From contig NZ_JAQZAT010000007.1 of the NCBI RefSeq assembly GCF_028736925.1, positions 186,001 to 250,000 on the forward strand: a DNA stretch of 64,000 nucleotides. Direction: 5' to 3'. Source of the DNA: Flavivirga sp. 57AJ16. Lineage in GTDB: Bacteria > Bacteroidota > Bacteroidia > Flavobacteriales > Flavobacteriaceae. This document shows positions 1 through 64,000 of the stretch, one piece after another; within the stretch, counting starts at the first letter, position 1, and the number at the start of each line of letters is the position of its first letter. The notes under the pieces are model-generated. The model worked only from the letters and a program-made list of their open reading frames with translations, did no database searches and was not told the DNA's origin. The position numbers and the translations under genes are program-made.

Positions 1-1
1 C

Positions 2-3000
2 TCAATTTCTGCAAGCAATAAAATGGTTTGGGTATCTTCCTCAAATCAAATTTATAGATATTTACCTAAAAGTAATTCATTTAAGAAATTTGAATTAAAC
101 CTTGAGTCTATTGATGAAAAATCATTATTAATTAACAAAATATTTATTGTAAATAATACCACGCTTTTAATTGGAACACAAAATCTTGGCGTTATATCTT
201 ATAATATTGAAAGTCAAAAATCCACAAAAGTTTTTGCCAATAAAACACAGCCTGTTTTTGTAAGAAATTTTGTTAAGAAATCAGAAAATGAAATTTGGAT
301 TGCAACAGAATCTGGAGTATATACGTACAACATAAAAAGTGGAAAATATCAAGTGCTGGAAAAAAAACATAATGATCCGTATTCACTTTCAGACAACGCA
401 GTATATTCTATTGCTGTAGACAGTGATGAAGGTGTATGGATAGGCACATATTTTGGAGGCGTTAATTACCTGGCCAAAAAATATACACCATTTAAAAAAT
501 ACTATCAAAAAATAGGTGAAAATTCTATTAGCGGAAACGCTGTAAGAGAGATTCAAAAAGGAAAATTTGAGAATTTATGGATAGGCACAGAAGATGCTGG
601 GCTTAATAAATTCAACATAAAGACCGGAGTATTTACAAATTACCAACCTAATAAATCTTCGGGGTCACTCTCTCATTATAATATACATGCCTTATTACCA
701 AAAGGTAATGAATTATGGATTGGGACCTTTGAACGAGGTCTTGATATAATGGATATAAAGACTGGTAAAATTGCAAAGCACTTTAGTACAAATGAAAGAG
801 AGGGGTCATTGAGCAGCAATTTTATTTATGCTTTGCACGAGACCGTGTCCAAAAAAATTATAATTCTTACTACCCGTGGCATTCAGTATTATGATGCTGA
901 ACATAATAATTTTAAGTTTTTAGAGGGCTTTCCAAAAAATTATCACTACACAGCATTTCTTGAAGATACTAATTGTAATTTATGGGCTGGAACTTACAGG
1001 GACGGTTTGTATTTTTATAACCCAAAGACAAAAGAAAAACTAGTTTTCAAAGAAAACCTTCAAGATACGCTTAGCATTAGTAGTAGCTCTATTAATGGTA
1101 TATTTCAAGACGCCAACAAAAACATATGGGTTACAACAGAGAACGGTTTTAACCTATATGACAAGCAAAATAATGGATTTCAATCCTTTTCAACCAATGA
1201 TGGTTTCCCAAGTAACGTAACGTACTCCATATTAGAAGATAAGCAAAATTATTTATGGATCAGCACTTCAAAAGGATTAGTTGAATTTCATCCAAACTCA
1301 AAAAAAATTAAAGTTTATACAAAAGCTAATGGCATTTTAAGTGACCAATTTAACTACAATTCGGCTTATAAGGATTCTATTGGCAATATGTATTTTGGAA
1401 GCACAAAGGGAATGATTAGTTTTAACCCAGAGAATTTTAAAAAAAACACATTCAAAGCTCCCATGTTGATTACTGGGTTGCAAATAAACAATCAAGAAGT
1501 TCTAGTAAATAAGGAAAAATCTCCCTTAAAGAAATCTATAATTTTAGCAGATAAGATTAAATTATCAAATCAAGAATCCTCGTTTAATTTAGATTTTGCT
1601 GCCTTAAGTTTTAGTGCTCCCAAGATGATCGAATATTGGTATAAATTAGAAGGGTTAAATGATAACTGGATAAATTTAAGAAAAAACCATAAAGTATATT
1701 TTACCGAGCTGCCACCTGGAAATTATAATTTTAAAGTTAAATCTTTAAACAGTAATGATGTTTGGAGCGAGGAAGCCTCATTGGAAATTGAAGTACTACC
1801 AGGTTTTTGGGCAACTAATACGGCTTATTTTATATATTGTGCGTTATGTGTTTTGCTGGTTTTCTTTGGATTGAAATATTACCACTTAAAAAACGAAGAA
1901 AAAAACAATCAAACCATAAAGCAACTAAACAATCAAAAAGAAAAAGAAATATATCAAGCTAAAATAGAGTTTTTTACCAATGTGGCCCATGAAGTAAGAA
2001 CACCTTTAACTTTAATAATAAGTCCTTTAGAAAAAATCATAAATAAGTTCAATCATATCACAGGTCTTCATGATAATCTTTCTATAATGGAAAAGAATAC
2101 TTCACGACTTTTGGATTTGGTAAATCAATTATTAGATTTTAGAAAAACAGAAATGGAAAGTATTTCCCTAACTTTTACCGAGGTTAATATTTCAGAATTA
2201 ACTAGAAATACATTTATCAGATTTAGCCAATCCATAAAAGAAAAGAATCTTAATTTTAGTTTAAATTTAGGACAAGAGGATGTTTATGCTTTTGTGGACC
2301 TAGAAGCCATTAAGAAAATACTGAGTAACTTATTTAATAATGCTATTAAATATTCAGATAAGCAATTTATTATAAATTTAGTTAGCCATCAAGAATCAAT
2401 AGAGCTTAGCTTTAAAAATGATGGAGCACTTATTCCGTCATCAATTAAAGAAAAGATATTCGAACCCTTTTATAGAGCTCCTGAAATGGAAAACCAAGCA
2501 GGTACCGGAATTGGATTGTCTTTGGCATATTCTCTTGCTGAACTGCATAAGGGTAGTTTAAAGCTTGATACCAGTGATGGGAAAATGAATAACTTCATTT
2601 TAACTCTGCCCCTACATCAAGAAAAAGAATTTAAATTTTACAAAAACAATTCCATAGATATATTAGAGCCAAATGATAAAGATACTGATGTATTTAATTT
2701 AGAAGATGAAAGTCAAAAAAACACTATATTGTTGGTAGAGGATAATCTTGATTTATTAGATTTTGTTGCAAAAGACTTAAAGGAGCAGTATATTGTTTTT
2801 AAGGCAATAAATGCAGAAAAAGCATTACAAATAATTGCAGAAGAAAAAATACAACTTGTTATAAGTGATATTATGATGCCTGGAATGGATGGGTTTGAAT
2901 TGTGTAAAACAATAAAAACAAAATTAGAGTCTAGCCATATCCCAATCATTCTATTAACAGCAAAAAATACAATGAATGCCAAAATTGAAGGGTTGGAATC

Positions 3001-3481
3001 TGGAGCAGATGCTTATATTGAAAAACCTTTTTCAGTCGAATACCTAAGAATACAAATAGGTAATTTATTGGAAAACAGAAAAAATATTATGGAATATTAT
3101 TCTAGTTCGCCCTTGGCTCACATTAGAAGTATAGCACATACAAAAACGGATGAGATCTTTATTAAAAAATTAGATGATGTTATTTTTGAAAATATTGGAA
3201 ATTATAATTTAAGCGTTGATATTTTGGCAGAAATAATGAACATGAGTCGTTCTACCCTCTATCGAAAAATCAATGATCTATCAAACTTAAGCCCAAATGA
3301 TCTTATAAACATAGCCAGACTTAAAAAAGCGGCAGAATTGCTTTCTACGGGAGAATTTAAAATATATGAGGTTGCAGAAAGTGTTGGTTTTAAATCTCAA
3401 AGTAGTTTTGGAAGAAGCTTTAGCAAGCAATTTAAGATGACTCCTACCGAGTACATGAATTCATTCCATATTAGTGAATGA
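2..3481 (+). CDS. Hybrid two-component system regulator (HTCS), 5' truncated by window edge
   Basis: One-protein PUL sensor-regulator of the SusR/HTCS type: periplasmic glycan sensing, inner-membrane signalling and DNA binding. The frame is open to base 2 with no stop, so the first in-window Met at 23 is internal and the N-terminus lies outside. Numbering from that Met: two-component propeller repeats (recurring LWIGT/IWVTT blades) to about 480, Y_Y_Y domain about 520-595, one membrane helix about 601-620, HisKA with H656 in AHEVRTPL, HATPase with NNAIKYS and GTGIGLS boxes, receiver from about 900 with D949 in SDIMMPG, and a C-terminal AraC-type HTH about 1067-1150. All catalytic residues are present. 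It lies upstream of and codirectional with susC/susD, its likely target. Confidence 0.95.
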   Translation, partial: SISASNKMVWVSSSNQIYRYLPKSNSFKKFELNLESIDEKSLLINKIFIVNNTTLLIGTQNLGVISYNIESQKSTKVFANKTQPVFVRNFVKKSENEIWIATESGVYTYNIKSGKYQVLEKKHNDPYSLSDNAVYSIAVDSDEGVWIGTYFGGVNYLAKKYTPFKKYYQKIGENSISGNAVREIQKGKFENLWIGTEDAGLNKFNIKTGVFTNYQPNKSSGSLSHYNIHALLPKGNELWIGTFERGLDIMDIKTGKIAKHFSTNEREGSLSSNFIYALHETVSKKIIILTTRGIQYYDAEHNNFKFLEGFPKNYHYTAFLEDTNCNLWAGTYRDGLYFYNPKTKEKLVFKENLQDTLSISSSSINGIFQDANKNIWVTTENGFNLYDKQNNGFQSFSTNDGFPSNVTYSILEDKQNYLWISTSKGLVEFHPNSKKIKVYTKANGILSDQFNYNSAYKDSIGNMYFGSTKGMISFNPENFKKNTFKAPMLITGLQINNQEVLVNKEKSPLKKSIILADKIKLSNQESSFNLDFAALSFSAPKMIEYWYKLEGLNDNWINLRKNHKVYFTELPPGNYNFKVKSLNSNDVWSEEASLEIEVLPGFWATNTAYFIYCALCVLLVFFGLKYYHLKNEEKNNQTIKQLNNQKEKEIYQAKIEFFTNVAHEVRTPLTLIISPLEKIINKFNHITGLHDNLSIMEKNTSRLLDLVNQLLDFRKTEMESISLTFTEVNISELTRNTFIRFSQSIKEKNLNFSLNLGQEDVYAFVDLEAIKKILSNLFNNAIKYSDKQFIINLVSHQESIELSFKNDGALIPSSIKEKIFEPFYRAPEMENQAGTGIGLSLAYSLAELHKGSLKLDTSDGKMNNFILTLPLHQEKEFKFYKNNSIDILEPNDKDTDVFNLEDESQKNTILLVEDNLDLLDFVAKDLKEQYIVFKAINAEKALQIIAEEKIQLVISDIMMPGMDGFELCKTIKTKLESSHIPIILLTAKNTMNAKIEGLESGADAYIEKPFSVEYLRIQIGNLLENRKNIMEYYSSSPLAHIRSIAHTKTDEIFIKKLDDVIFENIGNYNLSVDILAEIMNMSRSTLYRKINDLSNLSPNDLINIARLKKAAELLSTGEFKIYEVAESVGFKSQSSFGRSFSKQFKMTPTEYMNSFHISE

Positions 3482-3540
3482 GGTTCTAACTTAGAATCCA
3501 ATAATATCAAGCTAAACAGTGCGCCTATTTACAAAAACAA

Positions 3541-3707
3541 AAGAGGTCTGAAAAGTTCATTCAGAAGGTAACAGCGAAGCTGTAAAGAATCTCTTGAAAA
3601 CATAATATATTGATTTATAAAACAATAAGTTTGTTTGCTATAGCCTGTACTGAGCGTAGTCGAAGTACTCTGAATGACAAAATATATTACTTTTCAGATA
3701 ACCTCTT
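3541..3707. repeat. Interspersed repeat with inverted ends (element D)
   Basis: The left end aagaggtctgaaaagt and the reverse complement of the right end, aagaggttatctgaaaagt, match except for a 3-nt indel. The interior carries the same block (cctgtactgagcgtagtcga) found in the A elements at 10019, 27860 and 62631, plus a small palindrome (acagcgaagctgt). It looks like a miniature element that shares its core with A. No clear target duplication is visible. Confidence 0.55.
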
Positions 3708-3730
3708 AATTTATTCTAATATTAACTGTT

Positions 3731-3860
3731 AACCTATTTTAGGATGACTCAAACTTCTTATACCATCACAAGCATATACTTTGGCAATAGCACGCAACTC
3801 TGAGTTTGAACCAAAGCTACATGATTCAATATCGCAGATGTTAAATACAACAAAGTCACT
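3731..3860 (-). pseudogene. Relic of catalase-peroxidase (KatG) C-terminus
   Basis: Read on the minus strand, 3815-3765 encodes FGSNSELRAIAKVYACD. This matches the conserved C-terminal KatG motif (FGSNS-LRA-AEVYA-DD) at nearly every position. Upstream and downstream residues do not match. A +1 shift just after the motif gives YKKF, resembling the KEKF that follows in KatG, and then a stop. No start or haem-binding region is present. This is a decayed tail, identified from remembered family sequence rather than by search. Confidence 0.55.
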
Positions 3861-4110
3861 GATATTTAAAGTGATTTTTTCAATATAAAATTTACGTGCA
3901 ACATTGAAAAGTAAGTTGAATTGATTTTACCAATTTGGTTCATGGTTATACATATTGTTTTAAAAAAGCATCAAAAAAAGCATCAAAGCTAAAAAAGAGA
4001 CAAGTTGAAATGTTTTGAAGAAAAAAAGAAACGATATTCAAGCTGCGCATGTGTTAAGCAATTTACATTTGAATCTTAACACTTTGAAGATATTCATACA
4101 TCTAAAATGA

Positions 4111-4148
4111 ATATTTATCAAAATAAGACATCATTATTTGATAAATAT
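4111..4148. promoter_or_regulatory. Perfect 12-bp inverted repeat upstream of susC
   Basis: Arms atatttatcaaa (4111-4122) and tttgataaatat (4137-4148) are perfect reverse complements separated by 14 bp, ending 47 bp before the susC start. No T-run follows, so it is not a typical terminator. It is a candidate binding site for the HTCS encoded upstream, or a structured leader. The regulatory role is inference. Confidence 0.4.
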
Positions 4149-4195
4149 CAAATTGAAATCGTCAAATAACTAAATAACAATTAAACTAAAAATTT

Positions 4196-7100
4196 ATGAA
4201 AAAATTCCTAAAAAAACTGGGCAATTGGTATATCGTTTTACCAATGCTAATGGTTTTTATGAGTCCATATCAAATCATTGGGCAAAACAAAACGAATATT
4301 ACCGGAGTAGTGAAATCGACTGAAGGCAATATCCCTTTGGCCGGTGTTACTATATTAGAAAAAGGTACAACCAATGGTACGGCAACCGATTTTGATGGAA
4401 TCTACACTTTAAGTGTTCCTGCTAATGCAACTTTAGTGTTTAGCTATGTAGGCTTTATTACTAAAGAAATTTCGGTAAATGGACAATCTACAATTAATAT
4501 TCAAATGGCTGAAGATTTAGCCCAACTGGACGAAATTGTTGTTGTGGGTTACGGAACCCAAAGAAAACAAAATTTAACAAGTGCCATTTCCGTAGTGAAA
4601 TCTGAAGAAATTCAAAAGCGACAAGTAACAACGCTTGCTGAAAGCTTACAAGGTTTAGCAACTGGTGTTAATGTTAGAGGTGGTGGACGTCCGGGGCAAG
4701 AAGCTACTATAGAAATAAGGGGGCTTAAAAACTTACAAAGTGCAAATCCATTGTATGTTATTGATGGTTTGATAACAACTGCTAATAGAGATTTTAATCC
4801 AAATGATATTGAATCCATTCAAATCCTCAAGGATGCAGCTGCCGCCGCAATATATGGGTCACGAGCCGCAAATGGAGTTATTATAGTGACCACTAAAAAA
4901 GGTAAGAAAGGGCCATTGAAAATTGAAGTTTCTTCCAATACCAGTATTACTGAGTTGCCACGTTATGATTTAGCACAAACAGAAGAATTTGCAGCTTTAA
5001 ATACTATGGCATATGTAAATGCAGGAGAAACACCTCCTAATTTGCAGTTGGAAAATAATACAAATTGGCAAGAAGAAATGTTCCGGACTGGTTTTATTCA
5101 GAATCATAATGTGAGTTTTTCTGGCGGTGGAGATAATTCAACCTTTTTTGTGTCCGCTAATTATTTTGGTAATAAAGGAACAGTTATAGACTCAGAATTT
5201 AATAGAACATCATTTCGTATAAATACAAGTGGAAAGCGAGGTATTTTTAGTGTAGGTGAAAACATAGCTCTAACTTTTGCTGAAGTCGATGAATATTCTG
5301 GTAATCCAATACTAGATGTTGTCCGTATGCTACCAACTATACCTGTTTTAAATCCAAATAATCCAGGAGGTTATGGGTATGGAGAGCAAGGTGTGGCAAA
5401 TACTTTTGGTACAAACCCAGTAGCTATAAACAATTTAATAGATGTAAGAAATAATAACTTCAGAATCCGAGGGAATTTTTGGGCAGAAATTAATCCAATA
5501 TCATCTTTAAAATATCGTTTAAACGTTGGTTATGAAACAAGTTTTGATAATAGAACAGAACTTAGAAAAGCAGGTAGTTGGACACTTAATCAACCAATAG
5601 CCCTTCCTTACTATAATGAAAATAGGGCAAGATCTCAATCGAAACTTATTGAAAACACACTAAGTTTTGATAAAGAATTTGGTAAACATGAAGTTAAGTT
5701 ACTTGTAGGACAGACGTATCAATCGGGTGATTATGCACAAATAAATGGTAGTAAAACTAATATTAGTATTAATTCATCAACGGGAGAATATTTCGAAGTA
5801 TTGGATCAAGCTGGTGATGGGGTTGTTGGAGGCTTTAAAAATGCAACAACACTTATTTCTTATCTCGGACGTTTAGAATATCAATACGATAATAGGTATT
5901 TATTGAATGCTGTTTTTCGTAGAGATGGATCTTCAAGATTTGATGATTTAAATAAATGGGGGAATTTTCCATCTTTATCATTGGGTTGGAGATTAAGCAA
6001 TGAATCTTTCTTCAATGTAGAAGCTATTAGTGATTTAAAAATAAGGGCTAGTTATGGTGAGTTGGGTAGTGGAAATATTGGACCTTATGACTATCAGGGA
6101 GTGATTAATACATTTGGAGGAGCTGTTTTTGGAACTAATCAAACAACATATCCATCGGCTACTCAAGTCAGTTTAGCTAATTCTACATTACGTTGGGAAA
6201 GACTTATTCAAAAAAATATAGGTGTTGATTTAAGTTTATTTGATAATGCCGTAAATATAACAGCAGAGTATTTTGTAGCAAAAACAGAAGACGTATTATT
6301 TGGAACTCCCATATTATTATCTACAGGAAACGATGGTGGGAACCCAATATCTAACGCTGCAACAGTAGAGAACAAAGGCTTTGAATTATCTTTAGGCTAT
6401 AATAAAAGTTGGAATGAGTTTAAATTTAATGGTTCCATAAATGTAACAACTTTAAGTAATGAATTAATTTCATTAGGTACTGGTTTGAATGAGTTCTTTT
6501 CAGGAAATACCATAACAACCGTAGGAGAACCGGTTGGTATGTGGTATGTCTTGCAAACAGATGGTTTATTTCAATCTGATGCCGAGGTTCAAAATTATAC
6601 AAGTTCAGATGGTACGGTAATAATGCCAGGGGCTCAACCAGGTGATATTAGATTTAAAGACATCAATGATGATGGGCAAATAAATAATGTAGATAAGGAG
6701 GTAGTGGGAAGTCCATGGCCAGATTTTACTTTGGGATTAAATTCAAGTGCTTCTTATAAGGGTTTTGAGTTTTCAATGAACTGGATTGGATCATTTGGAG
6801 CCACTGTATTTAATAGCTATAGAAGTGTTGTAGATCGATTTGACGATGATACAAATTACAGATCTGGTGTACAACCATGGACACCTGAAAATCCTAATAC
6901 AAATTTTCCAAGAATAGTTAAATCAACCACATTGAATACTAGAGGAGATACAGATAGATGGTTAGAGAATGGTGATTTTATTAGGTTAAAATATATAGGT
7001 TTAGGATATAATTTAAACTCTAACGCTGTTGAAAAATTTGGTATTGATAGTGTAAGATTTACATTGTCAGCTCAAAACATTATCACTATAACAGATTACC

Positions 7101-7210
7101 AAGGGTTAGATCCTGAGTTTAGTGGACCGAATATTTTTGAAAGAGGCGTCGATGGTTTTGCTTTTCCTAATCTTAAGACCTACTCATTTGGAGTTGAATT
7201 TAATTTCTAA
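4196..7210 (+). CDS. SusC/RagA-family TonB-dependent outer-membrane transporter
   Basis: Outer-membrane barrel that imports oligosaccharides with its SusD partner, energised by TonB. The 1004 residues begin with a signal peptide ending near Q30, then a carboxypeptidase-regulatory-like domain (about 34-105, with the FDG-Y-L-V pattern), the SusC signature region DEIVVVGYGTQRK (112-124), a plug (to about 225, including VIDG and AAAAIYGSRAANGVIIVTTK), and a 22-strand barrel ending in an aromatic residue (VEFNF). Only 11 bases separate it from susD, so the two are cotranscribed. Length and order are normal for the family. The substrate cannot be read from sequence. Confidence 0.96.
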   Translation: MKKFLKKLGNWYIVLPMLMVFMSPYQIIGQNKTNITGVVKSTEGNIPLAGVTILEKGTTNGTATDFDGIYTLSVPANATLVFSYVGFITKEISVNGQSTINIQMAEDLAQLDEIVVVGYGTQRKQNLTSAISVVKSEEIQKRQVTTLAESLQGLATGVNVRGGGRPGQEATIEIRGLKNLQSANPLYVIDGLITTANRDFNPNDIESIQILKDAAAAAIYGSRAANGVIIVTTKKGKKGPLKIEVSSNTSITELPRYDLAQTEEFAALNTMAYVNAGETPPNLQLENNTNWQEEMFRTGFIQNHNVSFSGGGDNSTFFVSANYFGNKGTVIDSEFNRTSFRINTSGKRGIFSVGENIALTFAEVDEYSGNPILDVVRMLPTIPVLNPNNPGGYGYGEQGVANTFGTNPVAINNLIDVRNNNFRIRGNFWAEINPISSLKYRLNVGYETSFDNRTELRKAGSWTLNQPIALPYYNENRARSQSKLIENTLSFDKEFGKHEVKLLVGQTYQSGDYAQINGSKTNISINSSTGEYFEVLDQAGDGVVGGFKNATTLISYLGRLEYQYDNRYLLNAVFRRDGSSRFDDLNKWGNFPSLSLGWRLSNESFFNVEAISDLKIRASYGELGSGNIGPYDYQGVINTFGGAVFGTNQTTYPSATQVSLANSTLRWERLIQKNIGVDLSLFDNAVNITAEYFVAKTEDVLFGTPILLSTGNDGGNPISNAATVENKGFELSLGYNKSWNEFKFNGSINVTTLSNELISLGTGLNEFFSGNTITTVGEPVGMWYVLQTDGLFQSDAEVQNYTSSDGTVIMPGAQPGDIRFKDINDDGQINNVDKEVVGSPWPDFTLGLNSSASYKGFEFSMNWIGSFGATVFNSYRSVVDRFDDDTNYRSGVQPWTPENPNTNFPRIVKSTTLNTRGDTDRWLENGDFIRLKYIGLGYNLNSNAVEKFGIDSVRFTLSAQNIITITDYQGLDPEFSGPNIFERGVDGFAFPNLKTYSFGVEFNF

Positions 7211-7221
7211 AAAAAATAAAA

Positions 7222-8760
7222 ATGAAAAAAATAGTTTTATTATTAATACTCCCTTTCATAATGCAAATACTTGTATCATGTTCAGAGGAAGAATTGGTTC
7301 AAAAAAACCCAAACCAGTTAGCTACAGAAGAATTTTGGGTAAGTGAAAACGATGCTGAATTAGGTATTAATTCTGTTTATGCGATGTTTTATAAAGCAGG
7401 ATTATGGACGCGATGGATTTACTTTAGATTAGACCTTACCTCTGATGAGGGATTTAGTAAAAGTCCATGGATTGAGCTTGCTGATTGGACGCGTTTCAAT
7501 TATATCAACTACAATTTCTTTGAGGGTAATGGTGAGACATGGAGGGATACTTATAAAGCCGTATTTCGTTGTAATCAAGTTTTAGCGAATGTTCCAAATA
7601 TTGAGTTTACTAGTCAAGAAAAGAAAAATCAAATTCTGTCTCAGGCTAAATTTTTTAGAGCTTTACATTATTATTATGCCGCTATATTATGGGAAAATAT
7701 ACCACTGGTTTTAGAACCATCTTCACCAAATGATATCCCAGAACAAAGAACCCAACAAGAGATTTTTGCTCAAGTCGAGAAAGATTTAACTGAAGCCATT
7801 ATCGATTTACCAGTTCAATGGGATGCTGATAATAAAGGAAGAGCAACCAAAGGAGCAGCGTACGCATTGCTAGGTAAAGTATATATGCAACAACACAAAT
7901 GGACTGAAGCTAAACAAGCATTGGATTGGTTGGTTACAGGTGCTGGGAGCAGTAATTATGATCTTGTAGCAAATTTCCAAGATAATTTTAGAGGAGATAA
8001 TGAGAACAATTTAGAATCTGTTTTTGAAATACAATTCGCAGATGATCCTAACCGTCAAGGCGATCAGGGAGAAGCAGCCGTAGCCAGTGTATCTACACAA
8101 AGATCACAGTTTTTTGCTCCACGTGGTATTGGATGGTCTGATGGTCAAGCACGTTATTGGTTAGTTGATGAATTTAAAAAAGAAGCTAATTTAGATGGAG
8201 GTTTGGATATGCGTTTACGTTATTCCTTAATTTACGATGATATGCAAGCAGATTGGGGACTATTAACTTATGGTAGAACTTGGCAATGGGAAGATGGAGA
8301 AGCTTGGTTTAGAAAATACCAAAGAGACTATTATAGAGATAGTGAAAGCAACTGGTCTGAGGTAAATAATCGGTTAATAAGATATGCCGATGTTTTGTTG
8401 ATGTATGCAGAAGTACTTAATGAACTTGATATGACATCAGATGCATATCAATACGTGAACAGGGTGAGAGCGAGAGCTAATATGGCAACATTACAAAGTG
8501 CTTATCCAGCAATTGGCAATGATAAAACAGCATTTAGAGATCGATTAAAAATGGAAAGAGTTTTAGAGCTTTGTGGAGAAAGTGGTCGTTGGGCTGACTT
8601 AAAACGATGGGGGGATTTGGATAATCAAGCCAGTGTTAACGTAATAGCCCAAAGGGATCCTGATTTTAACAATTTTGTAGTTGGCAAGCATCATAGATTA
8701 CCTATACCGCAGGATGAAGTGCAAAACAATCCTAACCTAGATCAACATCCTGAATATTGA
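7222..8760 (+). CDS. SusD/RagB-family glycan-binding outer-membrane lipoprotein
   Basis: Surface lipoprotein that caps the SusC pore and binds glycan. The 512-residue protein starts with a lipoprotein signal (LVSC, lipidated Cys20). It has the SusD layout: an N-terminal helical TPR-like part (QAKFFRALHYYYAAILWENIPL) and a C-terminal domain containing RYADVLLMYAEVLNEL, WADLKRWGD and the ending RLPIPQDEVQNNPNL, all typical of the family. It follows susC by 11 bases and is followed by a strong hairpin, which probably ends the susCD transcript. Confidence 0.96.
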   Translation: MKKIVLLLILPFIMQILVSCSEEELVQKNPNQLATEEFWVSENDAELGINSVYAMFYKAGLWTRWIYFRLDLTSDEGFSKSPWIELADWTRFNYINYNFFEGNGETWRDTYKAVFRCNQVLANVPNIEFTSQEKKNQILSQAKFFRALHYYYAAILWENIPLVLEPSSPNDIPEQRTQQEIFAQVEKDLTEAIIDLPVQWDADNKGRATKGAAYALLGKVYMQQHKWTEAKQALDWLVTGAGSSNYDLVANFQDNFRGDNENNLESVFEIQFADDPNRQGDQGEAAVASVSTQRSQFFAPRGIGWSDGQARYWLVDEFKKEANLDGGLDMRLRYSLIYDDMQADWGLLTYGRTWQWEDGEAWFRKYQRDYYRDSESNWSEVNNRLIRYADVLLMYAEVLNELDMTSDAYQYVNRVRARANMATLQSAYPAIGNDKTAFRDRLKMERVLELCGESGRWADLKRWGDLDNQASVNVIAQRDPDFNNFVVGKHHRLPIPQDEVQNNPNLDQHPEY

Positions 8761-8806
8761 TGATTTACAAACGATTTTTAAATAATTATTTGAGTTAGTT
8801 TGGTTT

Positions 8807-8844
8807 ATTTGGCAAATCATATCATGTGGTTTGCCAAATTTTTT
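8807..8844 (+). terminator. Rho-independent terminator after susCD
   Basis: Perfect 10-bp stem, atttggcaaa (8807-8816) with tttgccaaat (8830-8839), a 13-nt loop, and then a T-run. It sits 47 bp after the susD stop, so the downstream enzymes probably depend on read-through or on their own promoter. Confidence 0.75.
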
Positions 8845-8971
8845 AATTAAATAAAATGATAAACTTTAAATATTAAAAAATATGCATTAGAAAGGCATTT
8901 ATAAAATGTGACATCAATAAAATCCAGTCATAATATTATAAAGGGAATTAGAAAACATAGATTTAATAATT

Positions 8972-10006
8972 ATGAAAAATGTACAAAAAATGAAGAATAT
9001 ATTTTTAACAGCTTTTTTTGTTGTATCCGTGAGTTTGATGGCCCAACAACCTAATCCTCCAGGGCAATTAAAAGATGGAGAGAAACCTGTAAATGAAGCT
9101 TACCTCTTTGCGCATATGATGCATGGTGATTATGGCGAACTTTACTATACGGTGAGTTTAGATGGGTTGCATTGGAAGCAACTTAATAAAGGAAAGCGTG
9201 TGTTTGAGAATTATCATGGCCATCCAGACATTGTTAAAGGCCACGATGGGAGATATTATATTGTAGGAAATCAAGATGACGGGGCTCCAGATATAAATAT
9301 TTGGGCATCAGCAGATTTAATTACTTGGACTAAACACAGTGTATTTACTCCTGATTTAAAAAAAACACCTAACTATAGTCCTTTGCAAAGAATAGGAGCT
9401 CCTAAACTTTTTTATGATGATGCCAGCAAACAATATGTGATGACGTGGCATACACCGCATCTGCCAGGAACCAAAGAAGACCCTGAAAGATATTGGGCTA
9501 GCCAGAGAACACTTTATGTTACCTCTAAAGATTTGAAGACATTTTCAGAAACACCTAATCGCTTGCTTGAATGGGATATGGGGACGATTGATGTATTAAT
9601 ACGAAAAGAGGAAGGTAAATATTGGACAATCATAAAAGACGAAACCTATCCAACATTGGATTGGGTAACTGGAAAAACCATTAGAATAGCAAGTTCTGAT
9701 AAGTTATTAGGTCCTTATGATAATTTATCAGATCCTATAAGTCCAAATTTTCGGGAAGCACCAATGTTGATTCCTTCTCCAAATAACAAAGCTTGGTACT
9801 TATACTACGAGCAATATCCTGGGGTGTCTTATGGGTTATCGGTAGCGGGTCAATTAAAAGGGCCATGGTATCAAATTTCTGGATATACCTTTTTTTCAGA
9901 TTGGGATAAATACACGATGCCCGCAAAGGTGCGCCACGGTTGTATGATTACTATATCAAAACAGGAATATGACCAATTGATACAAAAATTTGGAATTTCG
10001 GAATAA
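8972..10006 (+). CDS. GH43-like five-bladed beta-propeller glycosidase, secreted
   Basis: Secreted glycoside hydrolase of the GH43/GH117-like propeller fold, 344 residues. A signal peptide ends near MAQ (23-25); an alternative ATG at 8990 gives a tidier signal. Acidic residues spaced as in GH43 are visible: D53 in MHGDYGELYY (or D86 in GHPDIV) as candidate base, D207 in GTIDVLI as pKa modulator, and E262 in REAPMLI as candidate acid. Blade repeats follow the pattern DGLHW / DLITW / GKYWTI / KAWYLYYE. It lies between susCD and a second GH43 in the PUL. The exact family and substrate are uncertain; an arabinose- or galactose-type linkage is possible. Confidence 0.75.
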   Translation: MKNVQKMKNIFLTAFFVVSVSLMAQQPNPPGQLKDGEKPVNEAYLFAHMMHGDYGELYYTVSLDGLHWKQLNKGKRVFENYHGHPDIVKGHDGRYYIVGNQDDGAPDINIWASADLITWTKHSVFTPDLKKTPNYSPLQRIGAPKLFYDDASKQYVMTWHTPHLPGTKEDPERYWASQRTLYVTSKDLKTFSETPNRLLEWDMGTIDVLIRKEEGKYWTIIKDETYPTLDWVTGKTIRIASSDKLLGPYDNLSDPISPNFREAPMLIPSPNNKAWYLYYEQYPGVSYGLSVAGQLKGPWYQISGYTFFSDWDKYTMPAKVRHGCMITISKQEYDQLIQKFGISE

Positions 10007-10018
10007 ATTAAATGTAAT

Positions 10019-10188
10019 CTGAATGTCCGTAATCATACATAATGATATTTTTGTCATTCAGAATACTTCGACTACGCTCAGTACAGGCTATAGTGAAGAA
10101 TCTGTTGATAATCAATGAGATCCCTCGTTGCCTCGGGATGACAAAAATAATATATTTTTAGGTTTATGATATATTACGGTCAATCAAT
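10019..10188 (+). mobile_element. Miniature inverted-repeat element A, copy 1
   Basis: 170-bp element with no coding capacity. The ends are inverted repeats (tgaatgtccgtaat against tgattgaccgtaat, 12 of 14 identical). It is flanked by the 8-bp direct repeat aatgtaat (10011-10018 and 10189-10196), as expected of transposition. Further copies lie at 27860 and, inverted and interrupted, at 62631. No transposase that could move it is in the window. Confidence 0.75.
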
Positions 10189-10220
10189 AATGTAATTGAT
10201 AGTATGTTTAAAATAATAAT

Positions 10221-10307
10221 ATGAAGAAAAAATATCTACTGAGTTTTCTCTTAATACTTTTTGGTGCTAAACCATGTTTTTATGAAACTCAACGTAAAGA
10301 GCTTTAA
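10221..10307 (+). pseudogene. Orphan signal-peptide-like mini-ORF
   Basis: An ATG frame of 28 codons starts MKKKYLLSFLLILFGA, a typical positively charged plus hydrophobic signal sequence, then stops after a short hydrophilic tail. It lies 27 bp before the next GH43 gene and points the same way. It may be what is left of a secreted enzyme gene lost from the PUL, or a chance frame. Confidence 0.3.
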
Positions 10308-10334
10308 AAATTTTAACCTTTAAATTATAAGAGA

Positions 10335-11318
10335 ATGAAATCTATTATTATCTATGCCATTATTTTACTTTCTACAATTCATATAGCTGCGCAGGAAAGA
10401 GAGGAAATATTTTATGCAGATCCAACTATATATATCGATGGAGGTAAGTATTATTTAACGGGTACTGGAGGAAGGAGAGGTGGGCCATCGGGTTTTTCTG
10501 TTTTGGAATCCAAAGACCTTAAAACTTGGACTGTGCCCGAAGTGGCAAATGACTCGGTTTATATGATTTTAACCAAGGGAGATCATACCTATGGTGAGAG
10601 AGGCTTTTGGGCACCACAAATATACAAAGAAGATAACACCTATTATCTATCATATACAGCCAATGAGCAAACCGTTTTGGCTCAGTCAAAGTCTGTATTG
10701 GGGACCTATAGACAAAAAGAGATTTTCCCTATAGATGGGTCTACAAAAAATATCGACTCATATGTTTTCAAAGACGATGATGGTAAATTTTACCTCTACC
10801 ATGTTCGATTTAATAAAGGAAATTACTTATGGGTGGCTGAGTTCGACCAGAAAAAGGGGGCCATCAAGCCCGAAACGCTAAAGAAGTGTTTTGATCAGAC
10901 TGAGCCATGGGAAGCTACCCCTAATTTTGAATCATCACCAATTATGGAAGGTCCGACCGTAATCAAATTAAGAGGTAAATATTATTTGTTTTATTCAGCC
11001 AACCACTTCAAGAATATCGATTACTCTGTTGGTTATGCAGTTTCTGATTCTCCATACGGGCCATGGGCTAAGCAAAAAAATAGCCCGATTATTCACAGAT
11101 CCATTGTTGGAGAAAACGGTTCTGGTCATGGTGATTTTTTCGAAGGCTTAGATGGTCAATGGTATTATGTATATCACGTTCACTTTAGTGAAAACCAGGT
11201 AAGCCCTAGAAGAACACGAATAGTTCCTGTAATCAAGGCGTGGGATGCAAAAACAGGTATCTATAAATTCAATGTGAAATCGAATGCGGTCATTAAACCC
11301 GCACTGGTAAAAAAATGA
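10335..11318 (+). CDS. Glycoside hydrolase family 43, secreted
   Basis: Five-bladed propeller hydrolase, 327 residues, with a signal peptide ending near AAQ20. The GH43 catalytic triad is clear: D29 in the ADPT motif (base), D141 in NIDSYVF (pKa modulator) and E205 in MEGPTVI (acid). Family members are mainly alpha-L-arabinofuranosidases, beta-xylosidases and galactanases acting on side chains or oligomers. The subfamily cannot be assigned by eye. It has no C-terminal accessory domain, but a decayed concanavalin-like tail overlaps its stop (ATGA), suggesting that a second gene or domain once followed directly. Confidence 0.88.
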   Translation: MKSIIIYAIILLSTIHIAAQEREEIFYADPTIYIDGGKYYLTGTGGRRGGPSGFSVLESKDLKTWTVPEVANDSVYMILTKGDHTYGERGFWAPQIYKEDNTYYLSYTANEQTVLAQSKSVLGTYRQKEIFPIDGSTKNIDSYVFKDDDGKFYLYHVRFNKGNYLWVAEFDQKKGAIKPETLKKCFDQTEPWEATPNFESSPIMEGPTVIKLRGKYYLFYSANHFKNIDYSVGYAVSDSPYGPWAKQKNSPIIHRSIVGENGSGHGDFFEGLDGQWYYVYHVHFSENQVSPRRTRIVPVIKAWDAKTGIYKFNVKSNAVIKPALVKK

Positions 11319-11522
11319 TGCCGTTGTTAGAAGATTTGTACCACCTCAAAGTAAAAGTCATTGGTAATAAGATTCGTGTTTTTGATGATGATATGGAAAA
11401 CGCTATTTTGGAGTATGAAGATGTATTTCCCTTCATGGGAGGAGGTAGGTTTTAGGTCTAATCTGACTACTGCATTATTTGATAACCTAACAGTAAAAAT
11501 TGATTGGATTTCACTGAAATAA
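11315..11522 (+). pseudogene. Frameshifted remnant of a concanavalin A-like (LamG/GH16-fold) domain
   Basis: From the ATG at 11315 the frame reads YHLKVKVIGNKIRVF, then PFMGGGRF and a stop at 11453. Removing one T from the tttt run (11450-11453) restores a frame that continues RSNLTTALFDNLTVKI to a stop at 11520-11522. The pattern (YxLKVxVxGNxIxVF... GxxGLxTxxxxFDNLxV) is the end of the jelly-roll domain found in many carbohydrate enzymes. Only about 68 residues of the domain remain, so this is a broken 3' end rather than a working gene. Confidence 0.6.
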
Positions 11523-11624
11523 TACCTTGATATCATAGCACATATAAAACCGTTAAAAATAAAAACCATGATGCTAAATACATCATTACACAATTAATTT
11601 ATTAATAAACCTTTAAAAAAAGAC

Positions 11625-12716
11625 ATGAAAAATTTATACTATTTACTTGCCGTTTTATGCCTTGTTAGCTGTAATACAAAAACCGATAAAGAAGTTAAGA
11701 AAACTGAAACCATTATAGAGGAAAAGCCAAAAATCTGGACACTAGAACAAGCTCAAACTTGGAACAATGAAAACGGATGGCTGCGAGGTAGTAATTTTAA
11801 CCCCAGCACGGCTATTAACCAATTAGATACATGGCAAGCTGAGACATTCGACCCAGAGACCATTAATAGAGAGTTAGGTTGGGCAGAGGATATAGGTTTG
11901 AATTGCATGCGGGTTTATCTCCACCACCTTGCATGGGAAGTAGATAAAGAAGGTTTAAAAAAACGAATAAATAAGTATTTGGAAATTGCGGATAGTCATA
12001 AAATAAAAACAATTTTTGTGTTTTTCGATGATTGTTGGAACCCTACATATCAATCGGGAAAACAACCAGATCCAAAGCCTGGTGTGCATAATTCAGGTTG
12101 GGTGAGGGATCCAGGTGAATTAATTTTTTTAGATGAAAACCTGATGCCTCTTTTAGAAGAATATGTAAAGGATATTTTAACGACTTTTAAAGACGACAAG
12201 AGAATCGTTCTTTGGGATTTATACAATGAGCCAGGAAACAACAATCTAAAAAATAGTTCAATGCCCTTGCTTCGTAATGTTTTTAAATGGGCATGGGAAG
12301 TACGTCCATCACAACCAATCTCTGCAGGTGTATGGAGAAAGGACTTGACCGAATTAAATAAATTTCAAATAGAAAATTCGGATATCATAACTTATCATAA
12401 TTATAGAGGGCCTAAAGCTCATCAAGAGGCTATTGATAGTTTAAAAAAGTACAATCGACCCCTTGTATGTACCGAGTATATGGCAAGAAGAAATAATAGT
12501 TTATTTCAAAATATTATGCCCATACTTGCCAAAGAAAATGTAGGAGCAATTAATTGGGGCTTGGTTGCAGGAAAATCAAACACAAAATATGCTTGGGATG
12601 AACCAATTCCAGATGGCAGTGAACCGGAACTTTGGTTTCATGAAATTTTTCATCCAGATGGAACACCTTATAAACAGGAAGAAGTTGATTTAATCAAAAG
12701 CTTAACTCTAAAATAA
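11625..12716 (+). CDS. Clan-A (GH5-like) TIM-barrel glycoside hydrolase, lipoprotein
   Basis: 363-residue lipoprotein (LVSC, Cys16) with a cellulase-type TIM barrel. The acid/base is E202 in the DLYNEPGN motif at the end of strand 4, and the likely nucleophile is E284 in VCTEYMAR (strand 7). MRVYLHHLAW and ITYHNYRG fill the other conserved barrel positions. Close relatives are usually annotated as 1,4-beta-xylanase or cellulase-family glycosyl hydrolase. The fold and retaining mechanism are well supported, the substrate is not. It is the last intact gene of the PUL, and its surface lipidation suggests action on polymer or large oligomers before SusCD uptake. Confidence 0.85.
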   Translation: MKNLYYLLAVLCLVSCNTKTDKEVKKTETIIEEKPKIWTLEQAQTWNNENGWLRGSNFNPSTAINQLDTWQAETFDPETINRELGWAEDIGLNCMRVYLHHLAWEVDKEGLKKRINKYLEIADSHKIKTIFVFFDDCWNPTYQSGKQPDPKPGVHNSGWVRDPGELIFLDENLMPLLEEYVKDILTTFKDDKRIVLWDLYNEPGNNNLKNSSMPLLRNVFKWAWEVRPSQPISAGVWRKDLTELNKFQIENSDIITYHNYRGPKAHQEAIDSLKKYNRPLVCTEYMARRNNSLFQNIMPILAKENVGAINWGLVAGKSNTKYAWDEPIPDGSEPELWFHEIFHPDGTPYKQEEVDLIKSLTLK

Positions 12717-13013
12717 GTTCATTTTAATCAAAAATAAATGTTTTTAAAATTATAAAAATAGAGAAACTAATTATCATCAGTTTTGATATATGAATTTTTA
12801 GGGGTAGGGTTATGGGGTTCTAGAGACAAAAAGACATCAAAAAAAACGCCGAAGATTATTCTTTGGACAGCAAGTCTTTGCCATGGAGGGCCATCGGTGC
12901 ATCACTTATTGCATCAGAAAGTAACTAGTACAAACTACATCCAATTAAATCAATTTCAAATAAAGAGGAAATCGTTATGTTACCTTATTTGGACTGAGGT
13001 ATATCCAAACGAA
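12717..13013 (+). pseudogene. Degenerate coding remnant of unknown identity
   Basis: Between the GH5-like gene and convergent pckA, one plus-strand frame reads coding-like fragments (SLPWRAIGASLIASESN, a stop, then KLHPIKSISNKEEIVMLPYL, a stop). The composition looks like real protein rather than random AT-rich DNA. I do not recognise the family. It is probably the eroded 3' end of another PUL gene. Confidence 0.3.
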
Positions 13014-14576
13014 TTAATGTCGAATAGGCCCTGCATTTATGATTGCTTGGTTTGTTTCAGACTCAAAATTTTTAAAGTTATTTTGAAATTCGCCAGCAAG
13101 TTCATAAGCCTTTTTGTAATAAGCTTCATCATTGTTCCAAGTTTGTCTTGGACTTAATACACTATCTGGAACATTTGGACACTTTCTTGGTTGGGCTACT
13201 TTAAAGACACTATGGGTATGATAATCTTTAGGATTAATATCAGGGAAATACCCGCTCAAAACGGCATTAATCATTGCTCTCGTGTATTTTAACTCCATGC
13301 GTTTGCCAACTCCATAAGGTCCACCAGTCCAACCTGTATTAATTAACCATACTTTAACTCCTGTCTCTTTAATTTTATTATTTAGCATATTTGCATAAAC
13401 AGATGGGTGTAAAGGCATAAATGGAGCTCCAAAACAGGCTGAAAACTCTGGTTGCGGTTCTTGTATGCCTTCTTCCGTTCCTGAGATTTTAGCTGTATAG
13501 CCCGATATAAAATGATAGGCCGCTTGCTCTGGGGTCAATTGGGACATGGGAGGGAGAACGCCAAAAGCATCTGCTGTCAAAAAAAAGATGTATTTTGGGT
13601 TATTGCCAATGGATGGTATTTGGATATTCTCGATATGGGAAATTGGGTAGCTAACTCTCGTATTTTTTGTAATGGCACTATTGGAATAATCAACATGGCC
13701 TTCATTGTCTATGATGACATTTTCTAATAAAGCTCCTTTTTTTATAGCACCAAAAATCTCAGGTTCTTTAGATGCTTCAAGATTAATTACTTTTGCATAG
13801 CATCCTCCTTCAAAGTTAAAAATTTTATTTTCGGGAGTCCAGCCATGTTCATCATCACCAATTAGTTTTCGTTTTGCATCGGTAGATAGCGTGGTTTTAC
13901 CTGTACCACTCAAACCAAAAAATATAGCCGTTTCACCATTGTTGCCTACATTGGCACTACAGTGCATCGGTAGCACATTTTTTTGGATAGGAAGTATAAA
14001 ATTAAAAACAGAAAACATGCCTTTTTTAATTTCACCTGTATATCCAGTACCTCCAATTAAAATTATTTTTTCAGTAAAATTAATGATTGAAAAATTTTCA
14101 TTGCTTGTGCCATGCTTTTCGGGAATGGCTTTAAACCCAGGGGCATTATATATGACCCATTCAGCTTTAAAATTTTCTAACTCTGAAGCCGTAGGTTCTA
14201 TAAACATATTTCGAATAAATAAATCGCTCCAGCTATATTCAGCATACGTTTTTATAGAAACTTGGTAATTGGCGTCTGCTCCTAAAAAAGAATCTCTTAT
14301 GAATACCTCCTTATCATTAAAATAATCTAACATGTCTACTTTAAGGTTATGGAAGTGTAAACTTGAAAAGGGAATATTAACAGCGCCCCACCAAACCTTA
14401 TCTTTTGTTAAGGAGTCTTTAACTATATAGCGATCCTTTGGGGATCTACCCGTAAAGCTGCCCGTTTTAATGGCCAGAACACCGTTATATGTTAGGTCTT
14501 CGTTTAACTTATTGACACTATGGTTAATCAAATTTGTTTCTGATTCTTGGTAATGGTGTTTTTTAGAAAAACTCAT
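13014..14576 (-). CDS. pckA: Phosphoenolpyruvate carboxykinase (ATP)
   Basis: Catalyses oxaloacetate + ATP to PEP + CO2 + ADP, the entry to gluconeogenesis from TCA-cycle acids (EC 4.1.1.49). The 520 residues are standard length. Motifs seen: RSPKDRY (44-50, substrate loop), the P-loop GLSGTGKTTLS (221-231), the metal-binding LIGDDEHGW (to 246), and the C-terminal LINTGWTGGPYG plus RMELKYTRAMI. It is transcribed in the same direction as the SusCD/esterase/dicarboxylate-transporter locus, 232 bp downstream of its last gene, probably from its own promoter. A metabolic link (C4 acids imported, then converted to PEP) is plausible but inferred. Confidence 0.97.
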   Translation of the reverse strand: MSFSKKHHYQESETNLINHSVNKLNEDLTYNGVLAIKTGSFTGRSPKDRYIVKDSLTKDKVWWGAVNIPFSSLHFHNLKVDMLDYFNDKEVFIRDSFLGADANYQVSIKTYAEYSWSDLFIRNMFIEPTASELENFKAEWVIYNAPGFKAIPEKHGTSNENFSIINFTEKIILIGGTGYTGEIKKGMFSVFNFILPIQKNVLPMHCSANVGNNGETAIFFGLSGTGKTTLSTDAKRKLIGDDEHGWTPENKIFNFEGGCYAKVINLEASKEPEIFGAIKKGALLENVIIDNEGHVDYSNSAITKNTRVSYPISHIENIQIPSIGNNPKYIFFLTADAFGVLPPMSQLTPEQAAYHFISGYTAKISGTEEGIQEPQPEFSACFGAPFMPLHPSVYANMLNNKIKETGVKVWLINTGWTGGPYGVGKRMELKYTRAMINAVLSGYFPDINPKDYHTHSVFKVAQPRKCPNVPDSVLSPRQTWNNDEAYYKKAYELAGEFQNNFKNFESETNQAIINAGPIRH

Positions 14577-14808
14577 TTTGAATATATTTATAAATATTAG
14601 TATAATCCTTGAGGAATAAAACCACCTTTTATAGCTTAAGGTGATTTTAAATGTTGCATTGAAAAGTATAGCTGTTGTAGAGTATTATCTTTTTATAAAA
14701 GTTGATAATCTTAAAGTACTGAAGTTGATTTAGACAGATTCATTTCCTTTTGGAATTTATATTGAAGACCTAGAAAGCATGTAAATGAATGGCTCTTTTA
14801 TAATAATT

Positions 14809-15696
14809 TTACCTGATTATTATTTTATTGGTTGAAGAACGACCACTTATTGAAACTTTTAATATGTACAGCCCAGAACCAACAGAACTAACGTTCAGCA
14901 CATCGGAGTTTAATTGCGTATTCAAAACATTTCTTCCCATGACATCAAATAGCTCTACATTTTTAACTGTAGACAAAGTAGAGCTAATATTTACAATGCC
15001 ATTATTTATAGGGTTAGGGTATATGGTCAATTCTGGTTTAGAAAAGGTTTCGGTAGATAGTGTCCAACCAGAACCAGAACCTAGAGGATAAGTGCCTCCC
15101 AAACCGTTTAAAAAAGCTTCTATTCCAGCTCCTCCTTGGCATGCTGTTAATCCATCAAGGGAGTTTTTTCCACTATAATCCCAATGATTCTCGTTCCATG
15201 TGCCATCTTCCATACCTGATTTTCTTGATACTACTGAATCATCATGCTCCCATATGGTATCATCATCGGCATCGGTATCTGTTTTGCCAAATTGACTTAC
15301 CACATTGCCGTTTAAAACTACTTGATATCCATCATCGCCATTTGTAGAAGTGCTGGTTAAAATAGTATTGAAACCCGCCATAGCACTATTAGTTTCAAAA
15401 ACCACACCTGGGAATTCTGCCTGCATTAAACCTAAGTCCCTAATAATGTAAACAAATTTATTGGAAATTACCCCAAAGCCTGAAACGTCTATTTGATTAT
15501 CAGACCACAAACCTCCATTTAACATGTAATTTAAAACCACTTCCGTGCTAAAATCAACAGTCCCATCAACATATAGTTCTACAGATTTAACAAACGGGTC
15601 TGAACAATCAGCTTCAATAATTTTAGTTATAGTGACATTTTTTTGAGCAAAACTCGTAAATGACATTAAAAAAAGTAAAAAACAAAGTTTTTTCAT
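14809..15696 (-). CDS. T9SS-sorted secreted protein with a lamin-tail-like domain
   Basis: 295-residue exported protein: signal peptide ending near FAQ18, a central domain about 20-215, and a C-terminal type IX sorting domain (about 222-295, LTIYPNPINNG ... GSGLYILKV ... NKIIIR) that sends it to the cell surface or medium. The central domain (VELYVDG, NGDDGYQVVLNG, WNENHWDYSG, SLDGLTACQGG) resembles the two repeats in the lipoprotein at 17228-19003 (NGDDAIELF, TWTYGGIDC) and is probably the same lamin-tail-like fold. It is the last gene of the minus-strand SusCD locus. The function is unknown; binding or attachment is likely. Confidence 0.75.
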   Translation of the reverse strand: MKKLCFLLFLMSFTSFAQKNVTITKIIEADCSDPFVKSVELYVDGTVDFSTEVVLNYMLNGGLWSDNQIDVSGFGVISNKFVYIIRDLGLMQAEFPGVVFETNSAMAGFNTILTSTSTNGDDGYQVVLNGNVVSQFGKTDTDADDDTIWEHDDSVVSRKSGMEDGTWNENHWDYSGKNSLDGLTACQGGAGIEAFLNGLGGTYPLGSGSGWTLSTETFSKPELTIYPNPINNGIVNISSTLSTVKNVELFDVMGRNVLNTQLNSDVLNVSSVGSGLYILKVSISGRSSTNKIIIR

Positions 15697-15787
15697 AATA
15701 ATTGAATTTAAGTTTAATAGGTTATAAAAAAATAAGGGACATTAGGCTGTCTTTCAATCTATCTTCACAAGATTATAGCTTCAAAAA

Positions 15788-17164
15788 TTATTGACGATCA
15801 ATTAAGTATTGTTTAAACTCAGAGGAGTTATACATACCATTGGCATCATGCCCTACATTATTAACAATGATTTTTTCATGGTTATTTGTTGCCCCATAAA
15901 AAGTTTGCATATATAAGTAAATGTTTTCGCCTCGTTTTAATCGGTTTTCTCCTAAAAGTGTGGCTTGACAATCTGTTGTGTTCAATGAGCCCTCGGTCGA
16001 GGTGTCATTACTGCCCAATAAATACGTTGTTTTTCTGGTTACTTGTTGCTCAGTTATTACAGACTGCTCAATACCATCGAGATATGGTATTGAAAATGCA
16101 TATCCATAAGGCCAAAAATCATACCCCGAACAACCTGTAGGTGTTATAAATTGTTGTGAGTTTTCATCATATCTTAACCCATCTGGATAATAAAAATATT
16201 GATTATTAGCGATGCTGTATTCAAAATTAATATCTGCATAGGTATTTTCGGCTCTATTGGCCAAAGCATAATGTTGTACAAACGCTGCTCCAGAAGAATG
16301 TCCTGTTACAAATATGGTTGTTAAATTTGGGAAATTACCTGAAGCAACTATCTTTTCAATGATAGCATCTATAACTGTGAACGAACTTATAGAAGCACTG
16401 GGATTACTCGAATTTGCACCTTCTCTCCATCCATTATCCCAATATAAATCATTGCCGGTTGCTGCTGAACTATCTTTAAAATATGGCGATATAAATAATG
16501 TGTTTTCCTCCATATCAAGACTTTTTAAGGAAGAAGCCATATATGAGAAATAATCGTTTGCATTTCTTTGTAGACCATGTACAACAATAACGAGCTGGTT
16601 TATTGAATTGTAAGTAAAAGCTGAATCATCTATAAAATCATAATTACTATACATGTCAAAATCGAATTCTGCTCCAGAACCATTAGTTAACGGCATCGAT
16701 TGTATACAAGCATCGCTTCCGTTTAAACAGGGTGTTTTTCCTAAGTTGGTTACATAAGATAGTGCTATGCCACTTTGAAAAAATTCTCCATTTGGACCTA
16801 AATCACCTGATGGTATTGATAAATTATATATTGCATTAACTTCCATTTGAGCAAGCATTATTGTTGCCTTTGTGGTAGCATTCGAATATGAAATTGTATA
16901 ATCAAGCGCTACAGATCCATCTGTTATTGAAAGTAATCCTTCAAATTTAGAAGGTTCAATTTGTGAGGAAAAGGCGATCTCTATAATTGAATTTACGGGG
17001 ATGTTTATGGCACCGTCTTCAAGGGGATTGCCATTTGCAGTGATGGACAAAACGGACAATGAGAGCAAATTATTGTCATCATCATTACAGCCAACCAAAA
17101 ATGATAAGCAGAAAATGAATGAAAATACACGAACCCTATTAAAAATATTTCTTGTTGTATTCAT
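15788..17164 (-). CDS. Surface lipoprotein with Big_5 domain and alpha/beta-hydrolase domain
   Basis: 458-residue lipoprotein (LVGC, Cys26). An Ig-like Big_5 domain spans about 35-140. The rest is an alpha/beta-hydrolase: oxyanion HG (196-197), nucleophile elbow GHSSG with S290, and likely acid D387 (LGSNDTST) and base H439 (VGHDANG), in the order expected for an esterase or lipase. Several Cys (146, 153, 345, 399) may form disulfides. Big_5 domains often link surface enzymes to their substrate. It lies between two lamin-tail-domain proteins in the SusCD locus. Likely a surface esterase; the substrate could be a polyester, an acylated glycan or a lipid. Confidence 0.75.
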   Translation of the reverse strand: MNTTRNIFNRVRVFSFIFCLSFLVGCNDDDNNLLSLSVLSITANGNPLEDGAINIPVNSIIEIAFSSQIEPSKFEGLLSITDGSVALDYTISYSNATTKATIMLAQMEVNAIYNLSIPSGDLGPNGEFFQSGIALSYVTNLGKTPCLNGSDACIQSMPLTNGSGAEFDFDMYSNYDFIDDSAFTYNSINQLVIVVHGLQRNANDYFSYMASSLKSLDMEENTLFISPYFKDSSAATGNDLYWDNGWREGANSSNPSASISSFTVIDAIIEKIVASGNFPNLTTIFVTGHSSGAAFVQHYALANRAENTYADINFEYSIANNQYFYYPDGLRYDENSQQFITPTGCSGYDFWPYGYAFSIPYLDGIEQSVITEQQVTRKTTYLLGSNDTSTEGSLNTTDCQATLLGENRLKRGENIYLYMQTFYGATNNHEKIIVNNVGHDANGMYNSSEFKQYLIDRQ

Positions 17165-17227
17165 AAAGTATTTTATTTATAAGATGTAACCCTATTTAGT
17201 TACCATGACTTAAGTTTATAATTCAAA

Positions 17228-19003
17228 TTAATTACAAGCAGGATAGACACATGCTGAACTTTGTGTGCTTGTTGAACCAGCTGCACAATCTATACCGCCT
17301 GTTATCCAATTACCATTTAGTTTATAGCCCCAAGAACCTTCATAATCCCAACTTTGTCCTGTGCCATCTACATTCGCATCACCATAGGTTTCAATAACAT
17401 CATTACCTTGAAAAAGTTCTATGGCATCGTCACCATTTTGATTCATTGAGCCAGTCTCAATGATATGCTCAAAACTATTGATACATGATCCAAAATAACC
17501 AGCAATTGTGGCTTGTTCTCTTGCTAAAAGAATATCATCTCCCTCTGATACGGACATCACAGGAAAAGTGAATTCTATGCCATCGGTTCCACCGCCATTA
17601 TTGGCAACACCTATACTGTACAAGCTTAAATCTGCAATATTTTTTTGTGCTTTTAAATGCACAGCCTTACCACCATTAGTACCACTTCCATCCCAGGAAA
17701 TTGCCATTATACCTTGAAGTGTTAATGCAGGTGAACAAATGGGGTATACACAAGCAGAACCCTGCGAGGTTGTAGAGCCTATTGAACAATCTATGCCTCC
17801 ATAAGTCCAAGTGCCATTAAACTTATAGGCCCATGAGCCACTATATTCCCATACCTCACCGGTTCCATCAATATCGGCATCTCCATAGGTTTCAATAACC
17901 GTAGTGCCACTGAACAATTCTATAGCATCATCTCCGTTTTGACTAATGGATGTATTTGCCTGGAGTATATGTTCAAATTCGCTATTACAACCACCAAAAT
18001 AAGCTGAAATCAATGTAGGCTCCCTAGCTACAAGAATATCGTCTCCAGCAGAAACTGATTGCGCAGGAAAAGTATACTCTATACCATTAGTACCACCGCC
18101 ATTATTGGCAACGCCCAAACCATATATGCTCAAATCTGCAATATCTTGATTTACAATTAAATGAATAGCTTTTCCGTCATTACTACCCGATCCATCCCAA
18201 GTTAAAGCCATAATACCCTTTAATGATATTGCCGGTAATTGCTCTTTTAATAGGATTGTTAACTCTTGGGAGTCACTATTTGCGTTTACCACACTACTCA
18301 GCGATAAGGATATAGTTTCATCTCCTTCATTTTCACCATCCACTATTGTGGTTAAAGAAATAGTTGCAGATGTGCTTCCTGCGGGGATAGTGATATCCAG
18401 ACTGCCATTAACATTATAATCTAAAGCTTCTGATGCCGTTCCTCCTAACACAATAGTTGCTGTGACATCATCTTGAGATACTTTATCAAGACCAGCTGTT
18501 ATAATTGCTGTACTGCCATCTTCCTCTAAATCTGTTACGTCGCTTGAAAGACTTAATACTGGTGGTACAAAAGCAGCTGTTGTAAAACTAAGCGATAAAG
18601 ATGCTTCTAAAGATTCTCCTGTTAAACCATAATCACCAGCTGGTAGCATTAAGGTATAAGTTGTTTCATAATCCAAAGAACTGGTTGGAATTATTGTAAT
18701 TGTTGAATTTGTATTAGAAAAATCCAAAGTGTAATCTACTGCTCCAGAAGTTGAGCTAAATGTTAGGGAAGATGAGAGTAAATCGGTTTTTAGTGTATGT
18801 GAAAAAATAATTTCTATGGTAGCGTTTATATTTACATTTTCTATGCCATTAACAAACTTTACACCATTAATGGTTTTAGCCATCGCTGCTATGGTATTGT
18901 CAACAATAGTAGTAGTATCATCGTCTTCACACCCTACAATTAACGTAGAAAGTAATCCCAAAGGGATAAGAAAGTAAAAAGTAATTTTTTTAATGAATTT
19001 CAT
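17228..19003 (-). CDS. Lipoprotein with Big_5, Calx-beta and two lamin-tail-like domains
   Basis: 591-residue surface lipoprotein (IVGC, Cys25) built only of adhesion-type modules: Big_5 (about 38-140), a Calx-beta-like domain (about 150-250, AIITAGLDKVSQDDVTATIV ... NEGDETISLSL), then two repeats of about 160 residues (about 262-425 and 426-591). Each repeat carries LKGIMALTWDGSGSN or its like, GVANNGGGT, SAGDDILVARE, QNGDDAIELF and GGIDC. The repeats resemble lamin-tail domains. No catalytic motif is seen. It probably binds the substrate or anchors partner enzymes. It lies directly downstream of the DASS transporter (40-bp gap). Confidence 0.7.
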   Translation of the reverse strand: MKFIKKITFYFLIPLGLLSTLIVGCEDDDTTTIVDNTIAAMAKTINGVKFVNGIENVNINATIEIIFSHTLKTDLLSSSLTFSSTSGAVDYTLDFSNTNSTITIIPTSSLDYETTYTLMLPAGDYGLTGESLEASLSLSFTTAAFVPPVLSLSSDVTDLEEDGSTAIITAGLDKVSQDDVTATIVLGGTASEALDYNVNGSLDITIPAGSTSATISLTTIVDGENEGDETISLSLSSVVNANSDSQELTILLKEQLPAISLKGIMALTWDGSGSNDGKAIHLIVNQDIADLSIYGLGVANNGGGTNGIEYTFPAQSVSAGDDILVAREPTLISAYFGGCNSEFEHILQANTSISQNGDDAIELFSGTTVIETYGDADIDGTGEVWEYSGSWAYKFNGTWTYGGIDCSIGSTTSQGSACVYPICSPALTLQGIMAISWDGSGTNGGKAVHLKAQKNIADLSLYSIGVANNGGGTDGIEFTFPVMSVSEGDDILLAREQATIAGYFGSCINSFEHIIETGSMNQNGDDAIELFQGNDVIETYGDANVDGTGQSWDYEGSWGYKLNGNWITGGIDCAAGSTSTQSSACVYPACN

Positions 19004-19043
19004 GATATGTTTAGTTTTAGTTTTTTTAATATTTCTTTTCGAT

Positions 19044-20525
19044 TTAAGGGCTTTTTGGTTTTATAAATTCAGTAAAATCACTAGAATCAAAGCCCCAAAC
19101 TGTAGGTAAAAAATAATAGACCATAATGGTTAAAAATAAAATCGATATGATGTTCATCCAAACACCACTTTTTATCATATCTGGGATTCTTAAATAACCT
19201 GACCCGAATACAACCGCATTTGGTGGTGTGGCGACTGGCATCATAAAAGCACAAGACGCTGCTATGGTACAAGAAACCATAAGTATGTATGGATTTATGT
19301 TTAATGATATAGCAATGGGAGCCAAAATGGGTAATAACATGGCTGTTGTTGCTAAGTTAGAAGTAAACTCTGTAAAAAAGTTTACCAAAGCTATAATTAC
19401 AAGTATCAGTAAGATTAACGATAACCCTTGAAGCATGGTCATTTGAGAGCCTAACCATGATGCCAATCCTGTAATTTCAAACCCAGCAGCAAGTGCCATG
19501 CCTCCCCCAAATAAAAGGATAATGCCCCAGGGTAATTTCACGGCATCTTCCCAAGTAATTATGCGTTTTTTAAAATCGCTAGCTGGTACTACAAACAATA
19601 ATACACCAGCAGCCATAGCTATAATGGTGTCATCAATAAAAGGGAAAAAACGCTGCAAAATAAAGGATCGAGTTATCCAACAAAAGGCTGTTAATACAAA
19701 AATGACCGATACTATTTTTTCTTCTTTCTTCATCGGTCCAAGCACTAATAACAACCTACTAATCTCTTGTTTCCCTCCCGGAAATTCATTTTGCTTAAAC
19801 TTAAATGCCACTTTGGTTAAAAATAACCATGCTATGATCAATAGCGGAATTGCTATAGGTAAACCAAATTTTAACCATTGTAAAAAGGTAATATCAATGC
19901 CATAAATTTCTTCTACGTACCCCGCAAAAACCAAATTTGGCGGTGTGCCAATAAGTGTTGCCATACCTCCTATGGAAGCACTATAAGCAATACTGAGCAT
20001 AAGTGCTTTGCCAAAAATTAAATTTTCATCCTCAATGGTGTTGGGGTTATCTTGAAGCTGTGCCACTATAGACATTCCTATGGGAAGCATCATTACTGCT
20101 GTAGCTGTATTAGATATCCACATAGAAAGAAATGCTGTGGCTACCATAAACCCTAAAATAATTTTGGAAACATTAGTGCCTATTATTTTAATAATATTTA
20201 AGGCAATACGCTTATGTAAGTTCCATTTTTCAATAGCAATGGCAAGTATGAAGCCACCCATATATAAGAAAATATATTTATGACCGTAAGATGCTGTTGT
20301 TGTTTGTAAGTCGACAGCTCCTGTCATTGGAAATAATATAATAGGTAGTAAAGCAGTAACAGCTATTGGAACAGATTCTGTTACCCACCATAGTGCCATC
20401 CACAATGTTATTGTAAGTAAGTTGTAAGCTGCATCTGGCATTCCAACGGGTGGATCAAAACACTGTAGAAGAATAAACAGTAAAGGTCCAGAAATTAGAA
20501 ATAAACTTTTTTGTATGGACTTCAT
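19044..20525 (-). CDS. DASS-family sodium/dicarboxylate (SLC13-type) symporter
   Basis: Inner-membrane transporter of the divalent anion:Na+ symporter family, which imports succinate, malate, fumarate, citrate or related anions. The 493 residues hold about 11-12 hydrophobic segments, and both halves carry the family's SNT-type Na+/substrate motifs: WISNTATAVMMLP in the first half and TEFTSNLATTAMLLP in the second. The start overlaps the end of the SGNH gene by 4 bases (ATGA), implying translational coupling. Its presence inside a SusCD operon is unusual and suggests that the released products include organic acids. Confidence 0.9.
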   Translation of the reverse strand: MKSIQKSLFLISGPLLFILLQCFDPPVGMPDAAYNLLTITLWMALWWVTESVPIAVTALLPIILFPMTGAVDLQTTTASYGHKYIFLYMGGFILAIAIEKWNLHKRIALNIIKIIGTNVSKIILGFMVATAFLSMWISNTATAVMMLPIGMSIVAQLQDNPNTIEDENLIFGKALMLSIAYSASIGGMATLIGTPPNLVFAGYVEEIYGIDITFLQWLKFGLPIAIPLLIIAWLFLTKVAFKFKQNEFPGGKQEISRLLLVLGPMKKEEKIVSVIFVLTAFCWITRSFILQRFFPFIDDTIIAMAAGVLLFVVPASDFKKRIITWEDAVKLPWGIILLFGGGMALAAGFEITGLASWLGSQMTMLQGLSLILLILVIIALVNFFTEFTSNLATTAMLLPILAPIAISLNINPYILMVSCTIAASCAFMMPVATPPNAVVFGSGYLRIPDMIKSGVWMNIISILFLTIMVYYFLPTVWGFDSSDFTEFIKPKSP

Positions 20526-21304
20526 TTCTTTTCTGTATTAATGGATTCAATATGGGATGCTTCTACGAGTTGTTTGTAAAAGGCCGCATTTTCAGGTAAA
20601 ACAAAAGAGAGATATAGTTTCTCACCGTCTTTATCTGTGGTTGTTACCCTATTTGGTATATCGGATACTGATTTTCCAGTTAGCGTTTTATAAACAATGA
20701 GTGCTATTAAATAGCTACCATCAGAAGATGGGTGTTTATCATCAAAATATAAATTTAAATCAGGTCTTAATTCTCTAGCTTTCATCCAAATAGGTCCAAC
20801 AGGAATAACGTTGGTATTCAACGCATTTGCTAACTTTAAATATTCTTTTGTAATAGTAGGCTGCATTAAAGGATTTGATTTATATGCCCATGTTAAATAA
20901 AAGATTGGTTCAGCTCCAAGCGAGCGAACTAATTCTGAAAATTTCTTCGCATATGCTTCAAAACGTTCTGGTGTGTCTATGGTGCTTATGCTATGATCTC
21001 CTAGAATGACATAGTCCCAATGACCTTCTTTTAAAAGTTTTCTTGTAACAGTGCCTTTTTCCTCGTTCCAATGTTGTTTAAGATTACTGCCCCCAACTGT
21101 AGATTGATGAATATCAAGTAAAACATCTTGAGTTTCTCCCATGGCTTTTACCAATTGGGGCATGTTCCAAAAATAGGTAAAACTGTTTCCTACAAATAGT
21201 ATTCTAAGGGGGGCTTCCTCTTGTGAGAATGCAGAATAGGGTAATAGCAAAACTATTGCAATAATTAAAAGGAAATTCTTTTTTATAATTATAAATGGTG
21301 TCAT
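20522..21304 (-). CDS. SGNH/GDSL-type hydrolase, exported
   Basis: 260-residue exported protein with a signal peptide or anchor (about 9-28). SGNH features: nucleophile S41 in ILFVGNSFT (the GDSL block as GNS), oxyanion G71/G72 in STVGGSN, and catalytic DxxH at D188-H191 (FDDKHPSSDG). The usual block III N is replaced by LGDHS, as seen in some Bacteroidota members. Family members are esterases, often deacetylating glycans. It lies 17 bp downstream of susD and overlaps the DASS transporter by 4 bp. Likely removes or cleaves ester groups in the periplasm. Confidence 0.8.
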   Translation of the reverse strand: MTPFIIIKKNFLLIIAIVLLLPYSAFSQEEAPLRILFVGNSFTYFWNMPQLVKAMGETQDVLLDIHQSTVGGSNLKQHWNEEKGTVTRKLLKEGHWDYVILGDHSISTIDTPERFEAYAKKFSELVRSLGAEPIFYLTWAYKSNPLMQPTITKEYLKLANALNTNVIPVGPIWMKARELRPDLNLYFDDKHPSSDGSYLIALIVYKTLTGKSVSDIPNRVTTTDKDGEKLYLSFVLPENAAFYKQLVEASHIESINTEKK

Positions 21305-21320
21305 ATTCTTAAAATGGGAT

Positions 21321-22724
21321 CTATTGGTTTATTGGTGTTTTTTCAAAAAAGTCGGGTATGGGATTAGGAATATTACTATTTCTATCAATTTCTGATTGTG
21401 GATAAATAAAACGTTGAGGTAAAGTACTTCCTGTGTTAGGTGTAATAGGGACTCGAACTATCGACTCGCTTTCTGTTCTTCGAGTATCATTAAACACTTC
21501 TATCTGTCCAAATAAGGTAACGTAACGCTCTTGAAGGATCTCTCTTAGAAGCGCGTTATCAGCACTAATGCTATCTGGGTTTTCAATGCCACCAGAAGCA
21601 AAATCTGCTCCAATATAGGCGTCATACAAAATATCAGAAGTATTGGCATTCGTTAAATAACCCCCACTAGCCATAAAGGCTCTAAAATTATTTAAGTGGG
21701 ATAAGCCATTATTAAAACCATTTGTTCTAAACCCAGCTTCGGCTAAAATTAAAAGATTTTCTTGATATGTTACTAAATCTGCTGATGCAGATTGAGCAGC
21801 ATATCCGTTAGTAATGTTAGGTTGAACACCTAAAGCGTTTGTTGTAAAGTAGAAATGATGTCTTCCTAATTCATTGGTTTTAGAATTTCCTCTGTACGTA
21901 GAGCTTGCTGGGTCTGTTAAACCAGCCATGAAATCTGATACAACAAGGTCGCTTTGTCTTACTTCAATAGCAAAAAATTGATAATTTAAATTCGAATCTT
22001 CAGCAGCTGTACCATGAGGCCCGAGCATGCTATTGTTTAATGAACTAATGCCATTTTGCGCAGCAGCATAAGCGCTTCCATAATCTTTTATGTGCATATA
22101 GAATCTAGCTTTTAAGGTATATGCACATTCAATCCAAGCTTGCGCATTACCGTCAAAATAAATATCAGAACCAGTTGCGGGCCTTCCCGAACCTTGCTGT
22201 AAATTTGAAATGGCGCTATCTAATAGCGTTTGTACTTTAGAATAGACTTGGGACTGATTTTCGAACATAGGGTTTTGAATTTCTACATTAACGGCCTCAT
22301 CATATGGAATGTCTCCATAAAGTGAAGCTAGCGTTCCAAAAGTTTGAGCTTGTAAAACTTGTGTAATTCCAATGGTTATGGCTCCGGCATTATCATCTTG
22401 TGCTGTTTGTTCTGCTACAATGGCATTTCTTAATGCATCATTAAATCCATCATTCCAAAGGCCATCAAAATCACTTGTGGTTACTGAGTATTGACTAAAA
22501 CCAAGATGTTGTCTATCTATTCCTGTGTATTGTCCCGCAAAAATACTGGCCCTTCTAGCATTTTCTCCAGTTTGGAAAAGCATATTGCCAACCTCGGCCC
22601 CAGTTAAAATATTTTGATAAGCACTTTGAGTTTGGTTATTAGGATCATTATTGAGGTCTTCTACCAGTTTACTACAAGACTGTGTTAGAATAAGTATAAG
22701 GGATAATAAAATAAATGATTTCAT
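21321..22724 (-). CDS. SusD/RagB-family outer-membrane lipoprotein (second locus)
   Basis: Surface binding lipoprotein paired with the SusC at 22816-26064. The start at 22724 is chosen because MKSFILLSLILILTQSC is a clean lipoprotein signal (Cys17). The frame opens 29 codons earlier, but that stretch is hydrophilic and would block export. The 467-residue body resembles the SusD-like group with ITIGITQVLQAQTFGTLASLYGDIPYDEA-type helices (TPR-like) and NALLREILQERYVTLFGQIEVFNDTRR near the C-terminus. The ligand is unknown. The gap to the SusC stop is about 90 bp. Confidence 0.92.
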   Translation of the reverse strand: MKSFILLSLILILTQSCSKLVEDLNNDPNNQTQSAYQNILTGAEVGNMLFQTGENARRASIFAGQYTGIDRQHLGFSQYSVTTSDFDGLWNDGFNDALRNAIVAEQTAQDDNAGAITIGITQVLQAQTFGTLASLYGDIPYDEAVNVEIQNPMFENQSQVYSKVQTLLDSAISNLQQGSGRPATGSDIYFDGNAQAWIECAYTLKARFYMHIKDYGSAYAAAQNGISSLNNSMLGPHGTAAEDSNLNYQFFAIEVRQSDLVVSDFMAGLTDPASSTYRGNSKTNELGRHHFYFTTNALGVQPNITNGYAAQSASADLVTYQENLLILAEAGFRTNGFNNGLSHLNNFRAFMASGGYLTNANTSDILYDAYIGADFASGGIENPDSISADNALLREILQERYVTLFGQIEVFNDTRRTESESIVRVPITPNTGSTLPQRFIYPQSEIDRNSNIPNPIPDFFEKTPINQ

Positions 22725-22815
22725 AAGTAAATATTTATTATGTGTTTTTTTATATGAAGTCGCTTTACCTTCATTTGTGTTTGCGACAAAAATTTGTGAT
22801 AACGCTTTCATAGTA

Positions 22816-25800
22816 CTAAAGGTTTAATGTTACACTAAAAAGAAAAGACTTTGTGCCAGGGTTGTTAAAGTAATCTAACCCTCTTGCTGCACTAACTCCA
22901 GATAAATTGGTATCTGGGTCATTTCCTTCAAAATCAGTCCATAAAAATAAATTTCTTCCTGTTGCAGTAAATTCTATAGACTTTAAACTTGTTGATTTTT
23001 TTAACCAATCGGACTTCCATAAGTAAGATAGGGCAAGCTCTCTTAATCTTGTCCAAGAGCCATCTTCGATGTATAGTTCATCATTACCAGCACCAAAAAA
23101 ACCTCCTTCACCATTATACCAAGTTTCTGTTAATGCTACAGGCCCTGCTCCAAAATCGGCTATATTACCACGAAAGGTTTCGCCAATATTTATGATGTTG
23201 CCATTGGATTCAAAATAATTTCTTGTGGCAGTTACTTCATTGCCAGTATCGTACCAAGTACCTAAATCTCTCATTACGGATTTTGTTCCTGCATAAATAT
23301 CGGCACCTTGATAGGTTTCGAATAAAACAGATAACCTGAAATTTTTATATTTAAATGTACTTGTGATACCACCTTGCCAATCTGGATTTGGGTCACCAAT
23401 AACGCCTTCTAATTGATCTTGTTCTGGGAAACCAAATTCATCGTAAACTATAGATCCATCATCATTTCTAAGTGTTCTTGAGCCCCATAAAACACCTAAA
23501 GGCTGACCCTCAACAGCTCTGGAGCTTATCGCTGCCAATCCTCCTAAATTTAAGGATTCTGCACCAGCTAAATCTGTAACTTCATTTTTTACTTTTGTAA
23601 AGTTGGCATCAATAGACCAAGAAAAATCATTGGTATTTAATATTTTATAACCTAAATCCAATTCTAGACCTTTATTTTCTATTTCTGCGCCATTTGTGTA
23701 GATGGCAGAATACCCAGTTGAGTTCGCTACAGGGAAATCCAAAAGAACATCTTCAGTTACATTTTCAAAATAGGTTAAACCAAAAGATAGTTTATTATTA
23801 AAAAACCTTAAATCTGTCCCAATTTCAAATTCTTTTTTTCGTTCTGGTCTAAGTGATGAATTTCCTCTGTTAGTACTTGGCACAAATGCGCCATTACCAA
23901 ACAATCCAGAATTTAAACCGCCGCCTAAAGCATCACTGTATGTTGGTGACACAAAAATATTAGAGGTATTATAGCGTGCAGGTTGAACACCTACTTCTGC
24001 ATAAGAAGCTCTTATTTTACCAAAGGACAATATATTGCTTTCCTTAAATATATCTAATTGAGAGAATTGCCATGCTAAAGATGTGGATGGAAACAAAAAG
24101 GGGGTGTCTGAATTGTCTCCAAATGTAGATGCGTTTTCAATTCTAATGGTACTGTCAATATAAAACATATCATAAAGTGAAAACGATAATGAGGAGTATA
24201 ATCCTGCTGTTCGCTCTTGTCCAAACGTACTGCTTACAACGGTATTTTCGATAAGCGTATTATCAATATCCCGGATACCACTATCTACATCTAAAAATTG
24301 AATAAAACCATTGCCTTCAACACCATTAACGGTTCTAGATTTACTATTATAGTTAAATCCTAAGAGAAAAGAACCGTCAACAATGTTTTCTAAATTAAAA
24401 GTGGTTTTTGCTATAAAATCAGTATTAAAAATGGTATTCGAAGCTGTAGATTGATCTATAAAACCTGCTGTAAAATCTCCTGCTGCAGATCCTGGTGTTA
24501 TAAATTCAGATCTTGTTTCGTTGTAATGGTCTACACCAGCTCTTGCTATGAATGTTAGCCAACTATTTGGCGATGTCATAAACTCAAAATTTGTGATAAA
24601 GCGATCTACCTTTGCTTTATTTTCTTGTTCATTAATGGTCCAAAGCGGATTATTGTAAGTAGCGGACCCATCTGCGCCCAATGGTTCTCTGTAAGACCTT
24701 TGCCTATTAGGAATTGGAGAACTATCACTTGATGCGTAGTAATCGCCTCGATAACCAGAAATATCAAAATCTGCTGGATTTCTGAGCAGTCCTAAATACA
24801 GCCCAGATGAATTGGCACCTAACCTAATACGGTTTGATGAGGTTCTTGTATAGGTTGAGCTTATTTTTAAACTCGTAGCTTCAGTAAAATTTTGTTTTGC
24901 ATTAAACCGAACTGTAGATCTTCGGTAATCGGAATTATTTTTTATAATTCCTTTCTGGTCCAAATCACTCAAACTAAAAAACATGGTACTTTTTGCAGTT
25001 CCCCCGCTTAAGCTCAAATTATTTTCTAAAAAATGCCCATTGCCAAAAACTTGGTCAAAGTTAGAATCGTTGTATATGGCTTGTGAGTTTTTATTTAAAA
25101 TAGGATAATAAATGCTTCCGTTCTGATCTAAATAAAATTCTCCTGAAGTATCAAAGTCATCATGACCACCCGAACGATCAGATATTAAATCTCCCCAAGA
25201 GTCTCTTGCCCTTTGGTCATAAACGCCATTGTCTCCTTGCCCATATTTTGTTTGAACTGGGTATTTCACATTAATCTGATCTAAAGAATACGTAGATTTT
25301 AAACTTATATTAAGCTTACTATTGTATTTACCGCTTTTTGTTGTAATATTAATAACACCACCTAAGGCTTGTGTTCCCCATAAAGCAGCAGCGGCGGCAC
25401 CTTTTAAAACCGTAATGGATTCTATGTCGTTAGGATTAATATCGTTAAGTCTTGACTCTTGACTAACACCACCTCTATCACTATTTCCACGAACATCATT
25501 ACTTATGGGGATGCCATCTAAAATGATTAATGGTTGACTATTTCTAGTTATTGACGAAAGTCCTCTAATTTGGATAAATGATCCAGCTCCAGGATCGCCA
25601 GAATTTCTGGATATTCGAACTCCAGATGATTTACCCGAAAGCGCATTTAAAACATTGGCCTCTCCAGATTCTGAAACAGCTCCTCCTTTTACGGTAGAAC
25701 TGGCATAACCTAAATTATCTTTTTTCTTAGTAAACCCTATAGCATTTACAATAACAGCATCTAAATCTTCAATAGCTTCCACCATGATAACATCGATAAC

Positions 25801-26064
25801 ATTTTTCGTGCCTACATCTATGGTTACTGGCTTAAAACCTATAAAGCTAAATGTTAAACTAGGATTTTCTGTTTTTGGTGATATGGAATAAAGCCCATCA
25901 AAATCTGTTATGGCTCCGTTAGATACGTTGCTCTCTATAATACTGACACCAGCCAAAGGGAATCCTTTTTCATCTGTTACGACACCCGTAATAACATTTT
26001 GGGATAATAATGTTTGAAATGAAAAGAGGAATAGAAAAAATATTGTTTTAATTATACATTTCAT
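22816..26064 (-). CDS. SusC/RagA-family TonB-dependent transporter (second locus)
   Basis: 1082-residue outer-membrane transporter, first gene of the minus-strand locus. Signal peptide ends near SQ22, followed by the carboxypeptidase-regulatory-like domain (ITGVVTDEKGFPLAGVSI, FDGLYSI), the plug with IQIRGLSS, LIILDGIPI and AAAAALWGTQALGGVINITTKSG, and a barrel ending in FSVTLNL. The SusC signature is variant here (LDAVIVNAIGFTKKKDN). It is about 80 residues longer than the transporter of the first locus. The divergent gene at 26269 is the probable regulator. Confidence 0.95.
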   Translation of the reverse strand: MKCIIKTIFFLFLFSFQTLLSQNVITGVVTDEKGFPLAGVSIIESNVSNGAITDFDGLYSISPKTENPSLTFSFIGFKPVTIDVGTKNVIDVIMVEAIEDLDAVIVNAIGFTKKKDNLGYASSTVKGGAVSESGEANVLNALSGKSSGVRISRNSGDPGAGSFIQIRGLSSITRNSQPLIILDGIPISNDVRGNSDRGGVSQESRLNDINPNDIESITVLKGAAAAALWGTQALGGVINITTKSGKYNSKLNISLKSTYSLDQINVKYPVQTKYGQGDNGVYDQRARDSWGDLISDRSGGHDDFDTSGEFYLDQNGSIYYPILNKNSQAIYNDSNFDQVFGNGHFLENNLSLSGGTAKSTMFFSLSDLDQKGIIKNNSDYRRSTVRFNAKQNFTEATSLKISSTYTRTSSNRIRLGANSSGLYLGLLRNPADFDISGYRGDYYASSDSSPIPNRQRSYREPLGADGSATYNNPLWTINEQENKAKVDRFITNFEFMTSPNSWLTFIARAGVDHYNETRSEFITPGSAAGDFTAGFIDQSTASNTIFNTDFIAKTTFNLENIVDGSFLLGFNYNSKSRTVNGVEGNGFIQFLDVDSGIRDIDNTLIENTVVSSTFGQERTAGLYSSLSFSLYDMFYIDSTIRIENASTFGDNSDTPFLFPSTSLAWQFSQLDIFKESNILSFGKIRASYAEVGVQPARYNTSNIFVSPTYSDALGGGLNSGLFGNGAFVPSTNRGNSSLRPERKKEFEIGTDLRFFNNKLSFGLTYFENVTEDVLLDFPVANSTGYSAIYTNGAEIENKGLELDLGYKILNTNDFSWSIDANFTKVKNEVTDLAGAESLNLGGLAAISSRAVEGQPLGVLWGSRTLRNDDGSIVYDEFGFPEQDQLEGVIGDPNPDWQGGITSTFKYKNFRLSVLFETYQGADIYAGTKSVMRDLGTWYDTGNEVTATRNYFESNGNIINIGETFRGNIADFGAGPVALTETWYNGEGGFFGAGNDELYIEDGSWTRLRELALSYLWKSDWLKKSTSLKSIEFTATGRNLFLWTDFEGNDPDTNLSGVSAARGLDYFNNPGTKSFLFSVTLNL

Positions 26065-26268
26065 CTTGTTTTAGTTTTAAAAGTTTAGTTTTACTGCTAA
26101 AATTACCCTTTAGTCGAATGTGAAGCTTAGTGATGAATTACTAATCGTAAAGGTAATTTTTTGTCAATTATATAGTTTTTTTGATTAATTATTGATGTTT
26201 TAGCAATTTTTATCAATTTTTATCAATTTTAATTAGTTTTAACTAAATTTAATTCTTTACAATTTTAA
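26065..26268. promoter_or_regulatory. Divergent control region between second susC and its putative regulator
   Basis: 204-bp AT-rich divergent spacer. It contains an inverted repeat aaaattaccc-ttt (26099-26111) with aaaggtaatttt (26149-26160), 12 paired bases with one bulge and a spacing of about 37 bp. It also has two direct copies of tttttatcaa (from about 26207) and a dyad ttagtt-tt-aactaa (26233-26246). These are candidate operators for the divergently encoded regulator. No promoter core was assigned with confidence. Confidence 0.4.
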
Positions 26269-27426
26269 GTGGAAAGTCATAAAAACACCGAAGAACTGCA
26301 CAGAAGTTTTATTGATAAACTCTCAATAAGATATGGTGCATTTGATGGTTTAAGAAACCAATTTGAATCTACCAGTAACTCTATTATAGCAAGGGATTTA
26401 TTTTATAGTGATTCTCAGTTTTCAAGATTGATTAATGGCACTGCATCAGAAGGGGAATTTAAAAGAGCTTTAGGTAATATTGAACGCTTACTTGATTTAG
26501 ATAAGCTAAAAACAAGTAAGCCTAGTGATTTGAAAAGCACTAAAAAAAAGATAGTTATAAAGCGTCGTTTTTTAATCGTTGCTACTGGTGTTATTGTTTC
26601 TTTAGCAATAGTATCATTTTTATATTTTAAAGAATATTTTTCTACAAAAATGGCTAAAGTCATAGTCAGTGATTCGAAATATGATATGCTAAAATGGAGT
26701 TTTGAGAATAACTTTATTCAACCTTATGTTAAGCTAAAAGAATTGCCGGATGATTGTTATTACCCATGTTATAAATATCAAGGTAAATGGATTTTAAAAA
26801 ATGAATATAAGATTCCATTCTACAGAGAAAGAAACGGATTTCATTATGTAGCAAAAGAAGCTATAATGTATGCCAGATGTATGGACGAAAGAGGGGATAG
26901 GGGTGAATCTTTTGAAGGTTATGAATATCAAAAACATGAAATTTGGTATGATAAAAGAGAGTTTCCCATAGATTCTTTTTTGACCAAAGGTTCCAATACC
27001 CAAATAAGAGAACTATATAATTTTTCAAATTTAGATGAAGATGACAACTTTGTGAAAATAGCCTACGTTCATACATTCTTTAGAACAGAATTCAAAATAG
27101 ATAGTAGTTTTATACAACGAACAGGAAAAGCACTTGGTAGAGATATTGAATTTGTAAATGATAAAGTGTTAAATGACCAATTAAATAATGAAAATTCTTT
27201 AAACAGTATTAAAAATGAAATTAAAGCAATTTCTATAAATCGTTTGGAAGATTATTCTAAGCCAATTACTTGTAACCCAGCTTTAGCACCTGATGTTAAT
27301 TTTAACCTCATTGAGGAAGGGGATGAAATGAGTTTTAATTGTCATTTTAGTATTGGTAATTTTATAGTGAATTATAAAAAAACGTATGTTTTTAGCGATC
27401 AGTATATTAATAATTATTGTAGATAA
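26269..27426 (+). CDS. Predicted membrane-anchored DNA-binding regulator
   Basis: 385-residue protein with a GTG start; no ATG fits before the conserved-looking N-terminus. Residues 30-75 (IARDLFYSDSQFSRLINGTAS...) look like a compact helix-turn-helix, preceded by a helical segment. A basic stretch (KKKIVIKRR) leads into a single membrane helix at 101-120. The C-terminal 265 residues would be periplasmic, with Cys near 152, 156, 210 and 330. The layout (cytoplasmic HTH, one helix, periplasmic sensor) is like ToxR/CadC-type one-component regulators. No kinase or sigma domains are seen. Its position divergent from susC suggests it senses the locus substrate. I do not recognise the family. Confidence 0.55.
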   Translation: MESHKNTEELHRSFIDKLSIRYGAFDGLRNQFESTSNSIIARDLFYSDSQFSRLINGTASEGEFKRALGNIERLLDLDKLKTSKPSDLKSTKKKIVIKRRFLIVATGVIVSLAIVSFLYFKEYFSTKMAKVIVSDSKYDMLKWSFENNFIQPYVKLKELPDDCYYPCYKYQGKWILKNEYKIPFYRERNGFHYVAKEAIMYARCMDERGDRGESFEGYEYQKHEIWYDKREFPIDSFLTKGSNTQIRELYNFSNLDEDDNFVKIAYVHTFFRTEFKIDSSFIQRTGKALGRDIEFVNDKVLNDQLNNENSLNSIKNEIKAISINRLEDYSKPITCNPALAPDVNFNLIEEGDEMSFNCHFSIGNFIVNYKKTYVFSDQYINNYCR

Positions 27427-27530
27427 ATTGCTGGGCTAAACTTATGGTTCCTTCAGCAAAACACGGCCTATTTTCATACTCTAGTATTATTGGTTACTAT
27501 ATTTGATTTGACAAAAAGAAGTGACATTTA

Positions 27531-27688
27531 TAGCTAAGTCGCTATAAAATGGCAAACTATATTTAGAAATAAAAAATTGAAGTTCAAGGCAAAAAGCGTA
27601 GGCATAGCCTAGTTACGGCGAGTATTTTTAACGAATAAATTCGGTTTTTTACTCTGAAGGTTCATGTTGTTTTATATTGATTTAGCTA
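27531..27688 (+). mobile_element. Miniature element B, copy 1 (TA target duplication)
   Basis: 158-bp non-coding element. Inverted ends tagctaagtcgctataaaa and tagctaaatcaatataaaa match at 16 of 19 positions. It is flanked by TA on both sides (27529-27530 and 27689-27690), the duplication typical of IS630/Tc1-mariner transposases. The second copy (62665-62966) has exactly the same length once its own insertion is removed. No IS630-type gene is present in the window. Confidence 0.75.
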
Positions 27689-27859
27689 TATAGTTTTACG
27701 CATAGAACTACCCACCATATTATAGGTATCAAATATGTACCTAATTAGTATAAGGATTCGTAGATACTATAAAGGAACTTTATGTATAGGCAAATAGTCT
27801 AAAATAATTGATGCCTATTTGTATTCTTTTCTTGAAATGTACTTTATGTATAAATAATA

Positions 27860-28037
27860 CTGAATGTCCGTAATCATACATAATGCTATTTTTGTCATTC
27901 AGAATACTTCGACTACGCTCAGTACAGGCTATAGTGAAGAATCTGTTGATAATCAATGAGATCCCTCGAGACCCCTCGTTGCCTCGGGATGACAAAATCA
28001 ATATATTTTTGGTTTATGATAAATTACGGACAATCAA
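27860..28037 (+). mobile_element. Miniature inverted-repeat element A, copy 2
   Basis: 178 bp, the same ends and core as the copy at 10019, with about 9 extra bases from a local duplication (ccctcgagacccctcg). It is flanked by the 8-bp direct repeat aaataata (27852-27859 and 28038-28045), an independent target duplication that supports transposition of this family. Confidence 0.75.
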
Positions 28038-28294
28038 AAATAATAACATTATACCAAATGAATTTAAAAATGATTGGTAATAAATTTGAAATATATTTTC
28101 TTTAGATGAGATAAAAAGCATAAGCATAGCCTAATTATGGATATGTTTTTTATTGAAATATAAAGGAAATAGAAATCGAAGATTCACGAACACCAATTAT
28201 AAAAATAAAAGATAGTGAGCTAAACGGATTTAACCAGTTATTTTGAAGTTTATTTGGTATTATATCTTTTTTTATGCAAAGAAGACTAACATTA

Positions 28295-28414
28295 ATTCCA
28301 TTTTTCCCGTATTTTTTGATAAGCGATTCACATTTGCGACTCTACGGTTTTAACAGATATATTTAAGTCATCAGCTATCTCTTTGTACTTTAAGCCATTA
28401 TATTTATTAACCAC
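28295..28414 (-). pseudogene. Relic of an ECF (FecI-like) sigma factor, region 4
   Basis: On the minus strand a frame reads GLKYKEIADDLNISVKTVE, then SQM, a TGA stop (28328-28330), then IAYQKIREKW. This is the region-4 helix-turn-helix of ECF sigma factors (KYKEIAE-LGISVKTVE-QM--AL-KLR). The stop could come from a single CGA-to-TGA change. Upstream the match ends abruptly at a block reading cttgggttcggcacgggtgg on the same strand. Only the C-terminus survives, and no anti-sigma partner is present. Confidence 0.55.
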
Positions 28415-28558
28415 CCGTGCCGAACCCAAGGTAGGCAGTGTAATGAAACACTAAAAGTTGATTCAATAATGTTTGTAAAAACCAACACTAAGGTTGTTTT
28501 ACTAATTTAATGCAAGTAAAAACCAACAGACAAGCATATTTATATTAAATATTTTTAG

Positions 28559-28582
28559 TATATTTGTTAGGAAATACTAACA
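28559..28582 (+). promoter_or_regulatory. hipBA promoter core with overlapping operator-like dyad
   Basis: tatatttg (28559-28566) fits the Bacteroidota -7 consensus TAnnTTTG. The perfect dyad tgttag-gaaata-ctaaca (28565-28582) overlaps its end and the expected transcription start. This is the geometry expected if HipB represses its own operon. The -33 element is not clear. Confidence 0.5.
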
Positions 28583-28607
28583 TTAACATAAATATATAGT
28601 GTTAAAG

Positions 28608-28961
28608 ATGAGAAAAACTAACATTGATTTTTCAATAATGTCAGACGCTAGTATCGTAGAGCAAATAGGTCGTTTTGTGAAACATACTAGGGTTAAACAA
28701 AATAAAACCCAGGCACAAGTAGCTAAAGCATCGGGACTAAACCGCTGGACATTAAGTCAGATAGAGAATGGTGAATCTATAACGCTTTCTAGTTTAATCC
28801 AAATATTAAGAGCACTAGATCAGCTTTACATATTAGAAGCATTTAGTTTTTCTGAAGAAATTAGTCCTTTAGAGTATGCTAAGCTTAAAAAGAAACAATA
28901 TAAAGAACGTGTTAGAAATAAGACAACCGATAAAGAGGATAAAGAAGATTTAGGATGGTAG
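28608..28961 (+). CDS. hipB: HipB-like XRE-family antitoxin
   Basis: Antitoxin and autorepressor of a HipBA type II module. The ATG at 28608 is preferred; a GTG three codons earlier (28599) is possible. The HTH (about 15-75: IGRFVKHTRVKQNKTQAQVAKASGLNRWTLSQIENG, then the recognition and fourth helix) is a standard Cro/C1 type. A charged C-terminal tail (KKKQYKERVRNKTTDKEDKED) may contact HipA. It overlaps hipA by 7 bases, so the pair is translationally coupled. The dyad upstream is its likely operator. Confidence 0.85.
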   Translation: MRKTNIDFSIMSDASIVEQIGRFVKHTRVKQNKTQAQVAKASGLNRWTLSQIENGESITLSSLIQILRALDQLYILEAFSFSEEISPLEYAKLKKKQYKERVRNKTTDKEDKEDLGW

Positions 28962-30256
28962 ATGTTTCTGAAGTTAAAATATGGGGAGAATTGGTTGGAG
29001 CAGTACGTTGGGATCAAGACCAGCAGTTAGGGTATTTTCAGTACGATCCTAATTTTATTGAAAAGGGATGGGACTTGTCACCCATTAAAATGCCAATTGA
29101 TAACGGTTCAGTTATTTACAGTTTTCCAGAGTTGAGAAAAGGAAGAGGTGAAACAGAAGATACATTTAAAGGGCTTCCAGGATTGTTATCGGATGCTTTG
29201 CCAGATAAATATGGTAATCGTTTAATTAATATTTGGTTAGCACGGCAAGGTCGACCAGAAAACAGTATGAATCCAGTGGAGAAACTATGCTTTATAGGAA
29301 TACGAGGTATGGGCGCATTGGAATTTGAACCTGCACAAATTAGAGCTGGTAAAAATAGTTTTTCTTTAGAGCTAGATAGTTTGGTGGAAGTGGCAAAAAA
29401 AATGTTAAGCCAAAGAGAAGAATTTTTGATAAATATAGATAAAGAAGAAGAAAAAGCGATGCAGGACATCCTTAAAATTGGAACTTCTGCAGGAGGAGCG
29501 AGACCTAAAGCAGTGATCGCTTATAATCCAAAAACCAGGGATATTCGTTCTGGACAAGGAAATGTACCAAAAGGATTTGAACATTGGCTTATAAAGCTGG
29601 ATGGTGTAAGTGGTGAGCAATTTGGAGAAAGTTCGGGATGGGGCCGTGTAGAATACGCCTATTACCTTATGGCAAAAGATTGTGGGATACATATGAGCGA
29701 CTGCCAATTACTAGAAGAAAATGGTCGTGCACATTTTATGACTAAACGTTTTGATCGAGAAGGTAATAGAAAACATCATATTCAATCCTTATGTGGTTTA
29801 CAACACTATGACTTTAATGATATGTACGGTTATAGTTACGAACAAGTATTTCAAACCATGCGATTAATGCGTTTAACATATCCTGATGCAGAAGAGATGT
29901 TTCGTAGAATGGTTTTTAATGTGTTGGCTACCAATTATGACGATCATACTAAAAACTTTTCATTTCTTTTAAAGAAAAATGAAAATTGGTCTTTGGCACC
30001 TGCATACGATTTGTGTTTTTCTTTTGATGAAAGCAATCATTGGGTAAGTAAGCAAACATTAAGTGTAAATGGAAAGCGTCTTAACATATCCAAGGATGAT
30101 CTAATGACTATAGCAAAGGATAACAATATCAAGAAAGGTGAAAAAATTATCAATAAAATAAATAGTGTTGTTAAATTATGGGATAAATATGCAAAGGAGG
30201 CTAAAATAAGAAGTGACCTAAAAGGTAGAATTAGTGAAAATTTGAATACACTTTAA
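28955..30256 (+). CDS. hipA: HipA-like serine/threonine kinase toxin
   Basis: Toxin kinase of the HipA family; E. coli HipA inactivates glutamyl-tRNA synthetase by phosphorylation and induces persistence. The 433 residues hold an N-terminal HipA_N domain (VKIWGELVGAVRWD ... FQYDP), GLPGLLSDALPDKYGN, the phosphate-loop region GTSAGGARPKAVI, and the catalytic motif NYDDHTKNFSF with D329 as candidate catalytic base, followed by PAYDLCFS, where the Asp binds Mg. All key residues seem intact, so it is probably active. A terminator follows at 30394. The actual target is unknown. Confidence 0.9.
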   Translation: MVDVSEVKIWGELVGAVRWDQDQQLGYFQYDPNFIEKGWDLSPIKMPIDNGSVIYSFPELRKGRGETEDTFKGLPGLLSDALPDKYGNRLINIWLARQGRPENSMNPVEKLCFIGIRGMGALEFEPAQIRAGKNSFSLELDSLVEVAKKMLSQREEFLINIDKEEEKAMQDILKIGTSAGGARPKAVIAYNPKTRDIRSGQGNVPKGFEHWLIKLDGVSGEQFGESSGWGRVEYAYYLMAKDCGIHMSDCQLLEENGRAHFMTKRFDREGNRKHHIQSLCGLQHYDFNDMYGYSYEQVFQTMRLMRLTYPDAEEMFRRMVFNVLATNYDDHTKNFSFLLKKNENWSLAPAYDLCFSFDESNHWVSKQTLSVNGKRLNISKDDLMTIAKDNNIKKGEKIINKINSVVKLWDKYAKEAKIRSDLKGRISENLNTL

Positions 30257-30393
30257 GAATGGGTTTTTAGAGAGGGTTAGATAAAATTTAATAAAAACCA
30301 GTTTAAAAATAACTTCACTATTGATTACATTTTTTAATGAATAAGGGACACTTTATTTATTAACAATGAAAATGCAGAAAATATTAACGAACC

Positions 30394-30416
30394 AAAAAAA
30401 CAGAGACTGTTTTTTT
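30394..30416. terminator. Bidirectional terminator hairpin between hipA and the convergent lipoprotein gene
   Basis: aaaaaaacag (30394-30403), loop aga, ctgttttttt (30407-30416): a perfect 10-bp stem with a T-run on both strands. It lies between two convergent genes and can serve both. Confidence 0.65.
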
Positions 30417-30461
30417 ATAATAGTAAAGTAATGTTCAGCCAACTTGCCTGCATCCTCTTTG

Positions 30462-30956
30462 CTAATTAGGAGGTATATGTATGCGTTGAGAACTTAATTG
30501 AAGTTGGCTATCAGATTGTTCTACAATGGTGTACTTCGTATTTCCTCCCAAAATATTTGTGATTAGTTCTTGGTTTGAATGCTTATAGTTGCCTTTCATT
30601 TCTGAATAAGGAATTTCTGTTGTAAGTGATGTTTTTCTTTCAATACTATCTTCTAATATGGTAACATCGTATTGGTTTTGTTGAATTTTTACCATGTATT
30701 CTCCTTTGTCGGTAAACGACCATGTGGTTGTACTAAATGGTATTTGTTGCTTTCCTCTTATTTTATCATTCATAAAAACCACCGAATCCAGTTTCCATTC
30801 GCCAATTAACGATGAAACGGCTTTGATTTTAGTATGCACATAATCATAAGAGGTGTCATTTGTTTTTTTGTTGTTACAGCTTGCCATTAATATGGTAATA
30901 GAAACCATGAAGAGTAGCTGTTTGGTCGTAGGTATATTTTCTTTAATGTGTTCCAT
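30462..30956 (-). CDS. Lipocalin-like small lipoprotein
   Basis: 164-residue lipoprotein. The start at 30956 gives MEHIKENIPTTKQLLFMVS with lipobox LMASC (Cys27); the longer open frame upstream (to 31088) would bury this signal and is rejected. The mature part (LIGEWKLDSVVFMND ... TTTWSFTDKGEYMV ... YTIVEQSDSQLQL) has the pattern of the lipocalin-like/DUF beta-barrel lipoproteins common in Bacteroidota. The function is unknown. It is convergent with hipA. Confidence 0.7.
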   Translation of the reverse strand: MEHIKENIPTTKQLLFMVSITILMASCNNKKTNDTSYDYVHTKIKAVSSLIGEWKLDSVVFMNDKIRGKQQIPFSTTTWSFTDKGEYMVKIQQNQYDVTILEDSIERKTSLTTEIPYSEMKGNYKHSNQELITNILGGNTKYTIVEQSDSQLQLSSQRIHIPPN

Positions 30957-31128
30957 ATTATACTTTGTTTGTGAGTGTATGTATTCAATTAAGCAAGACA
31001 TAAAATCAACTAGAGGTACTGTGGATATTGATTTTGTGATTATGGTTCCAGATTTTAACGTGTATTTAATCATCTTTATTAGACACACGAAGATTGTCGT
31101 AGATATTGGAAATATGACATTTTATATT

Positions 31129-32310
31129 TTAATCCAATTTTGAAGCCATTAATATAATTTTGTTGTCATCGGTCTCAGTGGTAAAAAATAAATACAGATT
31201 ACCACCTTCCTTGATATTGAATTTTTTTCGAATTTGTTGAACCGTTTCAGGAAAATTGCGGACTGTTATGTTCGCTTTGGAGATACCAAGCTTTTTTAAT
31301 GCCTTTTTATTATAGGGCACTATGCTTTCAATCTTAAAAGACCTACCAGGAAAATCAATGTACGAATCACTTGTATATAAATGCGAATGCTTATGAAGTT
31401 TATAAATGTTTAGTTGATTGCTTACAGTATGAAACGCGCCAGCTTTTAAAATAGCACTATTGGGCTCGTATAGATAGGCAAGGGGCTTGTGGTATTTTGA
31501 TTCTGATTTTTTTTCATCGGCTATTGAAAAATGAAAGCATACTTTTGCTTCCCTTTTTATATTTACAGTTTCAATACATATGTCCCCCTTAAAACCATTT
31601 TCCAAAACCCAAAGCAATTCTTTAACCTCATTGTTTACAGCGACGATATGAATTGTTTTTACATGTTTTAATTCATTGATCCCCACAGATAGATCAAGTA
31701 AAGGAGATGTTTTGACCATGATGTTTTGTGCATGCGTAAAAAGCAAATCAATATGTTCCGGGACATTGGGAAGGCAATCGTTTAAAAAAAAGACTTTTCC
31801 TTTGCTATCATGTCTTCTGGAAGGATCTATATAAATCCAATCAAATTGTTTTTTAGAAGCTTTTAGGTAGTCTATACCATCGGTGTTTTGGAGGGCTATA
31901 TTAGCTATGCCCAATTGTTTGTAATTGTGGGTTACAATTTTTGATAGATTTTCATTGATTTCACAATGAGTTACTGTTTTAAATACTCTTGAAAAATAAA
32001 AACAGTCTACCCCAAAACCACCAGTTAAATCTATAATAGTTGCACCGTTAATTAAGCCAGCTTTATATAGGGCCGTTATTTCAGAAGATGTTTGCTCAAT
32101 ATTTAATTTATTTGGGTAATAGATTTTTTTGCAACTAAACCATGTTGGTAATTTCTTTTCGCAGCGTTTTTTTGCTTCAATTTGTTCAATAACCTCTTTA
32201 GCTTCAACTAATGGAAAAGTCACGCCTTTTAGAAGTAATGAGGTTATATCAGAATTTAAATGAGTATTTATAAATTCTTGTATTTCAGTATTTAAAATAG
32301 AGGTGTTCAA
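31129..32310 (-). CDS. THUMP-like class I SAM-dependent methyltransferase
   Basis: 393-residue methyltransferase of the PG1098-type family conserved in Bacteroidota. The SAM motif I is DLTGGFGVDCFYFSR, the acidic motif CEINENL follows, and the active-site region is WIYIDPSRRHD. The C-terminal part (from about 300) fits the small ferredoxin-like/THUMP-like domain of this family. The substrate is unproven; an RNA base is likely. It lies 6 bp after the AI-2E-family permease gene, probably the same transcript. Confidence 0.8.
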   Translation of the reverse strand: MNTSILNTEIQEFINTHLNSDITSLLLKGVTFPLVEAKEVIEQIEAKKRCEKKLPTWFSCKKIYYPNKLNIEQTSSEITALYKAGLINGATIIDLTGGFGVDCFYFSRVFKTVTHCEINENLSKIVTHNYKQLGIANIALQNTDGIDYLKASKKQFDWIYIDPSRRHDSKGKVFFLNDCLPNVPEHIDLLFTHAQNIMVKTSPLLDLSVGINELKHVKTIHIVAVNNEVKELLWVLENGFKGDICIETVNIKREAKVCFHFSIADEKKSESKYHKPLAYLYEPNSAILKAGAFHTVSNQLNIYKLHKHSHLYTSDSYIDFPGRSFKIESIVPYNKKALKKLGISKANITVRNFPETVQQIRKKFNIKEGGNLYLFFTTETDDNKIILMASKLD

Positions 32311-32316
32311 ATAATG

Positions 32317-33405
32317 TTATAAGTCTTTTGTGAGCTTTTTTACAATCTTATTTTCAGATAAAAACTCTTTTAAAATCACTTTTATAGCCGTGTATGCAGG
32401 AACAGCTATTATTAAGCCAATAACGCCAAATAAAATACCAGTGATTAAGATCACTAAAAATATTTCTAAAGGATGTGATTTTACACTCTTTGAAAATATA
32501 ATGGGCTGACTTCCAAAATTGTCAACTAACTGTCCGATAGCAAACACAATAAATACCCAGAATGTTTTTGGTAAAATAACCTCACTAAAAGATTCACCAA
32601 GATGACTCGTCATGGTTAATGTGATCATTAATAAGGCCCCCACTAAAGGGCCAACATAGGGGATAAGGTTTAACAAGGCGCATAAGAATGCTATAACGAT
32701 GGCGTTCTCAACACCAATAATAAGCAAGCCGATGGTATAGATAATAAATAGAATTAATATTTGCAAAATGAGCCCTACAAAGTATCTGGAAAGTAAATCC
32801 TTAATTTTATTTGATGAGCTTTTCCAACGCGATTCTTTGTTATCCGGTATAAAGGTTAAGAGGCCATTTTCAAATAATCGGCTATCCTTTAAAAAGAAAA
32901 AGGAAATAAAAAGCACGGAAAACAGACCAATGCTAAAGCTTCCTAAACCACTAACTACCGAATTTAAGAAGTTTGGAATCAATGAATAATCTATTTTAGA
33001 TAAAAGATTGGATTCTTTAATGGACTGCTCCAAATCTATCTGATGTATATCGAAATAACCAATAATCTCTGCGTATAAATTTTCAATATTTACCTGTAGT
33101 TCCTCAATGTTTAATAGTGATAAATTTTGGCCCTGCTTTGTAACCAAAGGAATAAATAAACCAACTAAGCCCAAAAATAATCCTAGAAGAACTACCATAG
33201 AGACTATAACAGCCATCGTGTTTTTAAACTTTAATCGGTGTTCTAAAAACAGAACGATGGGTCTTCCAATTAACGAAATAACTGCTGCAATCGCTATGTA
33301 ACCAATAACCGATTGTATTTGATATAAAAAAAACAGTAATAAAGCAATACCTAAAACAACAGCAATAGCTTTTAAGATACCTTTAGAAATTGTGTTAGAA
33401 TTCAT
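32317..33405 (-). CDS. AI-2E transporter (PerM/TqsA) family permease
   Basis: 362-residue inner-membrane protein with about eight hydrophobic segments, including the paired N-terminal helices (IAVVLGIALLLFFLYQI and IGYIAIAAVISLIG) and the C-terminal block LLNLIPYVGPLVGALLMI, which is the family's most conserved element (N-IPY-GP). Members export small signals or act as Na+/H+ or substrate permeases; the substrate cannot be assigned. Upstream of, and probably cotranscribed with, the THUMP-like methyltransferase. Confidence 0.88.
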   Translation of the reverse strand: MNSNTISKGILKAIAVVLGIALLLFFLYQIQSVIGYIAIAAVISLIGRPIVLFLEHRLKFKNTMAVIVSMVVLLGLFLGLVGLFIPLVTKQGQNLSLLNIEELQVNIENLYAEIIGYFDIHQIDLEQSIKESNLLSKIDYSLIPNFLNSVVSGLGSFSIGLFSVLFISFFFLKDSRLFENGLLTFIPDNKESRWKSSSNKIKDLLSRYFVGLILQILILFIIYTIGLLIIGVENAIVIAFLCALLNLIPYVGPLVGALLMITLTMTSHLGESFSEVILPKTFWVFIVFAIGQLVDNFGSQPIIFSKSVKSHPLEIFLVILITGILFGVIGLIIAVPAYTAIKVILKEFLSENKIVKKLTKDL

Positions 33406-33521
33406 AGGAATATATTCATTTAGTAAATATAATATTATTTGTTATTGCACCCATTGTAAGGAATGAAATAATCTTATGAACTGAAATGACAAACTTTTTT
33501 AAGACGGCTTTTACGTGTTGA

Positions 33522-34022
33522 TTAAAGACGTTGTTTTGTTATTTCGTATAGTGCAATGTTAGTTGCCTGCACCACATTCATACTACTGTTTTGCCCGAAC
33601 ATATCTATATGGATAACGGCATCAGACATATTTAAAATAGCTTCAGAAACTCCAAAATTTTCATCACCAATAATCAAAGCAATAGGCTTTTCTGTTGAAA
33701 ATTTAAAATTATGAATAGGTTGACTAGAATCTGTAATTTCCAATGAAATGATTTGATAACCTTTGTATTTTAAATCCTCAACCTTTTTTGAAGCGGATTC
33801 AAAAACCTCAAAATCAACCACTTTTTCGGTAGCCCTGGAAGTTTTCGTCATTTTTCGTCCTAACGGTATATGATCACCACAAAGGATAAGTTTTTCAACC
33901 CCAAAAGCATCAGAAATTCTAAACAGACTCCCAATGTTTGGAGCATTTGTAACATGATCACAAACTAAAGTGATAGGGAAGGAGTGCTTGGTAAAATTTG
34001 TATTGTAGTGGGTGAGTTGCAT
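33522..34022 (-). CDS. SpoU/TrmH-family RNA 2'-O-methyltransferase
   Basis: 166-residue knotted methyltransferase. The three SPOUT motifs are present: motif 1 NAPNIGSLFRISDAFGVE, motif 2 IALIIGDENFGVSEAIL and motif 3 IHIDMFGQNSSMNVVQA. The length is near the minimal TrmL/TrmH core, with no N-terminal RNA-binding extension. It probably methylates a tRNA or rRNA ribose, but the target position is not determinable. Its start codon lies immediately beside the 7-bp repeat array. Confidence 0.88.
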   Translation of the reverse strand: MQLTHYNTNFTKHSFPITLVCDHVTNAPNIGSLFRISDAFGVEKLILCGDHIPLGRKMTKTSRATEKVVDFEVFESASKKVEDLKYKGYQIISLEITDSSQPIHNFKFSTEKPIALIIGDENFGVSEAILNMSDAVIHIDMFGQNSSMNVVQATNIALYEITKQRL

Positions 34023-34023
34023 C

Positions 34024-34497
34024 TTTAGTGTTCAGTGTTCAGTGTTCAGTGTTCAGTGTTCAGTGTTCAGTGTTCAGTGTTCAGTGTTCAAAAATCGTCA
34101 ATCGTTAATCGCCAATCAGTAATCAGTCGTAGTTGTCAGTGTTCAGTGTTCAGTGTTCGGTGTTCAGTGTTCAGTGTTCAAAAATCGTCAATCGTTAATC
34201 GCCAATCAGTAATCAGTCGTAGTTGTCAGTATTCAGTATTCAGTGTTCAGTATTCAGTGTTCAGTGTTCAGTATTCAGTGTTCAGTGTTCAGTGTTTGGT
34301 GTTCAGTGTTCAAAAATCGTTAATCGCCAATCAGTAATCAGTCGTAGTTGTCAGTATTCAGTATTCAGTGTTCAGTATTCAGTGTTCAGTGTTCGGTGTT
34401 CAGTGTTCAAAAATCGTCAATCGTTAATCGCCAATCAGTAATCAGTCGTAGTTGTCAGTGTTCGGTGTTCAGTGTTCAGTGTTCGGTATTCAGTTTC
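34024..34497 (+). repeat. 7-bp-periodic repeat array 1
   Basis: About 470 bp of heptamer repeats, mainly tcagtgt with variants (tcagtat, tcggtgt). They are interrupted four times by a conserved block (about 34089-34138, 34179-34228, 34310-34351 shortened, 34408-34457) that is itself made of heptamers (aatcgtc, aatcgtt, aatcgcc, aatcagt, aatcagt). The 7-bp phase runs through the whole region. The block recurs in reverse complement at 36131-36190. Long open frames here are artefacts of the period. Confidence 0.85.
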
Positions 34498-34525
34498 GAT
34501 TTCAGCTTCAATTTCAACTTCAACT

Positions 34526-35197
34526 TCAATTTTCAAAAACATATTTAACAATATTAGCACCCATTTTAAGTGCTTTCTCCCTAACATTTGCAGGATCGTT
34601 ATGAACTTCGGCATCTTCCCAACCATCGCCTAAATCACTTTCGTAAGTAAACAACAAGACCAATCGGTCTTCTTGAAAGACCCCAAAAGCTTGTGGACGC
34701 TTGCCATCGTGCTCATGAATTTTAGGCAAGCCATTTGGGAATTTATAAGGCGAATTAAATATTTTATGACTTGTAGAGAGTTCAATCAAATCTTTGTCCG
34801 GGAATACTTTTTTTAGCTCTTTAATTATAAAAGGCTCCATACCGTAGTTGTCGTCTATATGTAAAAAGCCGCCAGATATGAGGTAGTTTCTTAGGTTTTC
34901 GGCATCAGCTTCGCTAAAAAAGACATTGCCATGCCCTGTCATATGCAATAAAGGAAATTGAAAAATATCAGGACTATCAACCTCTACGGTTTGTGGTTTG
35001 GGTGTTATTTTGGTGTTTATATTTTGATTACAAAAAGCGATCAAATTTGGTAATGCTGTCGGATTACCGTACCAATCACCACCTCCTTTATATTTTAAAA
35101 TGGCCAATTCTTGAGCCATGCAATTGCCTGTGATCAAGTACATACTTATAACCAGAACTCTTATAAGATTTTTTGTTTTCACCCTGTTAACTATCAT
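34526..35197 (-). CDS. DUF4159 domain-containing exported protein
   Basis: About 223 residues when started at 35197 (MIVNRVKTKNLIRVLVISM...), which gives a good signal peptide ending near MAQ. The frame can also start at 35224, overlapping rsmE by 11 bases. DUF4159 features seen: LAILKYKGGGDWYGNPTALPNLIAFCN, FPLLHMTGHGNVFFS, and GGFLHIDDNYGM, giving a glutamine-amidotransferase/flavodoxin-like alpha-beta core. The function is unknown. Gene end and rsmE start are flanked by inverted heptamer arrays, so the pair may move or invert as a unit. Confidence 0.82.
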   Translation of the reverse strand: MIVNRVKTKNLIRVLVISMYLITGNCMAQELAILKYKGGGDWYGNPTALPNLIAFCNQNINTKITPKPQTVEVDSPDIFQFPLLHMTGHGNVFFSEADAENLRNYLISGGFLHIDDNYGMEPFIIKELKKVFPDKDLIELSTSHKIFNSPYKFPNGLPKIHEHDGKRPQAFGVFQEDRLVLLFTYESDLGDGWEDAEVHNDPANVREKALKMGANIVKYVFEN

Positions 35198-35213
35198 AGA
35201 TTCAAAAATAAGA

Positions 35214-35921
35214 TTATAATTCATTTATAAAAGCCACCGAATGACAAGCGACAATGGCAGCTGTTTCTGTGCGTAACCGGGTTGCTCCTAAAGTCACGGG
35301 GGTAAAGTTATTTTGAAGTGCTTGCTCAATTTCTTTAACAGAAAAATCACCTTCAGGTCCAATTAAAATCGTCATGTCTTGTTTTGCTTTTAGGACTTCT
35401 TTTAAAGATGTTCTATCGGTTTCTTCACAATGAGCGATAAACAAATCGCCATTAAAATCTTGTTTAATGAAATCCTTAAAAGAAACAGCATTATTTAATT
35501 TTGGTAAATAGCAATTTAGGGATTGTTTCATGGCCGATTGTAAAATACGCTCGAAACGTTCCGGTTTAATGATTTTACGTTCGCTATGGTCACAAATAAT
35601 TGGTGTGATGCTATCAATGCCTATTTCGGTAGCTTTTTCTAAAAACCATTCGTAGCGGTCGTTCATTTTTGTTGGTGCAACCGCTAAATGTAAATGATAG
35701 TCTTTTTTAGGTTGTAACGATTTAGAAACCACCGTAGCCATACACTTATTAATATTAGGTATGGTGATTTCTGCGGTAAATAACCAGCCCAGACCATTTG
35801 TAATATACAAGGTATTCCCAATATTTTTTCGCAATACTTTTACGATATGCTTGCTTTCTTCTTTAGGAAAAGAAAATTGTGTTGTACTTTCTGTAATGTC
35901 CGGGTTGTAAAATAACTGCAT
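35214..35921 (-). CDS. rsmE: 16S rRNA (uracil1498-N3)-methyltransferase RsmE
   Basis: Methylates N3 of U1498 in the decoding region of 16S rRNA using SAM (EC 2.1.1.193). 235 residues, the standard length. An N-terminal PUA-like part (HIVKVLRKNIGNTLYITNGLG) is followed by the SPOUT domain: LAVAPTKMNDRYEWFLEKATEIGIDSI, LIGPEGDFSVKEIE and the knot motif VTLGATRLRTETAAIVACH. All hallmark motifs are present. Upstream of, and likely cotranscribed with, the DUF4159 gene. Confidence 0.95.
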   Translation of the reverse strand: MQLFYNPDITESTTQFSFPKEESKHIVKVLRKNIGNTLYITNGLGWLFTAEITIPNINKCMATVVSKSLQPKKDYHLHLAVAPTKMNDRYEWFLEKATEIGIDSITPIICDHSERKIIKPERFERILQSAMKQSLNCYLPKLNNAVSFKDFIKQDFNGDLFIAHCEETDRTSLKEVLKAKQDMTILIGPEGDFSVKEIEQALQNNFTPVTLGATRLRTETAAIVACHSVAFINEL

Positions 35922-35941
35922 AAAGCGAAGATAAAAATGAT

Positions 35942-36250
35942 TTACGATTTATGATTATAGATTTGCGATTTTTGAACTGAAATTGAAATTGAAGCTGAAA
36001 TCGAAACTGAAATCGAAGTTGAAGCTGAAATTGAACACTGAACACTGAAAATATGTTTCTCGTGGAGACGCAAAGGCTCAAAGATGTTAAAGAATGAAGT
36101 TGAAATTGAACACTGAATACTGAACACCGAACACTGACAACTACGACTGATTACTGATTGGCGATTAACGATTGACGATTTTTGAACACTAAACACCAAA
36201 CACCAAACACCGAACACCGAACACCGAACACTGAATACCGAACACCGCCA
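35942..36250 (-). repeat. 7-bp-periodic repeat array 2, inverted relative to array 1
   Basis: Minus-strand counterpart of the 34024-34497 array. It has heptamers of the gaacact type, one full copy of the conserved block (36131-36190, identical to array 1 in reverse complement), and a stretch of 6-bp-like gaaatc/gaagct repeats (about 35975-36030) that matches a similar stretch at 34497-34540. The two arrays bracket rsmE and the DUF4159 gene as inverted repeats. No gene lies in this 330-bp gap. Confidence 0.8.
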
Positions 36251-36251
36251 A

Positions 36252-37274
36252 CTATATTTTAAGCCTAGCAGAAGCCGTAACATGCTGTTCGGCAAAATCA
36301 CCTTCTAAATATTTTAAATAGCCTACTATCGCTATCATAGCGGCATTGTCTGTAGTAAATTCAAATTTTGGAACATATGTAGTCCAGCCAAACTTTTGTT
36401 CACCATCTTTTAAGGCTTTACGTATACCGGAATTTGCAGAAACGCCACCACCAATAGCAATTTGTTTAATACCAGTTTGTTTGGAAGCTAGCTTTAGCTT
36501 ATCAATTAAAATACCAATGATGGTATATTGTATAGAAGCACAAATATCATTTAGGTTTTCCTCAATAAAATTGGGATTTGTCTTTACTTCTCTTTGTATA
36601 AAATAGAGAATAGCCGTTTTTAAACCAGAAAAACTAAAGTTTAAACCGTCTACTTTTGGTTTGGTAAACGGATAAGCTTTCGGGTTTCCCATTTGTGCTC
36701 TTTTATCAATTTCAGGTCCCGCAGGATATCCCAAACCAAGAATTTTGCCACTTTTATCATAAGCTTCCCCTACAGCATCGTCAATGGTTTCACCAATGAC
36801 CGTCATGTCAAAATAGCTTTTCACTTTAACAATTTGTGTGTGTCCGCCAGAAATGGTCATGGCAATAAAAGGAAACGATGGTTTATTAAAACCCGCTTCA
36901 TCTATAAAGTGTGCTAAAATATGTGCTTGCATATGGTTAACATCAATTAACGGAATATTTAAGCCATAAGCTAAAGATTTTGCAAAAGAAGTTCCCACTA
37001 ATAAAGAGCCCATTAATCCCGGACCACGAGTAAAGGCAACAGCATGCAGTTGATCTTTAGTGATACCTGCTATTTTCAATGCCTGATGCACTACGGGAAC
37101 GATATTTTGTTGGTGCGCTCTGGAGGCCAATTCTGGTACGACACCACCAAATTCTTCGTGTATTTTTTGACTCGCAACAACATTGCTTAAAATTTTACCG
37201 TTGTGTATTATAGATGCAGCTGTATCATCGCATGATGACTCAATTCCCAGAATGTAAATATTTTGTGAGGACAT
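36252..37274 (-). CDS. tsaD: tRNA N6-adenosine threonylcarbamoyltransferase TsaD
   Basis: Transfers threonylcarbamoyl to A37 of ANN-decoding tRNAs, with TsaB and TsaE (EC 2.3.1.234). 340 residues of the ASKHA fold. Motifs: GIESSCDDTAASI at the N-terminus, metal ligands in VNHMQAHILAHF (HxxxH), MTISGGHTQIV, GEAYDKSGKILGLGYPAGP and AIGGGVSANSGIR. Universal in bacteria and expected to be essential. It is divergent from tamB. Confidence 0.97.
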   Translation of the reverse strand: MSSQNIYILGIESSCDDTAASIIHNGKILSNVVASQKIHEEFGGVVPELASRAHQQNIVPVVHQALKIAGITKDQLHAVAFTRGPGLMGSLLVGTSFAKSLAYGLNIPLIDVNHMQAHILAHFIDEAGFNKPSFPFIAMTISGGHTQIVKVKSYFDMTVIGETIDDAVGEAYDKSGKILGLGYPAGPEIDKRAQMGNPKAYPFTKPKVDGLNFSFSGLKTAILYFIQREVKTNPNFIEENLNDICASIQYTIIGILIDKLKLASKQTGIKQIAIGGGVSANSGIRKALKDGEQKFGWTTYVPKFEFTTDNAAMIAIVGYLKYLEGDFAEQHVTASARLKI

Positions 37275-37438
37275 TAGTAAATATTAGGCACAATAATTGT
37301 TAATTTTGAAACAGAATAAAAATCTAACACATCGTTTTTATTCGTAAGTACAAAAATAAGGTATTCTTAATTCAAATTATAATTTAAAAAGGCATCAAAA
37401 AATTCTTAAAAATAGTATCAAAAATAGTAGGCATTATC

Positions 37439-40400
37439 TTGCTGCTTTTCATCATTTTGGTGCTAGTACTTTCTATTCCCGCAATTCAAACGAGTTTAGG
37501 TAATTATGCTACAAAAAGAATAAATGAAGATTTTGGAACTAATATAAGTATTGCTAAAATTGGCTTGCAGTTTAATGGCGATGTTGAGCTTAAAAATATA
37601 TATATAGAAGATTACAAAAAAGATACCCTTATAAATATAGCAGAATTAAACACTTCTATTTTAAATTACGGTAATCTATCCAATGGCAAATTAGAATTTG
37701 GAGATATCGATATTATAGATTTGGTTTTCAATGTAAAGACCTATAAAGGGGCAAAAGATACCAATCTGGATATTTTTGTTGCGAAGTTAGAGGGAGACAA
37801 TCCAACCAAAGGCGATGCCAGCTTTTTACTATCCTCTAGTGACGTGTCTATTTATAATGGTATTTTTAGGTTGTCTGATGAAAATAAAGAGAACACAAAC
37901 GTCCTGAATTTTAATAATTTAAATATTAATGCTACCAATTTTTTAATTAAAGGGAGTGACGTAAGTGCTAGGATTAATACACTGTCCCTTAAAGACAGGC
38001 GTGGTTTGGTTATGGAAAATCTAATGACAGATTTTGCATATACGTTAAAAGATATGACCTTTGCCAATCTTCAAGTAAAAACCCCACATTCTGTTTTAAA
38101 TGGCGACTTAAAGTTTTCTTACGATAGAAAAGATTTGCAGTTCTTTACAGATAAGGTTTTGGTTTCGGCACGTTTTAGAGAGTCTAAGGTGTTTTTAAAT
38201 GAACTCAACACCTTTTATAATGAGTTTGGAGTGAACCAATCTGCTGAGTTTAGTGTTGATTTATCTGGTACTTTAAACAATTTGCAAGCAACAAACTTAA
38301 AATTGAATACAAGTAGAAATACCAGGGTGTATGGCGATATTAACTTTAAAAACTTATTTAATAAAGAAGAAGACAATTTTTATATGAACGGAAATTTTAG
38401 AAATCTGTCTTCTACATATAAAGATTTAAAAAGTTTATTACCAAATGTTTTAGGGAAATCCATACCCTCGTCCCTTGATCGATTGGGCATGTTTATCATT
38501 GTTGGAAATTCACAAGTCACTTCCTCTAAAGTTATTGCAGATATAGAAATAGTTACAGAGCTGGGATTTGTTGATTCGAATTTAGAAATATCAAGAATTA
38601 ATGATATCGATAACGCTTCTTACAAAGGAAATGTGATCTTTGAAGAATTTGATTTTGGGACGTTCCTTAATGATCCAGCAGTTGGTAACGCCTCTCTAAA
38701 TTTTGATGTAAATGGAAAAGGGTTTATTGCAGAGAATATTAATACACAAGTAAAAGGAGATGTTTTTAAAGTTGATTATAACAATTACAACTATAAAGAC
38801 GTGAAGGTAGCAGGAAACGTTAGAAACAAAATTTTTGATGGAAACCTGGCTGTGAATGACAGTAATTTGAGATTAAGTTTTGCCGGGCTCATTGATTTTT
38901 CTGAAGCTATTAAGAAGTATGATTTCGATGCGAATGTTGAATATGCGAATTTAAAGGTGTTAAACTTTGTAAAGAAAGACAGTATTTCCATCTTTAGAAG
39001 CCGGGTTAAAATGAATATGAATGCAAGTGGTTATGATGACGCTTATGGTAAAATTTCTTTTAGGGAAACATCTTATAAAAATCAAAATGATAATTATTAC
39101 TTTGATAAGTTTGATGTGTTTTCCCGATTTGAAGGTAAAACACGATTCATTGAATTTAATTCCCCAGATATTATTGAAGGTGATCTAAAAGGGCGCTTTG
39201 TATTTAAAGATTTAAGAAAACTCTTCGAAAATTCATTAGGGTATATTTATACCAATTATGTTCCACATAAAGTAGCTGCAAATCAAAGAATAGATTTTAA
39301 CTTTAAGATTTATAATAAGATTATTGAGGTGATCTACCCTGAAATTGAATTAGGTAAAAATACCTACATACGAGGGCGTGTTGAAAGTGATGAGAAAAAC
39401 TTCAAGCTCACATTTAGATCCCCAAAAATAAGATTACTGGATAATTTTGCTAATCATGTTGAGTTGCAAGTAGATAATAGTAATCCGCTTTTCAATACTT
39501 ATGTAGAAGTAGATAGTTTAAATACAAAGTATTATAATGTTTCTAAATTCAATTTAATTAATGTCACTGTAAATGATACTTTGTTTATGCGCTCTGAGTT
39601 TAAAGGGGGTACACATAATAATGATAGTTATAATTTAAGCTTTTACCATACCATTGATAAAGAAAATAAATCCGTCATAGGTTTTAAAAAATCCGATTTT
39701 ACCATTAAAAACAATAAATGGTTTATCAACGAAGACAAAGACAGATTTAATAAAATTTCATTTAATAAAGACTTAACAAATGTAGATATCGATAAGTTTA
39801 AAATTAATCATAAAAATGAAGAAATTAAGCTTTCGGGCTTTATAAGGGATTCTACGGAAAAGGATTTAAAGCTAAACTTTAAAAATGTTGATTTAGCAAA
39901 AATAACGCCAGATATAGATAGTATTGCTTTAGCGGGCAATGTGAATGGCAAGCTGGATATCCTTCAGCAAAAAGGGAGTTATTTACCAAATTCTACAATC
40001 ATTATAAATGATTTTAAGGTCAATAACTTTCTTTTAGGAGATTTTGATGCTACCATTACAGCAAATGAAAACCTTACAAATTATATTGTAGACGCAAAAA
40101 TTAAGAGTGATAAATCTAGTTCTTTTAGTGCAGAGGGGAATATTTATGTTGGTAATGATCTACCTGAAATAGATGTTGATTTAATCTTTAACGAATTCAA
40201 TTTACAACCTTTAAACCCATTATTGGATGGGGTGTTAAACAATATTAGAGGCCTGGTATATGGAGAGGCTAAGGTTCTGGGAAATCTTAAGAGACCAAGT
40301 ATAAATGGCGATTTAAGATTAACGAATTCTGGTTTTGGTATCCCTTATTTAAATGTAGATTACAGTTTCAACGAAAATGCTTCAGTAACCCTAAAAAATC

Positions 40401-41836
40401 AAAGCTTTATTTTTAATAATATTCAGTTAACAGATACAAAATTTAACTCTAAAGGGCAACTTAATGGCGTATTGAGCCATGCTAACCTTTCTAAATGGCG
40501 TTTAGGTTTAGACTTGAGAACGTCTCGATTATTAGTACTTGATACTAAAGAGGACGAAGATGTTCTATATTACGGGACAGGCTTTATAGGAGGAAGGGCA
40601 AGCATTGTTGGGCCAACAGAGGAATTAGTGATTGACGTGGTAGGAGAAACCAAACACGGAACCGTATTTAAAATACCACTTAGTGATGCAGAATCTTTTG
40701 GAGACAATTCCTTTATTCATTTTATAACAAAAGAAGAGAAAGAAGCCAGAAAAAAAGGAGAAGAAGTTGTTTTTAATGAGATTAAAGGATTGGAATTGGA
40801 TTTTGATTTAGATCTTACCGAAGAAGCCGAGGTTGAAATTATTATTGATAAAAATACAGGACATTCGTTAAAGGGGCGTGGTCGAGGGGGGCTATTGGTC
40901 GAAATCAATACGAATGGTAAATTTAAAATGTGGGGGGACTTCTCTGTATTTGAAGGTGTTTATAATTTTGCTTATGGTGGTTTAATCCAAAAAGAATTTA
41001 TTGTACAACCTGGTGGTACATTATCATGGGATGGTGATCCATTAGATGCTATCATGAACATAAGCGCTATATACAAGACACAAGCAAATCCTTCACCATT
41101 ATTAGATAATCCTATAAACAGAAGTATTCCTGTTGAATTAAATATTAGTTTAAAAGGAAATTTAGAAAAACCCGATCCGGATTTCAGTTTTGAGTTTCCT
41201 AATGTAAGCTCAACAATTAAATCAGAACTTCAATACCGATTGGAATCTGAAGATGATAAGCAAAATCAAGCCTTGTATTTAATATCCACAGGATCTTTTT
41301 CCAGAGGATTAAATGAACTGAATTTTTCAGGCACTATAGCAGAAAGGCTTAATGGTATTATTAGTGGTATTTTTACAAATGGCGATAGTAAACTTAATCT
41401 TGGTGTGAACTATGAGGCAGGTCAGAACAGACCAGATTATCAAACAGACGACAGGGTTGTTGCCACCATACAAACACAAATTAGTGATCGCGTACTTATA
41501 AATGGTAAAGTAGGGGTGCCAGTAGGTGGAGCTGGAGCAACCGAAACCGTTATTGCTGGAGACGTGGAAATTAATTTTCTGTTAAATGAAGAAGGCACAC
41601 TAACGGCCAAAGTGTTCAATAGAGAAAATAGTATAAGAAATTTTGGCGAGGCGATAGGGTATACCCAAGGTGTTGGACTTTCATACAGTGTCGATTTTGA
41701 TACCTTTAAGGAATTACTTCAAAATTTCTTTAAGAAATCTAAAAAAGAAGCGATAGGCCCTCAAGAAAAAACTGAAGAAAAAGACGCTAATTCATTGCCA
41801 AATTTCATTAAAATGAAGCCTTCCACACAAAAATAA
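37439..41836 (+). CDS. tamB: TamB/DUF490-family translocation and assembly protein
   Basis: Large AsmA/TamB-type protein linking inner and outer membranes, with roles in outer-membrane protein assembly or lipid transport. 1465 residues: N-terminal membrane helix (LLLFIILVLVLSIPAIQTSLG), a long beta-helical body with AsmA-like repeats, and the conserved C-terminal DUF490 domain (WGDFSVFEGVYNFAYGGL ... GGTLSWDGDPLDAIMN). Start problem: the first standard-type start in frame is the TTG at 37439. The frame is open back to a TAA at 37385 and encodes KKFLKIVSKIVG, typical of TamB N-termini, but with ATC (37394) where ATG is expected. Confidence 0.92.
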   Translation: MLLFIILVLVLSIPAIQTSLGNYATKRINEDFGTNISIAKIGLQFNGDVELKNIYIEDYKKDTLINIAELNTSILNYGNLSNGKLEFGDIDIIDLVFNVKTYKGAKDTNLDIFVAKLEGDNPTKGDASFLLSSSDVSIYNGIFRLSDENKENTNVLNFNNLNINATNFLIKGSDVSARINTLSLKDRRGLVMENLMTDFAYTLKDMTFANLQVKTPHSVLNGDLKFSYDRKDLQFFTDKVLVSARFRESKVFLNELNTFYNEFGVNQSAEFSVDLSGTLNNLQATNLKLNTSRNTRVYGDINFKNLFNKEEDNFYMNGNFRNLSSTYKDLKSLLPNVLGKSIPSSLDRLGMFIIVGNSQVTSSKVIADIEIVTELGFVDSNLEISRINDIDNASYKGNVIFEEFDFGTFLNDPAVGNASLNFDVNGKGFIAENINTQVKGDVFKVDYNNYNYKDVKVAGNVRNKIFDGNLAVNDSNLRLSFAGLIDFSEAIKKYDFDANVEYANLKVLNFVKKDSISIFRSRVKMNMNASGYDDAYGKISFRETSYKNQNDNYYFDKFDVFSRFEGKTRFIEFNSPDIIEGDLKGRFVFKDLRKLFENSLGYIYTNYVPHKVAANQRIDFNFKIYNKIIEVIYPEIELGKNTYIRGRVESDEKNFKLTFRSPKIRLLDNFANHVELQVDNSNPLFNTYVEVDSLNTKYYNVSKFNLINVTVNDTLFMRSEFKGGTHNNDSYNLSFYHTIDKENKSVIGFKKSDFTIKNNKWFINEDKDRFNKISFNKDLTNVDIDKFKINHKNEEIKLSGFIRDSTEKDLKLNFKNVDLAKITPDIDSIALAGNVNGKLDILQQKGSYLPNSTIIINDFKVNNFLLGDFDATITANENLTNYIVDAKIKSDKSSSFSAEGNIYVGNDLPEIDVDLIFNEFNLQPLNPLLDGVLNNIRGLVYGEAKVLGNLKRPSINGDLRLTNSGFGIPYLNVDYSFNENASVTLKNQSFIFNNIQLTDTKFNSKGQLNGVLSHANLSKWRLGLDLRTSRLLVLDTKEDEDVLYYGTGFIGGRASIVGPTEELVIDVVGETKHGTVFKIPLSDAESFGDNSFIHFITKEEKEARKKGEEVVFNEIKGLELDFDLDLTEEAEVEIIIDKNTGHSLKGRGRGGLLVEINTNGKFKMWGDFSVFEGVYNFAYGGLIQKEFIVQPGGTLSWDGDPLDAIMNISAIYKTQANPSPLLDNPINRSIPVELNISLKGNLEKPDPDFSFEFPNVSSTIKSELQYRLESEDDKQNQALYLISTGSFSRGLNELNFSGTIAERLNGIISGIFTNGDSKLNLGVNYEAGQNRPDYQTDDRVVATIQTQISDRVLINGKVGVPVGGAGATETVIAGDVEINFLLNEEGTLTAKVFNRENSIRNFGEAIGYTQGVGLSYSVDFDTFKELLQNFFKKSKKEAIGPQEKTEEKDANSLPNFIKMKPSTQK

Positions 41837-41994
41837 ACAGTCTTTTTTTGCTTTATTTATAGCTGTTTTCATAATAAAATGTTTTTTTTTATTAACTCAA
41901 ACGTTATAGTTTAACAACTATAATTAAAATAAGATAAATGCTATAGATATGTGCTTTTTGTTTACTAATTTTACCTATAAATAATAAAAATTTT

Positions 41995-44000
<2,006 letters not shown>

Positions 44001-44011
44001 ATTATTAATTT

Positions 44012-44057
44012 AGTCCACAGAGTTACTTTATTAATAAAGTAACTCTGTGGACTTTTT
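44012..44057 (+). terminator. Rho-independent terminator after pfkA-gapA
   Basis: Perfect 19-bp stem: agtccacagagttacttta (44012-44030), loop ttaa, and its exact complement (44035-44053) followed by ttttt. It ends 13 bp before the next start codon, so it separates gapA from the sugar kinase-like gene. Confidence 0.9.
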
Positions 44058-44069
44058 ATGTGAAAACTT

Positions 44070-44930
44070 ATGATCTTAATTGTTGATAGTGGTTCTACAA
44101 AATCTGATTGGATAGCGGTAGATAGTAATGGGAATAAATTACTGGAAAAAATGCGTACTAAAGGGCTTAATCCAGCTATTTTGCCAAAAAAGAAATTAAA
44201 AAAAATAATTAAATCCAATAGTTTATTAAAAGAACATAAGAAAAGTGTCACACATGTTTTCTTTTATGGAGCTGGTTGTGGTACCGTGAAACCAGTAGCA
44301 CTTTTAAAAGAAGTATTAGAGGAGGTATTTGTTAACGCCCATGTTGAAGTCAATGAAGATACCATGGCTGCCATTTATTCCACTATTAACCATGATAAAG
44401 AAGCAGCGGTAGTTTGTATCCTGGGAACTGGATCTAATTGTAGTTATTATGATGGCGAGAAATTAGATCAGCGCGTTGTTTCTTTAGGATATTCTATTAT
44501 GGATGATGCCTCTGGTAATTACTATGGCCGTCAATTGATTAGAGATTATTATTTTAATCATATGCCAGAAGATATTAAAATCGCTATAGGCAGTAAATTT
44601 AATATGGAGTCCGATTATATAAAATATAATTTATATAAACAACCTAACCCTAATGCCTATCTAGCCAATTTTGCTGAGTTTATGTTTTTAAATAAGGATT
44701 CAGAATATATTGTCAATCTTATAAAGAAAGGCATCCGATTATTTGCTACTAATATGATTATGCAATTTAAAGAAGAACTAAAAACCGTTCCAGTTCATTT
44801 TGCAGGATCTATTGCCTTTTTCTCACAGAAAGAAATCAAAGCTGTAGCTCAAGAAATGGGATTTAGAGTTGGTAATTTTGAACGAAGACCCATTGAAGGC
44901 CTAGTGTCTTATCACACTAAAAGCCTATAA
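44070..44930 (+). CDS. BadF/BcrA-type ATPase, N-acetylglucosamine kinase-like
   Basis: 286-residue ASKHA-fold protein of the BadF/BadG/BcrA/BcrD ATPase group; the flavobacterial members resemble N-acetylglucosamine or N-acetylmuramic acid kinases. Phosphate-1 motif LIVDSGSTKSDWI, phosphate-2 region VVCILGTGSNCSYYDG, adenosine-side VHFAGSIAFF. DDASGNYYGRQLIRDYY is typical of GlcNAc kinase relatives. It follows gapA after a strong terminator, so it probably has separate control. The role is likely amino-sugar salvage; the substrate is unproven. Confidence 0.82.
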   Translation: MILIVDSGSTKSDWIAVDSNGNKLLEKMRTKGLNPAILPKKKLKKIIKSNSLLKEHKKSVTHVFFYGAGCGTVKPVALLKEVLEEVFVNAHVEVNEDTMAAIYSTINHDKEAAVVCILGTGSNCSYYDGEKLDQRVVSLGYSIMDDASGNYYGRQLIRDYYFNHMPEDIKIAIGSKFNMESDYIKYNLYKQPNPNAYLANFAEFMFLNKDSEYIVNLIKKGIRLFATNMIMQFKEELKTVPVHFAGSIAFFSQKEIKAVAQEMGFRVGNFERRPIEGLVSYHTKSL

Positions 44931-45518
44931 GCTTTAGTTTGATAAGCATACTATGAGACGCGGCTTATAAAGATTGCGTTAAGGTTGTCTTTTCTATGAA
45001 ATCTAAAGATTCATGAATTCATTGTTCCCATTATCATATAAAAATTAACCTTAAAGAATTCCTCGAGGCTGGCCTCGGACCTGCCTGCCAGTGAGTCAGG
45101 GATTGGGTATGGAACGGGTGAAACATGTTTATGGCTTTATTGATTTAATTAATAGATTAGTATTTGTGCATCTATTAAACATACCATCATCGAAGAGATT
45201 ATGGAAATATAAAACTCCAAAACTGTAGCGTTTCAATAATGTGCTCGCTAATAAGGTTTTACCAATTATTCATGTTTAGCATGAATTCATAACCCGATAT
45301 ATTAATCATTACAAAAATAGTAATGAGTGACTTCAATATACTAAGTAAAGGGTTTTAAATAACTGTAGTTCAGCATTAAGAGTTAGTGAAAAAAACCAAT
45401 AAAGACTATATTGGTTTATAAATTTCAGAACAAGATAATGGCGTTAAGAGAAATAAAAATATAAGGAATTATAAAGTTTTAATATAATTTGAATAAGTTT
45501 GTTAAAACGTATCAAAAA
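44931..45518. other. Spacer with a GC-rich interspersed repeat and an 8-bp dyad
   Basis: No gene is seen in about 560 bp. A locally GC-rich block at 45055-45125 (begins aagaattcctcgaggctggc) resembles 55724-55775. An inverted pair ttaaggtt (44979-44986) and aaccttaa (45047-45054) lies to its left. Close to the histidine kinase gene is a dyad aaaccaat (45393-45400) with attggttt (45410-45417), a possible regulatory site. Confidence 0.45.
45055..45125 (+). repeat. GC-rich interspersed repeat (element E), copy 1
   Basis: Starts aagaattcctcgaggct and contains tcggacctgcctgcca, in sharp contrast to the surrounding AT-rich DNA. A related block at 55724-55775 shares aagaattcctcga, tcggXcctgcc and the following agg. 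The right part (ttgggtatggaacgggtg) resembles a block beside the sigma relic at 28412-28440 in reverse complement. No ends or target duplications could be fixed. Confidence 0.4.
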
Positions 45519-46943
45519 ATGGGTCTTTTCTCACAATTTACTAAATCTATAAAAAAAAGGAGGATATTGTCTTTTCTTATTTTTATATCCATGGCCATAA
45601 TACTATTGGTAAGTTGTTTATTTATTGAAAAGAAAATTGAATTACAAACTATTACTTTATTTTTATTTATTCTAGCCATACTACAAGTTTTTGTATTACA
45701 GTATTTTTTTAAAAATCAGTTAAAAAACGAGACCATACAATTAAATCTAAACAGGCGGATTAATGAGTTGAAAGCAACTCTAGAAGCATCTGAAAAAATA
45801 ATTGAGCATAAATCAATTTATTTAGCAAACATGAGTTATGAGGTTCGTACACCGCTTAATACTGTTTTAGGTATGCTAAATATGTTAAAACAGACAGGAC
45901 TTGATGATGATCAGAAAGCACAAGTTGAAATAGCAGAATATTCTTCAAAGCATTTATTGCAATTAGTGAACATGGTAACTGAGAATGCTGATGCGGAAAC
46001 AGGAAACCTTAAATTAAATTTATTGGCAATAGATTTAAAATCGGATTTGTCCCATCTTTTTAAGGTTTTTGAATATCAAGCTTGGGAAAAAGGTTTGGAA
46101 TTTGATTTTGAGTTTTTGTATGAAGAAAAAGACACGTTTTCTGTATTGGGAGACTCGGCTAAAATTCAACAAGTATTAATTAACTTGATTAACAACGCTA
46201 TAAAATTTACTAACCAAGGGAAGATCTCGGTTATAGTTGATCAATCTATTGGTATTGATGACGACCAAATAGTAACATTTTATATTAAGGATACTGGTAT
46301 AGGTATGCGACAAGAAGAAGTTAAACGAATTTTTAATAACGCTTCAAATCCGCATAATCCGTCTATGATAAGAGATTATAGGGGAGGGGGTATCGGACTT
46401 TCTATTTCGTATCAACTAATAAAACTAATGGGAGGCGAGTTGAAATTAGAAAGTAAAGAAAATGAAGGCTCCACTTTCTATTTTAGTTTACAGTTAAAAA
46501 AGACATTAAATATTGAAGCAGAAAATATTGCGTTAAAACCTATTCTTCAAGATAAGTTTAATGTTTTGGTAGCTGAAGACAATCGAACCAATCAAAAGGT
46601 CATTAAATTTTTGCTAGAACGCCAAGGTGCCGATTGTACTTTTGTGAAAAATGGTATTGAAGCGGTCGAACTATACAAGATTTTAGATTTCGATATGGTG
46701 TTTATGGATATCTACATGCCAGATATGGATGGATATCAAGCAACCAAGGCCATTCAAGAAACTGAAAAATACGCTCATAAAAACACACCTATAATTGCAG
46801 TATCGGCAAGTGCCTTTGAAGAGGATATCACTAATGCCAAACTAGCAGGGATCGATGAGTTTTTAGCGAAGCCAATACAAACAGACAGGCTAAAAGAGTT
46901 ATTAATTAAATACTCTAAGAAGGATAAAGAAACATCCATTTAA
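45519..46943 (+). CDS. Hybrid histidine kinase-receiver protein lacking the phospho-acceptor His
   Basis: 474 residues from the ATG at 45519; a TTG at 45489 would add ten. Two membrane helices (about 15-36 and 42-64) are separated by only a few residues, so there is no periplasmic sensor. A coiled segment leads to a HisKA-like domain where the H-box reads NMSYEVRTPLN: the invariant His is Tyr107 (codon tat, one base from cat). The ATP-binding domain is intact (LINNAIKFT, DTGIGM, GGGIGLS). The C-terminal receiver has D397 in FMDIYMPDMDG and the switch Lys (LAKPIQ). Expected to be unable to autophosphorylate on His. It may act as a phosphatase, a scaffold, or a receiver fed by another kinase. 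Confidence 0.88.
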   Translation: MGLFSQFTKSIKKRRILSFLIFISMAIILLVSCLFIEKKIELQTITLFLFILAILQVFVLQYFFKNQLKNETIQLNLNRRINELKATLEASEKIIEHKSIYLANMSYEVRTPLNTVLGMLNMLKQTGLDDDQKAQVEIAEYSSKHLLQLVNMVTENADAETGNLKLNLLAIDLKSDLSHLFKVFEYQAWEKGLEFDFEFLYEEKDTFSVLGDSAKIQQVLINLINNAIKFTNQGKISVIVDQSIGIDDDQIVTFYIKDTGIGMRQEEVKRIFNNASNPHNPSMIRDYRGGGIGLSISYQLIKLMGGELKLESKENEGSTFYFSLQLKKTLNIEAENIALKPILQDKFNVLVAEDNRTNQKVIKFLLERQGADCTFVKNGIEAVELYKILDFDMVFMDIYMPDMDGYQATKAIQETEKYAHKNTPIIAVSASAFEEDITNAKLAGIDEFLAKPIQTDRLKELLIKYSKKDKETSI

Positions 46944-47171
46944 ATTTATCCTTTTATCTTTTTTTATCGTTATCCGATTAAAATTATTGAATACAGTTTG
47001 AAATCTGGCTATAACTATAGTTAATAAAAGCTCTACAATTAAGCACCTTGCTTTTAATGCTAGTTAAGATTATTTGGATAATTCAGATTTATTGAAAATA
47101 ATGTTTATTTGGTATTAGTTCCAATTAAGTCTTTGTTCTAAAAGCAAAGCGGTCTTATACCTTTGGTCTTT

Positions 47172-47552
47172 TTATTTAACAGCTATCATGCTAATCTCTA
47201 CATTGACATTTTTGGGTAGTTTGGCTACTTGTACAGTTTCTCGTGCAGGCGCTGTATCATCGTTAAAATAGCTGCCGTAGATGTCATTTATTTGGTTGAA
47301 ATCATCCATGTTACTAATAAAAATAGACGTTTTTATAACGTGCTCAAAAGTCATGTTTGCTGCTTCTAAAACCGCTTTAAGATTCTGCATAACTTGAGCT
47401 GTTTCAGTTTTTATATCGTCCAGAACAAGAACGCCCGTTTTTGGATTAAAGGCAATTTGTCCAGAAGTATATAAAGTATTACCACTTAAAATGGCTTGAT
47501 TATAAGGACCAATAGGAGCTGGTGCTTTAGATGTTGTAATTATTTTTTTCAT
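47172..47552 (-). CDS. ridA: RidA family enamine/imine deaminase
   Basis: Hydrolyses reactive 2-aminoacrylate and related imines made by PLP enzymes. 126 residues, standard trimeric RidA size. Motifs: APAPIGPYNQAI at the N-terminus, LYTSGQIAFNPKTG, and the catalytic Arg in PARETVQVAKLPKNVNVEISMIA. Lies downstream of lptD on the same strand, 90 bp away. Between them is a small palindrome, tttccgcgaaagcggaaa, of the same type as the repeat at 55581. Confidence 0.93.
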   Translation of the reverse strand: MKKIITTSKAPAPIGPYNQAILSGNTLYTSGQIAFNPKTGVLVLDDIKTETAQVMQNLKAVLEAANMTFEHVIKTSIFISNMDDFNQINDIYGSYFNDDTAPARETVQVAKLPKNVNVEISMIAVK

Positions 47553-47642
47553 AAAAATATATATTTTTTATTTCCGCGAAAGCGGAAATCTTATTATACT
47601 TTTCTTAAATTATTAAAGCAACAGCAGAATAAATCCCTAGAG

Positions 47643-50387
47643 CTAGAGCCTAATATCTGGTTGTCTACGTTTTTCATATTTTAAATCTTTTAAAATACTC
47701 GATTTAATACCAATAAAGAAATTCCAAGAACTTCTTGAACTAAAAGGTACCCAACTAAAATTCATACGCCAACTCAATAAATCACGTTCAAAACGCAATT
47801 GCGTATAAGTAAAGCCCGCATTCTTTAAATCGTAACCCGACGATGCGCCAATAGACCACTTGGGTGAGAGCTCTAAGTCTCCAGAAAACATAAGTGAATG
47901 TGATGAAATTTCTTTTTGCCTCCTGGAATTTGAATAGTTTACAGCATAGGCTAACCGTAGACTCCAAGGAATTTTATAATTATAGTGTTCACTTGGAATT
48001 TCTTCTTCGTCATCTTCGTCATTATTGATCTGCTGATTGGCAAAATCTTCAGAAACCCCAAATAGATCATCAGCACGACCACCACTCCGTAAATTTTCAT
48101 CTATATTTTTATCTTTTTCTTTACCCCCTTTTTTGCTGGATATAGACCAACTAGTGGTCAAGTTTGCACTTGTTAACCTAAAAAGGCTGCCGCCATTATC
48201 AATATTGAATTTATTAATTTTTTTATTGTTGTTGTCCAACGCATACGGATCTAAAGTAGCTCCAAAATTTACGCTCATTTTATTGTTAAAAAGCTGTGTG
48301 CCACCGCTCATTCTAACTGGGCTCCACTGTAGTGAATCACCGGCAAAATTATAAGAAGTAGAAAAGTTTAGATTATTTAATAATATGACTTTTTTAGGTT
48401 CTGTAGCAGTACTGTCCCTATCACGAACTTTTGCTTCTATATTGTTGGATACGGAGATTCCCATAGAACTAGAAAAGTTTTTATTAGGCACCCCAAAAAC
48501 ACCGCCATCAAATCTAGAAAACTCAACATCGCTGGTTGTTAGGTTGTCTGCACTAATAACTTCATAACTGTCATAATATTTATCAAAGGCAGGATTAATA
48601 TTATAACTTATTGAAGGCCTTATGATATGTCTTATGGCTTTTATTTTAGTATCCTTGCCTTCTTTTTCAAAATTGAACATACCATAAATAGTAGTACCTA
48701 AACTGGTGCTAAAATTATAGGTCCTAAAAGAGTCAAAACCATTTATGGTTTCTACGATTTCTTTACGCTCTATAGGGTCATATGACTTATCCACGGTTTT
48801 AAAAGTCCAAACTTCATTAAAATTGGTACTGGCACTGAGACTGAAATATTTAAATAATTTAAAATTAGTGCTTAAAGGGATGGTATGCTGAAAACCTGCT
48901 TTGGCATCGTCAAACATTTCCTTTTTAAAGAAAAGGGAGTCGGTTGTTTGAATTCTATTTTCACCCCTCACATTATACTGTAAGTTTATATTTTGAATAA
49001 CCCCTTTTTTTGATCCTGATTTTGAAGCAAATGGGTACATTCTGCCAATACTACCTTGAAATGTAGGAAGTGTCATGTTTATGCTCTCGGTATTCGTGTT
49101 TTGGGAATGTGTCGCTGTGACGCTAAAATTCACCTGCGGTTCCCCTTGAAATGTTTTAGAATACGATACAGACGATGATAAGGTGTTATTTAAAAAAGCA
49201 CCGGTATTGACTTGATTTACAGATGAACGATAATAGGTGCTACTACCCAAGTTAACCGAAGCTGAAAATCGAGAGTTAGGATTTGCTTTGCTATCCTGGC
49301 TATGGGACCAACGTAAGTTGTAAATAGTATTTCTGGAGTAATCGGGGAAACCACGTTCACTATTAATTAAATTTTCATATCTAAAACCTAAATTACCTCT
49401 AAACTTATAACGCTTGGCATAAGTGCTTTCTAATCGAAGGCCATAACTGCCATTGGTATAGTAATCCCCTATAACCGCTAAATCGACATAATCGTTTATC
49501 GCAAAATAATACCCGCCATTTTGTAAAAAGAACCCACGATCGTTCTGTTCACCAAATGAAGGTATGATGACCCCAGAAGTTTGCTTTTCACTTTGTGGAA
49601 AAAAACCAAAAGGCAACCCTATAGGTGTGGGAACATCATATATAAATAAATTGGCCAGTCCCGTAACTATTTTTTTACCAGGAACAATTTTGGCTTTTCT
49701 AAGTTTAATATAATACTCAGGATCCTCAAGATCAACAGCAGTTGTATATTTAGCGTTTTTTAAAAAGTAAACAGAGTCATTCTCTTTCTTGGTAACTTGG
49801 GCAATGACCGTACCTTCACCTTGTTCTGTTTTAGAATTAAATATAAGTGCTTTTTTTGACTCGGTATTAAAAACAATAGAATCCGGTTCTACAACATTGC
49901 TTCCTTGAGTGAAAACGGGTTTTTGGGTGTATCCTTCAATAGAATCTGTTATTCCTTTGGCATACACCGTGTTTTTAGTATAATCAATAACAATACTACC
50001 AGAAGTAATATTCATGTCACCATAGTCGATCTTAGCATTATTGTACAAATAAAGCTTTTGTTTTTTTTGATTGAATTTGGTGTAATCATCTGCGTGATAA
50101 GTCACAATATGCTCTAAAAGTTCTTTTTTAGGAGCCATAGAATCTGTTAATGTAGAATCTTGATTCTTTTCAGTTACTTCGGGAACTAAAAGGCTATCCG
50201 TGTTAACAATCACGCTATCTCTAACACTTCGGTTAATGGTTTTTCCCTTTTTTGGGATGTCCTGGGAAAAGCTAAACGTGTTAATAAACACTGTAAAACT
50301 TAATGCAAAAAGTATTTTAAAGTTGTTTGTATGCAACGCTTTTAAATGTATTTTTGTAAAAGTATGGCTCGGTTTTTGAATTGCCAA
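47643..50387 (-). CDS. LPS-assembly protein LptD-like outer-membrane barrel
   Basis: Inserts lipopolysaccharide in the outer leaflet of the outer membrane. 914 residues: signal region to about 42 (ending FSFSQ), an OstA/LptA-like jelly roll (about 90-210, YNNAKIDYGDMNITSGSIVIDYTKNTVYAKGI), then a long beta-barrel containing GLPFGFFPQSEKQTSGVIIPSFG, the conserved LptD block, and many alternating strands to the C-terminus. The Bacteroidota form is longer than the E. coli protein and lacks its disulfide Cys pattern. Divergent from the amidase. Confidence 0.9.
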   Translation of the reverse strand: MAIQKPSHTFTKIHLKALHTNNFKILFALSFTVFINTFSFSQDIPKKGKTINRSVRDSVIVNTDSLLVPEVTEKNQDSTLTDSMAPKKELLEHIVTYHADDYTKFNQKKQKLYLYNNAKIDYGDMNITSGSIVIDYTKNTVYAKGITDSIEGYTQKPVFTQGSNVVEPDSIVFNTESKKALIFNSKTEQGEGTVIAQVTKKENDSVYFLKNAKYTTAVDLEDPEYYIKLRKAKIVPGKKIVTGLANLFIYDVPTPIGLPFGFFPQSEKQTSGVIIPSFGEQNDRGFFLQNGGYYFAINDYVDLAVIGDYYTNGSYGLRLESTYAKRYKFRGNLGFRYENLINSERGFPDYSRNTIYNLRWSHSQDSKANPNSRFSASVNLGSSTYYRSSVNQVNTGAFLNNTLSSSVSYSKTFQGEPQVNFSVTATHSQNTNTESINMTLPTFQGSIGRMYPFASKSGSKKGVIQNINLQYNVRGENRIQTTDSLFFKKEMFDDAKAGFQHTIPLSTNFKLFKYFSLSASTNFNEVWTFKTVDKSYDPIERKEIVETINGFDSFRTYNFSTSLGTTIYGMFNFEKEGKDTKIKAIRHIIRPSISYNINPAFDKYYDSYEVISADNLTTSDVEFSRFDGGVFGVPNKNFSSSMGISVSNNIEAKVRDRDSTATEPKKVILLNNLNFSTSYNFAGDSLQWSPVRMSGGTQLFNNKMSVNFGATLDPYALDNNNKKINKFNIDNGGSLFRLTSANLTTSWSISSKKGGKEKDKNIDENLRSGGRADDLFGVSEDFANQQINNDEDDEEEIPSEHYNYKIPWSLRLAYAVNYSNSRRQKEISSHSLMFSGDLELSPKWSIGASSGYDLKNAGFTYTQLRFERDLLSWRMNFSWVPFSSRSSWNFFIGIKSSILKDLKYEKRRQPDIRL

Positions 50388-50533
50388 AATTACATATATT
50401 TTTCTGTGATTGATTTAATAATCAATTAAAAATTTAAAATTAAAATAAACTGGGTTTTTTAATCGATGAAACTCTTATATGATATCCTTCTTACTTAGAC
50501 AGATTCTTCGATTAAAATTAATTTATATATCAC

Positions 50534-51634
50534 ATGAAAACGCACAGAGTATTACTTTTCGTATCCTTTATAATAGTATTAACACTTTCTTCATTTAAAA
50601 AAAATGGGAATTTAAATGATGGTAAGTTTGTTGTTGTTTTAGATGCTGGGCATGGCGGACATGACCCGGGCAATTTAGGTAATGGTTATAAAGAAAAGGA
50701 TATTGCCTTAAAGATCGTTTTGGAAGTAGGGAAGGAACTTGAGAAAAACCCCAATATAAAAGTCGTTTATACACGAAAAAAAGATGTATTTATTGATTTG
50801 TTCGTTAGGGGGCAAATTGCCAATAAGGCAAATGCCGATTTATTTGTGTCGGTGCATTGTAATGCTCATAATTCGCAAGCTCATGGAACAGAAACATTTG
50901 TATTAGGAACCCATAGGAACCAAACCAATTTTGAAGTTGCAAAAAAGGAAAATTCAGTAATTTTTCTTGAAAATGATTACGAGAAAAATTATGCGGGCTT
51001 TGATCCTAATTCGCCAGAATCTGTTATGAGTATACTATTGAGCCAAGAAGAGTACCTGGATCAAAGTATTATGTTGGCAAGTTTAATACAAAACAAGTTT
51101 ACGCATTCACTAAAGCGTAAAAATAGAGGCGTTAAACAAGCCGGGTTTATTGTTTTACATCAAACCGTTATGCCAAGTGTATTGGTTGAAACAGGGTTTT
51201 TATCGTATAAAAAAGAAGGTTCTTATTTGAATTCTAAAAAAGGGCAACAACAAATGTCCAATTCTATTGTTAGCGCTATATTAGAATATAAGAGTAGTTT
51301 AGAAAAAAATGTGAATGATTATTCGATAATAAACGATACAGCAGAAACTGTAGAGTCAACAACTTTAAATGATATCATTTTTAAAGTACAAATTGCGGCA
51401 GGTTCAACACCTCTAGAAACAAAACCTTATAATTTTAAGGGGCTAGAGGGGATTTCCCGTTTAAAAGATGGTAATGTTTACAAGTATTTTTACGGCGCTA
51501 CACCAAATTATGATAAAATAAAAGAACTCGAAGAGGAGGCTGCAGAAAAAGGATATACCTCTAGTTTTGTTGTGGCTTTTAAAGCCGGGAAAAAAATAGC
51601 ATTGATAGATGCTTTAAAAACTACTACGAATTAA
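50534..51634 (+). CDS. N-acetylmuramoyl-L-alanine amidase
   Basis: Zn-dependent Amidase_3 that cleaves stem peptides from peptidoglycan (EC 3.5.1.28). 366 residues with an N-terminal signal or anchor (to about 22). Zn ligands lie in LDAGHGGHDPGN, the Glu in YKEKDIAL and the His in FVSVHCNAH. The catalytic Glu is in VLVETGFLS. A C-terminal part of about 100 residues (VQIAAGSTPLETKPYNFKGL ... YKYFYGATPNY) looks like a SPOR-type peptidoglycan-binding domain. Upstream of mlaD with a 49-bp gap; probably cotranscribed. Confidence 0.94.
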   Translation: MKTHRVLLFVSFIIVLTLSSFKKNGNLNDGKFVVVLDAGHGGHDPGNLGNGYKEKDIALKIVLEVGKELEKNPNIKVVYTRKKDVFIDLFVRGQIANKANADLFVSVHCNAHNSQAHGTETFVLGTHRNQTNFEVAKKENSVIFLENDYEKNYAGFDPNSPESVMSILLSQEEYLDQSIMLASLIQNKFTHSLKRKNRGVKQAGFIVLHQTVMPSVLVETGFLSYKKEGSYLNSKKGQQQMSNSIVSAILEYKSSLEKNVNDYSIINDTAETVESTTLNDIIFKVQIAAGSTPLETKPYNFKGLEGISRLKDGNVYKYFYGATPNYDKIKELEEEAAEKGYTSSFVVAFKAGKKIALIDALKTTTN

Positions 51635-51683
51635 GTTGTTTCTTTCAAATTTATTTTAAATTTGTTTTCTAATACATTTTAGT

Positions 51684-52616
51684 TTGAAAATATCAAAAGA
51701 AGTTAAAACAGGCATATTAGTTATATCGGGAATCGTCCTTTTTATTTTTGGATTTAACTATTTAAAGGGGCAAAACCTATTCGATTCTACGAATGTTTAT
51801 TATACGGAGTTTGATTATAATGCCTTATCCCAATCGTCCTTAGTGACCGTTAAAGGTAACTCAGTAGGAAGGATCAAAGATATTACCTACGATTATAAAA
51901 CAGGAAAAACCAAGGTAGCCTTTTTTGTAAACGAAGAATTGAAATTTTCGAAAAATAGTGTCGTTAGACTTTATGAAACGAGTTTAATGGGCGGAAATGC
52001 TATAGCCATCATATTAGCCAAAGATGGTGACATGGCAAAACCTGGTGATGTTTTAAAATCTGAAGTAGAAACCGGACTGGTATCCAGTCTATCCAAAAAC
52101 TTTTCGGGAATTAGTAGCGAATTAAATTCCACATTAAGAGCAACAGACACGCTGTTTACGAGTTTAAATAAGTTCGTTAATGATAACTCCGAAACAGGGC
52201 TAAAAAGGACTATTAAAGAATTAAATGAAACTTTAAAATCCTTTAAAACGACTTCAAATACGGTTAATAATGTACTTTCTAAAAACGATAAGAATATAGC
52301 TGATATCCTTGAAAAATTTAAAGCATCCAGTAATGATTTAGCAGTATTGACTGCTGAATTAAAAAATGCTGAAATTAGTACAACCGTAGCCTCTTTAAAA
52401 AATACGCTTGATAATTTAAACAGCATATTAGTAGGTCTTAAAGAAGGAAAAGGTTCTATGGGAAAACTTCTTAAGGACGAAACTTTGTATAATAATTTAG
52501 AAGGCGCTACTAAAGAGATGGAATCCTTATTGAGAGATATCAAGTTGCATCCTAAACGTTATTTCCGAATTTTATCAAGAAAGGAAATTCCTTATAAAGA
52601 GGAAGAAACTAAATAA
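51684..52616 (+). CDS. MlaD/MCE-domain lipid transport protein
   Basis: 310-residue MCE protein, the periplasmic lipid-binding component of Mla-type phospholipid transport. The start is TTG at 51684: the protein opens (M)KISKEVKTGILVISGIVLFIFG, the standard MlaD N-terminal helix, and no ATG is available. The MCE domain spans about 38-115 (VTVKGNSVGRIKDI ... VRLYETSLMGGNAIAI). A long helical C-terminal region (about 130-290), rich in N and S, probably forms the hexameric tunnel. Six bases before the Fe-S gene, so one transcript. Confidence 0.9.
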   Translation: MKISKEVKTGILVISGIVLFIFGFNYLKGQNLFDSTNVYYTEFDYNALSQSSLVTVKGNSVGRIKDITYDYKTGKTKVAFFVNEELKFSKNSVVRLYETSLMGGNAIAIILAKDGDMAKPGDVLKSEVETGLVSSLSKNFSGISSELNSTLRATDTLFTSLNKFVNDNSETGLKRTIKELNETLKSFKTTSNTVNNVLSKNDKNIADILEKFKASSNDLAVLTAELKNAEISTTVASLKNTLDNLNSILVGLKEGKGSMGKLLKDETLYNNLEGATKEMESLLRDIKLHPKRYFRILSRKEIPYKEEETK

Positions 52617-52621
52617 ACCTT

Positions 52622-53929
52622 ATGCATTATTTACCTAACATTCTTTTTGCTATTGCACTAATAGCCAGTATTGGCTTTTTTGTTAAAAATGTAAAAAAAC
52701 TTACCAGGAATATTAAACTGGGAAAAGAAGTGGATGTTAGTGATAATAAATCGCAACGTTGGAAAAACATGGCGATGATCGCCTTGGGACAAAGTAAAAT
52801 GGTACGTCGGCCCATTGCGGGCTTTTTACATGTGGTGGTATATGTTGGCTTTATAATAATCAACATTGAAGTCTTGGAAATTGTTATTGACGGTGTATTA
52901 GGGACACACCGTATATTTTCTTCAATAGGAAGCTTGTATGGTGTTTTAATTGGTTCTTTTGAAATACTGGCCATTTTGGTTTTTGTGTCTGTAATCCTTT
53001 TTTGGATTAGAAGAAACATGATAAAATTAAAACGCTTCTGGAAATCAGAGATGACCAGTTGGCCAAAAAATGATGCCAATTACATTCTGTATTTTGAAAT
53101 GGTTTTAATGACGCTGTTTTTAGTCATGAATGCTACAGATGTTCATTTTCAAGATTTAAACTCAGGGAATGTCATAAGCCAATTCATAGCACCTTGGTTT
53201 AGTGGCCTATCAAATAGTACATTACATTTTATTGAACGGGGGGCATGGTGGATGCATATCATTGGTATATTGGTCTTCTTAAACTACCTCTATTACTCAA
53301 AGCATTTACATATATTGTTAGCATTTCCAAACACCTACTACGGAAAGTTACGGCCCAAAGGACAGTTGGATAATTTAGAAGCTGTTACAAAAGAGGTAAA
53401 AATGATGATGGATCCAAACATCGATCCGTTCGCAGCACCAGCAGCAGGCGCCGAAGGGGAAGTACCCGCTAAATTTGGTGCCAGTGATGTACAGGATTTA
53501 AGTTGGGTGCAATTATTAAATGCTTATACATGTACAGAATGTGGGCGTTGTACCAGTGAGTGTCCTGCTAACCAAACAGGTAAAAAATTATCACCTCGTA
53601 AAATCATGATGGATACCAGGGACCGTTTAGAGGAAGTTGGTAAAAATATGGATGCCCATAAAGGAACGTTTAAAGACGACGGAAAACAACTATTGGATAA
53701 TTACATAACAAGAGAAGAGCTGTGGGCGTGTACTTCATGTAATGCTTGTGTAGAGGCTTGTCCCGTAAGTATAGATCCATTGTCCATTATTTTGGATATG
53801 CGTCGTTATTTGGTTATGGAGCAGTCTGCTGCCCCTGCCGAGCTAAATAATATGATGACCAATATTGAAAATAATGGTGCACCGTGGCCCTATAACCAAA
53901 TGGACAGATTAAATTGGAAGAACGACTAG
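52622..53929 (+). CDS. Membrane Fe-S oxidoreductase subunit (4Fe-4S dicluster)
   Basis: 435-residue protein: an N-terminal membrane part with about five helices and conserved His (FLHVVVYVGF, WWMHIIGILVF, YYSKHLHILL) that could bind haem b as in NarI/HdrE-like subunits, then a cytoplasmic domain with two 4Fe-4S motifs, CTECGRCTSECP and CTSCNACVEACP. It likely passes electrons between a soluble donor and the menaquinone pool. It works with the next gene, which carries the CCG cluster domains. The electron donor is unknown. Confidence 0.88.
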   Translation: MHYLPNILFAIALIASIGFFVKNVKKLTRNIKLGKEVDVSDNKSQRWKNMAMIALGQSKMVRRPIAGFLHVVVYVGFIIINIEVLEIVIDGVLGTHRIFSSIGSLYGVLIGSFEILAILVFVSVILFWIRRNMIKLKRFWKSEMTSWPKNDANYILYFEMVLMTLFLVMNATDVHFQDLNSGNVISQFIAPWFSGLSNSTLHFIERGAWWMHIIGILVFLNYLYYSKHLHILLAFPNTYYGKLRPKGQLDNLEAVTKEVKMMMDPNIDPFAAPAAGAEGEVPAKFGASDVQDLSWVQLLNAYTCTECGRCTSECPANQTGKKLSPRKIMMDTRDRLEEVGKNMDAHKGTFKDDGKQLLDNYITREELWACTSCNACVEACPVSIDPLSIILDMRRYLVMEQSAAPAELNNMMTNIENNGAPWPYNQMDRLNWKND

Positions 53930-53965
53930 TTTATTTTATAAATTCAAAAAAAATCAAAATAAGAC

Positions 53966-54757
53966 ATGAGCGAATTACTAAAAGTGCCAACGATGGCAGA
54001 ATTTATGGCTCAAGGCAAGCAACCTGAAGTATTGTTCTGGGTTGGTTGTGCAGGTAGTTTTGATGATAGAGCAAAAAAAATAACAAAAGCTTTTGTTAAA
54101 CTATTAAACAAGGCTAATATCGAATTCGCAGTATTGGGAACCGAAGAAAGCTGTACTGGAGACCCTGCAAAAAGAGCCGGAAACGAGTTTTTATTTCAAA
54201 TGCAGGCGGTAACTAACATAGAGGTGCTAAACGCTTATGAAGTGAAAAAAATAGTAACAGCCTGCCCACATTGTTTTAATACTATAAAAAATGAATATCC
54301 GGAACTAGGAGGTAACTATGAAGTGATGCACCATACACAGTTTTTAAAAGCCTTACTGGATGATGGGCGCTTAACTATAGAAGGCGGAAAGTTTAAAGGA
54401 AAACGTATTACGTTTCACGATCCTTGTTATTTAGGGCGTGCTAATAATGTGTATGAGGCACCAAGAGATCTCATTCAGAAATTAGAGGCAGAATTGGTCG
54501 AAATGAAAAATTGCAGACGTAATGGTTTGTGTTGTGGGGCAGGAGGTGCGCAAATGTTTAAGGACGCTGAAAAGGGAGACAAGGAAGTAAATGTTGAACG
54601 TACCGAACAAGCTTTAGAAGTAAAACCAGAAATCATCGCAGCAGGTTGCCCATTTTGTAATACCATGATGACCGATGGCGTAAAAGCTAAAGAAAAAGAA
54701 GCCGATGTGGCTGTTATGGATATCGCCGAATTGATAGCTAATGCACAAGATCTATAA
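53966..54757 (+). CDS. CCG-domain (heterodisulfide reductase-like) Fe-S protein
   Basis: 263-residue cytoplasmic partner of the preceding membrane Fe-S protein. It has two cysteine-rich CCG-type domains: GCAGSFDDR with CPHCFNTI, and HDPCYLGR, GLCCGAGGAQM and CPFCNTM. This is the layout of HdrB, LutA and GlpC-type subunits, which hold a non-cubane or 4Fe-4S cluster. The operon pair is common in Bacteroidota, but its substrate is not settled. Confidence 0.88.
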   Translation: MSELLKVPTMAEFMAQGKQPEVLFWVGCAGSFDDRAKKITKAFVKLLNKANIEFAVLGTEESCTGDPAKRAGNEFLFQMQAVTNIEVLNAYEVKKIVTACPHCFNTIKNEYPELGGNYEVMHHTQFLKALLDDGRLTIEGGKFKGKRITFHDPCYLGRANNVYEAPRDLIQKLEAELVEMKNCRRNGLCCGAGGAQMFKDAEKGDKEVNVERTEQALEVKPEIIAAGCPFCNTMMTDGVKAKEKEADVAVMDIAELIANAQDL

Positions 54758-55092
54758 TATAAAAGCAAAAAAAAACGACTAGTCTTCAATTTTTATTTTA
54801 TATGATCTTTTTGGAATACTAAATAATAGCCTCATTTAGTTATAATGGGTTATAAGAGCTATTAATTCCATTTTTTCTTCTTAAATTTTTGGTATTATGC
54901 CTTCAAGAGTTCAAGGTTTAACTGTTCTATTTCACATATAACGATAAAAAGCGTATAGCAAGTAGTGATTATATTTAAGGAGGAATCACAATACAAAGAT
55001 TGGATGTAAATCCGTATTTTTGTATGATAAGGAGAAGGGCTTTTTTAAGTTCTAAATTCAAAAATCATCAATCGTAATTCTAAAATTAAAGC
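54758..55092. other. Spacer without recognised gene
   Basis: 335 bp, AT-rich. A Bacteroidota -7-like octamer, tatttttg (55015-55022), lies 70 bp before the next start, without a clear -33 partner. The last 40 bases (tcaaaaatcatcaatcgt) resemble part of the heptamer-array block found at 34089. Confidence 0.4.
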
Positions 55093-55578
55093 ATGTTAGT
55101 AAACTTTAATACATTACCAGAAGAATCCCGTGTTTGGATATATCAAGCGAACCGATCTTTTACAGAGCAGGAAATTGAAGAAATACAATCTAAGTTAGGT
55201 GTGTTTCTTGAGAACTGGACTGCACACGGAAGTGATTTACAAGCAGGATACTTAGTTAAATATAAACGCTTTATAATTATAGGGGTGAATCAAAATTCAC
55301 ATAATGCTTCAGGTTGCTCTATTGATGCCTCGGTACATTTTATTCAGCAATTGGAAAAAGATTATAATGTCGATTTAATGGACAAGATGAATGTTTCCTA
55401 TAAGCAAGGAGGCTATATTGCTTATAAGCCACTTGTTGACTTTAAAAAAATGGCAAAAGATAAAGCCATTTCTAAAAACACCATTGTTTTCAATAACCTA
55501 GTTACCAATATTGCCGAGTTTAAAGAAAACTGGGAAGTTCCCGCTAGTGAGAGTTGGCATAGTAGGTTCGTTAAATAG
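55093..55578 (+). CDS. Conserved flavobacterial protein of unknown function
   Basis: 161-residue soluble protein. Relatives in Flavobacteriaceae are often labelled ABC transporter ATPase, but no Walker A, Walker B or ABC signature is present, so that label is not supported. Seen here: an N-terminal ESRVWIYQANRSFTEQEIEEI, a central HGSDLQAGYLVKYKRFIIIGV and NASGCSIDASVHFIQQLEKDYNVDLMDKMNV. No signal peptide or membrane segment. It is downstream of the Fe-S pair but separated by 335 bp. Confidence 0.75.
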   Translation: MLVNFNTLPEESRVWIYQANRSFTEQEIEEIQSKLGVFLENWTAHGSDLQAGYLVKYKRFIIIGVNQNSHNASGCSIDASVHFIQQLEKDYNVDLMDKMNVSYKQGGYIAYKPLVDFKKMAKDKAISKNTIVFNNLVTNIAEFKENWEVPASESWHSRFVK

Positions 55579-56057
55579 CCTAATTCCTGCGAAAGCAGGA
55601 ATCTCATTAACTATCGAAAAGTTCTTTTTGATAAGAAATTTATTCGTTTCCAATACACTAAATCACAGTTTTGACACTCAAGCTAGCATAAATTCCTTGA
55701 TGTATTGTTTACGTTAATCGAAAAGAATTCCTCGACGCTTTGTGTCGGGCCTGCCGGCAAGGCAGGGTTCGTTTCAAGAAATTCTTTATTAAATACCCGT
55801 TTTGTTTCATAAGCGCATCTTTTGCGTCATTCCAAATTTATTTCGAAGTTTCATGGCTCTGATAAACAAAATAAATTATAGCTTCAATTAATAAGATTCC
55901 TGCTTTCGCAGGAATTAATTAGTTAATTTTTAAAAGTAAATCTTAAAATTTATGAGAACTATAAAATTTAAGCGAACAAGACTATTAAACCTTAAAAAAC
56001 TTTTATATATCAAATAGAATAATCATTTTTATGCTCATAAAGTATAAAAATGATATT
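55579..56057. other. Spacer with a composite repeat bounded by 24-bp inverted repeats
   Basis: Contains the structure at 55581-55917 and an AT-rich stretch before serB. No gene is seen apart from repeat-derived frames. Confidence 0.5.
55581..55917. repeat. 337-bp element bounded by perfect 24-bp inverted repeats
   Basis: The left boundary (55581-55604, containing attcctgcgaaagcaggaat) and right boundary (55894-55917) are exact reverse complements over 24 bp, and each is itself palindromic around cctgcgaaagcagg. The interior holds GC-rich element E copy 2 (55724-55775, aagaattcctcgacgct, tcgggcctgccggcaaggca). A single related palindrome lies at 47571-47593. It may be a mobile or REP-like composite; no target duplication was found. 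Confidence 0.6.
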
Positions 56058-57281
56058 ATGGCTAACGATATTGTATTATTAAACATTTCAGGGCAAGACA
56101 AACCAGGGTTGACCTCCAGTTTAACATCTGTTTTAGCAGAATATGGTGCCAAAGTCCTAGACATTGGACAAGCGAATATCCATGATACATTGTCTTTAGG
56201 GATCTTGTTTAAAATTGAGTCAGGAAAAAAATCAGCGGCCGTATTAAAAGATTTGCTTTTTAAGGCTTATGAACTTGGTATTCATGCTAAATTTACACCC
56301 ATTTCACACGAAGATTATGAAAATTGGGTAACACTACAAGGTAAAGATCGATATATTGTTACTATTTTGGGGGAAAGGCTTACTGCCCAACAAATATCAG
56401 AAGTTACTAAAATAATATCAGAAAAGAATTTAAATATAGATTCTATAAAAAGGCTTACTGGACGTTTATCACTTATTAAAGAAGAGGAGTATCCTAGGGC
56501 TTGTATCCAACTATCCATTAGAGGAAAAATAGATAATAAAGCTGAGTTTACTGAGAGATTTATGCAAATTTCGAGTGATTTAGATGTAGATATAGCATTT
56601 CAGGAAGATAATATATACAGGAGAAACAGGCGTTTGGTCTGTTTCGACATGGACTCTACATTAATACAAACTGAAGTTATCGATGAGTTGGCAGAATTAG
56701 CGGGTGTTGGCGATGAAGTAAAAGCAATTACAGAATCTGCAATGCTAGGAGAAATTGACTTTAAGGAGAGTTTTAAAAGACGTATGAAACTCTTAAAAGG
56801 GTTAAAGGAAGAAGTGCTTCATGATGTGGCAATAAATCTACCCATAACTAAAGGCGCCAAAAGACTTATCGATACATTGAAAAGTTACGGGTTTAAAACG
56901 GCTATACTGTCAGGTGGATTTACATACTTTGGTCACTATTTAAAAGAAACACTGGGTATGGATTACGTATATGCTAATCAATTGGATATTAAGGATGGTG
57001 TTTTAACTGGTGACTATATAGGTGATATTGTTGATGGCGATAAAAAAGCAGAGTATCTTAGGGAAATTGCTAAAAATGAAGACATAGATATTAGTCAAAC
57101 TATAGCTGTTGGTGATGGTGCAAACGATTTGCCAATGCTTAATCTTGCCGGGTTGGGGATTGCTTTTCATGCCAAACCCACGGTAAAGGATAATGCACAA
57201 AGCTCTATATCGAGTATAGGTTTAGATGGCGTGCTGTATTTGTTGGGATATCACGACAGACATATAGATTTAATCGAATAA
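56058..57281 (+). CDS. serB: Phosphoserine phosphatase with N-terminal ACT domains
   Basis: Last step of serine synthesis, O-phosphoserine to serine + Pi (EC 3.1.3.3). The start at 56058 (MANDIVLLNISGQDKPGLTS) fits SerB; an upstream in-frame ATG at 56031 would add nine residues of low-complexity type. 407 residues: regulatory ACT-like region about 4-180, then a HAD hydrolase with nucleophile in VCFDMDSTLIQTEVIDELA, motif II AILSGGF, Lys in the KAEYL region, and AVGDGANDLPML (motif IV). All HAD motifs are intact. A short terminator follows. Confidence 0.94.
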   Translation: MANDIVLLNISGQDKPGLTSSLTSVLAEYGAKVLDIGQANIHDTLSLGILFKIESGKKSAAVLKDLLFKAYELGIHAKFTPISHEDYENWVTLQGKDRYIVTILGERLTAQQISEVTKIISEKNLNIDSIKRLTGRLSLIKEEEYPRACIQLSIRGKIDNKAEFTERFMQISSDLDVDIAFQEDNIYRRNRRLVCFDMDSTLIQTEVIDELAELAGVGDEVKAITESAMLGEIDFKESFKRRMKLLKGLKEEVLHDVAINLPITKGAKRLIDTLKSYGFKTAILSGGFTYFGHYLKETLGMDYVYANQLDIKDGVLTGDYIGDIVDGDKKAEYLREIAKNEDIDISQTIAVGDGANDLPMLNLAGLGIAFHAKPTVKDNAQSSISSIGLDGVLYLLGYHDRHIDLIE

Positions 57282-57287
57282 TTAAAA

Positions 57288-57309
57288 AAAACAGATACCG
57301 TTCTGTTTT
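57288..57309 (+). terminator. Probable terminator after serB
   Basis: Stem aaaacaga (57288-57295) with tctgtttt (57302-57309), loop taccgt, followed by a further t and then g. It lies 7 bp after the serB stop. The stem is AT-rich, so strength is moderate. Confidence 0.5.
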
Positions 57310-57673
57310 TGAGTGGTTTATGACTCATATTAAAAAGGTTAAGAAAAATAAAGAAGAACCTGCCAATAAGAGCAGGTATTTCGTTTGTTGAAATGTAGTT
57401 CATTACTTCTTTAAAATCTCTTTAAAAGTCTTTTCATCTTCTCTTTAAAAGTATTAATTTGGCATTATTAGCATTGAAGAGGTATAAACTTTTTTATTGA
57501 AGTAAAAAATAGTCGAACTTTGTTCATTTTGCATACTTTTTGTGGTACAAAGCTGTGTTACGAAATAGTAAAAAGACAACAAAAGAATGTAAAAAACTAT
57601 TTTGTAGCCAATAAAAAAAGTTTAAATCACTTCTTAAGTTAGTTACTAATAATGTCTCTAATTAATTCTTTCT
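57310..57673. other. Spacer without recognised gene
   Basis: About 360 bp of AT-rich DNA upstream of the GH3 fusion gene. It contains a run of near repeats of ttctttaaaa/tctctttaaaag (57410-57450) and no coding frame, tRNA or clear promoter. Confidence 0.4.
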
Positions 57674-60592
57674 ATGTACCGTATTTTTTTTACAGTAGTA
57701 TTATTTTTTACAATCTTTTTCACGTTTGGTCAAGCGACTAAAAACCCGCTATGGGCTGATGATGTAGAAGCGCAACAAAAATGGGTAGATAGTATTTATG
57801 AATCTATGACTTTAGCAGAAAAAGTAGGACAGTTATATATGGTGCAAGTGATGTCCGACCAAGATGCTACTTCTAAAAATAAAATTGTTCAGTTAATTAA
57901 AGATTATCACATTGGTGGTATTATTTATTCTAATGGCGGTCCCGTTAGACAGGCAAAATTGAATAATGAACTACAATCATTTTCTAAAACACCGTTACTG
58001 GTTGGGATGGACGCAGAGTGGGGGTTGAGTATGCGCTTGGACTCGACCTATGCCTTTCCTTGGAATATGACACTAGGGGCTATAAAAGACAATGATCTTA
58101 TAGAACAAGCAGGAAGAAAGATAGGGGAACATTGTAAACGGTTAGGGGTTCATTTTAACTTTGCACCAGTTACCGATATTAATACCAACCCTAAAAACCC
58201 AATAATAGGCAATCGGTCTTTTGGAGAAGACAGGGATAATGTCACCGAAAAAGCATCAGCTTTTATGAGAGGTATGCAGAAAGCAGGCGTTTTAGCTAGT
58301 GCAAAACATTTTCCTGGTCATGGGGATACAGATCAAGATTCACACGAAAGATTGCCCACTATAAGTTTTAATGAAAAGCGTATCGATTCTATAGAACTGT
58401 ATCCATATAAAAGACTCATAAAGGAAGGTTTATCTAGCGTGATGGTGGCACATTTAAACGTCCCCAGTTTAGAGCCTCGTTCTGGCTATCCATCTTCATT
58501 ATCAAAGCATATTGTTACCAACATTTTAAAAGATTCTTTAGGTTTTCAAGGACTCATATTTACAGATGCACTCACCATGAAAGGTGTATCAAACTTTAGT
58601 GAAACCGGGGATATAGACTTGGCTGCTTTTAATGCTGGGAACGATGTCATGTTAATGTCTGAAGATGTTGGCATAGGTGTTTCTAAAATTATTGAAGCTT
58701 GCAATAAAGGCGATATTACCGAAGAGCGTTTGGCGCATTCTGTTAAAAAGATATTGAAAACCAAGTATAAAGTAGGGTTAAATAATTATGAGCCTATAGG
58801 GTTGTTTAATTTGACCAAAGATTTAAATAGGTTAGAAGATGATATTTTATATGAAGAGTTGATGGAGAATGCTATTACCGTCGTAAAGAACGATAAGCAT
58901 TTTATGCCTTTAAAAGAATTGGAAACTAAGACGATAGCCTATGTGAATATGGGTGACGATAGTGGTTCGGCATTTTTTAATGAATTAAAAAAATACACGA
59001 AAGTACACCATATAGAAGCAGAAAAATTAAATGACTTAATTAAAAAGCTTCAAGTGTATAATACCGTAATTATTGGTTTGCACCGTTCTAACGATAGTCC
59101 TTGGAAACCATATCAATTCACTAATAAAGAATTGGTTTGGTTGCAAGAAATAGCTCGAAATCATACGGTTATTTTAGATGCTTTTGTTAAACCTTATGCG
59201 CTTTCAGAGCTAAAAAGTATCGAGAACATAGAAGGTATGGTTCTTAGTTATCAAAACAGTGAAATAGCACAGCAAAAATCGGCACAACTTATTTTTGGTG
59301 CTATTCCTGCCAAAGGGCAATTACCAGTATCTATTGGGGACTTTTTTAAAGAGGGAGAAGGGTTTCATATCAATGCTATTAAAAGACTAGGGTATACTGT
59401 TCCAGAGCGTGTAGGGATGAACTCTCAAAAATTAAAGCGAGTAGATTCTGTTGCAGAATATGCAGTTAAACAAAAAATGACACCTGGCATTCAATTATTA
59501 ATTGCAAGGAAAGGACAGGTTATCTACAATAAAAATTTTGGCAAGCATACTTACAAAGGAAAAAATAAGGTAAAGTTCGATGATATTTATGATGTGGCAT
59601 CTTTAACAAAAATATTAGCAACATTGCCATTGCTCATGGAATTAGAAGAGAAAGGTATTGTATCATTAGATACTAAACTTTCAGAAATATTACCAGAATA
59701 TAAAGGCTCAAATAAGGAAGGAGTCTCCATTAAAAATATGTTGTCCCATTATGCGAGATTGAGACCGTGGGAGCCCTTTTATTTCCGTACTTTGGACACT
59801 GTTACCAAACGACCGGCTAAAAAATATTATAGAGGAAAAAGAACTAATAAATTTAATATAGAGGTTACTAAGAATTTATTTTTACGTTCCGACTATAAGG
59901 ATTCTATAAATAATATTATTAAAGATTCGGAATTATTAAATAGACTAAGATATAGATATAGCGATTTCCCATATTATATTTTAAAGAAATTTATAGAAAC
60001 TCATTACGACAAAACACTTGATGAACTGGTACAAGATCATTTTTATCGATCATTAGGAGCTAATAATACATTGTACAACCCATATTATAAAATAAGCAGT
60101 AAGAAAATCGTTCCAACAGAAGTAGACGATTATTATAGACACCAAAGAATACATGGCTATGTACATGATATGGGGGCTGCCATGCAAAATGGTATAGGGG
60201 GACACGCTGGTGTTTTTAGTAATGCAAACGATGTGGCAAAAATTATGCAGATGTACTTGCAAAAAGGATATTATGGAGGTAAACGCTACTTAAAACCGGA
60301 AACCATCGATAAATTTAATACTTGTTATTATTGTACACAAGGAAATAGAAGGGGGCTTGGGTTCGATAAACCCCAATTGGGAGAAGATGGCCCAACTTGT
60401 GGTTGTATATCCATGACAAGTTTTGGACATTCAGGTTTTACGGGAACGTATGCCTGGGCAGATCCCGAAGAAGAAATAGTCTATATCTTTTTGGCCAATA
60501 GAACATATCCAAAAGCAGGAAAAAATTTATTGTTAAAAGAGAATATTAGAACCGAAATACAACGCTTAATTTATGAAGCGATAGAGGAGTAA
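57674..60592 (+). CDS. GH3 beta-N-acetylhexosaminidase fused to a serine beta-lactamase-like domain
   Basis: 972-residue exported protein (signal peptide to about Q20). The N-terminal GH3 catalytic domain (about 30-370) carries the NagZ-type loop KHFPGHGDTDQDSHERLP, which marks N-acetylhexosaminidases, and nucleophile D298 in FTDALTMKGV. A GH3 C-terminal alpha/beta domain runs to about 570. The C-terminal domain (about 590-965) is a class C beta-lactamase/esterase type with S643-L-T-K646 (SxxK), a YSD in the YxN position and HSGFTGTYAW. This two-enzyme chain is a known Bacteroidota architecture, presumably for peptidoglycan turnover. The 23-bp tandem array begins immediately after the stop. 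Confidence 0.92.
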   Translation: MYRIFFTVVLFFTIFFTFGQATKNPLWADDVEAQQKWVDSIYESMTLAEKVGQLYMVQVMSDQDATSKNKIVQLIKDYHIGGIIYSNGGPVRQAKLNNELQSFSKTPLLVGMDAEWGLSMRLDSTYAFPWNMTLGAIKDNDLIEQAGRKIGEHCKRLGVHFNFAPVTDINTNPKNPIIGNRSFGEDRDNVTEKASAFMRGMQKAGVLASAKHFPGHGDTDQDSHERLPTISFNEKRIDSIELYPYKRLIKEGLSSVMVAHLNVPSLEPRSGYPSSLSKHIVTNILKDSLGFQGLIFTDALTMKGVSNFSETGDIDLAAFNAGNDVMLMSEDVGIGVSKIIEACNKGDITEERLAHSVKKILKTKYKVGLNNYEPIGLFNLTKDLNRLEDDILYEELMENAITVVKNDKHFMPLKELETKTIAYVNMGDDSGSAFFNELKKYTKVHHIEAEKLNDLIKKLQVYNTVIIGLHRSNDSPWKPYQFTNKELVWLQEIARNHTVILDAFVKPYALSELKSIENIEGMVLSYQNSEIAQQKSAQLIFGAIPAKGQLPVSIGDFFKEGEGFHINAIKRLGYTVPERVGMNSQKLKRVDSVAEYAVKQKMTPGIQLLIARKGQVIYNKNFGKHTYKGKNKVKFDDIYDVASLTKILATLPLLMELEEKGIVSLDTKLSEILPEYKGSNKEGVSIKNMLSHYARLRPWEPFYFRTLDTVTKRPAKKYYRGKRTNKFNIEVTKNLFLRSDYKDSINNIIKDSELLNRLRYRYSDFPYYILKKFIETHYDKTLDELVQDHFYRSLGANNTLYNPYYKISSKKIVPTEVDDYYRHQRIHGYVHDMGAAMQNGIGGHAGVFSNANDVAKIMQMYLQKGYYGGKRYLKPETIDKFNTCYYCTQGNRRGLGFDKPQLGEDGPTCGCISMTSFGHSGFTGTYAWADPEEEIVYIFLANRTYPKAGKNLLLKENIRTEIQRLIYEAIEE

Positions 60593-61410
60593 GAGTACTT
60601 AAAGTTATAAGTACTTAAAGTTATAAGTTGAAAGTGCCTAAAGTTATAGGTTGAAAGTGCCTAAAGTTATAAGTTGAAAGTGCTTAAGGTTATAGGTTGG
60701 AAGTGCCTAAAGTTATAGGTTGAAAGTGCCTAAAGTTATAAGTTTAAAGTGCCTGAAGTTATAGGTTGAAAGTGCTTAAAGTTATAGGTTGAAAGTGCCT
60801 AAAGTTATAGGTTGAAAGTGCCTAAAGTTATAGGTTGAAAGTGCCTAAAGTTATAGGTTGAAAGTGCCTAAAGTTATAGGTTGAAAGTGCCTAAAGTTAT
60901 AAGTTGAAAGTGCCTAAAGTTATAGGTTGAAAGTGCCTAAATTTATAGGTTGAAAGTGCCTAAAGTTATAGGTTGAAAGTGCCTAAATTTATAGGTTGAA
61001 AGTGTCTAAAGTTATAGGTTGAAAGTGCCTAAAGTTATAGGTTGAAAGTGCCTAAAGTTATAGGTTGAAAGTGCCTAAAGTTATAGGTTGAAAGTGCTTA
61101 AGGTTATAGGTTGAAAGTGCCTGAAGTTATAGGTTGAAAGTGCCTAAAGTTATAGGTTGAAAGTGCCTAAAGTTATAGGTTGAAAGTGCCTAAAGTTATA
61201 AGTTGAAAGTGCCTGAAGTTATAGGTTGAAAGTGCTTAAGGTTGTGAGTTGAAAGTGCTTAAAGTTATAAGTTGAAAGTGCTTAAGGTTATAGGTTGGAA
61301 GTGCCTAAAGTTATAAGTTAGAAGTACTTAAAGTTATAGGTTGGAAGTGCTTAAAGTTATAAGTTGGAAGTACTTAAAGTTGTAAGTTAAGAGTACTTAA
61401 AGTTGAAAAT
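60593..61410 (+). repeat. 23-bp tandem repeat array, about 35 copies
   Basis: An almost uninterrupted tandem array fills the whole gap between the GH3 fusion and bshA. The unit is 23 bp (for example 60781-60803) and contains aaagttataggttgaaag. Variants are single-base changes such as taagtt, cttaag and ggaagt. The middle copies (60780-61200) are the most uniform and the outer ones more diverged, including a shorter taagtact type at both ends. The period is not a multiple of three and no long frame results. Confidence 0.92.
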
Positions 61411-61449
61411 CAACAGGTTTTAAAATTTGTGATACTTAGAATTAAAAAG

Positions 61450-62586
61450 ATGAAAATAGGAATTGTTTGCTATCCAACATTTGGAGGAAGTGGTGTGGTA
61501 GCCACAGAGCTAGGCTTGGAATTATCCAAGCGTGGGCATGAGGTCCATTTTATTACCTACAACCAACCTGTACGATTGGAGTTGTTAAGTAACAATGTAC
61601 ATTACCATGAGGTAAATGTACCAGAATACCCATTGTTCCACTATCAGCCCTACGAGTTGGCTTTATCTAGTAAATTGGTAGATATGGTGAAGCTCCATAA
61701 AATAGAAATCCTACATGTCCATTATGCAATTCCGCATGCTTATGCAGCCTATATGGCTAAAAAAATGCTACAAGAAGCAGGTATTTATGTGCCCATCGTT
61801 ACAACACTGCACGGTACCGATATAACACTAGTAGGAAGTCATCCATTCTATAAATCAGCAGTAGAATTCAGTATTAATAAGTCGGATGCAGTAACAGCAG
61901 TATCACAAAGTTTAAGAGACGATACGTTGCGATTATTCGATATTAAAAATAAGATTCATGTGGTGCCAAATTTTATCGATTTAGATAAATATAAGCACAA
62001 TTTTACGGATTGTCAACGGGAAATGATGGCCAGTAATAATGAGAGGATCATTACGCATATTAGTAATTTACGCCCAGTAAAACGTGCAGAGGATGTTATT
62101 TCTATTTTTTACAATATTCAAAAAGAAATGCCAGCAAAATTGATGCTGGTTGGAGAAGGGCCAGAGCGTGAAAAAATAGAATGGCGTTGCCAGAGATTAG
62201 GTATTTTAGATAAAGTTATTTTCTTCGGAAAAAGTAATGAAATAGATAAGATATTATGCTTTAGTGATTTGTTCCTGTTACCTTCACAAACAGAAAGTTT
62301 TGGATTAGCTGCGTTAGAGGCTATGGCGTCTTGTGTTCCTGTTATATCAAGTAATACAGGAGGCATCCCCGAAGTTAATGTGCATGGGGTCTCTGGATTT
62401 TTAAGCGATGCAGGTGATGTAGATGATATGACTAAAAATGCCCTTTATATTTTAAGTGATGAAAAACGGTTACAGGCTTTTAAAGATAATGCCAGAAAAG
62501 AAGCTTTGAAATTCGATTTACATGCCATTGTACCACAATATGAAACTATTTATGAGGATACTTTGGCTAAGTGCTTGGTATTATAA
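61450..62586 (+). CDS. bshA: N-acetyl-alpha-D-glucosaminyl L-malate synthase BshA
   Basis: First enzyme of bacillithiol synthesis, joining GlcNAc from UDP-GlcNAc to L-malate. GT4 glycosyltransferase, 378 residues from the ATG at 61450 (MKIGIVCYPTFGGSGVVATELG, the diagnostic BshA opening); a GTG seven codons upstream is less likely. Acceptor-side LHGTDITLVGSHPFY, donor-side SNLRPVKRAEDVI, and EX7E-like QTESFGLAALEAMASCVPVI are all present. It starts 40 bp after the 23-bp array, so its promoter would have to lie in or before the array. Confidence 0.94.
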   Translation: MKIGIVCYPTFGGSGVVATELGLELSKRGHEVHFITYNQPVRLELLSNNVHYHEVNVPEYPLFHYQPYELALSSKLVDMVKLHKIEILHVHYAIPHAYAAYMAKKMLQEAGIYVPIVTTLHGTDITLVGSHPFYKSAVEFSINKSDAVTAVSQSLRDDTLRLFDIKNKIHVVPNFIDLDKYKHNFTDCQREMMASNNERIITHISNLRPVKRAEDVISIFYNIQKEMPAKLMLVGEGPEREKIEWRCQRLGILDKVIFFGKSNEIDKILCFSDLFLLPSQTESFGLAALEAMASCVPVISSNTGGIPEVNVHGVSGFLSDAGDVDDMTKNALYILSDEKRLQAFKDNARKEALKFDLHAIVPQYETIYEDTLAKCLVL

Positions 62587-62664
62587 ATAGTTTAGTCTGG
62601 GTTTCTAAGATTTTTAATAAATTTTTTTTTTGATTGACCGTAATATGTCATAAACCTAAAAATA

Positions 62665-62966
62665 TAGCTAAGTCGCTATAAAATAGCATAGAATATTTAG
62701 AAATAAAAAATAGAAGTTCAAGGCAAAAAGCGTAGGCATAGCCTAGTTCAATGTCATTAAGTTAAGGCCGTAATGTCAGTCTGAGCGCAGTCGAAGACCA
62801 ATTGGAGTTCTAGTTTTTATTAGCATTTCGACTGCGCTCAATGTGACAAATAAAGAACAAATTTCCTTAACTTAAAGACATTGAGCCTAGTTATGGCGAG
62901 TATTATTAACGAAGAAATTCGGTTTTTTACTCTGAAGGTTCATGTTATTTTATATTGATTTAGCTA
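62665..62966 (+). mobile_element. Miniature element B, copy 2 (inserted in A, interrupted by C)
   Basis: Ends tagctaagtcgctataaaa and gatttagcta match the copy at 27531. It sits in the aaaaatatattgatttt part of A with a TA duplication. The 302 bp minus 144 bp (C plus one target repeat) equals 158 bp, exactly the length of the uninterrupted copy. Confidence 0.75.
62749..62883 (+). mobile_element. Miniature element C, inserted in element B
   Basis: 135-bp element with inverted ends caatgtcattaagttaagg and caatgtctttaagttaagg (18 of 19 identical). It is flanked by the 9-bp direct repeat agcctagtt (62740-62748 and 62884-62892), which occurs once at the matching place in the other B copy (27604-27615 region). 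The interior (gagcgcagtcgaag ... cttcgactgcgctc-like) makes it a long imperfect hairpin. Confidence 0.75.
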
Positions 62967-63133
62967 TATATTGATTTTGTCATCCCGAGGCAAAGGGATC
63001 TTGAGGGATCACATTGATTATCAACAGATTCTTCACTATAGCCTGTACTGAGCGTAGTCGAAGTATTCTGAATGACAAAAATATCATTATGTATGATTAC
63101 GGACATTCAGTAAAATTTTAATTGATTTCATAA

Positions 63134-63158
63134 AAAAAGCGCCCAAAAGGCGCTTTTT
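63134..63158 (-). terminator. Rho-independent terminator of the outer-membrane barrel gene
   Basis: aaaaagcgcc (63134-63143), loop caaaa, ggcgcttttt (63149-63158): a perfect 10-bp GC-centred stem with U-runs on both strands. It lies 19 bp past the stop of the minus-strand gene at 63177. Confidence 0.8.
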
Positions 63159-63176
63159 AAATATATAAATTTCAGT

Positions 63177-63668
63177 TTAGAACTGATAACGAATTCCTAA
63201 AGCAATATCAAAATCCAAGTCATTGTTATTGTAAGTGTCATCCCCAAAACCAATTTCTGGTCTAAAATCCAACGATAATAATAAAGGAATCTCGAAGTTG
63301 TACTCAATACCAATGTCACCAGCAGCAAAAACGAATGTATCAGAAACATCCCTTCCGCCAGGAACATCAAAGCTAAAAGAGCCAATACCACCACCAGCAC
63401 CTACATACCAATTAAAAGAGCCATCTAAAGGAAATAGCCATTGATATAATCCTGCAATTTTAAAACCATCATAGTTATTTCCGTCTCTCCAACCTAAATC
63501 TAATTCTAGTCTATTGTTATCACCCAGAGCACGTTGATAAGAGATTTCTGCACCTAACCCATCACTGTCCCCTAATCGTAATCCAAGAGCATTTTCTGAA
63601 ATGTTTTGAGCGCTAGAGGCAAAAGCGAACCCTAAAATAGTAACTGATAATAAAAATAATTTCTTCAT
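63177..63668 (-). CDS. Small outer-membrane beta-barrel protein
   Basis: 163 residues: signal peptide ending SSAQ (about 21), then alternating hydrophobic and polar strands (ALGLRLGDSDGLGAEISYQRAL, RLELDLGWRD, IAGLYQWLFPL, FNWYVGAGGGIGSF, GIEYNFEIPLLLSLDFRPEIGFG, IALGIRYQF) ending in Phe, typical of an eight-stranded outer-membrane barrel. No enzymatic motif. The role is unknown; it is probably structural or a small porin-like protein. A clear terminator follows. Confidence 0.8.
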   Translation of the reverse strand: MKKLFLLSVTILGFAFASSAQNISENALGLRLGDSDGLGAEISYQRALGDNNRLELDLGWRDGNNYDGFKIAGLYQWLFPLDGSFNWYVGAGGGIGSFSFDVPGGRDVSDTFVFAAGDIGIEYNFEIPLLLSLDFRPEIGFGDDTYNNNDLDFDIALGIRYQF

Positions 63669-63878
63669 AAATTTAAAATTTAGTTTGATTAAATGATATA
63701 CGATATTTTTTGTAAAAAAGACTATTCTAAATAAGAACGTACTAACAAAAATAACGCTAAAATTGTATTTATATTTAATATTTTTTCATACTTATAAACA
63801 TATTATTAAAAAATAATGTCATATATCCTACAGTTAAGGAAGAACATGCCTTACGCTTAAATTTAAGAAAGGTATTTG

Positions 63879-64000
63879 TTATAGAACAAGCCCAAAATCT
63901 AATGTGTCAAATTCCTTTCCATTTACTATGATAGAAACTTGATGTTTCCCTGCATGAAATTTACGCGTTGTGATTATTTTAAACGATTGTTTTCTCTTAA
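63879..64000 (-). CDS. 3' end of a probable DNA alkylation repair protein (5' part outside window)
   Basis: A minus-strand frame is open from base 64000 to a TAA at 63879-63881. It encodes FK, then ITTRKFHAGKHQVSIIVNG, then KEFDTLDFGLVL. The ITTR-(Y/F)-x-G-x-H-x-V-x-(I/L)-x-V-N-G pattern is the C-terminal tail I associate with HEAT-repeat DNA alkylation repair (AlkD/AlkC-like) proteins. Only about 39 codons are visible, so the identity is tentative. Confidence 0.5.
   Translation of the reverse strand, partial: KRKQSFKIITTRKFHAGKHQVSIIVNGKEFDTLDFGLVL

Follow-up and report, generated by a model that had tools for sequence, protein, structure and literature searches.

A conserved SusCD locus of Flavobacteriaceae that may serve a C4-dicarboxylic acid polymer

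What does a SusCD uptake system import when no carbohydrate-active enzyme (CAZyme) accompanies it? Glycans are the usual assignment for SusCD loci, and those free of CAZymes often have none. We analysed such a locus in a 64,000-nucleotide stretch of DNA (the window) from the genome of Flavivirga sp. 57AJ16 (G000; contig NZ_JAQZAT010000007.1, positions 186,001 to 250,000). A polymer or conjugate built from small organic acids (malate, for example) in place of sugars would be an unusual diet for SusCD uptake machinery, and a conserved locus that points to dicarboxylate polymers through its hydrolase fold, symporter and pckA would widen the known SusCD diets. No earlier description of the gene set was found in the open-licence literature, among the matches listed.

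Gene content of the locus

All genes named in a sequence-only reading of the window were recovered in place from open reading frames and Pfam and NCBIfam profiles. Seven run on the minus strand: a SusC-type TonB-dependent transporter (22816..26064; TIGR04056, 605.7 bits, cut-off 368.25), a SusD-like lipoprotein (21321..22811; PF12771 SusD-like_2, 103.3 bits), an SGNH hydrolase of the DUF4886 family (SGNH, 20522..21304; PF16227, 38 bits, cut-off 26.7), a DASS symporter (19044..20525; TIGR00785, 322.3 bits, cut-off 198.6), an adhesion-module lipoprotein (17228..19003; Big_5 above its cut-off, sub-threshold matches to DUF5006 and Calx-beta), an alpha/beta-hydrolase lipoprotein (ABH, 15788..17164) and a T9SS-tailed protein (14809..15696; PF18962, TIGR04183). 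An extra copy of pckA, encoding PEP carboxykinase (ATP), lies at 13014..14576 on the same strand (PF01293). As the reading had claimed, a putative regulator (REG, 385 aa) is divergent, at 26269..27426 on the plus strand, and the SGNH and DASS genes overlap by 4 bp (20522-20525); the same overlap occurs in genomes G002, G302, G207 and G412.

None of the seven minus-strand proteins between 14809 and 26064 was recognised by Pfam or NCBIfam as a glycoside hydrolase or a polysaccharide lyase. The claim that the locus lacks glycoside hydrolases thus holds for the run but not for its vicinity, where convergent genes resembling GH43 and GH2 occupy 8972-12716. With its SusC/SusD pair, surface lipoproteins, periplasmic hydrolase, inner-membrane carrier and local regulator, the locus resembles SusCD polysaccharide utilisation loci (PULs); it differs in that its run is CAZyme-free and includes a dicarboxylate-type symporter, and in that its regulator matches no Pfam or NCBIfam model.

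Conservation of the gene set

Our surveys covered 397 genomes of the family and 395 of the phylum, and homology searches found REG in eight and four of these, respectively. All seven strong REG carriers have SGNH and DASS beside REG. A search for the set outside its source genome, where absence would have refuted the initial reading, showed that it is kept: it recurs in Salegentibacter (locus L010) and, with its genes rearranged, in G100 and a member of another family, G487. Because it is conserved elsewhere, the arrangement goes beyond chance. Genome G412 keeps REG, SGNH, DASS and pckA together with an unrelated SusCD pair and has neither lipoprotein, and in G014 a REG relative faces a DASS gene (42% identical) and a putative porin, without SusCD.

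The link to pckA noted in the initial reading also recurs: of 11 SusCD-type loci, three have the gene alongside, and in G000 and G412 it is an additional copy. The genome of the window has three pckA copies in all, the locus-linked one among them. Locus-linked pckA belongs to at least two pckA lineages, and the window copy groups with that of L010 (support 99/99). Such recurrence of an extra copy beside the loci fits import of C4 acids followed by gluconeogenesis. A second permease type adjoins pckA in G000, G002 and G412.

A divergent regulator and a 10-bp repeat array

PULs are known to be regulated by hybrid two-component systems, ECF sigma/anti-sigma pairs or SusR; REG, with no Pfam or NCBIfam match, could be placed in none of these types. 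Its structural model (pLDDT 76.1) consists of N-terminal helices, a long helix (residues 99-131) and a beta-rich C-terminal domain. From sequence and model we read an HTH-like part and a membrane helix in REG, which is probably a membrane-tethered one-component regulator. A Foldseek search gave a faint hint only, with OssO as best match (E 1.3e-3, TM 0.20/0.41) and several lipocalin-like barrels ranked beneath it with weaker E-values.

Between REG and susC lie four tandem direct repeats of 10 bp (26195..26234, minus strand; consensus GATAAAAATY). The array scores 35/40, which none of 300 shuffles reached, and is the sole site scoring at least 29/40 within the 64-kb window. An 11-bp unit, tried first, did not stand out, and a spacing scan pointed to 10 bp. 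Nine of 11 REG-bearing regions examined have the array between REG and the operon, and in G412 an array of this type lies 59 bp upstream of pckA; at the threshold of 29/40 it is absent from G014, G487 and six PahZ1-type loci scanned. The array is likely the operator to which REG binds. REG would represent a new family of regulators, with the repeats as its candidate operator.

Two hydrolases and a symporter

Fold comparison places ABH closest to PahZ1 (Z 25.3; 6ve6, 9o7u) and LpqC (Z 24.4; 3d0k), with the next match at 16.0. By sequence the similarity is distant, both to 6ve6 (E 0.046) and to a PahZ1-like enzyme of G207 (25% over 116 aa), which occupies the slot of ABH in that genome and itself matches 6ve6 with an E-value of 1.8e-51. 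The Ser-Asp-His set, described earlier as intact, bears inspection: among 10 relatives S290 and H439 are invariant and D387 is kept in at least 90%, G100 being the one named departure at D387. The catalytic residues are thus in place in ABH, a putative polymer hydrolase of the PahZ1/LpqC fold that is probably exposed at the cell surface.

SGNH carries the motifs GNSFT and DDKHPS and is probably periplasmic. Its family, DUF4886, is listed without known activity in the portion of PMC9487903 that covers it, and would gain a first functional lead if the acid-polymer reading is true. Twelve loci with distant relatives (L049-L060, 32-41% identical) had no SusCD, DASS or ABH of the window type alongside, among the neighbouring genes inspected by eye. 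For DASS, the nearest solved proteins are SLC13 di/tricarboxylate carriers, SLC13A2 being the best (315 bits). Judged by these relatives and by genomic context, DASS is probably a sodium-coupled symporter for C4-dicarboxylates.

Sister clusters of DASS and PahZ1-like hydrolases

Relatives of the window DASS directly adjoin PahZ1-like hydrolases in nine of the best 11 hits. These PahZ1-DASS clusters (L165-L174) contain DcuC, isoaspartyl dipeptidase and porins, and the one in G329 includes pckA. They share with the window DASS, a surface hydrolase, Calx-beta-type lipoproteins and a T9SS-tailed protein; unlike in the window, porins and isoaspartyl dipeptidase replace SusCD and SGNH, and a MocR-type regulator replaces REG (L172). 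No earlier description of this PahZ1-DASS-DcuC-isoaspartyl-dipeptidase combination was found in the open-licence literature, among the matches listed. They hint at the natural partners of enzymes whose study has so far relied on synthetic poly(aspartate).

Two window proteins have homologues there. The adhesion lipoprotein, which combines Big_5, a Calx-beta-like module and a duplicated C-terminal repeat, has repeats 44-51% identical to sister-cluster proteins; acidic residues directly after its lipobox accompany a probable surface location. The T9SS-tailed protein aligns at 75% over 213 aa with L174 and at 58% with L165. Its gene, counted by the reading as part of the set, is present in the window but falls outside the conserved SusCD set, as a search of the other SusCD-type stretches did not find it (the G302 contig ends too early to judge); the protein appears to be a strain-specific addition here and is homologous to PahZ1-DASS cluster proteins. 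A lamin-tail label given earlier is unconfirmed: Pfam found PF00932 in neither window protein, and in the sister-cluster proteins that have it (L172, L174) it lies outside the stretches aligning to those of the window.

Cargo of the locus

We rate at roughly even the chance that the nutrient served by this SusCD locus is not a glycan but C4-dicarboxylic acids in polymeric or conjugated form, probably ester-linked. The sequence-only reading, which is borne out in part, had proposed an ester-linked cargo in broad terms; its dicarboxylate, polymalate-like version gains from the PahZ1/LpqC-like fold of ABH and from the sister clusters, and no support emerged for its cutin/suberin-like version. Isoaspartyl dipeptidase is missing from nine of 10 SGNH-type genomes and present in nine of 11 PahZ1-DASS genomes, and for this reason we prefer an ester over an amide. 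Beta-poly(L-malate) is the best-fitting known natural polymer, an identification that we offer tentatively, well short of even confidence. To the same limited degree, the whole SusCD system may be specialised for a water-soluble polyester built from a TCA-cycle acid, either beta-polymalate or some analogue, with a surface depolymerase, TonB-driven import of oligo-malate, a periplasmic DUF4886 esterase, DASS, PEP carboxykinase and a new family of dicarboxylate-sensing, membrane-tethered regulators acting at 10-bp repeats.

In the route that we infer, the adhesion protein and ABH, as surface lipoproteins, would hold and cut an anionic polymer, and the oligomers would cross the outer membrane via SusD and SusC. 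Periplasmic SGNH would release the free dicarboxylate, which DASS would carry with sodium into the cytoplasm; oxaloacetate made from it would be converted to PEP by PEP carboxykinase. REG may sense the released acid in the periplasm and act at the array between its own gene and susC. If the polyester reading is true, the sister cluster would be the amide counterpart of the SusCD locus, and some Flavobacteriaceae would carry dedicated machinery for C4-acid polymers as a carbon source. The locus would then serve as a genomic marker for acid-polymer use.

Several observations stand against this dicarboxylate reading. Characterised PahZ1 enzymes cut beta-amides, according to the available part of PMC4456602, and in the sister clusters the presence of isoaspartyl dipeptidase suggests aspartate instead of malate. 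An excerpt of PMC9210645 describes a single polymalate hydrolase from bacteria and says that it is not a serine esterase. SLC13A1, which we take to be a sulfate-type relative of SLC13A2, scores only 43 bits below it against the window DASS. ABH relatives (about 35% identical) occur in other SusCD loci of G004 and G007, and an SGNH 64% identical in G269, where DASS was not found; DASS itself is common in genomes with none of these partners. The lack of the repeat array in G014 and G487 also weighs on this side.

What else might the locus do? SusCD could import an oligosaccharide to which dicarboxylates are joined as half-esters (succinyl, malyl or the like), groups that ABH and SGNH would strip for uptake of the acid by DASS, the sugar being cut by glycoside hydrolases encoded elsewhere. 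Most SGNH enzymes whose function is known act on carbohydrates, in the portion of PMC9487903 concerned. By our own reading of its neighbours, the G269 SGNH lies among sulfatase-like and GH105-like genes, and GH43 genes occur close to three of the loci (window, L010 and L047). We rejected these nearby genes as members of the system, since the five glycoside hydrolase proteins compared are not orthologous and yield one similar pair (25% over 149 aa); moreover, the conserved set has no glycoside hydrolase and DASS pairs with PahZ1-like enzymes also in clusters without SusCD, which leaves an acid-ester glycan rather unlikely. Less probable again is a beta-aspartyl polymer or peptide, in which ABH would act as a PahZ1-like amidase, and aspartate or aspartyl oligomers would enter through DASS or other carriers. 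Both solved PahZ1 enzymes are among the best fold matches of ABH, the sister clusters hold isoaspartyl dipeptidase and DcuC, and SGNH and PahZ1-like hydrolases occur together in G207 and G304. Against this, the dipeptidase is missing from nearly all window-type genomes, as noted, and SGNH, the other hydrolase conserved in the set, comes from a superfamily of esterase type; neither isoaspartyl dipeptidase (TIGR01975) nor cyanophycinase (TIGR02069) gave a match above cut-off in G000. Cyanophycin as cargo was also rejected: cyanophycinase exceeded its cut-off in seven of 23 genomes, off the cluster contigs, and was otherwise absent.

The genes might instead fall into two units that share the spot by chance: SusCD, ABH and the adhesion protein for one substrate, and REG, SGNH, DASS and pckA for the separate uptake of acids. 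The gene contents of G412 and G014 speak for such a loose association; we consider it improbable, as the set is kept, though permuted, in G100 and G487 and the hydrolase-DASS pairing recurs outside SusCD loci. An aliphatic polyester (PHA, cutin or suberin) is the most improbable cargo of all. Third place among the fold matches of ABH goes to LpqC, which is annotated as a PHB depolymerase, but the short-chain PHA depolymerase model NF050058 reached 18.4 bits against a cut-off of 150, and hydroxy-monocarboxylates ill suit DASS and an extra pckA; this analysis found no support for cutin, suberin or PHA.

Relation to known systems

The dicarboxylate-polymer reading invites comparison with described systems for acid polymers. 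PahZ1 of Sphingomonas KT-1 and Pedobacter KP-2, studied on synthetic poly(aspartic acid) in the part of PMC4456602 cited above, shares its fold with ABH and has a counterpart in the ABH place of G207; ABH differs in its distant sequence and in being accompanied by SusCD, SGNH and REG. The cyanophycin utilisation locus, as excerpted from PMC10206079, likewise couples catabolism of an aspartate-based polymer to a transporter, whereas the clusters found here have no cyanophycinase inside or near them. The polymalate hydrolase of Comamonas acidovorans is an outer-membrane enzyme that releases malate in a bacterium growing on polymalate, as excerpted from PMC9210645; the likeness lies in this described role, and serine-esterase activity is reported absent there.

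Three Pseudoalteromonas DASS relatives (L061-L063, 47-48% identical) adjoin a sensor kinase, a sigma-54 regulator and a porin. These units resemble the window locus in joining DASS, an outer-membrane channel and local regulation within a single unit; they differ in that regulation is two-component and in that the stretches read hold no polymer hydrolase or SusCD. According to an excerpt of PMC9122927, NS5 bacteria have loci in which uronate genes adjoin C4-dicarboxylate TRAP transporters; these represent a different system from the window locus.

Organisation of the locus

The window corresponds to G000:C50:186001-250000 (contig C50 of the Flavivirga genome, G000), and the frames that the sequence-only reading described in it are real, with family assignments that hold in Pfam and NCBIfam profile matches. 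On the minus strand the intergenic gaps are 4 bp (SusC-SusD), 16 bp (SusD-SGNH hydrolase), 40 bp (DASS symporter-adhesion lipoprotein), 63 bp (adhesion lipoprotein-alpha/beta-hydrolase lipoprotein, ABH), 91 bp (ABH-T9SS-tailed protein) and 232 bp (T9SS-tailed protein-pckA), while the SGNH and DASS genes overlap by 4 bp, as they also do in G002, G302, G207 and G412. We infer that SusC through ABH form one operon. The 14 terminator-like sites at 12000-30000 are near the level of shuffled sequence (9.7, SD 2.8) and thus carry little information.

Just beyond REG, the divergent probable membrane-tethered regulator facing SusC, lies a plus-strand gene for a HipA toxin-type kinase (28955-30256, PF07804), preceded on the same strand by a small gene that by eye is a probable HTH gene (28599-28961). 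A convergent neighbour locus at 8014-12716 (plus strand) holds a SusD_RagB gene (8014-8757) and GH43/GH2-like genes (8972-12716).

Conservation of the gene set

Alignment-based searches placed REG in 8/397 family genomes and 4/395 phylum genomes, two of the latter (G000, G207) also being in the family set. SGNH and DASS genes adjoin REG in all seven strong family carriers (G000, G002, G302, G176, G207, G256, G412), with orthologous SusC and SusD in six, the adhesion lipoprotein in six and ABH in five. In G207 the ABH slot is occupied by a hydrolase resembling poly(aspartic acid) hydrolase (PahZ1). G412, whose SusCD pair is unrelated (SusC 26%), lacks both the adhesion lipoprotein and ABH. The full set is present in L010, a locus from a Salegentibacter MAG; L008 and L009 are the loci of G002 and G302, each counted once. 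A 10-kb contig of G100 (genome 1.4 Mb, 87% complete) carries SusC, SusD, SGNH, lipoprotein, ABH and DASS genes in rearranged order, and REG was not matched in this genome in the search of 397 family genomes. In G487, of the same class and another family, a REG relative (30%) faces SGNH, DASS, SusC (66%) and SusD (58%), followed by the lipoprotein (38% over 226 aa) and ABH (33% over 413 aa). In G780, of the same phylum only, REG (46%) faces SGNH, DASS, SusC (39%) and SusD (33%), and neither ABH nor adhesion lipoprotein was seen in the locus.

ABH is rare in near relatives (4/60 genomes); in two of these four, G004 and G007, copies ~35% identical lie inside other SusCD loci, in which no DASS was found. 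No counterpart of the T9SS gene turned up in the other SusCD-type stretches searched. A protein search (E 1e-15 or better) recovered SGNH relatives in 69/397 family genomes, and 20 of the matching places were fetched. The SGNH of G269 (L044:10059-10823), 64% identical to that of the window, sits amid genes labelled by eye as sulfatase-like and GH105-like, in a region with SusCD pairs and no DASS.

The component parts are known families apart from REG, which belongs to no named family. We found no description of the gene combination with its likely cargo among the matches listed from the open-licence literature.

REG and its repeat array

The predicted REG model comprises N-terminal helices, a long helix (residues 99-131) and a beta-rich C-terminal domain, which may represent DNA-binding, membrane and periplasmic parts, respectively. 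Between REG and the operon sits a 10-bp direct-repeat array. In nine regions scanned for TAAAA(A/T/C), 18 pairs of this word are spaced 10 bp apart and ten pairs 20 bp apart, whereas shuffled controls average 0.5 pairs and reach at most 3. Scored with a consensus derived from these same nine regions, the four-unit array reaches 29-35 of 40; none of 300 shuffles attains the observed value in seven regions, and one does in G002 and in G207. Among other REG-bearing genomes, the best array in G014 scored 24 of 40, equalled by 110/300 shuffles, and no array at 29/40 was found in the G487 locus.

Across 359,304 bases (17 loci), ten sites score 29/40 or more, nine of them between REG and the operon and the tenth 59 bp upstream of pckA in G412. 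A pattern search of seven whole genomes (up to two mismatches) returned 11 sites, of which ten, overlapping and forming seven arrays, fall in REG-operon intergenic regions and the eleventh is at another place in G176. The reversed pattern had no match in these genomes. Because these regions also supplied the pattern, the result speaks to uniqueness within genomes and is not an independent discovery.

The two hydrolases

The structures closest to the ABH model (pLDDT 85.5) are those of PahZ1 from Sphingomonas KT-1 (Z 25.3, rmsd 3.1, 249 residues), PahZ1 from Pedobacter KP-2 (Z 25.3) and LpqC (24.4), ahead of a fourth entry at 16.0. Foldseek returned the same three top structures. Sequence similarity to PahZ1-type enzymes is weak. 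The Pedobacter enzyme is described as cleaving poly(Asp) beta-amide bonds (PMC4456602). Acidic residues follow the lipoboxes of the G000 ABH and adhesion protein (CNDDD, CEDDD), contexts resembling the Bacteroidetes surface-export signal as outlined in PMC5080379; they are less clear in some ABH orthologues (G256, G100). The window SGNH has a signal-like N-terminal stretch without a lipobox and, judged from its sequence, is probably periplasmic. Its family, DUF4886, has no known activity according to a review (PMC9487903).

PahZ1-DASS clusters

DASS relatives are common (212/329 family genomes, E 1e-60 or better), and among the 24 whose flanks were read (L109-L132), those of G082 and G102 carry a PahZ1-like lipoprotein gene just upstream in the same direction. 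The G082 PahZ1-like protein matched 39/329 family genomes. Nine of its best 11 matches (E 2.1e-81 or better, including G082 itself) directly adjoin a DASS match (G082, G315, G131, G026, G102, G203, G173, G307, G184); one gene intervenes in G207, and ~10 kb within one cluster in G329. Since the query had been selected because of the gene next to it, a fair count omits G082 and G102 and is 7/9. Of the weaker matches, G208 has the same kind of cluster and several, by their coordinates, do not share a contig with DASS. The PahZ1-like gene of G304 is beside an SGNH gene, not beside DASS (L173:1663-3379); this SGNH relative (33%) overlaps the called start of the PahZ1-like gene, which makes a further pairing of SGNH with PahZ1.

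Twelve PahZ1-type regions were fetched, with full family profiles run on L172 and the others read by likeness. The regulator encoded in L172 is of MocR type and, at 324.1 bits, barely exceeds the PdxR cut-off (320). L172 further encodes DcuC (E 7.9e-116), a beta-aspartyl-peptidase (TIGR01975, E 5e-119), an M14 peptidase, two Porin_O_P proteins and DASS, and pckA follows DASS directly. Across L165-L174 the clusters combine PahZ1-like hydrolases and DASS with DcuC, beta-aspartyl-peptidase, porins, an M14 peptidase and a MocR-type regulator; example spans are L172:3290-17572, L167:1616-16019 and L174:2670-16306. In G307 and G184 (L163, L164), with genome sizes of 1.1-1.6 Mb, the gene pair PahZ1-DASS is faced by a lipoprotein gene and in G184 additionally by a Porin_O_P porin. 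The T9SS protein of the window has relatives in L174 (75% identity over 213 aa) and L165 (58% identity).

Nature of the cargo

The clusters L165-L174 are likely a utilisation locus for beta-aspartyl polymers. Like the window locus, they combine DASS with a PahZ1-fold hydrolase and adhesion modules; the second hydrolase is where the two types diverge, being SGNH in window-type loci and isoaspartyl dipeptidase in the clusters. The dipeptidase scored above cut-off in 10/23 genomes searched: 9/11 PahZ1-DASS genomes, eight on the cluster's contig (absent above cut-off in G307 and G184), and 1/10 window-type genomes, namely G176, where it lies 1.8 Mb away from the locus. Because of this difference we prefer an ester-linked cargo for the window-type locus, the main rival being a glycan that bears dicarboxylate esters.

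Beta-polymalate, the ester analogue of poly(Asp), is a product of Aureobasidium and Physarum, and PMC9210645 reports bacteria living on it. In the same source a polymalate enzyme of Comamonas is described as having no serine-esterase activity, an argument against ABH and SGNH belonging to that type. Polymalate-making Aureobasidium from mangroves is mentioned (PMC4528779); the literature matches listed for polymalate and marine bacteria held nothing on polymalate in sea water.

DASS and pckA

The solved proteins closest to DASS are SLC13A2 (315 bits), SLC13A5 (290), SLC13A3 (288) and SLC13A1 (272), the margin of SLC13A2 over SLC13A1, a sulfate carrier, being small. DASS relatives occur in 101 plasmid records; the three opened, all Pseudoalteromonas, encode a sensor-type ATP-binding protein, a sigma-54 regulator, a porin and then DASS, an order reminiscent of DctB/DctD dicarboxylate sensing. 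In the DASS tree (47 rows) label changes were counted between the SusCD-linked and the PahZ1-linked group, ungrouped rows being omitted; each group needs two changes, of which two are forced. DASS thus either came together with these partners repeatedly or took part in an exchange of clusters. The positions of G329, G100 and G014, all long branches, are uncertain.

Among the 11 SusCD-type loci, pckA adjoins three (G000, L010, G412); for seven of the other eight, whole-genome positions place it elsewhere, and G100 gave no pckA match. In the pckA tree (19 rows) the four cluster-linked copies require three changes, of which two are forced; the G000 and L010 copies form one group (99/99), and those of G412 (a long branch) and G329 are placed elsewhere. 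G000 and G412 have three pckA copies each. Another copy in L093, L094 and L095 (G000 C11, G002 C3, G412 C1) directly adjoins a larger permease, of ~613-617 aa where complete.
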